From contig RQOL01000658.1 of NCBI GenBank assembly GCA_013076295.1, positions 1,860,001 through 1,924,000 of the forward strand: DNA of 64,000 bases. The letters run 5' to 3'. Each line of letters starts with the position of its first letter. Position 1 is the first letter of the stretch. The notes below the pieces were generated by a model. That model had not been told where the DNA came from. It ran no database searches and saw only the letters and a list, made by a program, of their open reading frames with translations. Source of the stretch: Sanderia malayensis (Eukaryota; Cnidaria; Scyphozoa; Semaeostomeae; Pelagiidae). This document shows, in pieces, positions 1 to 64,000 of this stretch. The position numbers and the translations under genes were made by a program.

Positions 1-20
1 AAAACAAGCATAGAACTAAT

Positions 21-1653
21 TTAACTCGTACGTAATTTCTGTTGCAATTCAATCACACAGGATTGCATAACAGAGCGATACTGGTGACTAATCTTCAACC
101 TGAAAATAAAAATAAATATCTCAGGATATTCAGCATTCAGTGTCATTTCATTCCAACACACGTTTAGAGCATTGCTTGCTGCTTAAAATCAACTTGTCAT
201 ATTAACATTATACATACATTGACTTCAACATTGATGTGTCAGACTTGGGTAGCTCTTGCAGCTGCATGAATATAGCTACAAAAAACACGTGTTAAATGTG
301 ATATTTGCTGCTATCATTGTCAGCTATAACTGTTGAATAGTCACTATTGTTTCTACTAGACTTTCCTATGAATGCCAGATATATGTAGTGTTACTATAAT
401 ATGGAAAAATTTTCACACAAAGCTTTCGCTAAGTTTTATACTGGTTATCTCAAACAAATCTTAACTTCCAATCAAATAAATACTAGTTACTTTGAATATG
501 TCAGTCACAATTTCACTTCCTTTTGGTATGGACAATAGTGAAAGTTAACTATGGCGTTGCTACTCCTCTACAGCATTTGGTGCAATTACTAAAGCTATTC
601 TTGTGGCAAATATTTCTTAAGCTGGTGTCGATATAATAACATTGCTTACCATGTGTTTCATTAATCAGTTTTCTGTAAATATAGTGTTGCATATCTACAT
701 GCCATCTCATCTCTTTCATGCTGACTTTCCCAGACAAATCAACATTAGAAGGTGAATCTAAAGATAAAGTTGTTAAAATAAATGCAATTAGGCAATAGGA
801 CAAATGGTATTGGTAATTCCATTATTGTATGCACCATACCAATCTCTGGCCAGCGTTTTGCATGCACCATAAAACAGTTAACCGAATGCCATCTTCCAGT
901 TATTCTTCCTTCTTCCAAAGGTTCTTGGATTATCTGCATGAGGAGATACGAAATTAATTATAACTTCATTATGCTTATTGTAGCAAACAAATGATATATG
1001 CAATTGTTCTAAGCATTGTCAGCATATATGAATCTGTGTACACCCTACATAAACTCTGTATATCACAAAACAACAAGCACATGTTCAAACTTAATGCCAG
1101 CCAATACTGTAAATCCCCATCAAATAAGCCCCTGCCTCCAAATAACCCCTTTGAATAAGCCCCCAGCCTTGATAATCATTTGCAAGTATATTGAGCGGAA
1201 CCCAAGTACCAAGACATTAAAGTTCCAAATAGTGAGTCAATTGTAAATAATGTATAATGTTGCAGAAAGTTTAAGCTGCTTAACAATAAATAAAAATCCA
1301 GCTAAACTTTCGCTTTTGCAAATAAGCCCTCGGAAATCTTATGCCAGGGTTTAAAGTACCTGTATACTTGACAAGGACATGATAACAGGCCAAACATAGG
1401 TACTTCATCATTTAGTGGGCGGGGCGTCATGGGCGGGGCATGGTTATCACTTGAAAGGGCAAAGCTAAAACTAAACAAGTCAAATAAACTGCAAAAAACT
1501 AAAAATGCCTTACAAAATATCAAAGTAATACACTATATGCTATCTAACATAATTTAGCAGATAATTATCAGTACATACGGTTCGATTTGAAGCAGATATC
1601 TCGTTCTGTTCTACCATGCTGCTCCCCAACAATGCTTCGTATTCGCTCGCCAT
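21..1653 (-). CDS. Small five-exon gene, unknown function (137 aa)
   Basis: Five exons on the minus strand join in phase: 1579-1653, 840-933, 650-757, 218-275 and 21-99, giving 414 nt with an ATG at 1653 and a TAA at 21-23. All introns have GT donors and AG acceptors, and the phases (0,1,1,2) connect without a stop. The product starts MASEYEALLGSS, has no signal peptide or membrane segment, and ends in a short helical, Gln/Leu-rich stretch (LQELPKSDTSML, then VIELQQKLRTS) that could form a coiled coil. I do not recognise the family. It lies 385 bp downstream of the TUG stop in the same orientation. The phase-consistent splicing is the main support; a longer first exon or alternative acceptors are possible. 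Confidence 0.6.
1085..1340. repeat. Dispersed AATAAGCCCC-type repeat copy
   Basis: Several CAAATAAGCCC-like motifs occur close together, followed by a stretch (GATAATCATTTGC, then TTGAGC and AAGACATTAAAG) that recurs in diverged form near 25375-25550. Related fragments appear near 21535-21610, 32910-32935 and 33645-33690. It lies in the first intron of the small minus-strand gene. The family is not identified. Confidence 0.4.
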
Positions 1654-2038
1654 TTTAAATTCACATGGCAGGCTGCTCACGATTAACATTAAGCAGACAA
1701 GCTATGACGTAATATATAATTAGCAATGAATTACGGAGTGATGAAAATTTCTTATATTTATCAGCTGTATCATCACTAAAATAATATTATTCACTTATTA
1801 AGAAAGTAGCCTCAAAAAGATTTTAATACTTTTATTTTCAATTTATGCTTAAATTTCAAATTCATGAACTTTATTAACTCATTAATATAAAATTTCAACT
1901 GTTCAGTTATCTTCATTGCTGTTGAAATTTTGATAATTCGTCAACTTGTGTTGTAGCTGAACTGATGCGTTTCTGAAAACTTCCAAAGTACTGCAGCAAC
2001 ATTGCTTTTGCTTCTCCTTTCTTCTACAGCAACCTTGG

Positions 2039-5000
2039 CTACTTTTTCCCTACAAAATTACAGTATGCATCTGATTGACAAAAAAGTTCGACTTTCCGAC
2101 TCTTACATCCGTGAATAGACTTGAATAGCTGAGCTTACAAACCCTCAAATTCAAGCAGCAATAAATCATTGTACCTTGCATAAACCATTTTGGAAGTTTT
2201 CCTTCTGTTTTTGGCTTTCTTGTAGCACTGGCACCAGACGAAACGTCTTCAGTTGTTGTTGGTGACGATGTTGAAGCTTCTTCTGTTTTTCCTGGTGGGG
2301 ACTCAATTGATGAAGTGGTCTGAGTATTGGATGAAGAAGACGGAACGCAACTGAAAAATATAATCTTGAGTTTTATAAGTTGTATAGCTATAATATATAC
2401 GTATATATTTCAATATATAGAAAGAAACAAGTATGCAAGTAGCAAGTATGGAAAAGGGTTTTGAAAAATTGATGTGTTTTTATAAAAATAACCTGTTTAC
2501 CTTTGAAGGAAATTAGTAGCAGAGGTTTCTGCTTCCTCGTAAGTAACGGCTTTATCGATAAATTCTTGTTTCAGCCACCTTTCTGTGAAAAAGGATAGGT
2601 TTTTGGTGGAAAATTGATTAATAAACATGCAAAGTGCTAAATAGTAAAATAGTAAAAGGTGTGAAATGTAAAATGGTAAAAGAGGTCAAATGTAAAATAA
2701 TAAAAGGTGTCAAATGTAATGTAAAATATTAAAAGGTGTAAAAAGTAAAATAGTAGAAGGTGTAAAATGATAAAATAGCAAAAAGTGTCCAATGCAAAAT
2801 AGTAAAAGGTGTCAAATGTAAGATATTAAAAAGCGTGAAATTTAAAATAGTAAAAGGTGTGAAATGTTATTCACCTGATTTTGGTTCTCCTAAAACACGA
2901 ATAATAGCTGAAGGAACCAATTTCGCCTGAAATGAATTTAACAAGCAAATTAAAGATTTGTCCTCTTTTTAATATTAATAAATATAAATACAGGTGTTTA
3001 CAGAGTATCGTACGCATTTAATGCTGGTCTCAGTAGCATTGGAAATTTACCTCGTACAATGTTTGTTTAAGATTTTTCAGAATTGATTTTGGTGGCGTCG
3101 TGTCTGGTGTAAGATAAAATTTAGATTTTGAATAATTCTGGGGAATAATTTAGATTTTCAAACGATCGTCAAAATGCTGATATACAATTGTCACAAATTG
3201 TCACCTTAACTTTTAAAGAATACTTTAATTAATTAATGTATATTATGTAAACATACAAAGTTGGAATGAGGTTTTATCATCAGCAAGGTTCTGACGAACG
3301 AATTCTTTAACTGCATTAACTAAAATGAAAGTAGTAAGAGTATATCATATAATAAAAGTATCAAATGTATAAGAAACAAGTGGTGAGATGCTGAAACCAT
3401 TGGAATGAAATAACGATAGCTGAATACTGTACCTTCTTCAAGGGGTCGAAATACTCCTTGTAAGGCAAGCTTGTCTGGAAATATTATTCTCACAATCACC
3501 TATGTAAAAAGATAAATATTTCACCTAGACTTTATTAAAAAAAATTACAGAAAATTATTAATACAATGATGTCATAAAATGATGTCACAAAAGACAGTTC
3601 CTCATTGTTATTTTTAATCCTCATTTACAAACTTGCTACAAACTTGCCTTTTTATATTTTAACATTTTCTCCTTTTCTTTTGCCTCTCGCATAGCTTTGG
3701 TAAGTAAAGGCCCATCGTACCTAAAATAATTTTAAAAATCGTTACATAATACAAAAAAAGTTTAGAAATAAAAAGGGCCTGTCCGGGAGTTGAACCCGGG
3801 ACCTCTCGCACCCTAAGCGAGAATCATACCACTAGACCAACAGGCCATGCTATAGATTAGCGAATAAAACCCTATTAGAAACTGTACAATAGATATGATG
3901 GATATCGATTGAATGGGGATACTAACATGTTTTGGCTTTTTTCTAGCATCATCTTTCTCAATTCATCAACAGTGACATCAAAGAATTCATCAGAAGGCTC
4001 TAAAAATATTTATCAAGAGGTATTATTTACAACAATCGGAAACAATAATGCAATATCATCCGTTCTCAAGAACATAAAAAGGAAATTCTTAGATTCAAAA
4101 GATATTCGTTTCAATGAAATTTTGTGAGATACCTTCGGGCTCACTAAAAGATTTTTGAATCTTTTCAAAATGAAAGACGACTGCATTTCTAGCACAAGGC
4201 ATAGATAGTTTCACTTCGGCCAAACTGCGAGAGAAAACAATGATAGCTATATTTACATACAAGAAAATCTACTATAAACTTTTAAAATATTTGCATATAC
4301 TATAAAGTTGTGAATAGTCTCAAAGCGATCAGAGGACCCCAACCATCAGAATTAGCTCATTTTGTAAGCGATATTTCCATCATTTTCATATGTGAATATT
4401 TTATACCTTAGTTTACTTACATTTCTTTTGGGTTGATAGCATTCACTTCAGTCAACAAATTACTCTGTTCTGCACCACGCTCAGGAAACTAAAAAAATTC
4501 AATCAATTCGATCAAAATGCTTTCCATGAAAAGTGTATAAAGTAAGAGACATTGTAAAATTGACATTTAAATCAGTAAACCATTTATTCTTCGCACTCAC
4601 CTTGAAATCACTAACAGGCTGTGTAGTAATACTCCGAGTACTTGTAGCTGAAGGTTGTTCGGTAGGAATAACTTTTTCTGAAAAGTCTTCTATGGATTCT
4701 TTATTATCTCCCAATTTTTGTTTCTTTTCTTGTGGTTCTTTGACAGATGTCGTATCGTCTGGCTCCATTAAATTGGTAGCGGTAGTGGGCTCATCTTCAG
4801 AACCCTTACATTCTTCGGTATCTCTTGGTAAGGCAGATACACTAGAAGAAGCTTCTATTGACAAATCAACATCATCTTCGTCTTTATGAATCAGCCTAGG
4901 AATAAATAGTATGCATCACCTTTCAGACTAAATAAGCGAGTGTAAATTAAAGCCCTAAAGCTAGAAGTAACAAACTGTTGGTGTAGTAAGTGCCAGCGTG

Positions 5001-8000
5001 CCGTGTCAGATAATTCAGGTAAAATGGTCGTATACTAGCTGCTAACACTGTTAAAATGAGTGCTGCTGTGATATAAAATAAATAATCAGGACTAAAGCAT
5101 CTAGCAATTGATTAAAGGATATGTTTTGAGTATATTTTTAGTGCCTGCAAAAAAGTATGGGAAGAGGGTGTAAAAAGAAGCTTCAGGTGTGCAACAGTCG
5201 AGGAGGCATGACGGATGTATGTGGAGCGTAACGGTAGATGACTAATATCAACGGGTGAAGGATGACTATATGTCTGGTGCGTTGATTCCTTTGACCTTAT
5301 GCTATTCTCCAATGATAGCAAGCGCGACTGTAGACTAGCGGTAACTTACCTACACACTAACCTCGAGACCACTGGTTCGAAACCTGATGAGGGCATCTAC
5401 TTTGTGTTTTCATCAATTTCTAATTTAAATTTCCTACAAGTGGGTGTCTGGGTATGTATGTGGGCGTACATAGACTACTGCGCAGGAGTATACATGACGT
5501 AATACTACTGGCAGTGTATGGTGTATCAGTAAGGCTAAGGATTAGGGTTAGAGGCCGTAAAGGTGGGCGTGTATGCGCAGTGCCATATATAGGCCATTGC
5601 GCAGGAGTGTACACGACGTAATGCTACTGACAGTGTATGGTGTATCGGATATGGTTAAGGTTAGGGTTAGGGTTAGGATTAGGGTTTGGGTTAGAAGCCG
5701 TAAAGGTGGGCGTGTATGCGCACTGCCATATATAGGCTACTGCGCAGGAGTGTACATGACGTAATGCTATTGACAGTGTATGGTGTATCGTATAGGGTTA
5801 GGGTTAGGATTAGGGTTAGGGTTAGAGGCCGTAAAGGTGGGCGTGTATGCGCAGTGTCGTTTATAGACTACTGCGCAGGTGTATACATGACGTAATGCTA
5901 TTGACAGTGTATGGTGTACCAGATAGGGTTAAGGTTAGGGTTAGGGTTAGGATTAGGGTTAGAGGCCGTAAAGGTGGGTGTGTATGCGCAGTGCCGTATA
6001 TAGACTACTGCGCAGGAGTATACATGACGTAATACTACTGGCAGTGTATGTTGTATCAGTTAGGGTTAGGGTTAGGATTCGAGTTAGGGTTAGAGTGACC
6101 CAAAGGTGGGAGTGTACGCGCAGTACAATATATGGGCTACTGCGCAGGGAATGCATGACGTAATATCACATGAGGTAATATTTCAGCAATAATAGATTGC
6201 ATCAAACTATTCTTAAATCAAGAGAAGGTCTACGCTCAGTTTGAAGATCAAAGATAAAACTCAAATCTTTGTTAATTTGATGCTTTTCAAATGTTTCTGA
6301 AACCTCCCACTGCACTGCAGCAAAGATTACCGTCACTGATGAATTAAACAAGCATGCGGCTGAAGGAAGGAGGATTTGATGCTAAGCAAGGTCCTCCTCC
6401 GCAGCCATCGAGCCATAGCCAGGACCCACCAATGAAAAGCAAGGAATCTTCATCATGTGACACAATGATTCGACGTCACATGAAAGTTAACTTCTCACGT
6501 GACTATATTGATATGACGTAACATTGTAAAGTATGAATGTACGGCGAGCAAGAAATCAATTTCAAATGTTCACATTTACTCTTCAAGTCTAGTGGTGGTT
6601 ATCATATATTATCATAGAGTTGTGAGAGATATATAGTTTCGCAGTTTGGGTCTGCATTATACTTGATTAAAAGTATACTGCAGTAAAATAAACATGTCGT
6701 TTCCAGCAAATCAGGTAAGAATATAGAGTCTAAACCTTATCAATCAAGTGAATTTCTTATGCGATTTGGCACGCATATTTGACTACAATTCTTCACCCCG
6801 ACACAGGTCAATTCAATTTATCCAATACGTCTATAATCGATATAATTCTGTTCGAGTTAAAGATGCTCCAGGTTCTTCAAAACAAATCCCTTGAACGCAA
6901 AAAAAACGGAGACAGTTTCAAATATTATCACAATGAGGGACGCAGCATTGGTTGATGCACAGCTTCAAACATCGTTCATTAACCATGTAGTTTAAAAGCT
7001 CAAACTCCGTAACCTTTTGAAATATTTGTCTTGATTTTTAGGAGACGGTGAAGGATAAGGTGAAGCGGGTGGGGTTGGGAGCAGCCAAGGTGAAGAGCCT
7101 CGTGTCCAAATTTGAGGGATACATCGAAAATAAGAACAATCCATGTCAGGTCAGCGACAACGAGGAAGAAGAGCTGGAGGAATTGGACAATGAGTCCACA
7201 AAGAAAAAAAGAATCGCGATGCCTTTGATTACTAGCGAAGAGGAGCTCATTAAGAAGATCTGTCTGTTGACGACAAAAGAAGAGATCGAAAGATTGCATC
7301 AACAGAGAAGTGAAAACGCGTGGAGCTTATTCATCCTGGGAAAAGAATCCACTGTCTTCGACATTGAACGGGTTAGATATGATTCATATAAATTAGAGTC
7401 CATAACAATAAAAACTTCATAAAACGCATACCTATTGGATCTATGACTTTGCCCCTTGTGGATGGGGGTCAATTATGATAGGGTTCAGCTGTCATATGCA
7501 ATTGTATATGGCCAATAGTGATGAAAAGATTTCCTTTCAGATGGAACAAGAGAAAAAAGTTCGCAAAGCGAAGTTGAGAGAAGAAGGAAAAGAGCAAGAC
7601 ATCGATGAAGATGATGCAAAGGAAGAAGACGATTATGTGAAGAAGGCAGCAATGGCAGAGAATTGGCCTCTCAGAACAAAAATATCACAAATACTCAAGT
7701 TTTACGGTTTACCACACGGTGACCAAGAAGTAATAAGCAACGAGTACTTTGATAGCAAATGCGATTATAAATCGTTTGCTACAATGATGTTTGGTGCTGA
7801 TTCACAAACAACTGGCGCATGTAAATCTGCTCCAACGAGCCAAAATGCAAAGCAGGTTCATCGAAGGCGACAGAGGCAGACTGTGAAACCGGCCAATTCC
7901 AACAGAGACGCTGCAGTAGACGTGGACAGCCAGGGCCATCAAAGCAAAGTCAGCATGACGCAGATGGCTAATGCCCTTAATGATGTATGGGCCATGCTTA

Positions 8001-11000
8001 ATACAGAAAGGAACATGCGTGAAGAAATGCAAAAGAAGATGGACAGTCTGCAGGAAACAATTTTAAAGGAAAGACAAGAACAGTTGGCACTTGAGAAACT
8101 CATTGACGAAAGAAACTTGACAATAAAAATCTCCAAAGCTGGCTCGGAAATTGAAGAACTCAAAGATGAGGTCAAGCATGAAGTTGCCACAGAGACAGAT
8201 CAGAAACAACAATCTAATGCCAAAAAAGTCAAAGAAGAATATGTAGATAGTCCTGAAGATGCCAATGAAAGAATTGAAACCGAGTTGGACGAGGATTATC
8301 AGGAACTCATTCAGATGCAGAAAGAGCAAATGGAGATGTTTAAACAAATGATGGAGAATAAGCAACAAATGCAGGTTGCGACTAACCAATCTGTCATAAA
8401 GAGACTGGAACATGTTGAGAAGCAAATAACATCCATTGGCTTCCAGCAACATCAACAACAGGAACAGCCAACAGAACATGAAGACAAGAGCGTGATCGAA
8501 GAGCAGAAGATAGAGATAATGGAGCTCAAAAACAAGCTGGAGCTTGCAAATAAATGCCAGGAAGAGCTCCAGTGTACAATCCAGGAGAAACAACAAATCC
8601 TGCAAATGTGCGCTGATCAAAAGAAAAAAGATATGGAGCAATTGGTGGGCGAATCTGTTGGTGTGACTGAACTCAAAGCAGAGTTGGAAGAAGCAAAAAA
8701 GACGATGCAACAAATGCAATCAATGATTGATAGTCAAAAGGATGATATTGCAAACCACATCGCTGTTGCTGAGGTGCTTGCATTGCAGGTGACACAATGT
8801 AAAGAAGAGAAGCAAATCATGGAAAACAAGTTGAGGGAAGAGCTTTCAATGAGAGAAAGAGCAATGAAGCTTTTCAGTGAACAGTTCTGTGATGTTGAGA
8901 AGGAGAACAACCGATTGAAGGAGCAACTGGACGATGTTGTTGATACCTTGGCAGATACAGTGTCCATGAACTCGATAGTGAAGGCAGATGGGGACCTCAC
9001 TATCGAGGGATTGGACACAATGCTGAAGGCTAAAGATCAACAAATCCAGGAGCTACAAAATCAGCTCCAGAAAGTTCAGCATGAGTTGGCATCTGGCTCA
9101 AACGATGTGCAAGACTCTTTGCAAGACGGCGCCATTAGTGATGGAAGCACAAATCAAAGTACCACTCAAGGGGAAGGGTATGGTACAAATTGTGGCGACG
9201 TCAGCGATATCAAGGAGAGAGAAATTGTACAGCAAGAGCTTACAGAGAGCCCATTCGTGAACGAAGAGTTGAGGAAAATAATGGATGAGGGCGAGGAGGA
9301 AAGCAGCGTCATGTTAAAAGGCATCTCCGAGCTGAGGAAATTGACCAAAGAACTTGTATTTGAGTTGAATGAAGAAAGTTCAAAAAGAGCTGCTAATTCT
9401 GCAAGACCATGGGGTAGGTCAAGTAGTGAAACGGAGACAGGCCAACAGGAAAGCCATCAAATCAGGTCTGACACGTTGGAAACAAAAGATGCCTCGGATG
9501 AGCTTAATGACGCCAATGAAGAGTTCAAGGCAGTTATGTTTGCAAGCGAAGAGCTGCGCAGAATTATTCTTGACAAAGACAATGAAAATAGGTCGCAAGC
9601 AAGAGATGTTTCTGTACTCAAGAGAAGGATCGAGGAATTAGAAAACGGCCAGAGCCATGAAAGAAGAGAAACTATGTGCAATGAAAGCTGCGACAAAGGA
9701 AATGTCGATGAAAGCACATTGCAAGATGTAGAACAAGAGTTCTTTGACATGAAACACCTGAATGTTGAGGCCTTTGTCAAAGCGATAATAGATAAAGGCA
9801 TCAAGATTGTCAAACAAGAAATGGAAAAGCAATCGGGCACCAAAACAGAAAGTTCTGACGAGGAAGGGGAGAATTTGGCATATTTCAACACAGCTAAAGA
9901 TCAAGACTGTAGTAATGCCCAATTGGCTTTCGAGCATTGTGAAGAAAATTCACAATAGAGATGGGATTTATAAAAAACTGGAACAATGTAATTGCAAACA
10001 GATATTGCAATTGCGAAATTTTTTCACTTTTTTCACTTTTTTTCACTTTTTTCACTTACAAACAAATGTACAACCTGGAAGTATAATCTGGCATATATTC
10101 ATATTTCGTTTTCCAATTGTATGATCATTCGCAAATTGGAATAAAAATTGTGTGGTATATTGAAAATTAGTTGTTGTGTTTGATTGGATGACAAACTAAA
10201 ACATCTGCATACGAAGTTTCGTAATCAAACCGTATGTATAAAGGAGCCTTTAAAGTCTAGGGTACCAGGGTACTAGGGTCACGTGTATGTGGGTGAACAT
10301 ATAAAATAGCGACAGAAGTTGGTTCTTTCGTAATTACTTGACTCACCCACAGTAACGATTATACTAAGCATCGAGAGAAAAGTGGGAAACATTTGGAAGC
10401 CACGAGGGCTTTACACGGGAAACGTCAGCTTGGGGTACAAATTGGATATAAGAACTGCAACTCATCTTTCTGCGCTAAAGATCTTGGTCGGGAAAAGTAG
10501 GAACATGTTTTTATTAACCATGGATGCTTTTTAACAACGCTGTGCAAAAGTCTCTGTCTTTCCAGGCACAGCACAGCACATCCTAAGCCAATGTCAATTG
10601 AGACAGAAGTCTTTCCATTTATGGCTACTGACGTGAGGTCTATGCAATGGACCTGGCAGGTGATCTTTAAAGTATTGTTAATTCTTTTAAGAATTTTTCT
10701 TGTTAAGTTGCGACTAAGCTATGTTAGCCTGCTTCTGTAGTATGTTAAGCGTACAATTTAATTCGATAACTGAATGATTTGCTGTGCCGGCCAATTTCAA
10801 GTGTGGCATGACGCATGTATGTGGAGCGTAACGGTAGATGACTAATATCAACGGGTGAAGGATGACTATATGTCTGGTGCGTTGATTCCTTTGACCTTAT
10901 GCTATTCTCTTCTTCTAGGAAGCGCTGCTGTAGACTAGCGGTAACTTACCTGCACACTAACCTCAAGACCACGGGTTCAAAACCTGACGAGAACCTCTAC

Positions 11001-14000
11001 TTTGGGTTTTGATCAATTTATAATTTAAATTTCCTAAGTTGGGTGTGTATACGCAGGGCCGTACATAGAATACTGCGCAGGAGCATACATGACGTAATGC
11101 TACTGACAGTGTATGGTGTATCAGTTGGGGTTAGGGTTAGGGTTAGGATTAGGGTTAGAGGCCGTAAAGATGGGTGTGTATGCGCAGTGCCTTATATAGG
11201 CTACTGCGCATGAGTATACATGACGTAATGCTACTGACAGTGTATGGAGTATCAGTTAGGGATAGGGTTAGGGTTAGGATTAGGGCTAGGGTTAGAAGCC
11301 GCAAAGGTTGGAGTATATGCGCAGTGCCATATATATACTACTGCGCAGGAGTATACATGACGTAATGCTACTGACAGTGTATGGTGTATCAGTTGGGGTT
11401 AGGGTTAGGATTAGGGTTAGGGTTAGAAGCCGTAAAGGTGGGAGTGTATGCGCAGTGCCTTACATAGGCTACTGCGCAAGAGTACAAATGACGTAATGCT
11501 ACTGACAGCGTATGCTGTATGGGTTAGGGTTAGGATTAGGGTTAGGGTTAGGTGCCGTAAAGGTGGGTGTGTATGCGCAGTGCCATATATAGGCTACTGC
11601 GCAGGAGTATACATGACGTAATACCACTGACAGTGTATGCTGTATCGGTTAGGGAGGGTTAGGGCAATGATATAAAGCGCCGTAGGTGCTAGATACCTGA
11701 CTCCGCACGATTCGTGCAGACAAAAATGTGCCATTTGGCGGCCATTTTAAAAAAGGGCGAATAGCTTTTGTATATCAATGAGTCCAAATTTAAATGCTCG
11801 GTTTGGAGGAAGATAATGCTAAACAAGGTTGACATATATGCATACTGTTGCAGAGCATACAATATGGGGATACTAGAAAAATTTCGATAAGGACAAAGAA
11901 CGTTTCAAATATCGGTATTTTGTTTATTTTTTGCGCTTACTGAAAAAGCGCAAAACTTACTAAAGCTTACTGAAATATTACCTAATACAACACTTCTCCG
12001 ATGTGAAAGGAAAAGCATTGGCAGATCACTATTATTATATACCTTTCCCTTTTACAAGTGAATCAATTCAAAGAATTGTAGCGGTCTGATATTCCGTTAC
12101 ATATTTAAAGTCACATAGGCCGAAGGTAATTTATTTTCCTCGTTGTGGGATCCTTTAGCAAATAAAACCGTGTAAGTGTGGTGTTATAAGTTCAGCTTCA
12201 GACTTTGGTAAAGTTCTGGAATACTTCAGTAAAATCCCGTGTCGCATCAGCTAATATTTTAGTAAGCTTCTGGGATGTCAAAACCATGTCACTTGCCTTT
12301 AATTTGAGCATGCATATTACTCAGTGCATCCAAAAGTGTTAATTTTTACAACTTTTTTGTAATTCAGTTAAGTTAGGCCTTATTTCTGAATCGTCTCACT
12401 GCACTGCAGCAAAGATTACCGCCATTAATGAATTTATTGAAAATAAAACCATCGTGCGGCTCAACGGAGGAGGATTTGAGGCTACAAGCGCAGGCTAGAA
12501 TGGAACAAAACCACAAACACACAAAGACACAAGATTTTTTTCTACAAAAGAGCTCGATTATATTCTGCTGTGCAGAAGCTTCGCTACGCAGCAGCAATAT
12601 CTCAGTGCTACGCAAAAGCGTTCTTGATGGTAATGGTATTGTGCATAGTTGACACGTACGTCATTGAGGGTAGAAGAATGATAAAAGATCGGCAAAGAAA
12701 ACAAAATCCTCCTCCGCAGCCATAAAGCCATAGCCAAGACCCACCAATGAAAAGAAAGGAATCTTAATCATGTGACACAATGATTCGACGTCACATGAAA
12801 GTTAACTTCTCACGTGACTATATTGATATGACGTAACACTTCCAAGTATGAATGTTCGGCGAGCAAGAAATCAATTTCAAATGTTCGCATTTTACTCTTC
12901 AAGTCTAGTGGTGGTTATCATATATTATCATAGAGTTGTGAGAGATATATAGTTTCGCAGTTTCGGTCTGCATTATACTTGATTAAAAGGTATACTGCAG
13001 TGAAATAAAGATGTCGTTTCCAGCAAATCAGGTAAGAGTATAGAGTCTAAACCTTATCAATCAAGTGAATTTCTTATGCGATTTGGCACGCATATTTGAC
13101 TACAATTCTTCACCCCGACATATCAGCTCAATTCAATTTATCCAATACGTCTATAATCGACATAATTCTGTGCGAGTTAAAGGTGCTCCAGGTTCTTCAA
13201 AACAAATCCCTTGAACGCAAAACAAAACAAGGAGACAGTTTCAAATATTATCATTGTGATAATATTTGAAACTGTCTCGAAGGAGGGACCCAGCATTGGC
13301 TGATGCACAGCTTCAAGCATCGTTCATTAACCTTGTAGTTTAATAGCTTAACTCCGCGACTTTTTTATATATTTGTCTCGATTTTTAGGAAACGGTGAAT
13401 GAAAAGGTGAAGCGGGTGGGGCTGGGAGCAGCCAAGGTGAAGAGCCTTGTATCCAAATTCGAGGGGTACATCGAAAATAAAAACAATCCATGCCAGGTCA
13501 GCGACAATGAGGAAGAAGGGATGGAAGAATTGGACAATGAGTTCGCTAGGAAAAAGAGAATCATGAGGCCTTTGATTACCAGCGAAGAGGAGCTCATTAA
13601 GATTACCAACGAGGAAGAAGAGCTGGAGGAATTGGAAAATGAGTTCGCAAAGAAAAAGAGAATCGCGATGCCTTTGATTACTAGCGAAGAGGAGCTCATT
13701 AAGAAGATCTGTCTGTTGACGACAAAAGAAGAGATCGAAAGGTTGCATCAACAGCGAAGTGAAAACGCGTGGAGCTTATTCATCCTGGGAAAAGAATCCA
13801 CTGTCTTCGACATTGAACAGGTTAGATATGATTCATATAAATTAGAGTCCATAACAATAAAAACTTCATAAAACGCAGACCTGTAGGAGCGATGACTTTG
13901 TCCTTTGTGGATGGGGGTCAACTATAATAGGGTTCAGCTGTCATATGCAATTGTATATGGCCAATAGTGATGAAAAGATTTCCTTTCAGATGGAACAAGA

Positions 14001-17000
14001 GAAAAAAGTTCGCAAGGCGAAGTTGAGAGAAGAAGGAAAAGAGCAAGACATCGATGAAGATGATGCAAAGGAAGAAGAGGATTATGTGAAGAAGGCAGCA
14101 ATGGCAGAGAATTGGCCTCTCAGAACAAAAATATCACAAATACTCAAGTTTTACGGTGTACCACACGGTGACCAAGAAGTAATAAGCAACGAGTACTTTG
14201 ATAGCAATTGCGATTATAAATCGTTTGCTACAATAATGCTTGATGCTAATTCACAGACAACTGGCGCATGTAAATCTGCTCCAACGAGCCAAAATGCAAA
14301 GCAGGTTCATCGAAGGCGACAGAGGCACGATATGAAACCGGCCAATTCCAGCAGAGATGGTGCAGAAAACCTGGGCAGCCAGGGCCATCAAAGCAAAGTT
14401 AGCATGAAGGAGATGGCTAATGCCCTTAATGATGTATGGGCCATGCTTAATACAGAAAGGAACATGCGTGAAGAAATGCAAAAGAAGATGGACAGTCTGC
14501 AGGAAACAATTTTAAAGGAAAGACAAGAACAGTTGGCACTTGAGAAACTCATTGACGAGAGAAACTTGACAATAAAAATCTCCAAAACTGGCTCGGAGAT
14601 TGAGGAGCCCAAAGATGAGATCAAGCATGAAGTTGCCACAGAGACAGATCAGAAACAACAATCTGATGGTAAAAAAGTCAAAGAAGAATATGTAGATAGT
14701 CCTGAAGACGTCAATGAAGGCATTGAATCCGAATTGGACGAGGATTATCAGGAACTAATTCAGGTGCAGAAAGAGCAAATGGAGATGTTTAAACAAATGA
14801 TGGAGAATAAGCAACAAATGCAGGTTGCGACTAACCAATCTGTCATAAAAAGGCTGGAACATGTTGAGAAGCAAATAACATCCATTGGCTTCCAGCAACA
14901 TCAACAACAGGAACAGCCAACAGAACATGAAGACAAGAGCGTGATCGAAGAGCAGAAGATAAAGATAATGGAGCTCAAAAACAAGCTGGAGCTTGCAAAT
15001 AAATGCCAGGAAGAGCTCCAGTGTACAATCCAGGAGAAAGAAAAAATGCTGCAAATGTGCGTTGATCAAAAGAAAAAAGATATGGAGCAATTGGTGGGCA
15101 AATCTGTTGGTGTGACTGAACTCGAAGCAGAGTTGGAAGAAGCACAAATGTCGATGCAACAAATGCAATCAATGATTGATAGTCAAAAGGATGATATTGC
15201 AAACCACATCGGTGTTGCTGAGGTGCTTGCACTGCAGGTGACACAATGTAAAGAAGAGAAGCAAATCATGGAAAACAAGTCGAGGGAAGAGCTTTCAATG
15301 AGAGAAAGAGCAATGAAGCTTTTCAGTGAACAGTTCTGTGATGTTGAGAAGGAGAACAACCGATTGAAGGAGCAACTGGACGATGTTGTTGATAACTTGG
15401 CCGACACCGTGTCCATGAACTCGATAGTGAAGGCAGATGGGGACCTCACTATCGAGGGATTGGACAAAATGCTGAAGGCTAAGGATCAACAAACCCAGCA
15501 GCTACAAAATCAGCTCCAGAACGTTCAGCATGAGTTGGCATCTGGCTCAACCGATGTGCAAGACTCTTTGCAAGACGGCGCCATTAGTGATGGAAGCACA
15601 AATCAAAGTACCACTCAAGGGGAAGAGTATGGTACAAATTGTGGTGAAGTCAGCGATATCAAGGAGAGAGAAATTGTACAGCAAGAGCTTACAGAGAGCC
15701 GATTTGTGAACGAAGAGTTGAGGAAAATAATGGATGAGGGCGAGGAGGAAAGCAGCGTCATGTTAAAAGGCATCTCCGAGCTGAGGAAATTGACCAAAGA
15801 ACTTGTATTTGAACTGGAAGAAGAAAGTTCAAAAAGAGCTGCTAATTCTGCAAGACCATGGAGTAGGTCAAGCAATGAGACGGAGGCAGGCGAACAGGAA
15901 AGCCATCAAAACAGGTCTGACATGTTGGAAACAAAAGAGCCCTGGCGTGAGTTTAATGACGCCAATGAAGAGTTCAAGGCAGTCATGTTTGCAAGCGAAG
16001 AGCTGCGCAGAATTATTCTTGACAAAGACAATGAAAATAGGTGGCAAGCAAGAGATGTTTCTGTACTCAAGAGAAGGATCGAGGAATTAGAAAACGGCCA
16101 GAGCCATGAAAGAAGAGAAACTGTGTGCAATGAAAGCTGCGACAAAGGAAATGTCGATGAAAGCACATTGCAAGATGTAGAACAAGAGTTCTATGACATG
16201 AAACACCTGAATGTCGAGGCCTTTGTCAAAGCGATAATAGATAAAGGCATCAAGATTGTCAAACAAGAAATGGAAAAGCAATCGGGCACCAAAACAGAAA
16301 GTTCTGACGAGGAAGGGGAGAATTTGGCATATTTCAACACAGCTAAAGATCAAGACTGTAGTAATGCCAATTGGCTTTCGAGCATTGTGAAGAAAATTCA
16401 CAATAGAGATGGGATTTATAAAAAACTGGAACAATGTAATTGCAAACAGATATTGCAATTGCGAAATTTTTTCAATTTTTTCACTTTTTTCACTTTTTTC
16501 ACTTACAAACAAATGTACAACCTGGAAGTATAATCTGGCATATATTCATATTTCGTTTTCCAATTGTATGATCATTCGCAAATTGGAATAAAAATTGTGT
16601 GGCATATTGAAAATTAGTTGTTGTGTTTGATTGGATGATAATCTAAAACAGCTGCGTACGGAGTTTCGTAATCAAACCGCATGTGTAAAGGAGCCTTTAA
16701 AGTCTAGGGTACCAGGGTACTAGGATCACGTGTATGTGGATGAACAGATAAAATAGCGACAGAAGTTGGTTCTTTCGTAATTACTTGACTCACCCACAGT
16801 AACGATTATACTAAGCATCGAGAGAAAAGTGGGAAACATTTGCAAGCCACGAGGCCCTTTACATGGGAAAACTGAGATTTGGGTAAAAATTAGATATGAC
16901 AACTGCTACTCATCTTTCTGCGCTAAAGATCTTGGTTGGGAAAAGTAGGAATATGTTTTTAATAACCTTGGATACTTTTTAACAACGCTGTTGATAGGGG

Positions 17001-18870
17001 ACAAGAATAACTAAATCCAAGTGTAAATCGCAATTAGTAAGCACGCTTCGCCGTCACGCAATACAAAGACTACAGGCATACCTACCTTATTGCTGCTTTA
17101 CCGCTTATCAAGCCAAGGTTTTCCAAAGTTGTCAATTTCAAAGCTTGAATGCCACTTATCTAAAACAAAGAGGTTAAAACTATCAAATACAATTGGCATG
17201 AAACAACATATACAATATGAAAGTAACTCCAATGCAAAATATGCGAAAAGTTGAGTAGCATTTTCTAGTCACTGTAAAAGAAAATTACTTGATGAGAAAC
17301 GTATCTCTTGAAAAAGATCAATGATGAAAGGATTTTCTCTCAAAATGCTTCGCTGATAAACACTCTTGTTTATGACATAATAAACCTATATTACCAGAGG
17401 CAAGCCTCTGAATAGCGGCCACCTTACCTGCAAGGGCAAGTGGTCATTATTGGGAAGTGGTCATTATTGGAGGAGGTTGGACGATACTATGGGAAAGCAT
17501 TTTGGAATTGAGGGTCAGGGGCTGTTATCGGAGGTGGCTGTTTATCAGAGATAGAGGTATTAAAGGTTTGAATGTATTATAAATTACTTACTTGTCTTTG
17601 CAAATAGATCACAACTGGAGTTTTATGAATAATTTTGCCTTGACAAGGACTAAAGAAGAAAGTTCAAAGCACAAAAATTAACCATATCCATTTTGAAGGT
17701 CTGTTGGTTCTATCAAAGACTTCTAAAGAGCAGAAAAAGTAAGAAAGGCGAACATGTACAGCACAAATCAATCATAAATCTTATAAAATTGTAAAATTAT
17801 AAAATAATTATTCACCTAGATGTGTCTTTGTCCCAATATTTCAATATATCATAGAGTGAGCACGCAGGATCAAAACTTTGTTGAAGACGGCCGCTAAATT
17901 CAGTTTGCAAGGCAACTTCAACTTGAGTTGCTGTAAAAAAAGTTTACTCGTTTGAAACTTAAAGTAAAAGCCTTTCAATATAATATAATATTAAATAGTA
18001 AAGAGTAGAAAAATCATCTATAGGGCTTTTTTCAGCCTCCTCACAAAATTTGTCTGTCTCTCTTAGTATTATTTCATCCCTGTATGCTAGTGGTTGTACC
18101 TTTACTATGTTAGTAAATTTACCCATGCAGCATTTTTATTCCCTTTTTCTCACCCATTGAAACTCAACTGCATGTTAAAAATCAGTAATACACAATAAAA
18201 CTTTTGAAAAGTATTTATTTAACCTTTTCTTGGTATATTTCTTTTTGTCATTTCCAGCTTTCCATTATTTGGAATATTTGCATGTGCAACTGTACTACTA
18301 ACATCAAGGACCTTCCTTTTATGCCTAAAAATGTCAGGATATAAAAACCAGTTAACACATGCTGATAGATACATCATATGCAAGCAATGATGAAAAAATG
18401 TATAAATTCTCAGTATTAGCAGCAATGCTGGAAACAGAGTAGCATGAAAAGGCCACAAAGTACAGAAATAAAAAAGACAGAAAAATCAAAGAAATTTGAC
18501 ATTGTTGAAAGGGGGCGTGTCCCCCTGTCCCAGCTCACTAAAAATTAGTATACTCACACTAAATCCACTTCTCTATCGTTATAGCCATGTTTTTGGCAAA
18601 CATCTTTCAGTACCTGAAAAATTAGTTAATTACAAGAATCTATGAATATATTTGATATAGATATACCCTCATTTTATCATCTAATCCGAATCTTAAGAAA
18701 CTTTACGAAGTCAGGTGGCAAATCTTACAGATAAGCGAAAGTAAAAATAGCTTTACAACACTGTAGCTTTGAAAAATACCTACCTTAAGTATGGTGGAAG
18801 TCGATGATACTTTCACTTTTTGCTTTCTCCCATTTAAACAGATAACCTCGACAGTTTTGTTGGAATTCAT
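2039..18870 (-). CDS. ASPSCR1: ASPSCR1/TUG-like UBX-domain tether, complete (531 aa, 18 exons)
   Basis: Minus-strand exons: 18784-18870, 18558-18613, 18224-18324, 17816-17930, 17592-17649, 17086-17159, 4601-4895, 4421-4488, 4133-4224, 3927-3999, 3648-3720, 3433-3499, 3257-3319, 3051-3103, 2875-2926, 2501-2582, 2175-2350 and 2039-2049. They total 1596 nt, all in phase. The N-terminal ubiquitin-like region (about residues 7-85) follows vertebrate TUG closely (VLKDVC, NIPNNGKLEM). A second UBL-like region (86-165), an acidic Ser/Thr linker (165-262), DEFFDVTVDELRK (about 318-330) and the UBX fold (about 364-442, IFPDKLALQGVFRP, TPPKSIL) follow. The end is KLPKWFMQGKK; human TUG ends in a similar KxPKW motif. 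Human TUG is about 553 aa. It tethers GLUT4 vesicles and binds p97/VCP. The intron after exon 11 (3648) uses a GC donor (GCAAGT). The sixth intron, about 12.2 kb, contains two genes on the other strand. Confidence 0.93.
2641..2867. repeat. AT-rich minisatellite in TUG intron
   Basis: About eight degenerate tandem copies of a roughly 27-bp unit (AAATAGTAAAAGGTGTCAAA and variants) fill the intron between TUG exons 2875-2926 and 2501-2582. They end just before the splice donor of exon 2875. No coding potential is seen. Confidence 0.75.
3775..3846 (-). tRNA. tRNA-Pro(AGG): tRNA-Pro (anticodon AGG)
   Basis: The reverse complement folds as a 72-nt tRNA. The acceptor stem GGCCTGT pairs with ACAGGCC. 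The anticodon stem-loop CTCGC-TTAGGGT-GCGAG carries AGG. The T arm contains GGTTCAACTCC. The D-arm/A-box region is TGGTCTAGTGG. No intron is present. It lies inside the TUG intron between exons 3927-3999 and 3648-3720, on the same strand as the host gene. Confidence 0.95.
5035..6165 (+). mobile_element. SINE-headed TTAGGG minisatellite element, copy A
   Basis: A composite repeat shared with 10694-11662 and 60208-61452. Its first part (from about 5035, GTTAAAATGAGTGCTGCTGTG) matches the start of the 60208 copy. A tRNA-like head follows (about 5208-5435), with an A-box-like TAGACTAGCGGTAAC near 5333 and a perfect B box GGTTCGAAACC near 5373. The tail holds six units of about 125-135 bp. Each combines TTAGGG/TTAGGA repeats, GCCGTAAAGGTGGGCG, a TGCGCAGT/ACTGCGCA dyad around a TATATAGGCT core, and a CRE-like TGACGTAA. 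It sits in the giant TUG intron, upstream of coiled-coil gene 1. No protein is encoded. Confidence 0.75.
6308..10542 (+). repeat. Segmental tandem duplication, copy 1
   Basis: This segment and 12396-16991 are near-identical along nearly their whole length, including the 5' flank, both introns, the coding region and the 3' flank past the poly(A) signal. Copy 1 lacks about 235 bp present upstream of copy 2 (between about 12470 and 12700) and the 102-bp exon duplication. Homology begins at CACTGCACTGCAGCAAAG and ends at AACAACGCTGT. A SINE/TTAGGG element lies upstream of each copy. Confidence 0.85.
6694..9958 (+). CDS. Long coiled-coil protein, nested gene copy 1 (about 922 aa)
   Basis: Exons 6694-6714, 7042-7371 and 7541-9958 are joined by GTAAGA...TTTTAG and GTTAGA...TTTCAG introns, both in phase 0. 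The ATG at 6694 follows a TATA-like GATATATAG about 65 bp upstream. A short basic N-terminus (KVKRVGLGAAKVKSLVSKF) is followed by acidic segments, a globular-looking stretch (WPLRTKISQILKFYG), an Arg-rich linker, then several hundred residues of Glu/Lys/Gln-rich coiled coil. I do not recognise the family. There is no signal peptide or membrane segment. The C-terminus stops 16 codons after the point where copy 2 reads on, because of one extra C near 9918. A poly(A) signal AATAAA lies near 10140. The gene lies antisense inside a TUG intron. That the second exon joins the third, rather than ending at its own stop near 7420, is inferred from the intron signals conserved in both copies. Confidence 0.75.
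9959..10693 (+). other. 3' flank of coiled-coil gene 1
   Basis: It holds the T-rich 3' UTR (repeats of TTTTTTCAC), an AATAAA near 10140 and about 400 bp shared with copy 2 up to 10542. A short unique stretch then leads into the next SINE/TTAGGG element. No further gene is seen. Confidence 0.5.
10694..11662 (+). mobile_element. SINE-headed TTAGGG minisatellite element, copy B
   Basis: The second copy of the composite repeat. It starts within the family (TTTTTCTTGTTAAG near 10694), so the first part seen in copies A and C is missing. The tRNA-like head runs from about 10806 to 11035, with a B box diverged to GGTTCAAAACC near 10975. About five tail units follow, with TTAGGG/TTAGGA tracts, the TGCGCAGT...ACTGCGCA dyad and TGACGTAA. 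It lies between the two duplicated genes. Confidence 0.72.
11663..13010. other. Spacer and 5' flank of coiled-coil gene 2
   Basis: About 730 bp not shared with copy 1 (11663-12395) carries no convincing ORF. From 12396 the sequence is homologous to the 5' flank of copy 1, with an extra ~235 bp inserted (about 12470-12700). A TATA-like GATATATAG lies near 12945, upstream of the ATG at 13011. Confidence 0.5.
13011..16533 (+). CDS. Long coiled-coil protein, nested gene copy 2 (about 998 aa)
   Basis: Exons 13011-13031, 13389-13820 and 13990-16533 have the same structure and splice sites as copy 1. Exon 2 is 102 nt (34 codons) longer through a tandem duplication of the segment around KKRIxxPLITSEEELIK. 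Exon 3 encodes the same acidic region, WPLRTKISQILKFYG stretch and long Glu/Lys/Gln-rich coiled coil. The reading frame continues past the point where copy 1 stops: WLSSIVKKIHNRDGIYKKL, then a Phe-rich tail that appears to be translated UTR-like T-rich sequence, ending at TAA 16531-16533. Family unrecognised. A poly(A) signal lies near 16586. It is antisense to the TUG host gene, and TUG exon 17086-17159 begins only about 550 bp past its stop. Confidence 0.75.
13232..13278. repeat. Perfect 47-nt inverted repeat (hairpin)
   Basis: GAGACAGTTTCAAATATTAT and its reverse complement flank a tiny centre, forming a perfect palindrome in intron 1 of coiled-coil gene 2. Copy 1 has only the left arm (about 6909-6932), so the right arm arose in copy 2 as an inverted duplication. 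Confidence 0.9.
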
Positions 18871-19152
18871 TGCGTTATATTTGCGCTGGTATGCTGATAA
18901 AAGCTCAATGCTTTTGCTTTGCTTCGCTTTGGATGAATATTCTTCTCACGGCCACCTAGACGAATATTCGTCTGGTTTTTGTGGCCATTTCTGGGCCTTG
19001 CCACGTCCTTGAATCGGAGGTTGTGTTGTGGTTTGAATATTGTGCCATGTTATGTTATATTAAATACGATGTACAACCTCTCTCGTAAGTCGTGAGTGCC
19101 TAAGGCCTTACACCAAGATATACAATTCAGTTATTAATTATCGACGAGGAAG
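18871..19152. promoter_or_regulatory. Shared head-to-head promoter region of TUG and SLC38A10-like genes
   Basis: Only 282 bp separate the inferred start codons of TUG (18870, minus) and the transporter (19153, plus). Both promoters and 5' UTRs must lie here or overlap the genes. No TATA box is obvious. The stretch is not coding in any frame that I can connect to a gene. A bidirectional promoter is inferred from the geometry alone. Confidence 0.55.
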
Positions 19153-22100
19153 ATGAACACTTGGGTTTTAAACTTTGCAAACTCCATTGTTGGAGTTGGT
19201 GTTTTGGCAATACCTTTCTGTTTTCATGTAGTGAGTATATATTCTTCACTATGAGACACCTTTATGTTGCAAGAAGCCATATTATTGATGTTTGGGAATA
19301 TATTTGGTAAATTACTTTAGATTGCATTGAGATATTACGATTCATGTTTCTTTCATTTATAATCAAGTGCGGAATATTTATTGCCACTTTGATGATTCTC
19401 GCAACTAACATCATAACAAGAAAAACTTGTGAATATCTACTTAAAGCTGGCCAGCTAACAAGAAAATCTGGATACGAATCTCTAGGTAACATTACCTTGA
19501 TTTGCTTTGTATTTTGTTATTTGTATAGTGCTATTATACCTTTAGGACTGAGCGGTTCAAGAAGATACCATGCATATGTATTAGCACTTCTTTATTTTTG
19601 TAGTGTTTTGCATAATATTTTGCTCTTATTTTTAGCTGATCATCTATTGGGACCAATAGGAAAGTTGATCACTGAACTTGGGTATGTTTCATTGACTTTT
19701 ATTAAATTGAATACTAGCTTTTTGGCAAGACTTTCTCTAAATATTGCTTTTAATGTGAAATTTGAAATTTAATGAAATTTAATTTATTTTCATTTAGAAT
19801 TATAGGTCTTCTTTTGGGAACATTGATATCATTTCAAGTTGTAATCGGGGATCTGTCTCCCGGTCTGTTTAATAGTTTCTTTGGATTTCCGGTAATTAAT
19901 ATTTCTCTTTTCATTCAATTTTCAATCAGCAAAATTAATGTCATTGAAGCATTAGTATCCTAATAATAGAAGAGTGTGTCACCAATCATGTACTTCGGGT
20001 TCAAAATAATTTCAACACATTTATTTTTAGGAAACATGGAGTTTAAGAATGTTACTGATGTGCATATCCAGCCTGGGTGTGATTCCACTGGCATTGATGA
20101 GAAATTTAAGCAGCTTGGCAAACATGAATGCATTATCAATGAGTTTCTATTGCATCTTCATTCTAGTTGTAAGGGAATTTTGTCTTTATCAATCTTCTTT
20201 TCATTAATTTTTATCTTATTTTCTTCATGGATATGTTTGCTTTTGTCTGTTCAGTGGTTATCCTGATAAAAATATAAGTTTATAATGTAATGAACAGAAG
20301 TGTTTATGATTGTAATGTTTCAAAAGATATTTTGACAAAGATACTCTTGTCGATGAAAGAATTATCTCTCAAGGTCATACTCATAAACACTCCTGTTTAT
20401 TTTCCCCATTTATAAAGGTTCAATTTAATTTCCTTCTTCCATAGGTATTTGTAATGTCTCTCAAGAATATTATTGCTGGTGATTGGGTATCTCAGGTTAA
20501 TTTTTGGAAACCAAGTGGTATATTTCATTGTCTACCTATTTTGTCCTTAGCATTTAGCTGTCAAACGTAAGTTCAAAAGATTAAGCCATACAATCATTTA
20601 CAACAATACATTTTTATTTTGTATTAGCATTTCTATCTTATTCTCTCATAATTGAAATTTCTTTCTTATTTCAGTCAGGTTTTTGTGATGTATGAAGCAA
20701 TTCCTGAGCCCTCAATCAAGGCAATGTCAAACATCATTGACAAAGCTATAAATCTCGTCACAGTTATGTATTTATCGGTAAGGATTTCATAGTCAATCAT
20801 AATCTCAATGTTTGAGGTGACCTTGCAAAATCTTTTATATACCATAAAAGCTTCATTAAGCCTGTGGGACATATTTAATTACAGAAGTTGAAAGGGGCTT
20901 AGTGGAGAGGGGTCTGCATTCAAACCTTACATCGAATGGGTGCATAATAAATCTTTTACAATAGCAAAGAACTTTATGTTGATTCTTGAAAAGAGACTTA
21001 ATTTTTCCTTTATCCCAACCAGTTCAAATTATTTTCATAGGTTGGTTTTTTTGGATATGTTGCATTTTATGAAGCTGGAGTGAGGGGTGATATTCTATCC
21101 AATTTTCCAAATGGAATTCTCTCAGATACAATAAAAGCAGGTTTCTGGGTCTCCATAATGATGAGTTTTCCACTTATTATATTCCCTGTTCGAATCGCCA
21201 TCCATTCGCTGCTATTTTCAAAAGACAAGGTATACTTTATTTCCATTTTACCATTATTTATACCATGCATCATTATCTTCAATTACCTTTCATCAGAGTC
21301 AATTAAGAATCTTCTAAAACAGTCAATATGAAATTCATTTCAGAGGGTTCACAGTGATGTAATTTCCTCAGCTGATGACTACATACCCCAGAATCGTTTT
21401 ACCATCATTACCTTTTTGTTAATCGCTGGTACACTGACTGTTGGCATTCTAATACCTCACAGTGAGTCAAATCTCATCTTATTTACCTTTTATCATTGCA
21501 CTGCACATGGAATCAATGTTTATCGTTTTGATACCGTAAATTTTCGAATAAGCTTGCCTCCTCTAAAAATGCCCTTATCTAAAAATTCATTTTTGCAAGC
21601 AAGGGCTTGTGGCCTCATTCGAAGAGTTACCATAGTACAGATGTACTTAGGTTCTCAGAACATGTCAGGTTGGCCGAGCGGTCTAAGGCGCCAGACTCAA
21701 GGTGATCCCTTCCTCTGAATCATGAGGATTCTGGTCCACGTATGTGGGCGTGGGTTCGAATCCCACACCTGACACATTTTTTTATTTTCTTGTTTTATTT
21801 TTGCCTGAACAATACAAATGAGGTTATCATTTATTCGGCAGATATATTTTAATTTAATCAACCACTCTATACACTGATTAAATGTTGAATTTTCTTTTTT
21901 TTAGTTGAAACAGTACTTTCAGTAACCGGTGCAGTTATTGGAACTTTCTTATGTTTTGTATTTCCTGCTGGACTTTATTTACTTGCGACAGATGAAAGCA
22001 CGAATGGAAAAGGACGAACTTTGGCCAAGGTAAAGATTAATTTATCTGGTACAACAGCTCGGATCTAGACATGAAAGCTTGGCCTTACCAAAATTATTTG

Positions 22101-22880
22101 TATTTATTATAGATAATATTTGTGATTGGATTAATGTGCATGGTGGCAAGCACGTTGGCAGTGCTTTCTGGTGGAAGTTCAGAAGCCCAGCACCAAGAAC
22201 ATCCAGGGCACGCAGCCATTATACCACCAACACCCAATCTTCCAAAAGATTTTATCAATAAACAGGGAGAAAAGTTAGAGCATAATGATGAGGCTAAGGA
22301 AAGAAAGGTTGACAATTTAATAGATAAAGGAGCTGGAAATGGTGAAGAGAATCAAGCAAAGGTAGCTGAAAATATCAAAATTGTAGCAACCACAAGAACC
22401 GCACGAGTGTTGACTGAAAAATTGGCTGAAGTGAAGGAGAAGAAAGCAGAAGCCAGAAAATTGCAGCAAGTTAATAATGAATCGAAGAATGAGGCTCAGG
22501 AAAATGCGAAAACCAAGCCAGAATCTGCAGCCCCGAGTTCAAATAGTGATCAAGCGAAGTCAGCTCCAAATGATGTCTCAAAAAATAAAGTGAAGGAAGA
22601 ATCTGAAAAGTCTATTTTGAGAGTAAAGAAGGATGAAGAATCCGACAAAGTGGATGCAGCTAAGCAAAAAGTAAAACAGGAAAAGATAACTAAGAAACAT
22701 GCAGAGCTTCAAGGCAATTTGATCGAAGACCAAGAAATAAAAAAGAATAATTTGACAACAAATGTAAATTTGCCAGCAGTGAAATTTTCTAACGATTCAA
22801 GAAGCGATATGAAAGCTGAACAAAAATTGGAACGTGAGCAAACTAAAAATGATATAAAAAATCCCAGAAGGGAAATTTAA
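19153..22880 (+). CDS. SLC38A10: SLC38A10-like amino acid transporter (632 aa, 11 exons)
   Basis: Exons: 19153-19230, 19368-19485, 19636-19681, 19798-19891, 20031-20168, 20445-20566, 20675-20777, 21041-21229, 21344-21461, 21905-22029 and 22113-22880 (1899 nt, phases consistent). The first 395 residues are an 11-TM amino acid/auxin permease (AAAP) domain. The first helix reads NSIVGVGVLAIPFCF, as in SLC38 proteins; later matches to SLC38A10 are FQVVIGDL, FGYVAFYEA and TVGILIP. Residues from about 400 to 632 form a Lys/Glu/Ala-rich hydrophilic tail. A long cytoplasmic tail is typical of SLC38A10, although the human tail is far longer. The family moves neutral amino acids (glutamine, glutamate, alanine) with sodium. 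An AATAAA near 23001 may serve as the poly(A) signal. A tRNA-Leu lies in the intron before exon 21905. Confidence 0.9.
21664..21774 (+). tRNA. tRNA-Leu(CAA): tRNA-Leu (anticodon CAA), intron-containing
   Basis: The acceptor stem GTCAGGT pairs with ACCTGAC, followed by discriminator A. The D arm contains TGGCCGAGCGGTCTAAGG. The anticodon stem CCAGA pairs with TCTGG around loop CTCAAG, giving CAA. An intron of about 27 nt follows the position after the anticodon, as is usual for this tRNA. The variable arm (TCCACGTATGTGGGCG) and T arm (GGGTTCGAATCCC) are intact. It lies in intron 9 of the SLC38A10-like gene, same strand. Confidence 0.95.
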
Positions 22881-24433
22881 ATGGGCAATAGTTTATGAAA
22901 ATACCATGTATCAACAGATTAGGTAGTCTAATAGAATTTGGTAAATCAAGTAGCATTAATTATGGTAAATTATGGTTGCGTTCTTGTGTGTGCGACAGAA
23001 ATAAATGTTTTTAATTTTCCTATTAGCAAGAAAGCTTTAAAACCCAAACTCGTTTGTTTTTGGAAAACTTGTTTGCATATTTAAATCAGGGTATTATGTA
23101 AGTGAATATGATTTATTCCAAATCTTAGATTAAATATTCATAAATCTTAGATTAGATATATTCATTTATACCTGTACCTGAAGAACTATCTTCTTTTGTT
23201 TTTTTTATATCCCCTTGTATCTTTAATTTGATCTTGAATAAGGATCTTGCTTTCACACTGAAGCATTTTATCACTTAGATTCATGCTAATTCCAATTTTA
23301 AATTAAATTTGCAATGTTTTAAAGTTAAGATATTGCAGATAAAAAATAGATTTTGTGGTCTATTTTCTCATCTACTGATTGCGTGTGCTCGCATGGAAAA
23401 CGGGGCATGGATTCGCGCGTAAAAGCAACACTCGATCCCAGACTTCAAGAGCCTGCATTTTGCATTGTCACTTTCTAAGCATGCAAGAAAAAATAGACAT
23501 TAATTCCAAAATATACTGCTAAACACATAAGCACATGAAATTTGGTTGTAAATATACACTAAAATATGAGACAAGAACAAAACAATATTTGAAGGAAAGA
23601 GGTAAGGGAGAAATATCTCAAAATTTAACTTTGGATGGCTAAATTTGTTAACCTAAGTCTATTGGAGAGCCATCACGACCTCGAACAACTACGCCCCTCA
23701 ATTTTATTAACCATGCAATTCTCAACACCCCTGCAGCTTTCAATGTCATTGGACACTGATATGAACCATAGAATGTCCATACAATACCCCACACAACCCA
23801 CATTTTCTCTCCACGAATACTATTCAACCAACAGTTTTTCTGATACAAATACGGGGAACAGAACCAATAAAAACCAAACACAAACTAAACTAATCATAGA
23901 TACTTGTGTTAACCTAAGATCCAAAAGTATAAAATCGCAATTATATATATTTATATTTTGTATAGTTGTATGGTACATGTAATAAGTTGTGTTTTTAATC
24001 GAATTTTAAGACAATGCTGAAAAATCCAATTTTCCTATTTACAAGAACTGTCACTGTGAACTGCATTTGCTCTGATAAAGGCCGTCGGCTGATATTGAAT
24101 TCGAGGCGGTTATTATTAGAGCGTCTATCGAATAATCTGGTATTAGTGGTTAGATGACGATATGTAATATCAGGGACTCACCCGCTGTGAAATGCCGGGT
24201 TATAAATTAGTTCATCAGAATGAAGCATGGAACAGTCTGGGTTCGAGCTTATAATCATCTTGTCGTCTCCTAGTATTGAACCAATAGGAGTGCAACCATA
24301 CACGCTGATTAAGTTATGCACGGTCGCTGTCATTCGGGATGATACAATGTATACCATGTTGATGTTGGTGTTCAGACTCCACATCTGCGAGTTCGAAGCT
24401 TGGACAATTGCTGTCAGCCCCCCGGCTGGTTTA
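22881..24433. other. Convergent 3' flanks of the transporter and SMURF genes
   Basis: This contains the 3' UTR of the transporter (AATAAA near 23001) and presumably the 3' UTR of the minus-strand SMURF gene. Overlapping reading frames at about 23635-23980 on both strands have no recognisable domain or splice partner, and I do not call them genes. Confidence 0.5.
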
Positions 24434-27400
24434 TCATTCGATTGTGAACCCACGTGTCTCTTCCACTGCTCGAGTCAACTTTTCAAGTAGCTTCTCGTAG
24501 CTTTCGTATTTAGGAATGTCCATTCGATTGAAGCTGGAAAGAGAAGAAATGACGCAGTCAGAAAAAACTCTGTCCTTAAACAACATATGATTGATAGACA
24601 ACATGCAATTGGGACCATAATGTGAAATGGTGTACTCAGACTCATCACACGAAATCTCTGGTCTCCACTCTTCGAATTTCGGATTGCTAATTCGCTACGA
24701 CACACATGACGTCTCTGCTCTCTTCGAATTTCGAATTGCTAGTTCACTACGACAGAACCGAGCAGGACACAGGGACTCGATGTAATGAGTCTACGATACT
24801 ACCCATTATGCTGAGTGACATGCAGTTATTATCCTTAACCAGTGTATTCATTGACATGAAACAATCTACATTACATACATTATGCTTTAAAGAGAGTAAC
24901 TATATATAGACTCTATGCATGAATAATAGTGGCGTTTCTTACCACGTGTGTGCTTTGGGAAGGTTACCGGTATTTGAGTCAGTGAGGTTGATAGTGAACA
25001 GGCGAGGTCCATTGGAACCAGATGACCCTGAAAAAAGTGGCACAACGATTGACAAATCATCGAGGCAATGTTTGACGCCCTTAAGTGTGCGAATCTTGTT
25101 ATTCGCCAATAACAATAACGACCGAATGTTGGATGCAACATTACCTTGCAATGCCTTGAAGCCTTGAACTGGGACACGTGATGAACCAGTAACGAACTGT
25201 AACAACCTCGCTCTTTTTTCCTCATCATAAGATTCCACGGCCTTGGAGAAAATAGAAGAAACAATATCATTTAGGGTAAACGAGGTAGGTGCAACACGGA
25301 AACATGGCGACTGTGGCACCTAGGTTGGTTACAAAATGTCGGCAGTTGCCTAGTGACTGTGCCGTGAATCTTCAAATGAGCCCCCACATCCGAATAAACC
25401 CTGCCCTCAAATAAACCCCATCCTGATCATCACTTGCATAGTTATTGAGCCCAATTTATCAAGACATCGAAGTTGTGTAGTGAATGTGTGACAAATAGCA
25501 GCAAATTTAAGCCATTGACTGATTGCATCCTATATAGCTGGCTTTCTGAGGCTTAGTATAATATCATCATTGAAATCAGATGACGGAAGCCAAAGTCATG
25601 AGGCACAAACGGAATAGAGACAAAAGTCAAGACAGGGCACATATTAACATTTATAGCAGACATAGCAGATACAATGAGCAAAGCAGAGTCGGTGTGACGA
25701 TAAACATAATCTGGCGCCTGATAAAGATAAGAATCATAACATATCGGGGATGCAGAAAACTGAATAATGCAGGCGTAGCATGTTGCTACGTCAGCATGAA
25801 CAAAGAAGCATGGTCTGGGACAGAAGCAAACAATGATGTTCGAAATGGAACGGATATTTCAACAGAAGAATAATGTGTCGACCAGACGAATGGCAGACTT
25901 TTCGAGACAAAAGCGCAAACGATAAGCAGAGACAAACATCAATCAACAATAAGAAAGGATAGCAAAAAGATGAATAAACGACAGTAATTATTGATATCTA
26001 TGCATTTGTTGTACATATAAGAGCAGCGCGCGTTTGTCTGTAACTCTGTGAAAACGTTTGGGGCATGCGACTGACAGTCTCAATGGAAAAATTGAATATT
26101 CAAACAAGAAAACAATTGACCTCCTAGAAATCATTCACTTATCAAGGACGACAATTGCAGTCAAAGATGTCTGGAGAAGATGAAAAATATAGCAACACCT
26201 GTACAGGAAGAAGGTTGCCCAAAAGCAGTCTATTTTCGTGTCATCATATAAGCCGAGCCGAGCCAAGCAAAGAATAAGAGATGGTGCCATGGAACCTGCC
26301 AACTTTTGAGATCATCCCAACCACAATTAGGCAGATTAATTTCTCCCAGTATTGTTTTAATCTGCAAAGCTGCTTTGCGTTACGAAAAAGGAACTGAATT
26401 GCTGTCTGCAGCCATAATAAGAAAGAAAAATTATACGATTGTTAACTTTTATCAGATGTCTTCTCAATCAATACACGTACAAGTATATACAAAGCAGCTT
26501 CATATAGTGTCTATGTTTTGGCGTGTTCTCATTGTCTTCGACCATGATGTATTCGAAATAACAATCTCTAAATAACAGACACTTTTCAAAGGCTTGCAGT
26601 TGTTTACTGTTCCACAGTCTACACTTCCTTCCCAAACAATTAGAGTCAAGACAATGCGAAGTACTGTGGACAATTAACAACTAACTTGCCACGGCGCTAA
26701 TGATGATGGTGATAGCGTTGAGTCAGAAATTATGGAGACGAAAATGAAGAGCTTACCTTCCAAAACCATCGGATTACGACGTTGTCAGCTGTGCAGTGTT
26801 TGAGCCTCGTGTGAGCTTTCCAATCATCTAAATCAATCTTGCCAAGACCACAGATCAGAAGCTACGAAAGAATAATGACATTGATAAGATGTTTCTTGTA
26901 ATAAAAAGCCAATCAAACGAACCACTAGATAACAATCAATAATCAATTGACATGGACCATGCAGCATCGTGTCAAATGGTCCTTTCTGCAAGTATGTTGG
27001 CACATCACGTATTGCCATGGCTCATGTTAACTCAAAGGGGATCCAGCACTCCCAAGGTTCATGTTAACTTAAAGGGGTTTCAATCCACTTAAAGGCTGTC
27101 TTTACCTCTAACTCTCTTTCGTCGAACATTTTGATCAAATGTTGTGGCACAATGTCATTGAAACCTTTCATGAACCACTTGAACTGCTGCTCAATACCAT
27201 GCTTTAATCGCCAGTTTACAAACAACCTGCAAAAAGAGACACAGAGCATGACTTCGCAATGCATACGGTAGAATCTGGGATATGATGTGAAAATGGAGGT
27301 GGGGGAGGGGGGAGGGGGTATTTCCACTTACTGTACGTATTCTTTTTTGTTGTCCTCTGTGACAGGAATATCTTTACCATCTGGTTTCAAATCGAACAGA

Positions 27401-30400
27401 CTCAAAGAGCCAAACGTGCTTTTTCAACTGAGAATGACTGGTAAATAACGTTCGTGATATCATTTTCCCTGCGAATAGACACGAATAACCATGAATAAAA
27501 CATGCACACAGCACGAGAAGCATCCTGTGTCTTTGACACTAATTCATTCCCCAAAACAAAACACTTTGAACAACATTCACGTAACTATATATCTCAATCT
27601 ATCACATTGTGTCAGGTTCAAATACCTTATCGCCCTCTGCGCAACGATTTAAGAAATGGATGGCTTAAAGGAGATACCACCTACCTCAACCCTAACCGGA
27701 GTTGAAGAAACTAAGTGTGATCACCAGCTGACTATTATTAGTTGTTGGGTATTATCTTTATCCCTGTACTTAATGACAGCTCATGAAGGTCGTATGTGGT
27801 TAGACAATCGCCAGATATACCTCTTATATTATCACATATATGTGGCATATTCACTACTTTACGAGTTACTAATCAAGTGGCTACACCACCACGGTAAAGA
27901 CAGTGCGAATGAATGGTGCCGTGTAGAAGAATCGCTCAAACATTAAAAATTGATCAATGTTTGAACGATTTCTTCAATGTTTCATATTTCCAAGCTTAAC
28001 TGGTTACTTACAATAGCCATCCCAGACTTCGATGCAGTTCTTGATCAACACATTCAAGGTCCTGCAGGTCGTACGGTTTAGATATCATTTGCTGTAACAA
28101 GACAATATAAAACAGTCACAGACTATTCATTCATTCAAAGCAATCAATTTAAACTTTCTGCATTCTATAAAAATATAGAAAGATTGAATGAATACTCGAA
28201 GCAAGTGGTTAATTATTGTGATGAGTTCAGTGTTTGGTAATAGTCGTAGGTAACATTACCTTGTAAAAAGGCATCGTAAAACCACCATCCAGATAATGAC
28301 TGTGAAATACTATGAAGGAAAAGCATCGGGCATTAGAAGTAAAAGAAAAGGGGCGTATGGATAGTAGGGGACAATATAAGAGGAAGAAATCAGCTAGTTT
28401 AAGGGAGTGACTTAGCTGATACAAAAAGTTAAGAGAGAGTAGTTATAATATTGTTGAGAGTTTAGAGAGAGTGGTTATAATATTGGTTTGAACAGAGCAC
28501 GAAGTTTACCTGCAATGCCAACTATTCTTCCGACAAAATGAAAGTATGAAAGATGGTCCTAAAAATAATCAGATGAACATATCAAAGAACAGTATCATAT
28601 TGGTGGATTGTTTGATATCCTAAAGTAAAATACAAAATTTTTTTGAAAATTTCAAGTAAAGTAGTTTATACATACAGGGTTTATTCCCGAGTCAGGGTTG
28701 ATTTCCAGGGTGTACTGCGTATCTTTTGAATATTGAAAAAGGCCGTAATATGGGTTAAACATCTCGTGAGACAATAAAAATAACCATTCCCTGTTGAAAA
28801 CATGAATAAACGAATCATGAGAAGAGAAAAACACTGATCCTCCTGGAAACTGTTGAATTAGCATTGACAACAGTTTCAATCGAAGCCTGTTGACGGGGGG
28901 AGAGCCAGCTTCACGGGGGAGCAATAGGAGGTGAGAGGGCCAGCATCAGGGGAGCAATAGGAGGTGAGAGGGCCAGCATCAGGGGGGCAATAGGAGGTGA
29001 GAGGGCCAGCATCAAGGGGGGCAATAGGGGGGGGCGAGAGAGCCAGCATCAAGGGGGCAAAAGGAGGTGAGAGGGCAAATGCGTTTAACACATCAAGGAT
29101 AACTGCAACCTGTGGCATGTTGAGAGAAGATTGAAGCATGAGTAGTTACCTTGCTATGCCACCGTAATCCAAGCCTTCTTCACCTTTGAACCTGACCATA
29201 AGTCTCTTTCGCATATCCTTGCCTTTCATCTTCATGACGGCACGATAGGACTCCTGGAAGGAGATTAGAATGGACTTGTACAAAACCTCTTAACAATTCT
29301 TGAAATAAGAGCGTCAGAAACGTAAGCAAGATCTCAGACGAGATCGATAAATAGATAACAGAGCTTCAAAGGCAGCAGTTGGTCAACGTACTTCGAACAC
29401 GTCTTCCCTCGAGACTTCTATACGCGCATGTCCAGACTGAAAGATAAATTATTGCATGAAAGTAAAGAAAACATTAACCTGATAACGATCTATTTAAAAT
29501 ACGTCACAACAATAATCCACTCAACTCGAGTAACTCTTGAAGACATAAGCTATGATAAAATAATTTTCCTTGTGTGCTTAATCGATTGAACGAGCGTACA
29601 GACCACTTACCAGGTCGCTGAAACAATTCAACGTTGAAGTAAATTAACATACACGACGTACCGATGGTTTAAGTGAAGCAAGCTCTCCTCTCAAAGTTTT
29701 AACCTTCTGCAATAAATCGCGTGTATACCTAGGAAGCTCTTCTTGCCTGGAAAGCAAAAGGGAGGAGATCGTGAGAAATTGATTGGCTGATATGATACAG
29801 CTGTTTCTATTCTTCTTCACCTGCGAACAGCTTCTTAATACAGATTACCAGGCCAGCTTTAAGCAATCATCCCCTCACAGCTCACATACACATACGCATA
29901 AAAACGAAAAATCGTGAAATTCGAGAAGCGTATATTCTCAGCTAAATGACCAAGAAATAATTCCACTTAGGATAACAACTGAAACGGACGTCCAATGGTT
30001 ATAAAATGTATAGGACCATAGCTAACTGGGCCACAAAACAGAGAGGGTTTGAGAAAAAGTGAAATGAATACAATGTTTTTATAAGAATAATCATTTTTGC
30101 AGACACTCAAAATCCTTAAAAATGCTCGATGTTGATCCTGAATTCATTCTCAATTTGAGAATAACTTGAGGCTGATTTAGATTGATATCCCCGACCTTTG
30201 TTTTACTTTGTGAGAGAGCTTAACTAAATGAAAAAATTTAGTCATGTTGACTCTTGAGGCTGGCACTATTTTCCATAAATTCAAAGCCGAGAAAATGTTA
30301 GAAAACTCGAGCCTCCACATTCCTATAAACTACATTCTTATGAAAACGTGCAACAGAGCGAGTGGGAAATCAAAGAAATAATTATGATAATTATGATGAT

Positions 30401-33400
30401 AATGAATAGGTGAAGAGTGAATAAATTACCTTGGTGATGAAGAAGTTGAAGAAGTTGAAGAAGATGGTGATGTTCCTTGTTGTGTTTGTAGCCTGCTGTT
30501 TGATTCTGGACTCATTTGAGAATCCTGCCTCGTTTGGCAATACTGAGCCAGTCTTGGATCTATGAAAACAAGACGAGCCAGTCTCAGACTGAGACTGAGA
30601 CAAAAACAAAAAGGAGTAACGTACATCTGAGGAGCCCGACAACTATAGCAAGCCATGGCAATCGTTTGTGGCAATTATTACTACCACATTCATGGGCCAT
30701 AATATCTAATAATTTAATCATTAGAAATAATATATATATTAATTGTATCATTATAGATATAATGATGATTATAGATTAAATAGCCATCATTATATTCCTT
30801 AAGAATATACTGCCAAACGTTGTGGTGATGATAGCACCACAATCAAAAATATTGGTAGTGATATAAAAAGTGAAAAGAGCTTACCAGTAAATTGCGTAGT
30901 TCTTGAACTATGATCAACGTAGTAAACTCTGCCGTTGGCTGTCTCGCGAAGTTCCCAGCAATCGGACAAATCACCGAGCTGCTCCTCGGTCAAAAAACTC
31001 GTGTCTCTCGGCAACTGTGGATCGTGCCAAGTTGTCTGCCCGGTGATTCTATTGATGAAATAAACTTGTCCCTGTGGGGTGGTTTTCCGGTCAAAGTTCT
31101 CGGCAGCTTGAGCACCGTGTATTAATGTCCTGTTGAGAAAGCTCTGATGTCGGGCCGACTGTCGTCGGTTACGTCTGTCGCGTCGATCTTGCAGCCGATG
31201 CGACACTGGGTCTTCACCCGACGAACTTGAATCGGTTGTCGTGCGACAAGAGGACGCTGTGGAGCCGGGTGACGAACTGACAGACGACGGAGGAGAGCTT
31301 GACATTGATGATAATATACTCTGGTCGAGCATACAAACGATTCTTCTCTCTGGCCGTGTACCGTGATAGTCGTAAGCAGATCTGGTAGGCCGCTCCCATT
31401 GTACCGTCCTAGTTACATGATTAACGTACTGTACTCTACCATTCGGCGTAGTTCGCTCTTCCCATCTATACGAGACAAACACACACAATTACAGCGTCTT
31501 ATAAAACGTAAATACAGTAAACACCCGCACACAAGAACCAGGGAATTAAGAACCTTCCAGGCTGAAAACCCTGCTCAAAACAATAGAAGAGACAATAGGC
31601 TATTGTATTTGAACAATAGGCTGGATGCAGAATTCACAAGTTCTTATATGCCGGTGTTTACTGTACACAACATAAATCGCACATAAATGATAATGAAATG
31701 ACTTCACTTTGAATTTGATTGGGATCGGAAAGGAAGTGAATATTCTTTGCTGCATCATGAAACAAAAGGATGTGAATATCAAGAAACATTTTTAACATGG
31801 AACAGCGTTGTACAAGGCCCGGGAAATGAACCCAGTCGCCAACAAAACTCGATTACTCGTTTGACAAACAGTCGCGTTACAATTAAAGTTTCAGATGTAA
31901 TTTGGGTGGCACAGCATATTCATTTAAGATACAATTCAAGATAAAGATTCGTCTAGATATAGTTAATTAAATTCAACATCAGTAAGACGATAGTGTGATA
32001 TGTGTGTGTATATACCAAGCCTTATCGAAATTCTATGCTCTTGAGAAACCGCAAATTGAGTTGGTTGAAAGTAAAAATCTCAGAAATATTATACAGGTTG
32101 GACAAGTGGCTGTTGAGTGGACCTTTTGTAGCAGAGCAGAATAAGCTCAAGTTGCAATACGTGCAATTCTATGCAGATGGATTTTCCAACAACTTTGGAT
32201 AAACATTGAACAGATACCGAATTTAAAATGCTGTAAACAGTAGCTCTAAGCTTCAACTCCACAACTTGTGGGGGGGGGACCTATTTATCAGTAAATTACC
32301 AAAATGGAAGATAGGCTCGTGTGTGCGGGGGGCAGGAAATCTCATGTTAAGATATCAAAAACATCAGCTGCGAATATTTCAGACTGCGAAAGCTGGGATC
32401 CAGTGTCGATAAGTTCAGTGGTTTGCTCAACAATTTCAAAAGTAAACCACAAAGTCGAAATTGATAAATCATAAACGGATGAAAAGATAAGGACCGACAA
32501 TCCGAGGCTATAATAATCTAATTTCGTGAACATCTAAAATCGATAATATTCAAGCGAACAGTAAAGAAGCCCCAAATATTTCCTTATCGCGTTGAGCAGT
32601 TGCATGCACTGTAACAGATTCGCATTGTGTGCCGCCAACCAATCGTCTCATCGCACGCGTGGTCACGTGATTATAACACTTCTTGCACGAGAGAGTCGCG
32701 TAACCAGATCGCGTGCGAAAACAACAAGTGACTTTGACGCGCACTTCAATCCCACTCACCCGGATGGCAGCTCAAGAATATCGTTGCAAACGGCTGGTGT
32801 TGACGTCACGTTCCCACGTGAATCAACAACTGCATTTGACCCAGTACCATCTTTTGTCTCAATGCAAACTAAAAAAACATAAATGCAGTATTGAACATTG
32901 ATGTGTAATAAGCCAAGCAAATAAGCCCTGTCGTTACCAACTCCATTGTAGTGGCTACGATGAGCTGCCAATTTTGTTTTTTGAAAGTGAACTTACCAAC
33001 AATTTGCCCTCTCACGTAATCTTGATCATCAGGACGAATTTTATTGAGTTCCAACCTTTGATCTGAAAACAGGAAAAATGGAGTTCAGAAAAATGCAAGC
33101 CAGCAGGATACCATGCAGAGGTATTCATAAATGCATGAACAGTGCAAGCGTTCTCGTTTATAAGAACGTCCAACTTCGAGCAAGCCTTCAAGCGTTCTTA
33201 ACTTTTCAGACTTCAACCAAAAAAATGTTCTTAAAATCTTCACAAACTTTTAAAATTCCTTAGTTTACATTCAGAACGCGCTAAAATATTCTTAGCAGGT
33301 TCTGCACCTATTTCCACGTCCGTAGCTATATGCTAAGATCTTATTAAAGTCTTAAAGCATTTTTCTAGACAGATGCTACTTACAGCCTGTGAAAGGGGCA

Positions 33401-36400
33401 ATAACAGAGTGGATAGATGCCACGCGAATGCTACTTACAACCTGTATCTTTCAACCTATTGATAGCCTGTGACGTCACTCTGACGCATCCAAGGAAACCC
33501 GCGCCCTGTCGTTTATGCACCTTGCGCTGGTTCCAAACACTGATGGTTACCGAATCATTCTTGCTCACAAATCTGAAAGAAGCAAATAAGGGTGATGAGA
33601 ACAAAAGTCGCATGGGTCTAAAATTCCACTTACCGCATTTCCTCTAATAAGGGCCCGGGCGCTTATTAAATATCTTGCAAAATTGGGTGGGCGCTTAAGC
33701 CTGGTTTCCATATAGTCGTTGAGGGTCGCTGAGGGTCCCTGAAAGGATTAAAAATCACACAGAGACATTGTCAAAAGTTGACTTTAATCCTTTGAGCGAC
33801 CCTGAACGACTATATGGAAACCAGGCTTTATTGGAGGGGGCAGTTAAAAGAGGGTGTGCACTAACGAGAGGAAATACGGTAGCTAATTTAAGACATCATG
33901 ACATTGAAAGCGCGCGTTATCGTTGTAAACAAATGAACAGCTGTAACATCGCGGGTCGGGTCTGGGTATTCAAAAAAACCGTACAGTCGCGCTAGGAAAC
34001 TGTGCGAATAGTTTGCAAATGAGCAGGTTGTGAATGTAAGATGTCTTCGTGTGGCAAACTGGGCTTTACGCCAGCCTGATTGTCAATTCACGGGAGAGCA
34101 GAGAATACGCTCATGAATAATGAAGTCGAAGCAACGAGGTGGCAGACAATTGTCTCGGCAGCAATTCAAAAAAGCGAATTACTCGGGAATATTTCTCATA
34201 TCGTTTGCAAACATAACAGGTATCCCATTCATATTAAATTAGGCCGACACCAAATCCACGATACGAAAGTCTAGCGGCTTCCTTTTAAGCACGCAAATTC
34301 CCAACTACACCCACTACACCTACATCTCTTTGCTCTCATCCACCACTGGAGTATACTGCCAGAAATAGCTTCAACTAAGAACTGATTCACCACTCCATGC
34401 GGGACCCAACACACTCGGTACACGTGCAACTGTTTGGCTGGCCGATGGCAACACAAACTCTTACAGCACGATAACAAATACACAACAACAGCAACAAAAC
34501 AGCGTGTCTTTATGACCAGCTCAAGTCATCACTACCATACGTTGCATTTAATCAGTCCCAAAAGCAAGCGAGCGACGCAGACAAATTAACGTTGTGGTGC
34601 ATTGATCATGGCGTCTTAAAGGCTCCAAAGATCCTACCCCTTGGCTGGCAATGTCGTGATTGCTGGAGACAGGCTTGCATAAACTGTTGATATAAGATCT
34701 CTATACCCGCCCTTTCAGTCCATAAACATCATGCGATGGTAAAAGCTATTAGGGGATACTCGAATCTATGTCTGCCAAGCCGATCGAGAGTACATCCGCG
34801 AATAACGAGACGCAGATTCATACCACGATTAACACCATGATTCACAATAGCAGCTTATACAGTCGACTCTCGCTATTTCGAACTCGCAGGGGAAATTAAA
34901 ATTTGTCCTACATGGCGAGAGTTCGAGATATCCGAACTAAATTCATCCAACTAGAGAACGAGGGCAAATGGGAATCTATTCGAGATAGCGAGTTGTTCGA
35001 GATAACCGAGTTAGAGATAGCGAGATTCGACTGTAATTCTTTCCTTTTGCGAACTGCAAGGGCCATTTGGATATGGTAAAATCAAGCGTAAAAGAAGCAG
35101 TGGATTGAGAACCTTTCAGAATGTTATTTCTATAGGCTAGATGCAGAGTCCCAGTTCTCTTACGCAGGTGTTTACTGTAGTCCGAGCTTTGCCCTGCTAT
35201 GACACCTATTACGGACCAAACAACTGATCTCTTGTTGATTGGAGTGGGAGTAACGTGGAGCCCGTTGTTATATATGCCCAAAAAATATCAATGATTGAAA
35301 ATCACTTCCACCGTTAGGTAGTGGAAACCAATACACGCAAACAATACGGTGATTATTATCCCGAGAGCACAGTTATCCATACTCATTATACCACATTAAT
35401 GACCAGCACTTCAATTAGTCTCTGACATCATCAAACAACAGATGCAAACCCGACAGCATTGGTTGATGACAAATTGTCTCTGAATGATTGTTCTCTCTCA
35501 TATTGCCTTCTCATTACGGCAAATTATCAGAATGAAATTGAGCTATTTTGAACCAACCTAGAGCTGGTGAAAAACGAAAAGATGGCTATGTGTAGTATAT
35601 GATGTATTAGTGCAGACCACAACAATGGGAAATGATGAACTGGAGAGATAATGAAACTGCACGTTGCCATAAATAATACATTAATAGCTACGTATGGACT
35701 GGTGGGTGAATATGACAATGAAAGAGGTGTATGAAGGAGAAAGGTGGGAGAGAGAAAGGAAACCACAAAATAATAACATACTGGGGAATTATTATTGATA
35801 ATATTAATATCAATAGCAAAATAACTGATAAAAGTATACAAAAAAAGATATGATAAAAACATAAAAAAATGATACGGTAAAAATATACAAAAAATGATAT
35901 GATAAAAATATACAAAAAATGATATGATAAAAACATTATAAAAATAACAAAAAGCAAGAAAAAGTGATGGGAATAACTAATAAGAAATTTGTAGTGTGGA
36001 CATGTTAGAGTAAAATTAATAATAAATAAAGAACTAGAAATGGGCTTTATGGATTGGAATTTACCAGCAATAGCTCAGTATTTGGTAAAAAAAATTAAGG
36101 TAACTGCTTTAGATAATTCAAAAGCCTCTCCAGCAAATAGATTTGATATTTTTTATTTCATGTCAGAGAGCCAAAATTAGTAGCTACAGTCAACACCTGC
36201 TCCAAAATAGTAATCAATTGTTTGGAATTCCCAGGGCAAAGTGGTTTAGATCAACTAGATCCTTTTGGACTTTCTGACAATATAGTCTGCCAGGATTGAG
36301 AAAGCTTTATAGACAATCCAGGCTGAAGGTGTGTATATGCCAAGAATAGATTTAACATAAATTTGAAAATTGCAGAAGTTAAAAGTGCCATGCAGATGAA

Positions 36401-37919
36401 CTCTAAAATGAATGTTCGAGAAAAAACCACAACACTCACAAATCATAATGTTGGTTCCATTTGGGATCAAGTGTTCCTTTGACAGATCGTGTGGAGTGAC
36501 ACTGGCCACTACCATCAACTGCAATCCTTGCAAATGGATCTGGCAATCCTGAAATAAAACAATCCCACATGAGAATTGTTTTTATTTTATTTTATTTTAT
36601 TACTGAAAGATTTTTCTAAGACAAAGTCAAAATGTAATGGGATTTATAGAAAATCAGAGTGGACAAAAGAACTGGTTTTAGGCTCATTTTTCTTGGAATT
36701 GAGACATGACCTTGACAACCTAGCGTCATTGTAATATTTATTGGAAGTGTAAATATACAATACAGATTAATTTATAATACAAGGACATACACGCGTGAAT
36801 GGTTACGTTGGAATGAATGAAGTGTGATAATACAAGGGAATTTACAGACAAAAACAAAGTACGTCAGTATAGTTGAAACTTACTGAAAAAATCTCGCTTC
36901 ACCAGATTCTTGGCACAGAGAACTGAAAAAGATTGGGATAATTAAATGAAGAATAAATTAGAAAGAACACCGCTGGATAGGAATTTTGAAGTGCGGTTAG
37001 AGATAGGAATATCCTAACATAAAACGTGTGAAAGGACAATAAGATTTTAAAAGTATTAATTGGTTTTAATACGTTCGCAACCTAAGAAATATTTCAGCAA
37101 TGTTTTGCACTTATTTTGACTTCAGTTTGGTCACTCACTTCCTCCGATTTCGCAAAATTTATATCTGTCGGAGTTTGGTGTAATAAAATTTCAAATACGT
37201 GATAAATTATCGCTCCGACATTTGCCAGCAACAGGGCAGACATGTTATGGAGTAAACATGTGTTCTGCTTTCCTCTCAACGATCTACACTCTCACCATGT
37301 CACTTGGTTTCGTAAACTGTTCACATTCATGCCAGTAAAATACAATAGGAATAACCAAGAAAGACAAAACTTCTCGTTAAGCCTCAAAGTGTCCTCACAT
37401 CACCAACTGCGTTGTAGGAGAGCTCTAGTTGAAACGCTCTTTCTCGAAGAGACATGTTTTTCAAAACGGGATCAAATGCATGCTTCGTTATACACATGTT
37501 TTTATGCGTCTAAACATGAACAAGAAAACACCTTCACGCACTTAACAATTAACTTGTACATCGAGATAATTTCATGATAACGTTTTAGGGAAATCAGAGA
37601 TAAATATGATGAAATATTTTCTCCATATTTTATTCCTGGCAACTGACAGTTGACAGTAAATCCCACCAGTAAACCTGACCCGACTGTTTTTATTAACAAT
37701 AAATAGAAAGGGTTCACGCATTGAAATTGAGTTCCATATAGTAATCAAATACGAAATACCAAATTAAATAGGCAAAATCAACATATCAACTGCACGCTTT
37801 ACTGAAATTCGTCTTTCAAAATCGACGGAATTTTCAATCTGATGAGCTGAGAGGCCTAATATCAACTTACTCGTAACACGCAGCTTTGTAGGAACGTTTC
37901 TTCTATCGTAGCTTGTCAT
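24434..37919 (-). CDS. SMURF: SMURF-type HECT E3 ubiquitin ligase (C2-WW3-HECT), about 796 aa, one apparent frameshift
   Basis: Exons on the minus strand: 37871-37919, 36884-36922, 36440-36548, 33439-33572, 32997-33062, 32760-32868, 30885-31465, 30430-30559, 29662-29746, 29392-29436, 29150-29253, 28676-28790, 28510-28558, 28260-28309, 28012-28091, 27332-27468, 27106-27226, 26757-26861, 25145-25241, 24943-25027 and 24434-24533. The C2 domain (about 10-130; [28 protein letters not shown]) targets membranes. There are three WW domains: [10 protein letters not shown] (about 169), an atypical one ending TTWHDP, and [10 protein letters not shown] ending TTQFTDP. The HECT domain (about 440-796) has its catalytic Cys in KAHTCFNRMDIP, 32 residues from the end, its codon split across exons. 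Vertebrate SMURF1/2 (about 750 aa) target BMP/TGF-beta Smads and RhoA. Exon 27332-27468 is 137 nt and needs one more base, in an A-run near 27420, to stay in frame. Otherwise all phases join. Confidence 0.93.
25370..25560. repeat. Dispersed AATAAGCCCC-type repeat copy
   Basis: Located in the SMURF intron 25242-26756. CCGAATAAACCCTGCC and CAAATAAACCCC are followed by GATCATCACTTGC, TTGAGCCC and AAGACATCGAAG, paralleling the copy at 1085-1340 at about 75-80 % by eye. The rest of this 1.5-kb intron shows nothing recognisable. Confidence 0.4.
28901..29076. repeat. G-rich minisatellite in SMURF intron
   Basis: Five copies of a ~34-bp unit (GAGGGCCAGCATCAGGGG then AGCAATAGGAGGT) with G-runs that vary between copies. 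They lie in the intron between exons 29150-29253 and 28676-28790. The plus strand carries runs of 5-8 G and could form G-quadruplexes. Confidence 0.8.
33698..33827. mobile_element. 130-bp MITE with long terminal inverted repeats
   Basis: The ends are AGCCTGGTTTCCATATAGTC and its reverse complement. The inverted repeats extend about 50 bp with small differences, around a centre of about 30 bp. The flanks (CTTA / TTTA) do not prove a target-site duplication. It lies in the SMURF intron 33573-36439. No coding capacity. Confidence 0.8.
34860..35033. mobile_element. Pogo/Tigger-like MITE, 174 bp
   Basis: The termini CAGTCGACTCTCG and CGAGATTCGACTG are inverted repeats flanked by TA on both sides, the target used by Tc1/mariner-pogo elements. 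The internal sequence has more GTTCGAGATA-type repeats. A shorter relative lies at 51569-51701. Non-autonomous; lies in a SMURF intron. Confidence 0.7.
35850..35945. repeat. AT-rich tandem repeat in SMURF intron
   Basis: About four copies of a ~29-bp unit (ATGATATGATAAAAATATAC plus A-tract) lie in the SMURF intron 33573-36439. The surrounding sequence to 36439 is AT-rich without features. Confidence 0.7.
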
Positions 37920-39499
37920 GATTTCTGTGGAAGCTTTAATGGCACGAACTCATTATTCGTCAGTACAGCTACCAATAATTAATGTGATATAATTTTGTAC
38001 AATAGTAATAAAAGTCCAGCACAGCTTTTCGACAATAAATTTACTACATTGCCTTTGGATGGATAAAAATGTTGCATCGCTTTTGCATTGCCTTGCCTTC
38101 ACACAATCCAATCCTTATCTTGTCACGTGATCTTGACCAATCATAGACAAGTAATGACGTCATTTAGAGACAGCTATTGTTTACGGCTTCCGTTGAAACA
38201 ATGGATCAATTGTTTTTGTTGACTATAGATTGACTAACACATACAGGGCAGGCTCCAGTGTCCATCTTGTAAAGTCATCACTTTCCTCGCACAAGTGTTT
38301 TACAATGTTGGGATTTTTCGTCTTTGAATTTTCACTTCGTATGTCATGAGCTTCGATCAGACTTTAAAACTCAGTCTCAACGATACTAACATTCGAAGAA
38401 GTTTAATAAAAAACTGTCCTTATTATTGTTTGTTCAAGTTTTATTAAAGCTTCAATTCAATGAACGATAACAATCTATACAATGGAGATCAGGATAACAT
38501 ACCCAGCAGCGCCTCTGGACAACGTCAAAACTATGAACGTCCTTTATGTTATGGCAAAGCTTTGTGTACATAGTGACAAACTGTACAAGATTGGACCTAC
38601 TGCAGAAAAATCAGCATTCAACCCGAGATTGTCTTTGTAATTGCCTTAAAAATATGCTACCTCCTTTTAGAACCGTAATTTCCGGGGGGTTAGGACTGAA
38701 CCCACCCCGAATAATATTAATAATAAAAGTTTTTTACAGAAACTTGTACATTAAATTTTTCTTCAAAAGGCTAGCAAAACCGGAGAAAGCATTTTCTACT
38801 TGTTTTATATTTTCACTCCTTCCTCTTTCTCTTGCTGTTATGTTACGTTTCACATAATTTTATTCACTTGTATTAACAATTTTTTTCGATCCATAAAGGG
38901 CACTTGACTGCAAAGCCATAACTTTCCTTAGTTTTCCGAAGTGTCTCAAACCCTCTGATCTGATCTATAAGATTTCTTATAGATCAGTGATCAGTGCTCA
39001 AACCTCACTATTTGTCCTTTTATTTTAGTAGCAAGTTGAATTGAGTTGCATTGCAGATAGAAACTGGGTGGGAGATACATGTGCATGCTCCCATGGATAA
39101 TGAATTAAATTCTCTGGCTTGATATGAAATGCAAGGGGTGGACAATAATTAACCTGGCTCATCAAACAAATAGGAAAAGACCAAGAAAAAATTGAATTTT
39201 AATCCCTAGGCAAAGACAGAGATCAGCAGTTTTGGGACAATGTTTGTGAAAGAAAACGAGAAAACATATTTGAAGACTTGTTTATTTTGGACGGCACAAT
39301 TTTGACGTGAAAGGAAAGTAGTCAATGGAAGGCGTATATGATGATAATAATGAACGCACTAGTACACGGATAGCTTGTGTACACTACACCTCTATTGTCG
39401 TTATTTGGAACCTCCAACGGCTTGTAAGAGAGACTGCAGATCTGTCAATGACTCAACGATTGTTATTTATGCGCGAGATATGACTACAATATGTGACAG

Positions 39500-39665
39500 C
39501 AGTGGCGTAGCTATAGGGGGGCAGGGGGGGGCAGCTGCCCCCCCCACCAAACGTTTCCAGCTGCTTGTCGGAAAATTTGTCGGAAAATTTACAACGCAAA
39601 TTTTACGTTTGTCGGAATTTGTCCGGGTTTCGCTCCTTCGCCGCCAAATCGCAGCTACGCCAGTG
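39500..39665. mobile_element. hAT-type MITE with 8-bp target-site duplication
   Basis: The ends CAGTGGCGTAGCT and AGCTACGCCAGTG are inverted repeats with one mismatch. They are flanked by a perfect 8-bp direct repeat TGTGACAG (39492-39499 and 39666-39673), the hAT hallmark. The interior has a G-run/C-run pair near 39520-39545 and a duplicated GTCGGAAAATTT. No transposase. Confidence 0.85.
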
Positions 39666-41494
39666 TGTGACAGGTCAGTGGTTCGAGGCCTGCCGCCTGC
39701 TCGAGGATGAAACATGTTTCATGTTGATGAAATAATTTCTTATGTGGTAGGACTAGGGTTAGTAAGCTTCAAAAGGCTAGTTTCTGTAAAACAGATCTTT
39801 TCCAACTGTAATTATGACTTTTTCTTCAAGTTCAGAATCCTTGGCATTAATTCTGCTGTACTTATTTAATTTGTTGTTGTTTGATTTAGAATGGGATTCA
39901 ACTGCTTTGCTCAATATTCTGTTCTCATTTCCTCAGTGGAAGAGCGTTATCTCAACCAGTTGCCATGGGGACATTGCCCCTAGATACCTGCATGCGCTTA
40001 AAGATCACAGGGGAAATAAAAAATACTTACTTAACATTGACAGCTGCAATAAAGCTTTAATCAGAGGCACAGGAGCGTAGCAAAAAATGGGTGGGGTGGG
40101 GGTCAACATAAGAAACGACGTAAGAAAGAAACTGTGGCACATTTAATCTTAGGAGGGACAATTTTTTATCCTTAAAAGGATTTAACCATAGCCCTTGGTT
40201 TTGAAAACTTCTTAGCAATCCAATGAGATAAATTGGCAAGCTTGAGCAATCAGCTTGTTGTTTTTTCCCCATCAGTATCTATTAGAATATCTCTTTCCCC
40301 TGTGGACCCGTCAATATGTACCCCTCTCCTTATTTTCATAAAAAAACTCCTGGCGTGTTGCTATTGTTGTCAATGGCAATGCTTTTAAATAGACCAACTT
40401 ATCATGATAAACATCATTGTTATGTTAAATGGCTGCAACATGACTTTCCGAATCTGAGAGGAAATATTTGTCCCCAAATGCACACAATTCTCATGTTACG
40501 GCTTCCGCGATATTTGATTTTCTTATTGATAGAGAATCGCGCAAGTCAACGTTGGACAAATGAAAACGTGTCTCTGGCTCAAAGGAGCTGGCTGCCTGAG
40601 TCAATTTGTTAGTCTAGAAGCGATAAAGGTGGAGGGTGGACACACGAAAAGAATAACAGTTCATAAAAAGGTGTGTAAAAACCAGAAATAAATGCTAAAA
40701 CATAACCAGCTATCAATCCAGGTATGTGTGTGCAAAGCTTTGATGTTTTTAAAGACTTATTTAGTTGGCTTTATGAGTATATCCACAACAAAATTGTGGC
40801 CCTTTAATTCAACTTTAGTTAAAAACGTTTCCCCCATGTTTACAATCATGTCAAAGGATGGTAAAGCCAAAGTGAAATATGTTTAATAGTTAGTAACTAA
40901 TTATTAAAAATGCTAGAAATAATAGCTAATTGATTAGTCGTTCGCCAATATTCTAACAAACATACCGTCATGTAATACTTCAACTTCCAACCACTTTATC
41001 GTTATAGAAGATTACCTTGTCAAACAATTGTAATTATGTGGCAAAAAGTGATTGATTTCAATAAAGTGAAAGCGTCTTTTTAGATAGCCTGCAGCATTGA
41101 TATGTGTAAAGATTATAGCGGCTTAATTGAGCAGTCGATTTCATAGTTAAATAAAAGAAATATGCATTCGTGGAATGATTAGAAAGTAGGCAGTGAAATT
41201 TATGAATTCTTTCAGAAGCACGGAAGCTGGTTTTCTTCACACAGTAATGTGAGATGCATTTTCATGTTTACAAAATCGAAATCCGAAGGTTTTATCAATG
41301 CCGGTTACGCGGCTTTTATGAAAAAGTTAGATAAACAGTCAGGGCCAACTAAAGTTTTCTTACTTTGTTTTCGGGATCTAAAAATATCTTATTGTTTTGA
41401 TGTTGATAGTTGAGTATTTCTTGGTGGATATATAAATCCAGATCGTCACGAAAACACACTGCAAATCAAAGATTTCAAGATTGCAATGTTTTCT

Positions 41495-43705
41495 AAGGAA
41501 AAATTGACAAACTTTTTGATATTTACTCAGACCACACAATTTAAAGCAAACGGATAAAGAACAAAAAATATAAATTGTGTACAGTACAGCAGGGGCGGAT
41601 CCAGGATTTAATCTGACCGGTGCTCAATTGTATAACCACACCCATTTTAGCTACCCTTAATTTTGCCACTCCCAAAAAATAAAACAAAACAAGAGGACTT
41701 CAAGCCATGCGAGTTGAGCAATAGCTTTGAAGGAAAGTCTGCAGCCTATCAAGTTAATTCTCAATACCAACTGTTTAAAATATCAACAAGTAAGTAATCG
41801 TCCTTGGAGGTAACAAGCGTGCAGAAATATAGAGCATTTCTCGCTGTCAAGATGAATATGATAATGAAAATAACAAAAACATGTCAATATGTAAACAAAC
41901 AGGGGAAAAAATAATGAATTAATCAATAATTCATTATAATAAATCAAGCACAATTTGCACAATTTACATTGTTCAACGTGATATTTAGCATAGACTACCT
42001 TATTGGTTTTTTTTAGGCCATCCGCTGAAATTTTATCCATAAAAGATAATTTAAGTTCCGCAAAACTGTCTATTCTGCTTCCTTTACACAGTTCTGTTCT
42101 TTTTCTGTATAATTCTCGTACAGTTAGAAATTTCATTCTGTTGATTTTTAATGTGGCAGGATTATTTGTCAAAATACATCAGCCATGTTTTTATAATGTC
42201 AGGCCTCCACTTGCTACATGCACACATGTGCTTTTCTGAAGGACTAACCCCCGTTATTTTGTGAGAATGGACCCCCGTACCATGCTGACCGGTGCTCTTG
42301 TGACGTTGAGCACCCCTCACGATGACGTTGAGCACCGGTCAAGATGTAGCTGATTGGCCAATTCTCCATTTGACATGGGTAATTTACTCCCCGACCGGTG
42401 CTCGGAATATAGCGGCAGCGCTTAATTTCATTGGCCTTTGCAATTCTCAAATCGAATACTGATTGGCTCATACCTCAATTGTCCGGAATAGTCTATTCCG
42501 ATAAATACACGGCAACAGCGCACAAAAGAAAGGATACTACTACCGTGAAAGACGAGCGTAGAATTAATGGAGCTCACAATTCGATAACACCCAAAGATTA
42601 CTTCCACACTGAAGTGATTATTATCAGTTCTTTTATACGTATGAACTGGTCCTAAGAAGTTATCAAAAAATCTGACCGGTGCTCAAGCACCCTTCGCACC
42701 CCTCTGGATCCGCCCCTGTACAGTTTCTTAATTATTCTTGGGCCTAAAATTTCTTACATTTTTGACCATCCTAGTTTATAAAAAGCGCAATCATATTCAA
42801 TTGCTTTTTAAGTCAGGTCACTTTGTTGATTTCATTATCGAGACAATCTTAATAGTCAAATAGTCATGGTTACGATAATTTACCGAATAGTCATGGCATG
42901 CATATTGTCTTTTCAAATGTACTTGCTGGTATTATGTGCAATAAATAGAGATAATGGAAAATAACTGAACATTTTCTCGTTGCCTGGATTCCAATTCGGG
43001 CAATAAAGCTAAAGAATTAAAGATAAAAAAGATTATTTATGCTACGCTTCAGGGTTCTTTCTTTTTCAAGTACAGAGCTTGGCATTCAAGATAATATTTG
43101 ATTTTTTCTGCATTTCTCTTCTTCTCAGTAAGATGTAAAATCGCTATTCATTGCCATTCATAGAGTTGCAACATTTGCGCAATAAGATGCTCTGTTTAGT
43201 TGTCACTATGTACACGCTTTTTTTATAAGGAACCTAGCTCAGGGCCTAGTTCTTTAAGTTCCTTATCTTGAGACATCTAAACAAAAATTGACAAGCTTCT
43301 TGATACTTACTGAGACAACACAATCTAAAGCAAACGGATAAAGAATAAAGAATATAAATTGTGTACAGTACAGTTTCTTAATTATTCTTGGGCCTAGTCT
43401 AGAAGAGTTACTACTAAAATTTCTTACATTTTTGATCAATCCTAGTTAATAAAAAGCGCAAGTATATTCAATTGCTTTTGAAGTCAGGTCACTTTATTGA
43501 TTTCATTATTGAGACAATATCTTCATAGTCATGGCATAAAATCATGGTTACAATAATTTATCGAATAGTCATGTGGCAAGCATATTGTCTTTTCAAATGT
43601 ACTTGCTTATGTTATGTCGCAATAAATAGAGACAACCACAATTGAATTTGAAGTTGCAACATTTATGCAATTAGATGCTCTGTTTAGTTGTTACTATGTA
43701 CGCAT
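41495..43705 (+). repeat. Local direct duplication, one copy split by a transposon
   Basis: The sequence at 41495-41589 plus 42719-43215 reappears, at high identity by eye, at 43283-43705. Shared landmarks are AAAGCAAACGGATAAAGAA, TTGTGTACAGTACAG, TTCTTAATTATTCTTGGGCC and GATGCTCTGTTTAGTTGT. The second copy lacks the 41590-42718 insertion, so it preserves the empty target site. It also lacks about 150 bp near 43010-43160. Confidence 0.8.
41590..42718. mobile_element. Non-autonomous hAT5-like DNA transposon, 1129 bp
   Basis: The terminal inverted repeats are CAGGGGCGGATCCAG and CTGGATCCGCCCCTG. Comparison with the empty site at about 43375 gives a 5-bp target-site duplication, TACAG. The core GACCGGTGCTC recurs in both orientations near 41617, 42287, 42333, 42392 and 42673, which resembles subterminal transposase-binding repeats. 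A minus-strand stretch (about 42030-42170) encodes FLTVRELYRKRTELCKG and may be a coding remnant, but no full transposase is present. Confidence 0.78.
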
Positions 43706-44485
43706 TATTATTGTCAGTTACCAAGCCACCTTGATGAAGGTATCAAATCGTCATCAATTCGGCCGACTAAATCCATCGGGGAAGTATTCAGAAATCCTAA
43801 TATTTACACCGTGGATCAAATGCTTTTTTTCGTTTCAGAGAGTTAGACTTACAAAACTAACAGAGCTTAGCTATTGAGGTGAATGTCCAGAACAGTGTCA
43901 TTTACGTATGACATGGAATGCTTTGCTTGTTTCGTCCGGTTTGCCTTGAGATCAGATTGAAGAACTGAAACGGAAGGGCTGAAAGGATTGCTTATGAATG
44001 TCTTGTCTCTGTTGTGCCTGAAGAACACACATAACGCGCGGTCCAACATAACGAGCAACAATAAGGTTCATATTGACACTGTGTGCTGTATTGACACTTA
44101 TCAACAAACTTTGTCAACGTTGTCGAGGCTCCGTCTCCATCTCTTTTTCTCTCCACAGATAAACTTCTTCAGATATCCTCGAGAGTTGACCGAAGATCAG
44201 GGTGGCTAACAAGTAACAACTTGTTTGAAGCATTACAACGCGATCTCGAAACCAAATATTCAAATGTGTACGAAATTATGTTATGTAAGTGAGCTTTTAT
44301 AACAGGCAGTAAAAACACATCAGGAAGGCAATTGGGGAATCGACTTTATGAACGTGGAACAATAAAGGTAACTTGAGACAGAATAGAACGCACAAGATTT
44401 CATAAAAGTTGCACGACAATTTTGAGTCAAAACAAAAGCTGTTTGAAGCAATACACATCGCAATCAGAGCCAAAGGCACTCAAAG

Positions 44486-47400
44486 ATGTTTTCCGCGGAG
44501 AGTAAAATGTTATGCTTGCTGGTTGTATTGATGAAGATTGGTCAGCTTGCCGGGTCGAGTGGAAGCACATGTCGGTCTGGTTCTCTCGATGGCTACGCGT
44601 TTTGCTGTTGCAAGGAGGTTGTCATTCCTACCCTATCGAGTACTTCATTTGTAAATACTGCCATGTTGAGCACCACATCTGCTGTATTTGCTACACAAGC
44701 CATCACAGCAACACCTTCTGCAACAAATGCAAGTACAGCAACAATTTCTGCTGCAATAAGCCCTACAGTTTCGGTGACACCTTCTGCAAGTGTATCGACG
44801 GTCACGGCTTCACCAATACCAACGCCTCAGCCAGCGTTCAACGACTCTTGTTTCGTCAAAGTCGATATAAACTATGCAGCCTATAACGAGTGCTACTGTG
44901 GCTATACCAGGCGCAATTATGTCGCTTTTAACGGCTCGCACTACAGTGACACCAACAGGACAGACTATCAGTATAGCTGTTGGAAATTGCCTAAACCGAA
45001 GCTGTACATTGGAGGGCTCTTCAATAGCAAGTCAGATGTAGGAAGGAGAATTTTGCCGGCTGCAGATGTCGCAATTGATGAGATCAACAAAGATGAGTCC
45101 ATACTGCCTGCATATGATCTTGAGATATTGACACATAATACAACAAAGGTAAGGCAAGAAGTTCTCATGTGAAACTGGGGTGATATTTGTAGGCTACCCC
45201 AGACTTGGAACCTTTGAAACTTGAAATTGGGGCAATTCTGTGCTGGGTAATCTAAAACGAGGCCCGAAGAAATGCCTCGGGACACGAGGGCGAAAAAACA
45301 AATTTTTTTGCCTGAATGGTCGGATGGGATGGGCCTTTTTTGTGAAATATCCATGCTTGGTATTATTTCTATAAAGACATGCATGCACGGTATTATTGCG
45401 ATTATGTTTCACTGTTTTAAAGACATTCAATACATTTGACTTCAGGGCTTTATCAGCACAGGCTCTGGAGTCCTCTTGGACTATTTGAATAAAGACCCAA
45501 AGAAAGTTGCACTGCTAGGCCCTGATGATGACGAATTGGCTAAGTCAGTGGCGGCTATTGCGGGCTTGCCGAGATACAAACTACTGCAGGTAAGACCTAC
45601 AGAATGTGGGAAAGATAAACAGTTTACGGGATTATCAATTTTCATGATATCTTTCCTAGTTTGAAGGTTGTTTTTCAGTCAACCAAATTTCCCAGCCCCG
45701 CCCCCTTTTTGCATTTACCGTAAGTCATAATCCAGGAGTTTTAGTCCCTTGTGCCCTGCGAGGGCTTATTTTATTTGCAAAAACGATATTTTAGCTGCAT
45801 TTTTATTCAATATTAGACGTTATAAAAGCTATACTATGCAGTTAATCAACAAAGTTATTGATTTTTTCATCTTTCTGCAGATCTCTTATGGAACCTCAGC
45901 CATTGAGCTTGCTCTGGAACACGATGATCACTACCCATATTTCTTCAGAACAAAACCTCAATTGGACTTATTATACAATCTTGCAAGAGTTGAAATGCTC
46001 GAGAAGTTCAATTGGAAAGAAATTGCTCTACTTCATTCAAAAGACAGCTATTACAGCAAGGTAGCTATCTGCCTCACAATGCATTTGCATAAGTATTTGC
46101 ATAAGTATTTGCATAAGTATTCACACTCATCCAGATGTTATATAGCTCTATCTATCTATAAATTTACTGCACAGAAACCTACAATCAGGTTATTACGTAC
46201 AGATGTATATTATTGGTCTATCCTATATATTCTATATTTTATTTTTCCAATTCATTTTTCATTTTCAGCTGAATGATGCACTTCGATCTGTAATCCAAAA
46301 GAAAAATATTCCCATCGCTGTTGAGGAAGAGTTTACAAATGATCCTACAAGCTCTTTGGAATATATCAAGGTAATAAGAAATTGATTCCACCAATTCCAC
46401 ACAGATCTCACTGATTGCAAAATTAAACAAGTTTTTTTCATTTAGTAGACATGATTATGCATGTTCTTGATTTTCACTGCTATATTTATTTGGTTTTATG
46501 GATTCAAAACTAATAGATTTTCCATTGGAATTATTTTTGATTATATTTTTTGTTTCAGCGAAACAAAATACATGTAATTCTTGGCACATTCTCTGCAGCT
46601 GATACAAGCAAAGTCCTTTGTGAAGTGAGAAGTATTTCTTTGAAAAATGTATTTTTCAATTACCGTTATTGCGTACGCATTAAATCAATTTGGATTTTTA
46701 AATCATCTTTCCATACAGGCTTACAAGCTGAAGATGTATGGACCAAGATACGTGTACTTGTTTATTGGTTCCGTGTCTTTAAACGCTATTCGTGGATGCA
46801 CGCAGGCACACGTCACATGCGCCGCACGTTACCAGTTCTTTTTTCAGAAGAAGGACGACACTTCGTGCCCCGGAACCATCAAGGTATTTAGAAAATGTTT
46901 TGCGTCTAAGTAACAGGGTGATGGGATTCAGTAATGGGGCTCTGTTTAGAGCGCTTGATTTTATTAATCTGGTGTGTCGAAAGCCCAAAGGAACAAGAAG
47001 TTTGTGAGTTAAACAGAGGTGTCAATAATTATGCCACTGTTTATTTACAGACTTCGTTTGATGCAAAATACGGGGAGTATTTGAATGCCACGTATTTCAA
47101 CACGACAGTCAGTCCTGTGCCCGCGGGCCACGAATACGGTTCTTATACATACGATGCAATATATGCGATCGCAAGGGCATTGCACGATACGGATACAAAT
47201 AAAACTGAACACGGTAAATTCTATCACGACTTCGCCTATGGTAGCGATAAATATGGTCTTCAGATTAAAGACAAGATACTCAAGTATGACGAATGTGGAG
47301 TGTCGGTAAGGGACGTTTTTTAATGCTGCAAATCCTCAAATTAGTTGCTATTTATTGTCTGTTGATCGCATCAGCGCGTAACTCTAAGTAGCAATCAATG

Positions 47401-50400
47401 CGGTGTTCTTTGTGCGTTATTCGCGTCATTTATAAACTCACACTGCCTGCATTGGCATAGAGCACTATTATTGCTGATAAAGACATTTAGCTGCATCCTT
47501 ATAACAAGGAAATTAAATATGCAGGCAACTCACGAAGACACTGCATTGGTTACTACTCGGAGTTTCAGGTTAATACGATCATCATAGACTCACTCTGTCT
47601 GCAGTGCCATGGAGTAATTCTCTTTATCAGTAAGGATAGTAAATATAAGTAAAGCTGCATTCTTATTAGTTTACAGTTTATAACATGTTATGTTTTGTAA
47701 TTTACTTATTTATAGATATATTAGAAATTTTTAGTTTATTTATTTATAGGTTTATTAAAATTGTGTAGTTCTAAAAGGGAGATTAATTAAAGGGGGGGTT
47801 TTGGGGGCGCCAGTTTAAGGATTTGCGATATTTATTTCGTTATGCATCCACCCCCATCGCTTTAATATTGATTATTTGTTACATTTCCTCAGGGCAAGGT
47901 CATTTTCGACCCAGATGGAAATCGCTATTTCAAACTCAACGTCGTTCAAAAGACTTTCGGTAATTATTTGTTCGTATTTACAAACGGCATTTATATGATG
48001 CGGCATGAGTTTACAAAGTAAGGTAACAATAACAAATGCCTGTATTAGATTGAGCAAACAGAGGGAAGTCAAAGAGTACGATAAATAAGTCATGGAGTGC
48101 CCAAATTCTCATGAAGTTTTTGTGTTTCACGACGGTTTTTCATTTGTGATGAGTCCTTTTTTATTTCAGCAAATCAAAAGGAAATTGGAACATTCGATAA
48201 CAGAGCTAATCCTGGAGGAAAGCTGAACATTCAACCGATATGGCCTGGTACGTTAATAAGAACCTCTAATTAACCGGAATATGATATACATCTCCTCATA
48301 TTTTCGGTTTTAATTGTTTTTTGAAACCTTGCAGGCAAAGAACCATACAAAAAGACCGAGGTGGTTTCATCATGGAGATTCATAACGAAGGAGTTGTATA
48401 TTGTGTATTGCATATTTGCAAGTTTGGGGATAATATTTGCTATTTTCTGTCTTGTTGTTCTAATATGGAAGAGAAAGCACAGGTTTGTGGATAACATTTA
48501 GTTTTCCAAAGAGAACTTATTTTCTTAATGAAATAGTTGAATTTCGGTTCAACACCATTCTACCACTTGCTTGTTCAAGACTCACAATTTTACAGATGTA
48601 ATCTTGATCTTTTCGCGACTCTAAATATCCAATATTTTCGCGTTTCAGGGAAATTCGATACTCATTTTATCTGATGAATATCGTCATCATAATTGGCTGC
48701 ATTCTTGTCTACATATCTGTCTTTTTATTTGGTGTCGATAGCATCATATCTCCTATCTTGGACGTTGACCGTATTTGTCGAGTATGTAATTTTATATTCG
48801 TTGCTTTGGAGAAATGTATAGTTTGCACGGAGGATTGTGATAAGACAAAGATATCATGACATTCTCTTTATATTCGATTACTTCTAATTTTAGGCTAGAC
48901 TGTGGGTGTTCTCCATTGGTTTTATCCTTGCAGTTGGGGGCATTCTTTCAAAGCTTTGGATCGCTCATGATGTGCTATCAAAGAGACTTCTCATGAGAAA
49001 GGTTCACACTCGTATTTTAATATATATTATTAGTTAACTCGAATTTTGTCTGAGCATCTTTTTATTTGGTGAACCTACTGATTAGGATCTTCTGACCATA
49101 TTGAGACAAGTTGCAGCCCTCTAGTACATATGGTTCAAAAGTTAGGGTCGAATGAAACAAGCTATTACTCCATGCATCATCCATGATAGTATAGCCTCGC
49201 AAACTCAATTTTTGAAATTGAGTATAATTTGGCTCACGAATTGGCCAAAACCCACCAATTTTGGTCTTTAAGTCATTTTGAGACAAGTTCCAGCCCTCTA
49301 AGACAGATTCATTGCAATGCTTTTCTTGCTTTAGTTTTCGTTTTTTTATCACTTAATTGATCTTCTAATTCATTTGTTTTTGACAACATATTCAATATAT
49401 TTTTTGTTGAATTTTGCAGAAGAAGCGTCAAGGCATAATGTTTGGCATCGTCTCTGTTCTGCTTTTGGTCACCATTATTATTCTGATATGCTGGCATGAA
49501 GTAAATCCATTGCATCGTGTCATTGAGTACATCAAGACAAAGGCTGAATATGCTTGTGATACTGACGTATGTCCATGATGAGTTAATAAACCTGTTAATG
49601 ATCGTTATATAGAACTAAAGGCAGCTTTTTATTTTTATTCGTGCATCACTTAGCATTGCATTGCAGTTGCGGATAACTTTGAATTTTTTTGACAGATTTG
49701 GCCAGACAGTCCATTTACATTGGATTCAATAGCAGTGGAGCAATGCAAATGCACCAACGAAATTATCTGGTACTTTGTTATGGTGATTTGGAAGGCCTTT
49801 ATTCTCCTAATTTCCGTCACGTGGGCTTATCAAACGCGTCAGGTTTTCCTCGTTACCATTAACGACACGCAACGATGCGGACTATGTGCCTTCATCATTG
49901 CTGCTTGCTCATTAGTTGGTTTGATCATCGCCTTGACAACACGGCTACTTCCAGACGTCTTCTTTGGTTTGCTTGGCTTGATAATCATTGGTTGCGTCAC
50001 CGCGGTTTTAATCATTCTTTTTCTGCACAAGGTAAGCTGAAGCCCCGTTGAGATCATTGTCATTGTAATTTCCTTCCAATGACCATTACTGTTATACCAG
50101 GGGGTCGATACTGTTTGGTTTTGATTTTAATCGAGCACGTTCTTTCTAGATCTTACTAGTTTTCCAGACAGCGAGGAGGAAGCTCGTATCAAGTAGTGCC
50201 ACTGAGGAGGAAGATGATAAGAATTGTTTCAAGCGTTGCTTCTCTCGCATCAACTGCTGCTCAAAGTGTTGCAGTGGCAATTGCCCGAAATGCTTCCGTT
50301 GTTGCGTGCTTTGCTGTGCGCCATGTTTGGCCTGCCTCTCTTGGCTGTTCGCCTGTTGCTGTGCGTGTTGCAGGAATTGTTGTTGTGGGTCGAAGGAATC

Positions 50401-53400
50401 GAGGAATGGAACGAAGAGAGCAGGGGAACAGAAGTTTGTTGTTAATGGTATTGCTAATGAAAACAGTGCTGAGTTGGCAAGACTACAGCGTGAGCTTGAC
50501 ATGGTAAGAGAATGTTCACAGAATAATCAACTGAACGGTCGTGACAATGTTCTATAGTTGTATCAATGTTCTATAGTCTTTGTATTACTCTATGGTCATG
50601 ACAATGCCTTGAACTCTCACCAATATTCGATAGGTTTTACCTATTTTCCATAGGGTTAGCATAGCAGTTTTGTCATGCATGAATCTAGATGAATTAGCTT
50701 GAGATATATCAAAATAGCATTACAGCTAACTTCTACTGGTCAATTATGCAAAATGCTGAAGATGTTCATGCTCCAACCGTTTGAAAAATAGCCAACAATA
50801 CAATGAACGAATCAAAAATGATCAAAAAGTATTCGTCATAGTTTAGGGAACATTTCTGTGTAATTATTTTTTCAAACAAGGCGCGAAAACTTTGCGAAAA
50901 CCCCGCTGTAAAATGAGTATATTGACCCGTAGAAGTTAGTCTATTTTGGTTCTACTATGGATATATTAATCCTTGCTCTGTTTATGAGTTTAATCAAGCA
51001 AAAATGATGTAATCTCGATTAAACCATCTCTCTTCAAGAAAATCATCTACATTAACAAGCTCAAGCAGACTGGCCGTCCAGTTGCCACACCAATTTGGAC
51101 GCAGACCACTGAGCAAGTCGCTTATTTATCAGACGGATATGACACTGACAGAGGTGAAAATGGGAAAGATGGAAACAAGAAGAAAGGCAAGGGGAAACGT
51201 GGTCTCAAGATATTCAATCAGAAACTCGACTTTTCACACGTGCAAAGCAGAACTGATAGTAACTATAAGACGGGTGGTGGAGCAGGAAACGGTGATGTTA
51301 TTATCATGAATAACCAAGGGGAAAAGGAGAAGGAGGAGATTGGTAGACTGCAACGACTTCTTGCACAAGTAAGTGTTTATTTATTTTCTAATTGCAGCTG
51401 GGTCTTTGTGGATATTTAGTTACTTGATTGGGTGATTGTTTGATGAGATTGAATGATCTACTGGGAAATCATAAATCAACTTTATTTGAACGAGTAGTTG
51501 ATTGTAGCTCTTGATGAAGTTGCTGATTAATTGAACTGAATTACAATAGTGAAATGGAACAGATAATACAGTCGAATCTCGAACTCGCTATCTCGAACAG
51601 ATTCCCATTTCCCCTCGTTCTCTAGTTGGATGAATTTAGTTCGGATATCTCGAACATGTGGGACAAACTTTAATTTCTCCTGCGAGTTCGAGAGTCGACT
51701 GTAAAAAACAATTCTGGTATGATTGATCATGATTGATTATGATTGATTATGATTGGCTATGATTGATTATGATTGATTAAGATTGATTATAATTGATTAT
51801 GATTGATTATGATTGGTGATCGACGATTGATGATGGATGAATGATGGTCGATGATTCATGATTGAATGCTTGCTATTACATCCTTGTTAAAACGGAGCGA
51901 TTAGATGATTGTGTGACGTCTTCCCTTTCCAGCGAGATGCTGAGCTGCACAGGTTGAGGAATGGAACTGGCAAACCGAATGAATTTGAGTTACAAGAGAT
52001 CAACGAATCTATCGAGAAAGACATGAAGAAGGGATTGAAGACGAAAGACAATGGTACCAATGTGGATATGATTGGCGGTGAAGACTACAATGCATTGCTG
52101 AAAGAGTTCAATGTTGATGGTAAGAATGTGTCGGCACAAGAGAAGCCAAACAGTGATAAATCGAATGTTAAAATTGACAATCGAAAGCTTGATTGGTCTC
52201 AAGTGCCGTCTAAATTGGCGACAACTGGTGCAGTGGGGAAATGTCGCACCACCTCGACAGTTGAAGAGAGTAAACCCAAAGAGCATTATGGTGGAAAGAA
52301 AAACAGGGTGAGTCCTGTGCCTGGAGATTCCCCTTCTGGTGATTCCCCTTCTAAGGATGCTGGGAAGGATAAAGGCGTGGATTCCCCTTTGAAAAATGCA
52401 GGCAAGGATTTCAATGATCCTAAAAGCGATGCAACGAGATCTGACAAGGGAAAGGACACACCATCCAATGTAACAAACAGTGATCCTGGCTTACTAAACG
52501 TTGATGTCACGTATAACAATGCGGACAGACGACGTTCCAGTGTCAAGATCTTCAGTAAAGCTGCAGATTACAGCCATGTTAAGTCAAGCATTTCTCTGTC
52601 GAGCTCTGGTGGGAAGGTGGACTCAGAGAGACGAGGGTCTAGCGTCAAGATCGTTAATAATCCTAAGGATTATAGTCATGTGAAATCCAAGTTGGTTGTG
52701 GACAGCACTCCCAAGCCAAAGCCAGAAGATTCTGGAGATGCAAGTCCAAGAAATAAGGCAACTTCTGACGTTAAGATCTTAAATGATCCCAAAGATTACA
52801 GCCACGTGAGGTCCAAGTTGATTCCGGATAGTACACCGAAACCAAAGCCGGAAATTTCTGGAGATGCAAGTCCGAAAAGTAAGCCAAACTCGGACGTTAA
52901 GATTTTAAATGATCCGAAAGATTATAGCCACGTCAAATCAAAGCTGGTTCCGGATAGTACACCGAAACCAAAGCCGGAAATTTCTGGAGATACAAGTCCG
53001 AAGGCTAAGCCAAACTCGGACGTTAAGATTTTAAATGATCCAAAAGATTATAGCCACGTGAGGTCCAAGTTGGTTCCGGATAGTACGCCGAAACCAAAGC
53101 CGGAAGATTCCAGAGATACAAGTCCGAAGGGTAAGCCAAGCTCGGACGTAAAGATTTTAAATGATCCGAAGGATTATAGCCACGTCAAATCAAAGCTGGT
53201 TCCGGATAGTACGCCGAAACCAAAGCCGGAAATTTCTGGAGATACAAGTCCGAAGGGTAAGCCAAACTCGGACGTTAAGATTTTAAATGATCCGAAAGAT
53301 TATAGCCACGTGAAGTCCACTCTTGGAACCGCAGGCAGCGGAGCTGGTGGCCCAAAGAAGAGCACAGTAAAAATTGTAAATAAAGCAGTTGATTATTCTC

Positions 53401-53423
53401 ATGTGAAGTCGAAGCTTGCATGA
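44486..53423 (+). CDS. GABA-B-type class C receptor with long tail of tau-like repeats (about 1588 aa, 17 exons)
   Basis: Exons: 44486-45148, 45446-45589, 45881-46060, 46269-46370, 46559-46624, 46719-46883, 47051-47305, 47893-47959, 48170-48247, 48335-48482, 48649-48781, 48894-49001, 49420-49566, 49696-50031, 50150-50503, 51039-51368 and 51933-53423, all phase-consistent. A signal peptide (MLCLLVVLMKIG) precedes a Ser/Thr/Ala-rich stalk (about 48-118) and a Venus-flytrap domain (about 165-590; ISYGTSAIEL). Seven membrane helices follow (about 600-865). There is no nine-Cys domain between them, so it is GABA-B-like rather than mGluR-like. The tail has 22 Cys within about 55 residues (880-940), short heptad segments (LARLQRELDM, IGRLQRLLAQ) and ten copies of a VKIxNxxxDYSHVxSKL motif from about residue 1037. 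Exon 16 could instead start at 51069, 10 codons shorter. Confidence 0.88.
51569..51701. mobile_element. Pogo/Tigger-like MITE, 133 bp
   Basis: The ends CAGTCGAATCTCG and CGAGAGTCGACTG are flanked by TA. The sequence is related to 34860-35033 but shorter. It lies in the last intron of the GABA-B-like gene. Confidence 0.7.
51721..51860. repeat. GATTGATTAT-type simple repeat
   Basis: About ten imperfect copies of a ~10-bp ATGATTGATT unit lie directly beside the pogo-like MITE, in the last intron of the GABA-B-like receptor gene. Confidence 0.85.
52638..53420 (+). repeat. In-frame 126-bp coding repeats (42 residues) in receptor tail
   Basis: Units start at 52638, 52764, 52890, 53016 and 53142, an exact 126-bp period, then a partial one at 53268 and a diverged last one at 53361. 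Each begins VKILNDPKDYSHVKSKL and continues with a Pro/Lys/Ser-rich spacer (PDSTPKPKPE, then GDTSPKGKP). More diverged copies of the same core lie upstream at 52536 (VKIFSKAADYSHVKSS), 52161 (VKIDNRKLDWSQVPSKL) and, in the preceding exon, 51201 (LKIFNQKLDFSHVQSR). The near-identity of the middle units implies recent expansion or homogenisation. Confidence 0.95.
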
Positions 53424-55641
53424 TTTAAAATTATTGTTATTATTCATATTAGAATTATTACAACTCTTTGATGTAATCTGTTATATAATGATTCAAAATA
53501 TTAGAACGAAACTTGGAGAAAACTGAGAAATTAACATGGACCAGTATAGCAAGGAATCTAAGTGGAGTAATGCGAGTATGCAATGAAGAATACATGAATG
53601 ATAAAAAGCATGGACCAGTAATGAAACTGTGATCTGAAGCATTAATCAAATCACTTTTTATTACGATCAATGAACAGAGTGATTACATGAATATTAATTC
53701 ATCAATTAATCAACGTTTATATCTGCTATGTATGCTTTTAATCTACTGTATAACTTTGACAATATGCTTTATTGTTTAAGCTGTAATAAGCTGGTAGTAT
53801 TTACGTCTTTATTTGTAACAAGAGTAATAGTGTATTTTATATTTATCTTCACAAAAACCATAAACTGAGAACTCCTGTTTATTATTAACACTAGATTCCT
53901 GTATCCAGTACTGTATAGTTTTGTGAATAATTTATATGAACTTCGGTAACTATGAACTGCACAAGCTCCTTAGCTTTTAATTGCATTAGAAGACTTTTAT
54001 ACAGCTTCGTTGTAGTAATATCCCTTAATTTCAACCACACAAAGGACTATGCTTATTACTTAAGTAGCTCGTGTAGTTCATTGTATAATTATATGCTTGA
54101 AATCGTGCGTGTTTCGTGGAGGGGTGATTACTTTGAGAGCTGAGGTTTATCGAGACTTTTGATACTGCGCTATTTTCAAATCCCCACGCGTCGGAAAAGT
54201 TTTAGTGCTCCTCGAAATTTGGCTTACTGGATCAGAGAGAATTAATAGAGTATTGAAGAAGCCAGCTGAAAACAGTTGATGTTCAGAGTTCCACAGCAAA
54301 ATTTGGCCTGCCGACGACTGTGCCAGTTAACCCTGTGTTTTCCTTTGGATTTGACATTCTGTTTAATCATCTATAGGACGTAATGCTGAAGACGGAATGC
54401 TGGCTGTGGCGAGTTTCAATCCGCAGTGGCTCATGCATGTCTGGTTAAGTGACTTACAATGTACTGTGGTAACAATCTGTTCAATGCAATCCAGTGATGC
54501 AAAATGCATAATTAAAATCCATATTAAGGAGTCTTTAAAATAGCCCAGAACTAACCACTTTTTTAATCAAGTTTTATTCTCTTGCAGGTTTTAAATGCGA
54601 AGGCATAGATGGGAAGTATGTTACATATTACAGTATCAACTATCGTGTAATTAAGGGTATTCGTGCTTATTACACGCTAATGTTAACGCGGGCTTTTAAT
54701 TGCAGAATCTAGCGTGCAAGCAGCACGCATACTTTCATCTAGTTCGGGTAATCATTTTTGGCCATTGTCTCACTTGGTCGTGATTTTGTTTCACAATTAA
54801 TCACATGGTAGTGATGAATTGTGACAAACCCAGTCTTGCATTGCTTCTAGAATTATCAATTTTGAAATTTTACCCCGCAACGATTTCATTTTAAAACCTC
54901 TCCGTAAATTAAGCATGAGTTAAGAGACTTCCAACCCGCCGAGCCCCCTGTAGACTTAATTAATCTCCCCACTATGTGGGTTTGTAAGCACGACAGTAAT
55001 AAGATGTGCCATCTGGCTGGTGTTGGTGATCTCTCGCGGCTCTGCCGTTAACCGATGTGAGATCATTCTTTTCTGATGCGGCTGATAAATTCAAAATTAT
55101 TCATTTTATCAGCAGCTTTCCATCAGCATTGATCCTATTCAATCCACATAATATTGTCAACCGATGGTTGCAGCTTGTTGAGGAAATATAATAGTTATGA
55201 CGACAGTGAAAGCGAAGAAAGAGTTCAATAATTTTATATTCTGAATCGTTGAAAAGCTGTTGCATTTCAAAGAAGCAATGCTATTGGGCTCTGGCTAATT
55301 GGCATCATTCTGAATTGAGACGCAATTCGCACAAGGTATTATTTTATCTTCATACTGTTTTTATTGCTGATATTTTGTTCTTTACCTCTGTAAATTTGAT
55401 TCTTCAGTTTCTATTTCGTTGTCACTAATTAAGTTATCTTCTTTGCTTCTTAATTCCTTAGTTAATATTTTGTGCTCTACTTCCCTCTATCGTTTTTCTT
55501 TCTTCTTTAGTTGATATTTTTTCTTTCTTTTGCTCTTCGCTTATATAATCGACATTGATTCACTAATTTAATTGCCACCTTCTTTCTCATTAATCTTCAC
55601 TGGTAGCCTAATTACCAACGTATTCTTTATTTCAGGTAGCG
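53424..55641. other. Intergenic region between the two receptor genes
   Basis: The 2.2 kb holds the presumed 3' UTR of the GABA-B-like gene and the promoter/5' UTR of the iGluR. A CAG acceptor-like site at 55635 precedes the iGluR ATG by seven bases, so an upstream non-coding exon is likely. No coding exon with homology was seen. Confidence 0.5.
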
Positions 55642-58600
55642 ATGAATCAACTCATTATTTCCTTGGCAGTCATAGTCTTAACAAGCGAAATAACATGCAA
55701 CTACGTTGATGACAAGGATTATAGATGGATTGAAGTTGCAATTCTAACAGCCCCCGAGGAGGACAACAAAGAGCTGAACACAGCAATTGTTGAGTGCAAA
55801 AGTCTGGTCAACGAGGAATGGAGGCATCGCCAACATGGCACCAACCGAGTGAAATACAGACTCAACGTTGGAAAAGTAGCTTTGCCACCAGAGAATCTAT
55901 TCGACAAAGGTATATCGACGCTATGCATGATCCTAGACCTATTTATATTTGCTCCAGATCTGTTTATATTATACGTACGTGTAAAGCTTGCAACAGTATT
56001 CCATGTATACTATGCAAACGTATAAAGCTGGTGGCAGTACAGAGAGGAATATCTGATTCTCTGCAACTCTGAGTTTCATGCAACAGCATTCGCCAGACAG
56101 ACTCTTCTGCTATGACCACCCTGTGTTTTGATCGAGCACTTTTTATCAGTGTAGACACCACTTTTATATGATGTGTATCAAGATATCTATTAATTATGCA
56201 TAGTTTTAAATTTTTCTCTATTATACATTGCTATAAACCTTCCATATCATGCCATAAATCTGAATTAACATTGGGATCTAGCATCAATATTACCAATCAA
56301 CTTTTAGCGATTCTTAAGAAAAGAGAGCTGACATCAGCTGCATTTGTCATCGAGGCCTATGCGGTGCATCCATTTTCTTGCATCCTGAGTGACCTGTTGG
56401 GCATTCCGCAGATTACACTGACAGATGAGCACAATCCTGCTTGTAAGAACGTTCTGAGCATGCGCCCTAACACCGCCCAGCTCTACGACTCCACGCTCGC
56501 CATGATAAGAAGATCAAAATCGCGTATCGTTGCTGTGATAATTGAAGGTACGTGTGCACCCTGGCTTTCGCTTGTTCCTCGTATGCTTTTAAGTAGTTTT
56601 TAGTGTCGTAACGGGGGGGGGTTGCTCTACAATCGATTGCAAAGAAGTCTATGATGTGATATATCTACAATCCTTCACAAAATACATCGAGACTCGCAGA
56701 AATAGAAGATAGCAGTACGTTTTTTGGCTCAAGTTTGCACGAAAAATGATTGGCCAGCTCTCCCTTCCCCTGACTATGCAATGTTGCCATTATTATGGAA
56801 ACAAAACCTCATCATTTCCTCAAATATCCTGAGAAACAACACATAACCAACATTGGTTGTTTGGGGGGAGGGTAAAAACAAAGGCAATTTTACAATTTAT
56901 GTAGACGATTGTAGGTATCTGTCTCGTTTTTTAGATTCCATGGGAGAAACGGCAATTAAATTCATGTCACAGGGAAAACTTGCCCAGCGGTTTCCATTCC
57001 AAGTCGTCGGGAAGATCAACTTCAAAAAGAACAACACGATTGAAAAGACGATCAAGAAACTCAAAGATTCTGGCATCAAACGAGTTTTGATGATGATGCA
57101 CAGCCGTCATGTTGGAAGGCTCTTAACCGAGGCAAATTATTAGATTCACTACATTGCGTCCTTGTGTCTCACTCGTTTTGCTCGCTCGGTTGAGTTGCGA
57201 GCGAGGCACTGGGACGTTATGTAATGAGTCTAGCAAACTATTGCACACTTATTTTAATAAGACTAATTTTTTGCCAAGGCTCAATGCTCTTTAAAGTTTT
57301 CGATTTTGAGCTTCAAAATATTCTGAAGCTTTCTTCAACTACCCTTGTTTTGTTTTGTGAAAGAGCTCAAATAAACAAAATCCTGGTGACGCTTAAGCCT
57401 GGCTTTATTCTTACATTATTCTTAAATTTTTGAGAATTTGAGCCTTAATATCCTTTACGTAGTAACGTAGTAACGTAGTTGCCAAGTAGCCATCACAGCT
57501 TCTTATAAGATATTCTTATTGCAAAGTGTGTAATGCCTACTTCACTGTGACTTCCATTAGTGTATCAGCAAAAGCTACTGTTCTATTGACATTATGAAAA
57601 ACTTGCTTTTTTCTTAGGTGAACAGGTATGGATTACTGTTGGACGACTACAAGTGGTTTTTACCTCTGATGGTATGGTTTTCTTGAATTAATTAATATAT
57701 AGCCATAATTATTATCTATAGATGTGTAATATCTACACTGACATTACAGTGCTCGATGTACAGAAGTACAGAGCAATAATAGAGTAGAGGTGTTGTAACA
57801 GAGTAGTAACAGAGAACTAAGTCTACTTTCTTGCTTTTACTCTAGCCATAATTATCATAATTATAATTGGCATAATTATTATCAATTATCATTAATCATT
57901 ATAATTATGCATGATTGTCTTTGGATTTTTAACTTACCATGTTGCTTGTTTATAAGAAACTGTATTTTATTCACAGGAGTTTTCCATTGGATTGGTTAAT
58001 ATGAGTAGGCTGCGTGGTGTGTCAGGGGTGCGAATTCCTTCAAAGTTTCCAATTTCCAATGCCAAAGGACAATGCGTACGTCACCTTTCCTATTGCTACT
58101 TGATCTGATCATTTTCTATATTTCTTTGCTCATATGCCTCTGTGACGACTTCGTAAGCCAAAAAGGAACACATTGGTCATTTACTGGTCTATAATGTCTT
58201 AAGAGGAACACGTAAACCCTGAGTCCACCTGATCCCAAAAGGAACGTGTAAGCTCAATGCTAGTGCACATAAGCCCAAAAGGGACATGTAAGCCCTATGC
58301 TAGTCCACATTAGCCAAAAAGAGACATGTAAGCCCTATGCTAATCTACGTAAGCCCAAAAGGGACATGTATGTCTTATGCTAGTCCACATAAACTCTAAA
58401 AGATTTCAAGTCTTTCTAGAGCTGGTCATTAAAGCCTATGTAGGCTCTTTATTTAGTCCATGTAAGCCCTGCACGTACTCGTTCGCTATACACGACCCAA
58501 GGTAGGCTATGTGAGAACATTTAAGCTTTACAAGGATGCTGTAAATTTACATTAGCCTCGCACAAGCCCACGTGAATTCCCCAAGAACTGTCATCTATGC

Positions 58601-61600
58601 AGAACTCATCGTCATTATTTTCAATAACACGTATTTATCTTCATTCCAGAAATACCCAGCAATCTATGATGCCTTTAATTTGGTATTAAATGCTTCGATC
58701 AGATTCGAAGATATCAGTCGATACCTGGATACAAAGGCATCGTCTCCAGTTGATGAGGAATTTTGTCCAACAAAAAGCTCTCATGATTACGGAATGGATT
58801 TACTGAACGTCGCCAAAAAGGTGGAATTTTAGTACGACTCAGCATTGGTTTGATTATTGCCTTTAGCAATACTTTGCTAGCATTTTTATGCATGCATATT
58901 TGTTTTTATTTTCAGATACGCTTTCATGGCAGGACTGGATTTGTGAAGTTTAAAAAAAATGGCTATCGAGATGTCGCCGAACTTGAAGCAACTGAGATTG
59001 AAAAAAATGGAAAATTTGAAAAGGTTTATAAGAACATTCCGCATTTACCATTTGCTAATAAGCATTATTATTATAAAGCATCTCCGATGCAATGCGAATG
59101 TATCGTACGATATCACTATCTATTTATCGGATGAGTTTCATTCAACATGTTAGCCTCTTTCTCCAATTGCAATGACGGTATTTTTCTTATAAATAGTATC
59201 TTCAAAAAGGTTGCTTTGGATTGTTATTCTATTGCAACACCGTCTCTTCTTTGTTAGCTTGGAATCTGGTCTGCAAAATGTAAGAAGATGATATGGGATC
59301 CGAAGGCTGAAGACGACAAAAAATTTATTGAATTTGGCTGCAAGACTCCAGCTACTAGCACTGGACCTCTCTCTGACTTCAAACCATCGACAACAGAACT
59401 GCGTGTGGTGACACATGAAGTAAGCATCTTTCTTATTACCCAGAAAAAGCTATTCTGGTGTGCAATGATCTAGAGGCTTTTCACGAGAATTATCTGGAAC
59501 GTCCTGAAATTCATGTATCTTCATAGTCTTTCATACGTATATATATATACATGTTTGCGAAGCCTGTGTTTCGGTTTCCCGTAAGAGTGCTCAATACATT
59601 CATTAAAGTAGAGCTAGACATATTCGAGGGAGAAAGGAATCAAGACTAAACTCTGTATCTCTACAAGCCTGTTTCGTGGTTTCCACGTGTATATACATGT
59701 TTGTGTGTATATGTATATGTGTATATTTATATGGTAGTTTAAGACTAATTTCACCCGAAGTAGTAAATATACTGACAAGAAAAATCACCGAGATCCAGTT
59801 TCATTGATTCGCATGGCATCTTTCACAATTCCAATTCCACGATTCCAATTCCACGATTCCAACCTCGAGAACGTCCGTGATTCCTCCTTGTCTACATGTA
59901 TATGTCGCTTACAGCCATTACATATGTACCATACATTCTCAATACAGACCACATATATACACATGATGTAAGCTACAGTCATTTGATTCTTGTATTCCAG
60001 GGTCCGCCGTTCATTTTCTACGACAAGACAAAGGCGAATGGCAAATTGAACGAGGCCTACTCTGGCTTCTGCAAGGATTTACTTGATAGATTGTCAAGTG
60101 ATTTGAATTTCACGTACAGACTATACATCGTCGTACCTGGAAACTACGGTGGATCGTCATCCAATGGCACCTCCAACGGAATGATCAGGGATTTGATTAA
60201 CAAGGTAAACTAGCTATTAACATTGTTAAAATGAGTGCTGCTGTGATGTAAAGCCAACAATTAGGGCTGAAGCATCTAGAAATTGATTAAAAAGATATGT
60301 TTTGAAATGAGTGCCTACAAAAAATATGGAGATGGGTGTAGACAAAAACTTGCAACCAAGCAAGCTGCATTTTTCTTGTTAAGCTGCGACTAAACATTCA
60401 CCGAACAGTGAAGTAGTTCAAGGGGTGAGATGTTAGCTTGCTTCTGTCGTATGTCAAGCCCACACTTTAATTCGATAACCGAATGATTTGCTGTGCCGGC
60501 CAATTTCAAGTGTGGCATGGCGCATGTATGTGGAGCGTGACGGTAAATGACTAATATTAACGGGTGAAGGATGACCATATGTCTGGTGCGTTGATTCCTT
60601 TGACCTTATGCTATTCTCCACTGCTAGCAAGCGCTACTGTAGACTAGCGGTAACTTACCTGCACACTAAGCTCAAGATAACTGGTTCGAAACCTGACGAG
60701 AGCATCTACTTTGTGTTTTAATGAATTTTTAATTTGAATGTCGTAAAGGTGGCCCTGTATGCGCAGTACCCTAGATTGGCTACTACGTAATAGTACTGAC
60801 AGTGTCTGGTGTATCAGTTAGGGTTAGGCTTAGGGTTAGGGCTGGAGTGCCCTAAAGGTGGGCGTGTATGCGCAGTACCATATATATGCTACTGCGCAGG
60901 AGGATCTTTGACGCATGACATCCAAAGTGTCTCCCGTGAGCATTAGGATTAGGGTTAGCATTAGGGTTAGCCTTAGGGTTAGGGTTAGGGTTAGAGTGCC
61001 CTAAAGGTGGGTGTGTATGCGCAGTACCATATATAGGCTACTTCGCAGGAGCATGCATGACGTAATACTAATGAGAGTGTCTGGTATATCAGTTAGGGTT
61101 AGGCTTAGGGTTAGGGTTAGAGTGCCCTAAAGGTGGGCGTGTATGCGCAGTGCCATATATAGGCTACTGCGCAGGAGGATCTATGACGCATGACATCCAC
61201 AGTGTCTCCCGTGAGCATTAGGATTTGGGTTAGGATTAGGGTTAGCCTTAGGGTTAGGGTTAGGGTTAGAGTGCCCTAAAGGTGGGCGTGCTTGCGCAGT
61301 AATATATATCGGCTACTACGCAGGAGAACCTATGACGCATGACAACCAAAGTGTTTCCCGTGAGCATTAGGGTTAGGGTTATAGTTAGGGTTAGGGTTAG
61401 AGTTGGTGTGACCCAAAGGTGGGCGTGCATGCGCAGTACAAATATAGGATACTATAGATTTTCTGGACCGGTATTACTTTTAATATCCCCTACTAAATGC
61501 AATAAAATGCATAGTGAAATTACAACAGTTTTCTGGGGCCTAGCATACTTGCAGGTATTTGTTTTTATCAACTTATGCCCCACGACAAGAAAGCAACTCC

Positions 61601-63873
61601 TGCGTTCTTGTCAAAATAAATATGTCGTTTTTGGACCTTCGCGTTTCTGGCGCTGAATAAAATTTAATAACCATTAAATAAGCCAACCAAATATTGTCTC
61701 AAGCCACGACCTGTACCAGGCGTTGTATTCCAGGCCTTAACCACACCTTGTTTAGAACTTGATCATGAGACAACTTGGAGTGAGGTGCAATGAGTTTGCT
61801 TGAATCAACTTTTGATTCCAACATTTTCTTTAATTGTTTATAAGCTCTTATCCTTTTCCAGGATGCTGACATTGCAATTGGTTCCTTCACAATAACCGCA
61901 GAACGCGAGAAAGCAATTGATTTTACAAAACCATTCATGGATTTCACGATGAGTTTGATCATGGAGAAACCACCGCAAGCTGAAGTTAACATATTCGCAT
62001 TTCTACAGCCATTCAAACTGGAACTATGGGTGTCTGTTGCGGCTATAGTAAGTACCATCCCAGTATTACCTCCTTTCATTGCAAGTAATTCATGCAGCTC
62101 ATCAATGAACATCACTGTATTTCCAGGGGGTAAAGATGTTTACTTTTTTGCAGATTTTCATCACTGGTAGTGTGCTGTTTGTCCTTGATCGCTACAGTCC
62201 TGCTGGCTTTCGTGAAGTCGCAATGAAGAAAGGCGAAGGAACGGGTGAAGAGTTTAATCTTCGCAATTCCATTTGGTTCATGGCTGCTTCTATGCTGCAA
62301 CAAGGACCAGATTATACACCACGTGGAGCAGGTGGTAGAATCTTAGCTGCCTCCTTCTGGTTTTTTAGCATAATCATTGTCTCGACGTACACTGCCAACC
62401 TTGCTGCGTTCTTCACAAGTAAGTCACTTATCCACGGGTTTAGATAGCTTCTTTGCTTCAGTACAGCACACAACTCTCAGTGTTGCACATATCCATGGCT
62501 TTAAACAGCCTTGCAACTCTTATACAGCGCGTATGCTTTATTATTGGCTTTCAATATCAAATATACGTCTTATATTCTGTACGAGCTATAAGGATCTGCA
62601 GTGCTGAGAGCTGTAAGAGGCTGCTTGATCATTTGCTCATGTCAGAGCTCGTATTAAACGATTTTCTGACTCGATTATATTTTGCATTGCAGAGAAGAGT
62701 ATGGAGACGAGCATCAAGTCATTGGAAGACTTGGCCAAGCAGGATAAAATCAATTACGGTGTGCTGGATGGGGGACAAACCCAGTCCTTCTTCAAGAACT
62801 CAAAACTCCCCCTCTATCGTAAGATGTACGGACAAATGGAATCGAGGAAGACGTTTGCGAAGTCGACCAGCAGTGCTATTCAGCAAGTGAGAGAGGGTGG
62901 ATATGCTTATCTCACAGAGCATCCCATGCTGAGTTATTACAATCAACAGCAACCTTGTAACACTGTTTTATTAAAGAATTTACTCGAGGCAAAAAGTTAT
63001 GGACTTGGATTGAGAATCGATTCTGAATGGACTAACCCGTTATCTGTGCAGATTCTTAAAGTATGTCATGTTTTAGTTCAGTGCTTGTTTTTGTTCTCTG
63101 CCATTCTTCTTTGATCCTCTCTTTTTTGTTTCACTCTTCAGCACTATATTCTTCTTTAGGTTCATCTACTCTTCTTTGATTTTTTCACTGCTAGATTCTT
63201 TTTTGTGTTGATAATTTTTTTTCTACTCCTCTTTGTTTTGTTTAGTTTTGTTCATAATATATATCGATTATTCTTTACAGAATGGTCCACAGTGATGTCT
63301 CTTTTCTTTTAGCTTCGAGAGAGGGGAGTCGTGGAACAAATTAGACGTAAGTGGTGGGACCAGAAGTCATCTTGTCCTGTCGCTCAGGATGTCAAAGTGA
63401 AGACACCATCACTTGAATTCATGAGTGTTGCAGGAGTTTACGTCATCTTGGCTTGTGGCGCAATTCTTGCCTTGGCTATGCTTTTCGTTGAAGTGAAATA
63501 TCCCGATCTTTTTACGAAGAATTGGAGAACAGCTTGCAAGGTATGAACATGCACGAACATGAACTATTCTGCTATATATACAATGCAATATAACTATTAT
63601 ACAATAGCATACAGATGCCGTATAATGCGATGGCTATTGTGAATATGTTTGTATTTGTCTATTCTCAGGGACAAGTGTCTCTCGACTTTTGAGAGACACT
63701 TGCCTCTGAGAACAGACGGTAATGAGAAACGTGTTTCTCGAAACATCGCATTTGCAAACACGCCTGCTCATGACATATTGGTTTTTCAGCCAAAGCCAAT
63801 ATATGACACAAATGGGGGATATGGTGGGCATGAGAAGAGTTATCTCGACACTATTGATGCTGGCTTTACAAAG
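55642..63873 (+). CDS. Ionotropic glutamate receptor, 3' end beyond window (878 codons seen)
   Basis: Exons: 55642-55909, 56308-56547, 56935-57131, 57618-57671, 57977-58075, 58650-58820, 58916-59023, 59258-59419, 60001-60204, 61862-62047, 62154-62418, 62693-63060, 63313-63540 and 63790-63873, all in phase. There is a signal peptide (MNQLIISLAVIVL), an amino-terminal domain (to about 420), S1 (GPPFIFYDKTKANG, GFCKDLLDRL, TITAEREKAIDF), M1, the pore loop (SMLQQGPD, about 610-616), the M3 gate STYTANLAAF (near SYTANLAAF), S2 and M4 (about 812-835). The AMPA-type ligand residues Arg516 (in TAER), Thr681 (in GGQTQSFF) and Glu727 (in LTEHPM) are present. The donor after 57131 appears to be GC (GAG|GCAAAT), because reading on meets a stop. 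The cytoplasmic tail continues past 64000. A SINE/TTAGGG element fills the intron 60205-61861. Confidence 0.9.
58200..58400. repeat. ~46-bp minisatellite in iGluR intron
   Basis: About four degenerate tandem units (AAGCCCAAAAGGGACATGTA then AGCCCTATGCTAGTCCACAT) lie in the intron 58076-58649. Not coding. Confidence 0.75.
60208..61452 (+). mobile_element. SINE-headed TTAGGG minisatellite element, copy C
   Basis: The longest of the three copies. It starts a few bases after the splice donor of iGluR exon 60001-60204 with TAGCTATTAACATTGTTAAA and matches copy A there. The tRNA-like head (about 60515-60735) has TAGACTAGCGGTAAC near 60643 and B box GGTTCGAAACC near 60683. About six tail units follow with TTAGGG tracts, CCCTAAAGGTGGGCG, the TGCGCAGT dyad and TGACGCATGACATCC. 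Because the three copies share the same head and tail outside the duplicated genes, this is a dispersed family and not just part of the local duplication. Confidence 0.75.
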
Positions 63874-64000
63874 GTGAGAGATGGTGTTTTATCCTTCTTC
63901 GTCAAAGTTGCTTTAACGAGATTGAATGCTGGTTAAAGACTCTCTGTGACTAAAATTGTCAACAGTTTTGCTTCAATGCTATTTAAGAACTGTCTTTAGA

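Follow-up and report, generated by a model that had tools for sequence, protein, structure and literature searches.

The 64,000-nucleotide stretch of Sanderia malayensis DNA analysed here (the window) raises a question: does it encode a GABA-B-type receptor that carries tau-type microtubule-binding repeats in its own cytoplasmic tail, and would these repeats hold the receptor to microtubules? An earlier note, made from the letters of the DNA, had proposed such an architecture from four exons. We therefore begin with the gene as a whole, which reads as follows.

44486..53423, + strand: whole gene, 17 exons, 1588 residues
44486-45148, 45446-45589, 45881-46060, 46269-46370, 46559-46624, 46719-46883, + strand: exons 1-6
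47051-47305, 47893-47959, 48170-48247, 48335-48482, 48649-48781, 48894-49001, + strand: exons 7-12
49420-49566, 49696-50031, 50150-50503, 51039-51368, 51933-53423, + strand: exons 13-17

Each of the 16 introns has GT-AG ends, and the reading frame is unbroken through the 1588-residue predicted protein. The last four of these exons are the ones named in the earlier note; their splice signals are present and the frame is maintained across them, while an ATG at 44486 and 13 exons upstream complete the receptor. A separately annotated predicted protein in EukProt, P0021, is identical to the gene model except that it lacks residues 904-939, the sole difference being these 36 residues (108 nt) absent from exon 15. 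Because P0021 was annotated separately and has a near-identical structure, the joining of receptor and repeats rests on more than our own reading. Hence, splice signals, frame and P0021 all agree with the proposed exon chain, at the level of predicted gene models.

Two main protein searches were carried out; in both, scoring was confined to the ~8000 candidates with the most words in common, so that relatives may be missing from either. The search limited to long proteins returned P0021, P0022 (1772 residues, 47% identical to P0021), P0023 (1011 residues, beginning within the seven-transmembrane domain and probably a fragment) and P0024 (1544 residues, 29% identity), which comes from the octocoral (soft coral) Dendronephthya gigantea and is named "uncharacterized protein LOC114535870". 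P0021 belongs to the species of the window and P0022 to a second species. A third protein search yielded P0021, P0022 and P0023 again and no further relative. In P0021, P0022 and P0024, receptor and repeat domains lie within a single annotated protein, and P0023 joins the seven-transmembrane domain to repeats. With the Pfam tubulin-binding profile PF00418, whose gathering cut-off is 27 bits, P0022, P0023 and P0024 score 71.1, 77.7 and 36.8 bits, respectively, all above the cut-off. P0021 and P0024 are furthermore co-linear over P0021 residues 87-1065, a span that includes the first repeat copy and the second coiled-coil-like stretch described below. The fusion that the earlier note would have sought in related genomes thus exists in the gene models of other animals.

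The search with the last exon returned 20 proteins, every one with a precomputed PF00418 match. When each was assigned to the long relative that it matched best in BLAST, eight (P0001-P0007 and P0011) group with the window type and twelve with the soft-coral type, P0011 and P0020 being grouped weakly. P0002 is 77% identical to P0022 and P0004 82% identical to P0023; some of the 20, to judge from such identities, may be the final exons of genes already represented by the long relatives. The genome that holds the window comprises 184 Mb in 918 contigs. When all of it was searched with P0024, the four matches found among 18 scored candidates all lay in this gene, two in the seven-transmembrane domain and two in the last exon. 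In further searches of the whole genome, the query itself was the sole match both for the last exon (4 candidates scored) and for exon 16 (1 candidate scored).

The receptor part of the protein occupies two regions.

44486..48247, + strand: N-terminal part (signal-peptide-like start, by eye, and a Ser/Thr-rich stretch) and ligand-binding ectodomain (ANF receptor, PF01094)
48335..50031, + strand: seven-transmembrane domain (PF00003)

The ectodomain is assigned from the PF01094 match on P0021, a domain that P0022 and P0024 also carry, and from the alignment of P0021 to GABA-B subunits in the PDB, which starts at residue 172 and extends to residue 868-888. PF00003 is likewise present on P0021, and exon 49696-50031 by itself scores 31 bits with 7tm_3, slightly below the cut-off. 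In a PDB search with P0021, 52 sequences were found at E<=0.001, and the top 17 are all GABA-B (15 near-full-length chains and two ectodomains). The near-full-length chains match at E 3.1e-82 to 6.1e-64; GPR156 follows at 9.5e-15, and taste and glutamate receptors from 2.2e-10. The predicted protein is a class C, GABA-B-type receptor, and the earlier assignment holds. PF00003 also matches 32 further stretches of the genome, to be counted as stretches rather than genes. In subunit 1, the residues that contact GABA include S130, S153, H170, Y250, W278 and E349. Several of these look unconserved when the alignment is read by eye, with, for example, K in place of H, S in place of Y, S or A in place of W, and Y in place of E. 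Since these contact residues look mostly changed by eye, the ligand may be other than GABA.

Beyond the last transmembrane helix, the tail contains the following features.

50150..50503, + strand: Cys-rich juxtamembrane exon, 22 Cys in 118 residues, with a coiled-coil-like end (ENSAELARLQRELDM, by eye)
51099..51107, + strand: TQT motif, candidate LC8/DYNLL site, invariant in all four long relatives
51204..51254, + strand: copy 1 (LKIFNQKLDFSHVQSRT), which with the next DS keeps the equivalents of tau Ser289 and Ser293
51318..51965, + strand: second coiled-coil-like stretch (by eye), split by the last intron, 51369-51932
52167..52217, + strand: copy 2 (VKIDNRKLDWSQVPSKL), 18.7 bits alone; its position is conserved in window-group tails
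52542..52592, + strand: copy 3 (VKIFSKAADYSHVKSSI), the weakest copy tested, 12.9 bits alone, E 0.11
52644..53324, + strand: copies 4-9, one every 42 residues (tandem array with a 126-bp DNA unit)
53367..53417, + strand: copy 10 (VKIVNKAVDYSHVKSKL), at the extreme C terminus, 20.7 bits alone

The order is thus last helix, Cys-rich exon with its coiled-coil-like end, TQT, copy 1, second coiled-coil-like stretch and last exon. Several leucines of both coiled-coil-like stretches are invariant in the four long relatives, as are LQ.E of the first stretch and, in the second, leucines and charged residues on either side of the exon junction. The Cys-rich juxtamembrane part is perhaps palmitoylated. 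The LC8 motif is given in the source as [D/S]K.[T/V/I]Q[T/V][D/E] (PMC3078936). TQT is a possible LC8 dynein light-chain motif by resemblance and would suit a transport or dimerising role, although its flanks fit poorly: only the Lys three residues before the Gln is found, and only in P0024.

Ten copies of a VKIxNxxxDYSHVxSKL-like core lie between window positions 51204 and 53417, starting at model residues 1038, 1171, 1296, 1330, 1372, 1414, 1456, 1498, 1540 and 1571. The number, and the placing of copy 1 alone in exon 51039-51368, are as the earlier note had described; copies 2-10 all lie in the last exon (51933-53423, 496 residues). Tandem Repeats Finder (TRF) reports an in-frame 126-bp array of 5.3 copies at 52656-53319, so copies 4-9 are not independent of one another; copies 1, 2, 3 and 10 are diverged. 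KLDFS...S..DS of copy 1 is invariant in all four long relatives, and the copy that ends the window-group relatives resembles copy 10 apart from small changes. Structure prediction from a shallow alignment of nine sequences gives the last exon a mean pLDDT of 42.6, which indicates disorder; this exon has a pI of 9.45, a net charge of +21 and 15 SP/TP sites. From KLDFS onward the net charge is +24 in P0022 and +25 in P0023, and only +4 in the soft-coral P0024.

The likeness of these copies to tau was examined with PF00418 itself, as the earlier note had proposed. The open reading frame of the last exon scores 81.6 bits (E 3.6e-23), well above the cut-off, while that of exon 16 scores 23.4 bits, below it. 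The refuting outcome that the earlier note had named for this search, a lack of any significant match, did not occur. As controls, six of ten constructs made were scanned, namely five column-permuted arrays of copies 4-9 and one reversed tail (the others were plain shuffles). PF00418 appears in none of the six; the unpermuted array of the same length as the permuted ones gives 66.8 bits. In two of the six, an unrelated family exceeds its own cut-off, at 28.3 and 22.7 bits. Evidently, tandem copies raise scores, and tandem-array scores in the twenties of bits mean little. Copies were therefore scanned singly, and it is the single-copy and family-wide results that bear the argument.

Seven of the ten copies were scanned in this way. 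All seven (copies 1, 2, 3, 4, 5, 9 and 10) match PF00418, the sole family found at E<=10; their scores are 26.8, 18.7, 12.9, 18.5, 17.4, 15.1 and 20.7 bits, respectively (E 4.7e-6 to 0.11), each below the cut-off of 27. The score of copy 1 depends on the piece scanned, being 23.4 bits in its 141-residue open reading frame, 26.8 as a 40-mer and 27.7 as a bare 22-mer, the only single copy to pass. For the family-wide comparison, 33 repeats were picked from 68 distinct ones gathered with a motif pattern; 30 were long enough to scan, and 29 of these match PF00418 at E<=1. A profile of the 33 repeats, run against all PDB sequences, finds 35 at E<=10, and all 35 are tau, although as variants of one protein they are not independent. 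The best match is the 6cvn construct, which holds four identical stretches (E 2.3e-17), and the next has E 3.5e-6. The same profile with its columns permuted (one permutation) finds nothing in the PDB, and the reversed profile finds two antibody chains (E 0.71 and 1.5) and no tau. The single-copy scans, together with the permuted and reversed controls, rule out chance or composition as the source of the likeness.

Profile positions 1-16 align to tau 275-290, and position 15 therefore corresponds to tau Ser289. The best PF00418 stretches span positions 1-16 to 2-19 of 31, and among them a complete 31-residue repeat with a PGGG end is absent. The earlier note had also likened the stretch after copy 1 to tau's PGGG turn. 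The string TGGGAGNG does exist there in the window protein, but its GGG is absent at this site in the three other long relatives; as the GGG is unconserved and the matches end by position 19 of 31, this likeness is rejected. The repeats are, at the level of sequence, specifically related to tau residues 275-290, with the apparent homology of the tail resting on 16-19 residues per copy.

Selection has acted on this core. Across its 17 codons in six tandem copies, pN is 0.050 and pS 0.627 (pN/pS 0.08), compared with 0.107 and 0.294 (ratio 0.36) across the 25 linker codons in five copies, the pairs between tandem copies being non-independent. The lower linker pS suggests some homogenisation, and the 17-residue core is under purifying selection. 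Conservation was also counted in a leave-one-column-out tally over 24 proteins, in which the tested column was left unscored. Position 15 is the most conserved, with Ser in 147 of 150 copies, while position 3 is Ile in 142 of 148 and position 16 is Lys or Arg in 143 of 150; the seeds were chosen by motif pattern, and tandem copies as well as near-identical relatives are counted among the 150. The equivalent of the Ser-Lys pair that anchors tau to alpha-tubulin is thus kept. In the window itself, as judged by eye, all ten copies have Ser at position 15, followed by a basic residue in eight and then an aliphatic one in nine. At the Ser293-equivalent, Ser is confined to copy 1, with Thr in copies 2 and 9. 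The Lys281-equivalent is occupied by Lys in just copies 1 and 2, by Pro in copies 4-9 and by Ala in copies 3 and 10.

What such a tail might do is suggested by work on tau. In the simulations described in PMC10032563, the contact of Ser289 with alpha-tubulin residues is given as ~100%, and it weakens on phosphorylation. According to a review of the cryo-EM work, Ser258 and Ser262 of tau bond with E434 of alpha-tubulin, an acidic patch faces Lys259, a hydrophobic pocket takes up Ile260, and a PGGG hairpin is not accommodated by the EM density (PMC6692637). Ser258 lies one repeat (31 residues, by our own arithmetic) before Ser289, and the receptor repeats retain the Ser anchor plus the extended strand preceding it. 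We consider it probable (roughly 0.6) that ten half repeats of the tau R2 type make the tail, which is basic and predicted to be disordered, a multivalent, weak binder of microtubules or tubulin that would tether the receptor. The conserved Ser-Lys/Arg-Leu end of each core (tau Ser289, Lys290 and the next residue) would lie on the alpha-tubulin ridge. Single contacts would be weak, and ten per chain could tether the receptor to microtubules or gather tubulin beneath it. The tether would be released when the core serine, or SP/TP sites in the linkers, are phosphorylated. Against such a tether we count the partial nature of the repeat (1-16 to 2-19 of 31), the 42-residue spacing, the absence of Lys281- and Ser293-equivalents from most copies, the scores of single copies under the Pfam cut-off (bar the copy 1 22-mer) and the charge of only +4 in the soft coral.

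Several of these points also speak for a different target. The repeats could descend from, or resemble, the tau type and yet bind a different partner (protein, membrane lipid or one another), their affinity for microtubules being too low to be of use. The second half of the repeat is absent, Pro stands at the Lys281-equivalent of the tandem copies, which also lack the Ser293-equivalent, and VQIINK-like segments of tau are self-assembly motifs too. On the other hand, the best-kept residues include tau's contacts with alpha-tubulin, the Ser289-equivalent and the basic residue after it, and the Pro-rich linkers between copies would disfavour continuous self-assembly. We regard this alternative as rather unlikely. 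To convergence on a short motif, in place of common descent, we give a slim chance. A match of 16-19 residues is short, tandem arrays inflate scores (unrelated families reached 28.3 bits in the controls), and the intron phases differ, the MAP exon in L001 entering in phase 1 by our own reading and receptor exon 16 in phase 0. Yet the PDB matches are tau without exception and neither control profile found tau, copy 1 scores 23.4 to 27.7 bits by itself, and a canonical MAP repeat of 51.5 bits lies elsewhere in the same genome, so that a donor existed. Descent of the tail repeats from a MAP gene is likely; exon shuffling from such a gene is not supported by intron phase. Convergence, for its part, would be no argument against a function of the repeats.

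The joining of exons is known from predicted gene models, and exon 15, read past its donor, reaches a stop at 50555-50557; both would fit a misjoining of two neighbouring genes, with the repeat exons belonging to a separate one. Such an annotation fusion is very unlikely, given that P0021, P0022 and P0024 are single annotated proteins, that P0023 too combines seven-transmembrane domain and repeats, that P0021 and P0024 are co-linear through copy 1, and that the genome matches of P0024 fall in the seven-transmembrane domain and the last exon of this one gene. The preferred reading remains the tubulin-binding array. More tentatively, we extend it to propose that the receptor may itself be a microtubule-associated protein: an old GABA-B-type lineage in which a tau-type array was fused before the split between the window group and octocorals and kept since, with ligand binding and microtubule attachment (the latter gated by core-serine phosphorylation) acting on each other.

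Metabotropic receptors are held at cytoskeletal sites via separate adaptors in the cases familiar to us. The earlier note knew of no described receptor with this architecture, and the literature agrees in so far as no report of a GABA-B or class C receptor with tubulin-binding (tau/MAP2/MAP4/PF00418) repeats was found among the open-licence papers listed, judged by titles and the starts of abstracts. A sponge genome paper mentions >120 metabotropic GABA receptors, and the words "tau" and "microtubule" are absent from its main text (PMC7385117). The three Pfam domains are already co-annotated automatically on P0021, P0022 and P0024, the soft-coral protein being named only as uncharacterized. 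Receptor and repeat are each of known kinds, and it is their combination that is the new element. If the built-in tau-type array is real, it would offer a natural test of direct coupling between receptor and microtubule, for which the soft-coral relative provides a named organism. It would also mean that the tau R2 core, lacking the PGGG half, was put to use long ago in a protein that is not cytoskeletal, a point of relevance to the question of which part of tau grips tubulin.

Among known systems, GABA-B subunits 1 and 2 resemble the receptor part, as P0021 aligns with them across ectodomain and seven-transmembrane domain; the Cys-rich exon and the long repeat tail are extra in the window receptor. 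With the Tau/MAP2/MAP4 family (PF00418), the tail has in common the core (tau 275-290), a disordered, basic, Pro/Ser/Lys-rich setting and serial copies. It differs in that its repeats sit in a membrane receptor and are half repeats without PGGG, present in ten copies with a tandem spacing of 42 residues, as opposed to 31 in tau. PTL-1 of C. elegans, which shares tau-like repeats with the window receptor, is not known to be a membrane receptor. It is described as an invertebrate tau homologue bearing such repeats (PMC4326904). Finally, Marlin-1/JAKMIP1 is described as binding microtubules and associating with the GABA-B1 subunit (PMC2685396). It is a separate adaptor, whereas the link in the window receptor would be in-chain, so that a single chain would do what Marlin-1 does in mammals.

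The 36 residues encoded at window 50266-50373 of the receptor gene model are absent from P0021, the separately annotated protein that is otherwise identical to this model. By our own reading of the sequence, these 108 nt can be removed as a GT...AG unit, with GTGTTGCAG present twice, at window 50266 and at 50365, and a similar Cys-rich segment is retained in P0023, a long relative that is probably a fragment. The difference in P0021 reflects either an alternative intron or an effect of annotation.

Further along the receptor gene lie the following features:

51099-51107, TQT motif placed after the first coiled-coil-like stretch and ahead of repeat copy 1
51718-51815, minisatellite with TATGATTGAT as its unit, within the intron preceding the last exon
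52167-52217, repeat copy 2, of subtype K[LVM]DWSQ[IV]PSKL

The TQT motif is kept unchanged in all four relatives of the long-protein comparison (KETQT in the soft coral version) and is a possible LC8/DYNLL binding site. Copy 2 forms a separate subtype whose position is conserved across the aligned window-group tails; its counterpart in P0011, a relative only weakly assigned to the window group, reads KVDWSHVKSKL.

Elsewhere in the window are:

7412-9958, plus strand, uninterrupted ORF of 848 aa with a coiled-coil look
13861-16533, plus strand, uninterrupted ORF of 890 aa with a coiled-coil look
55612-63114, plus strand, ionotropic glutamate receptor-like gene pieces, recognized by eye only, downstream of the receptor gene

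The two ORFs resemble each other and are apparently a tandem duplication.

Across the genome, numerous class C receptor matches fall within single open frames of ~850-940 aa (contigs C464, C675, C155, C435, C613 and others). Among these are two pairs of matches with equal scores, on C435 and C613, possibly uncollapsed haplotypes.

The genome that carries the receptor gene also encodes a canonical MAP-type tubulin-binding repeat with a PGGG end (51.5 bits):

L001 (contig C405), 1484-1599, canonical MAP-type repeat

The next exon of this locus looks to hold a second, partial repeat.
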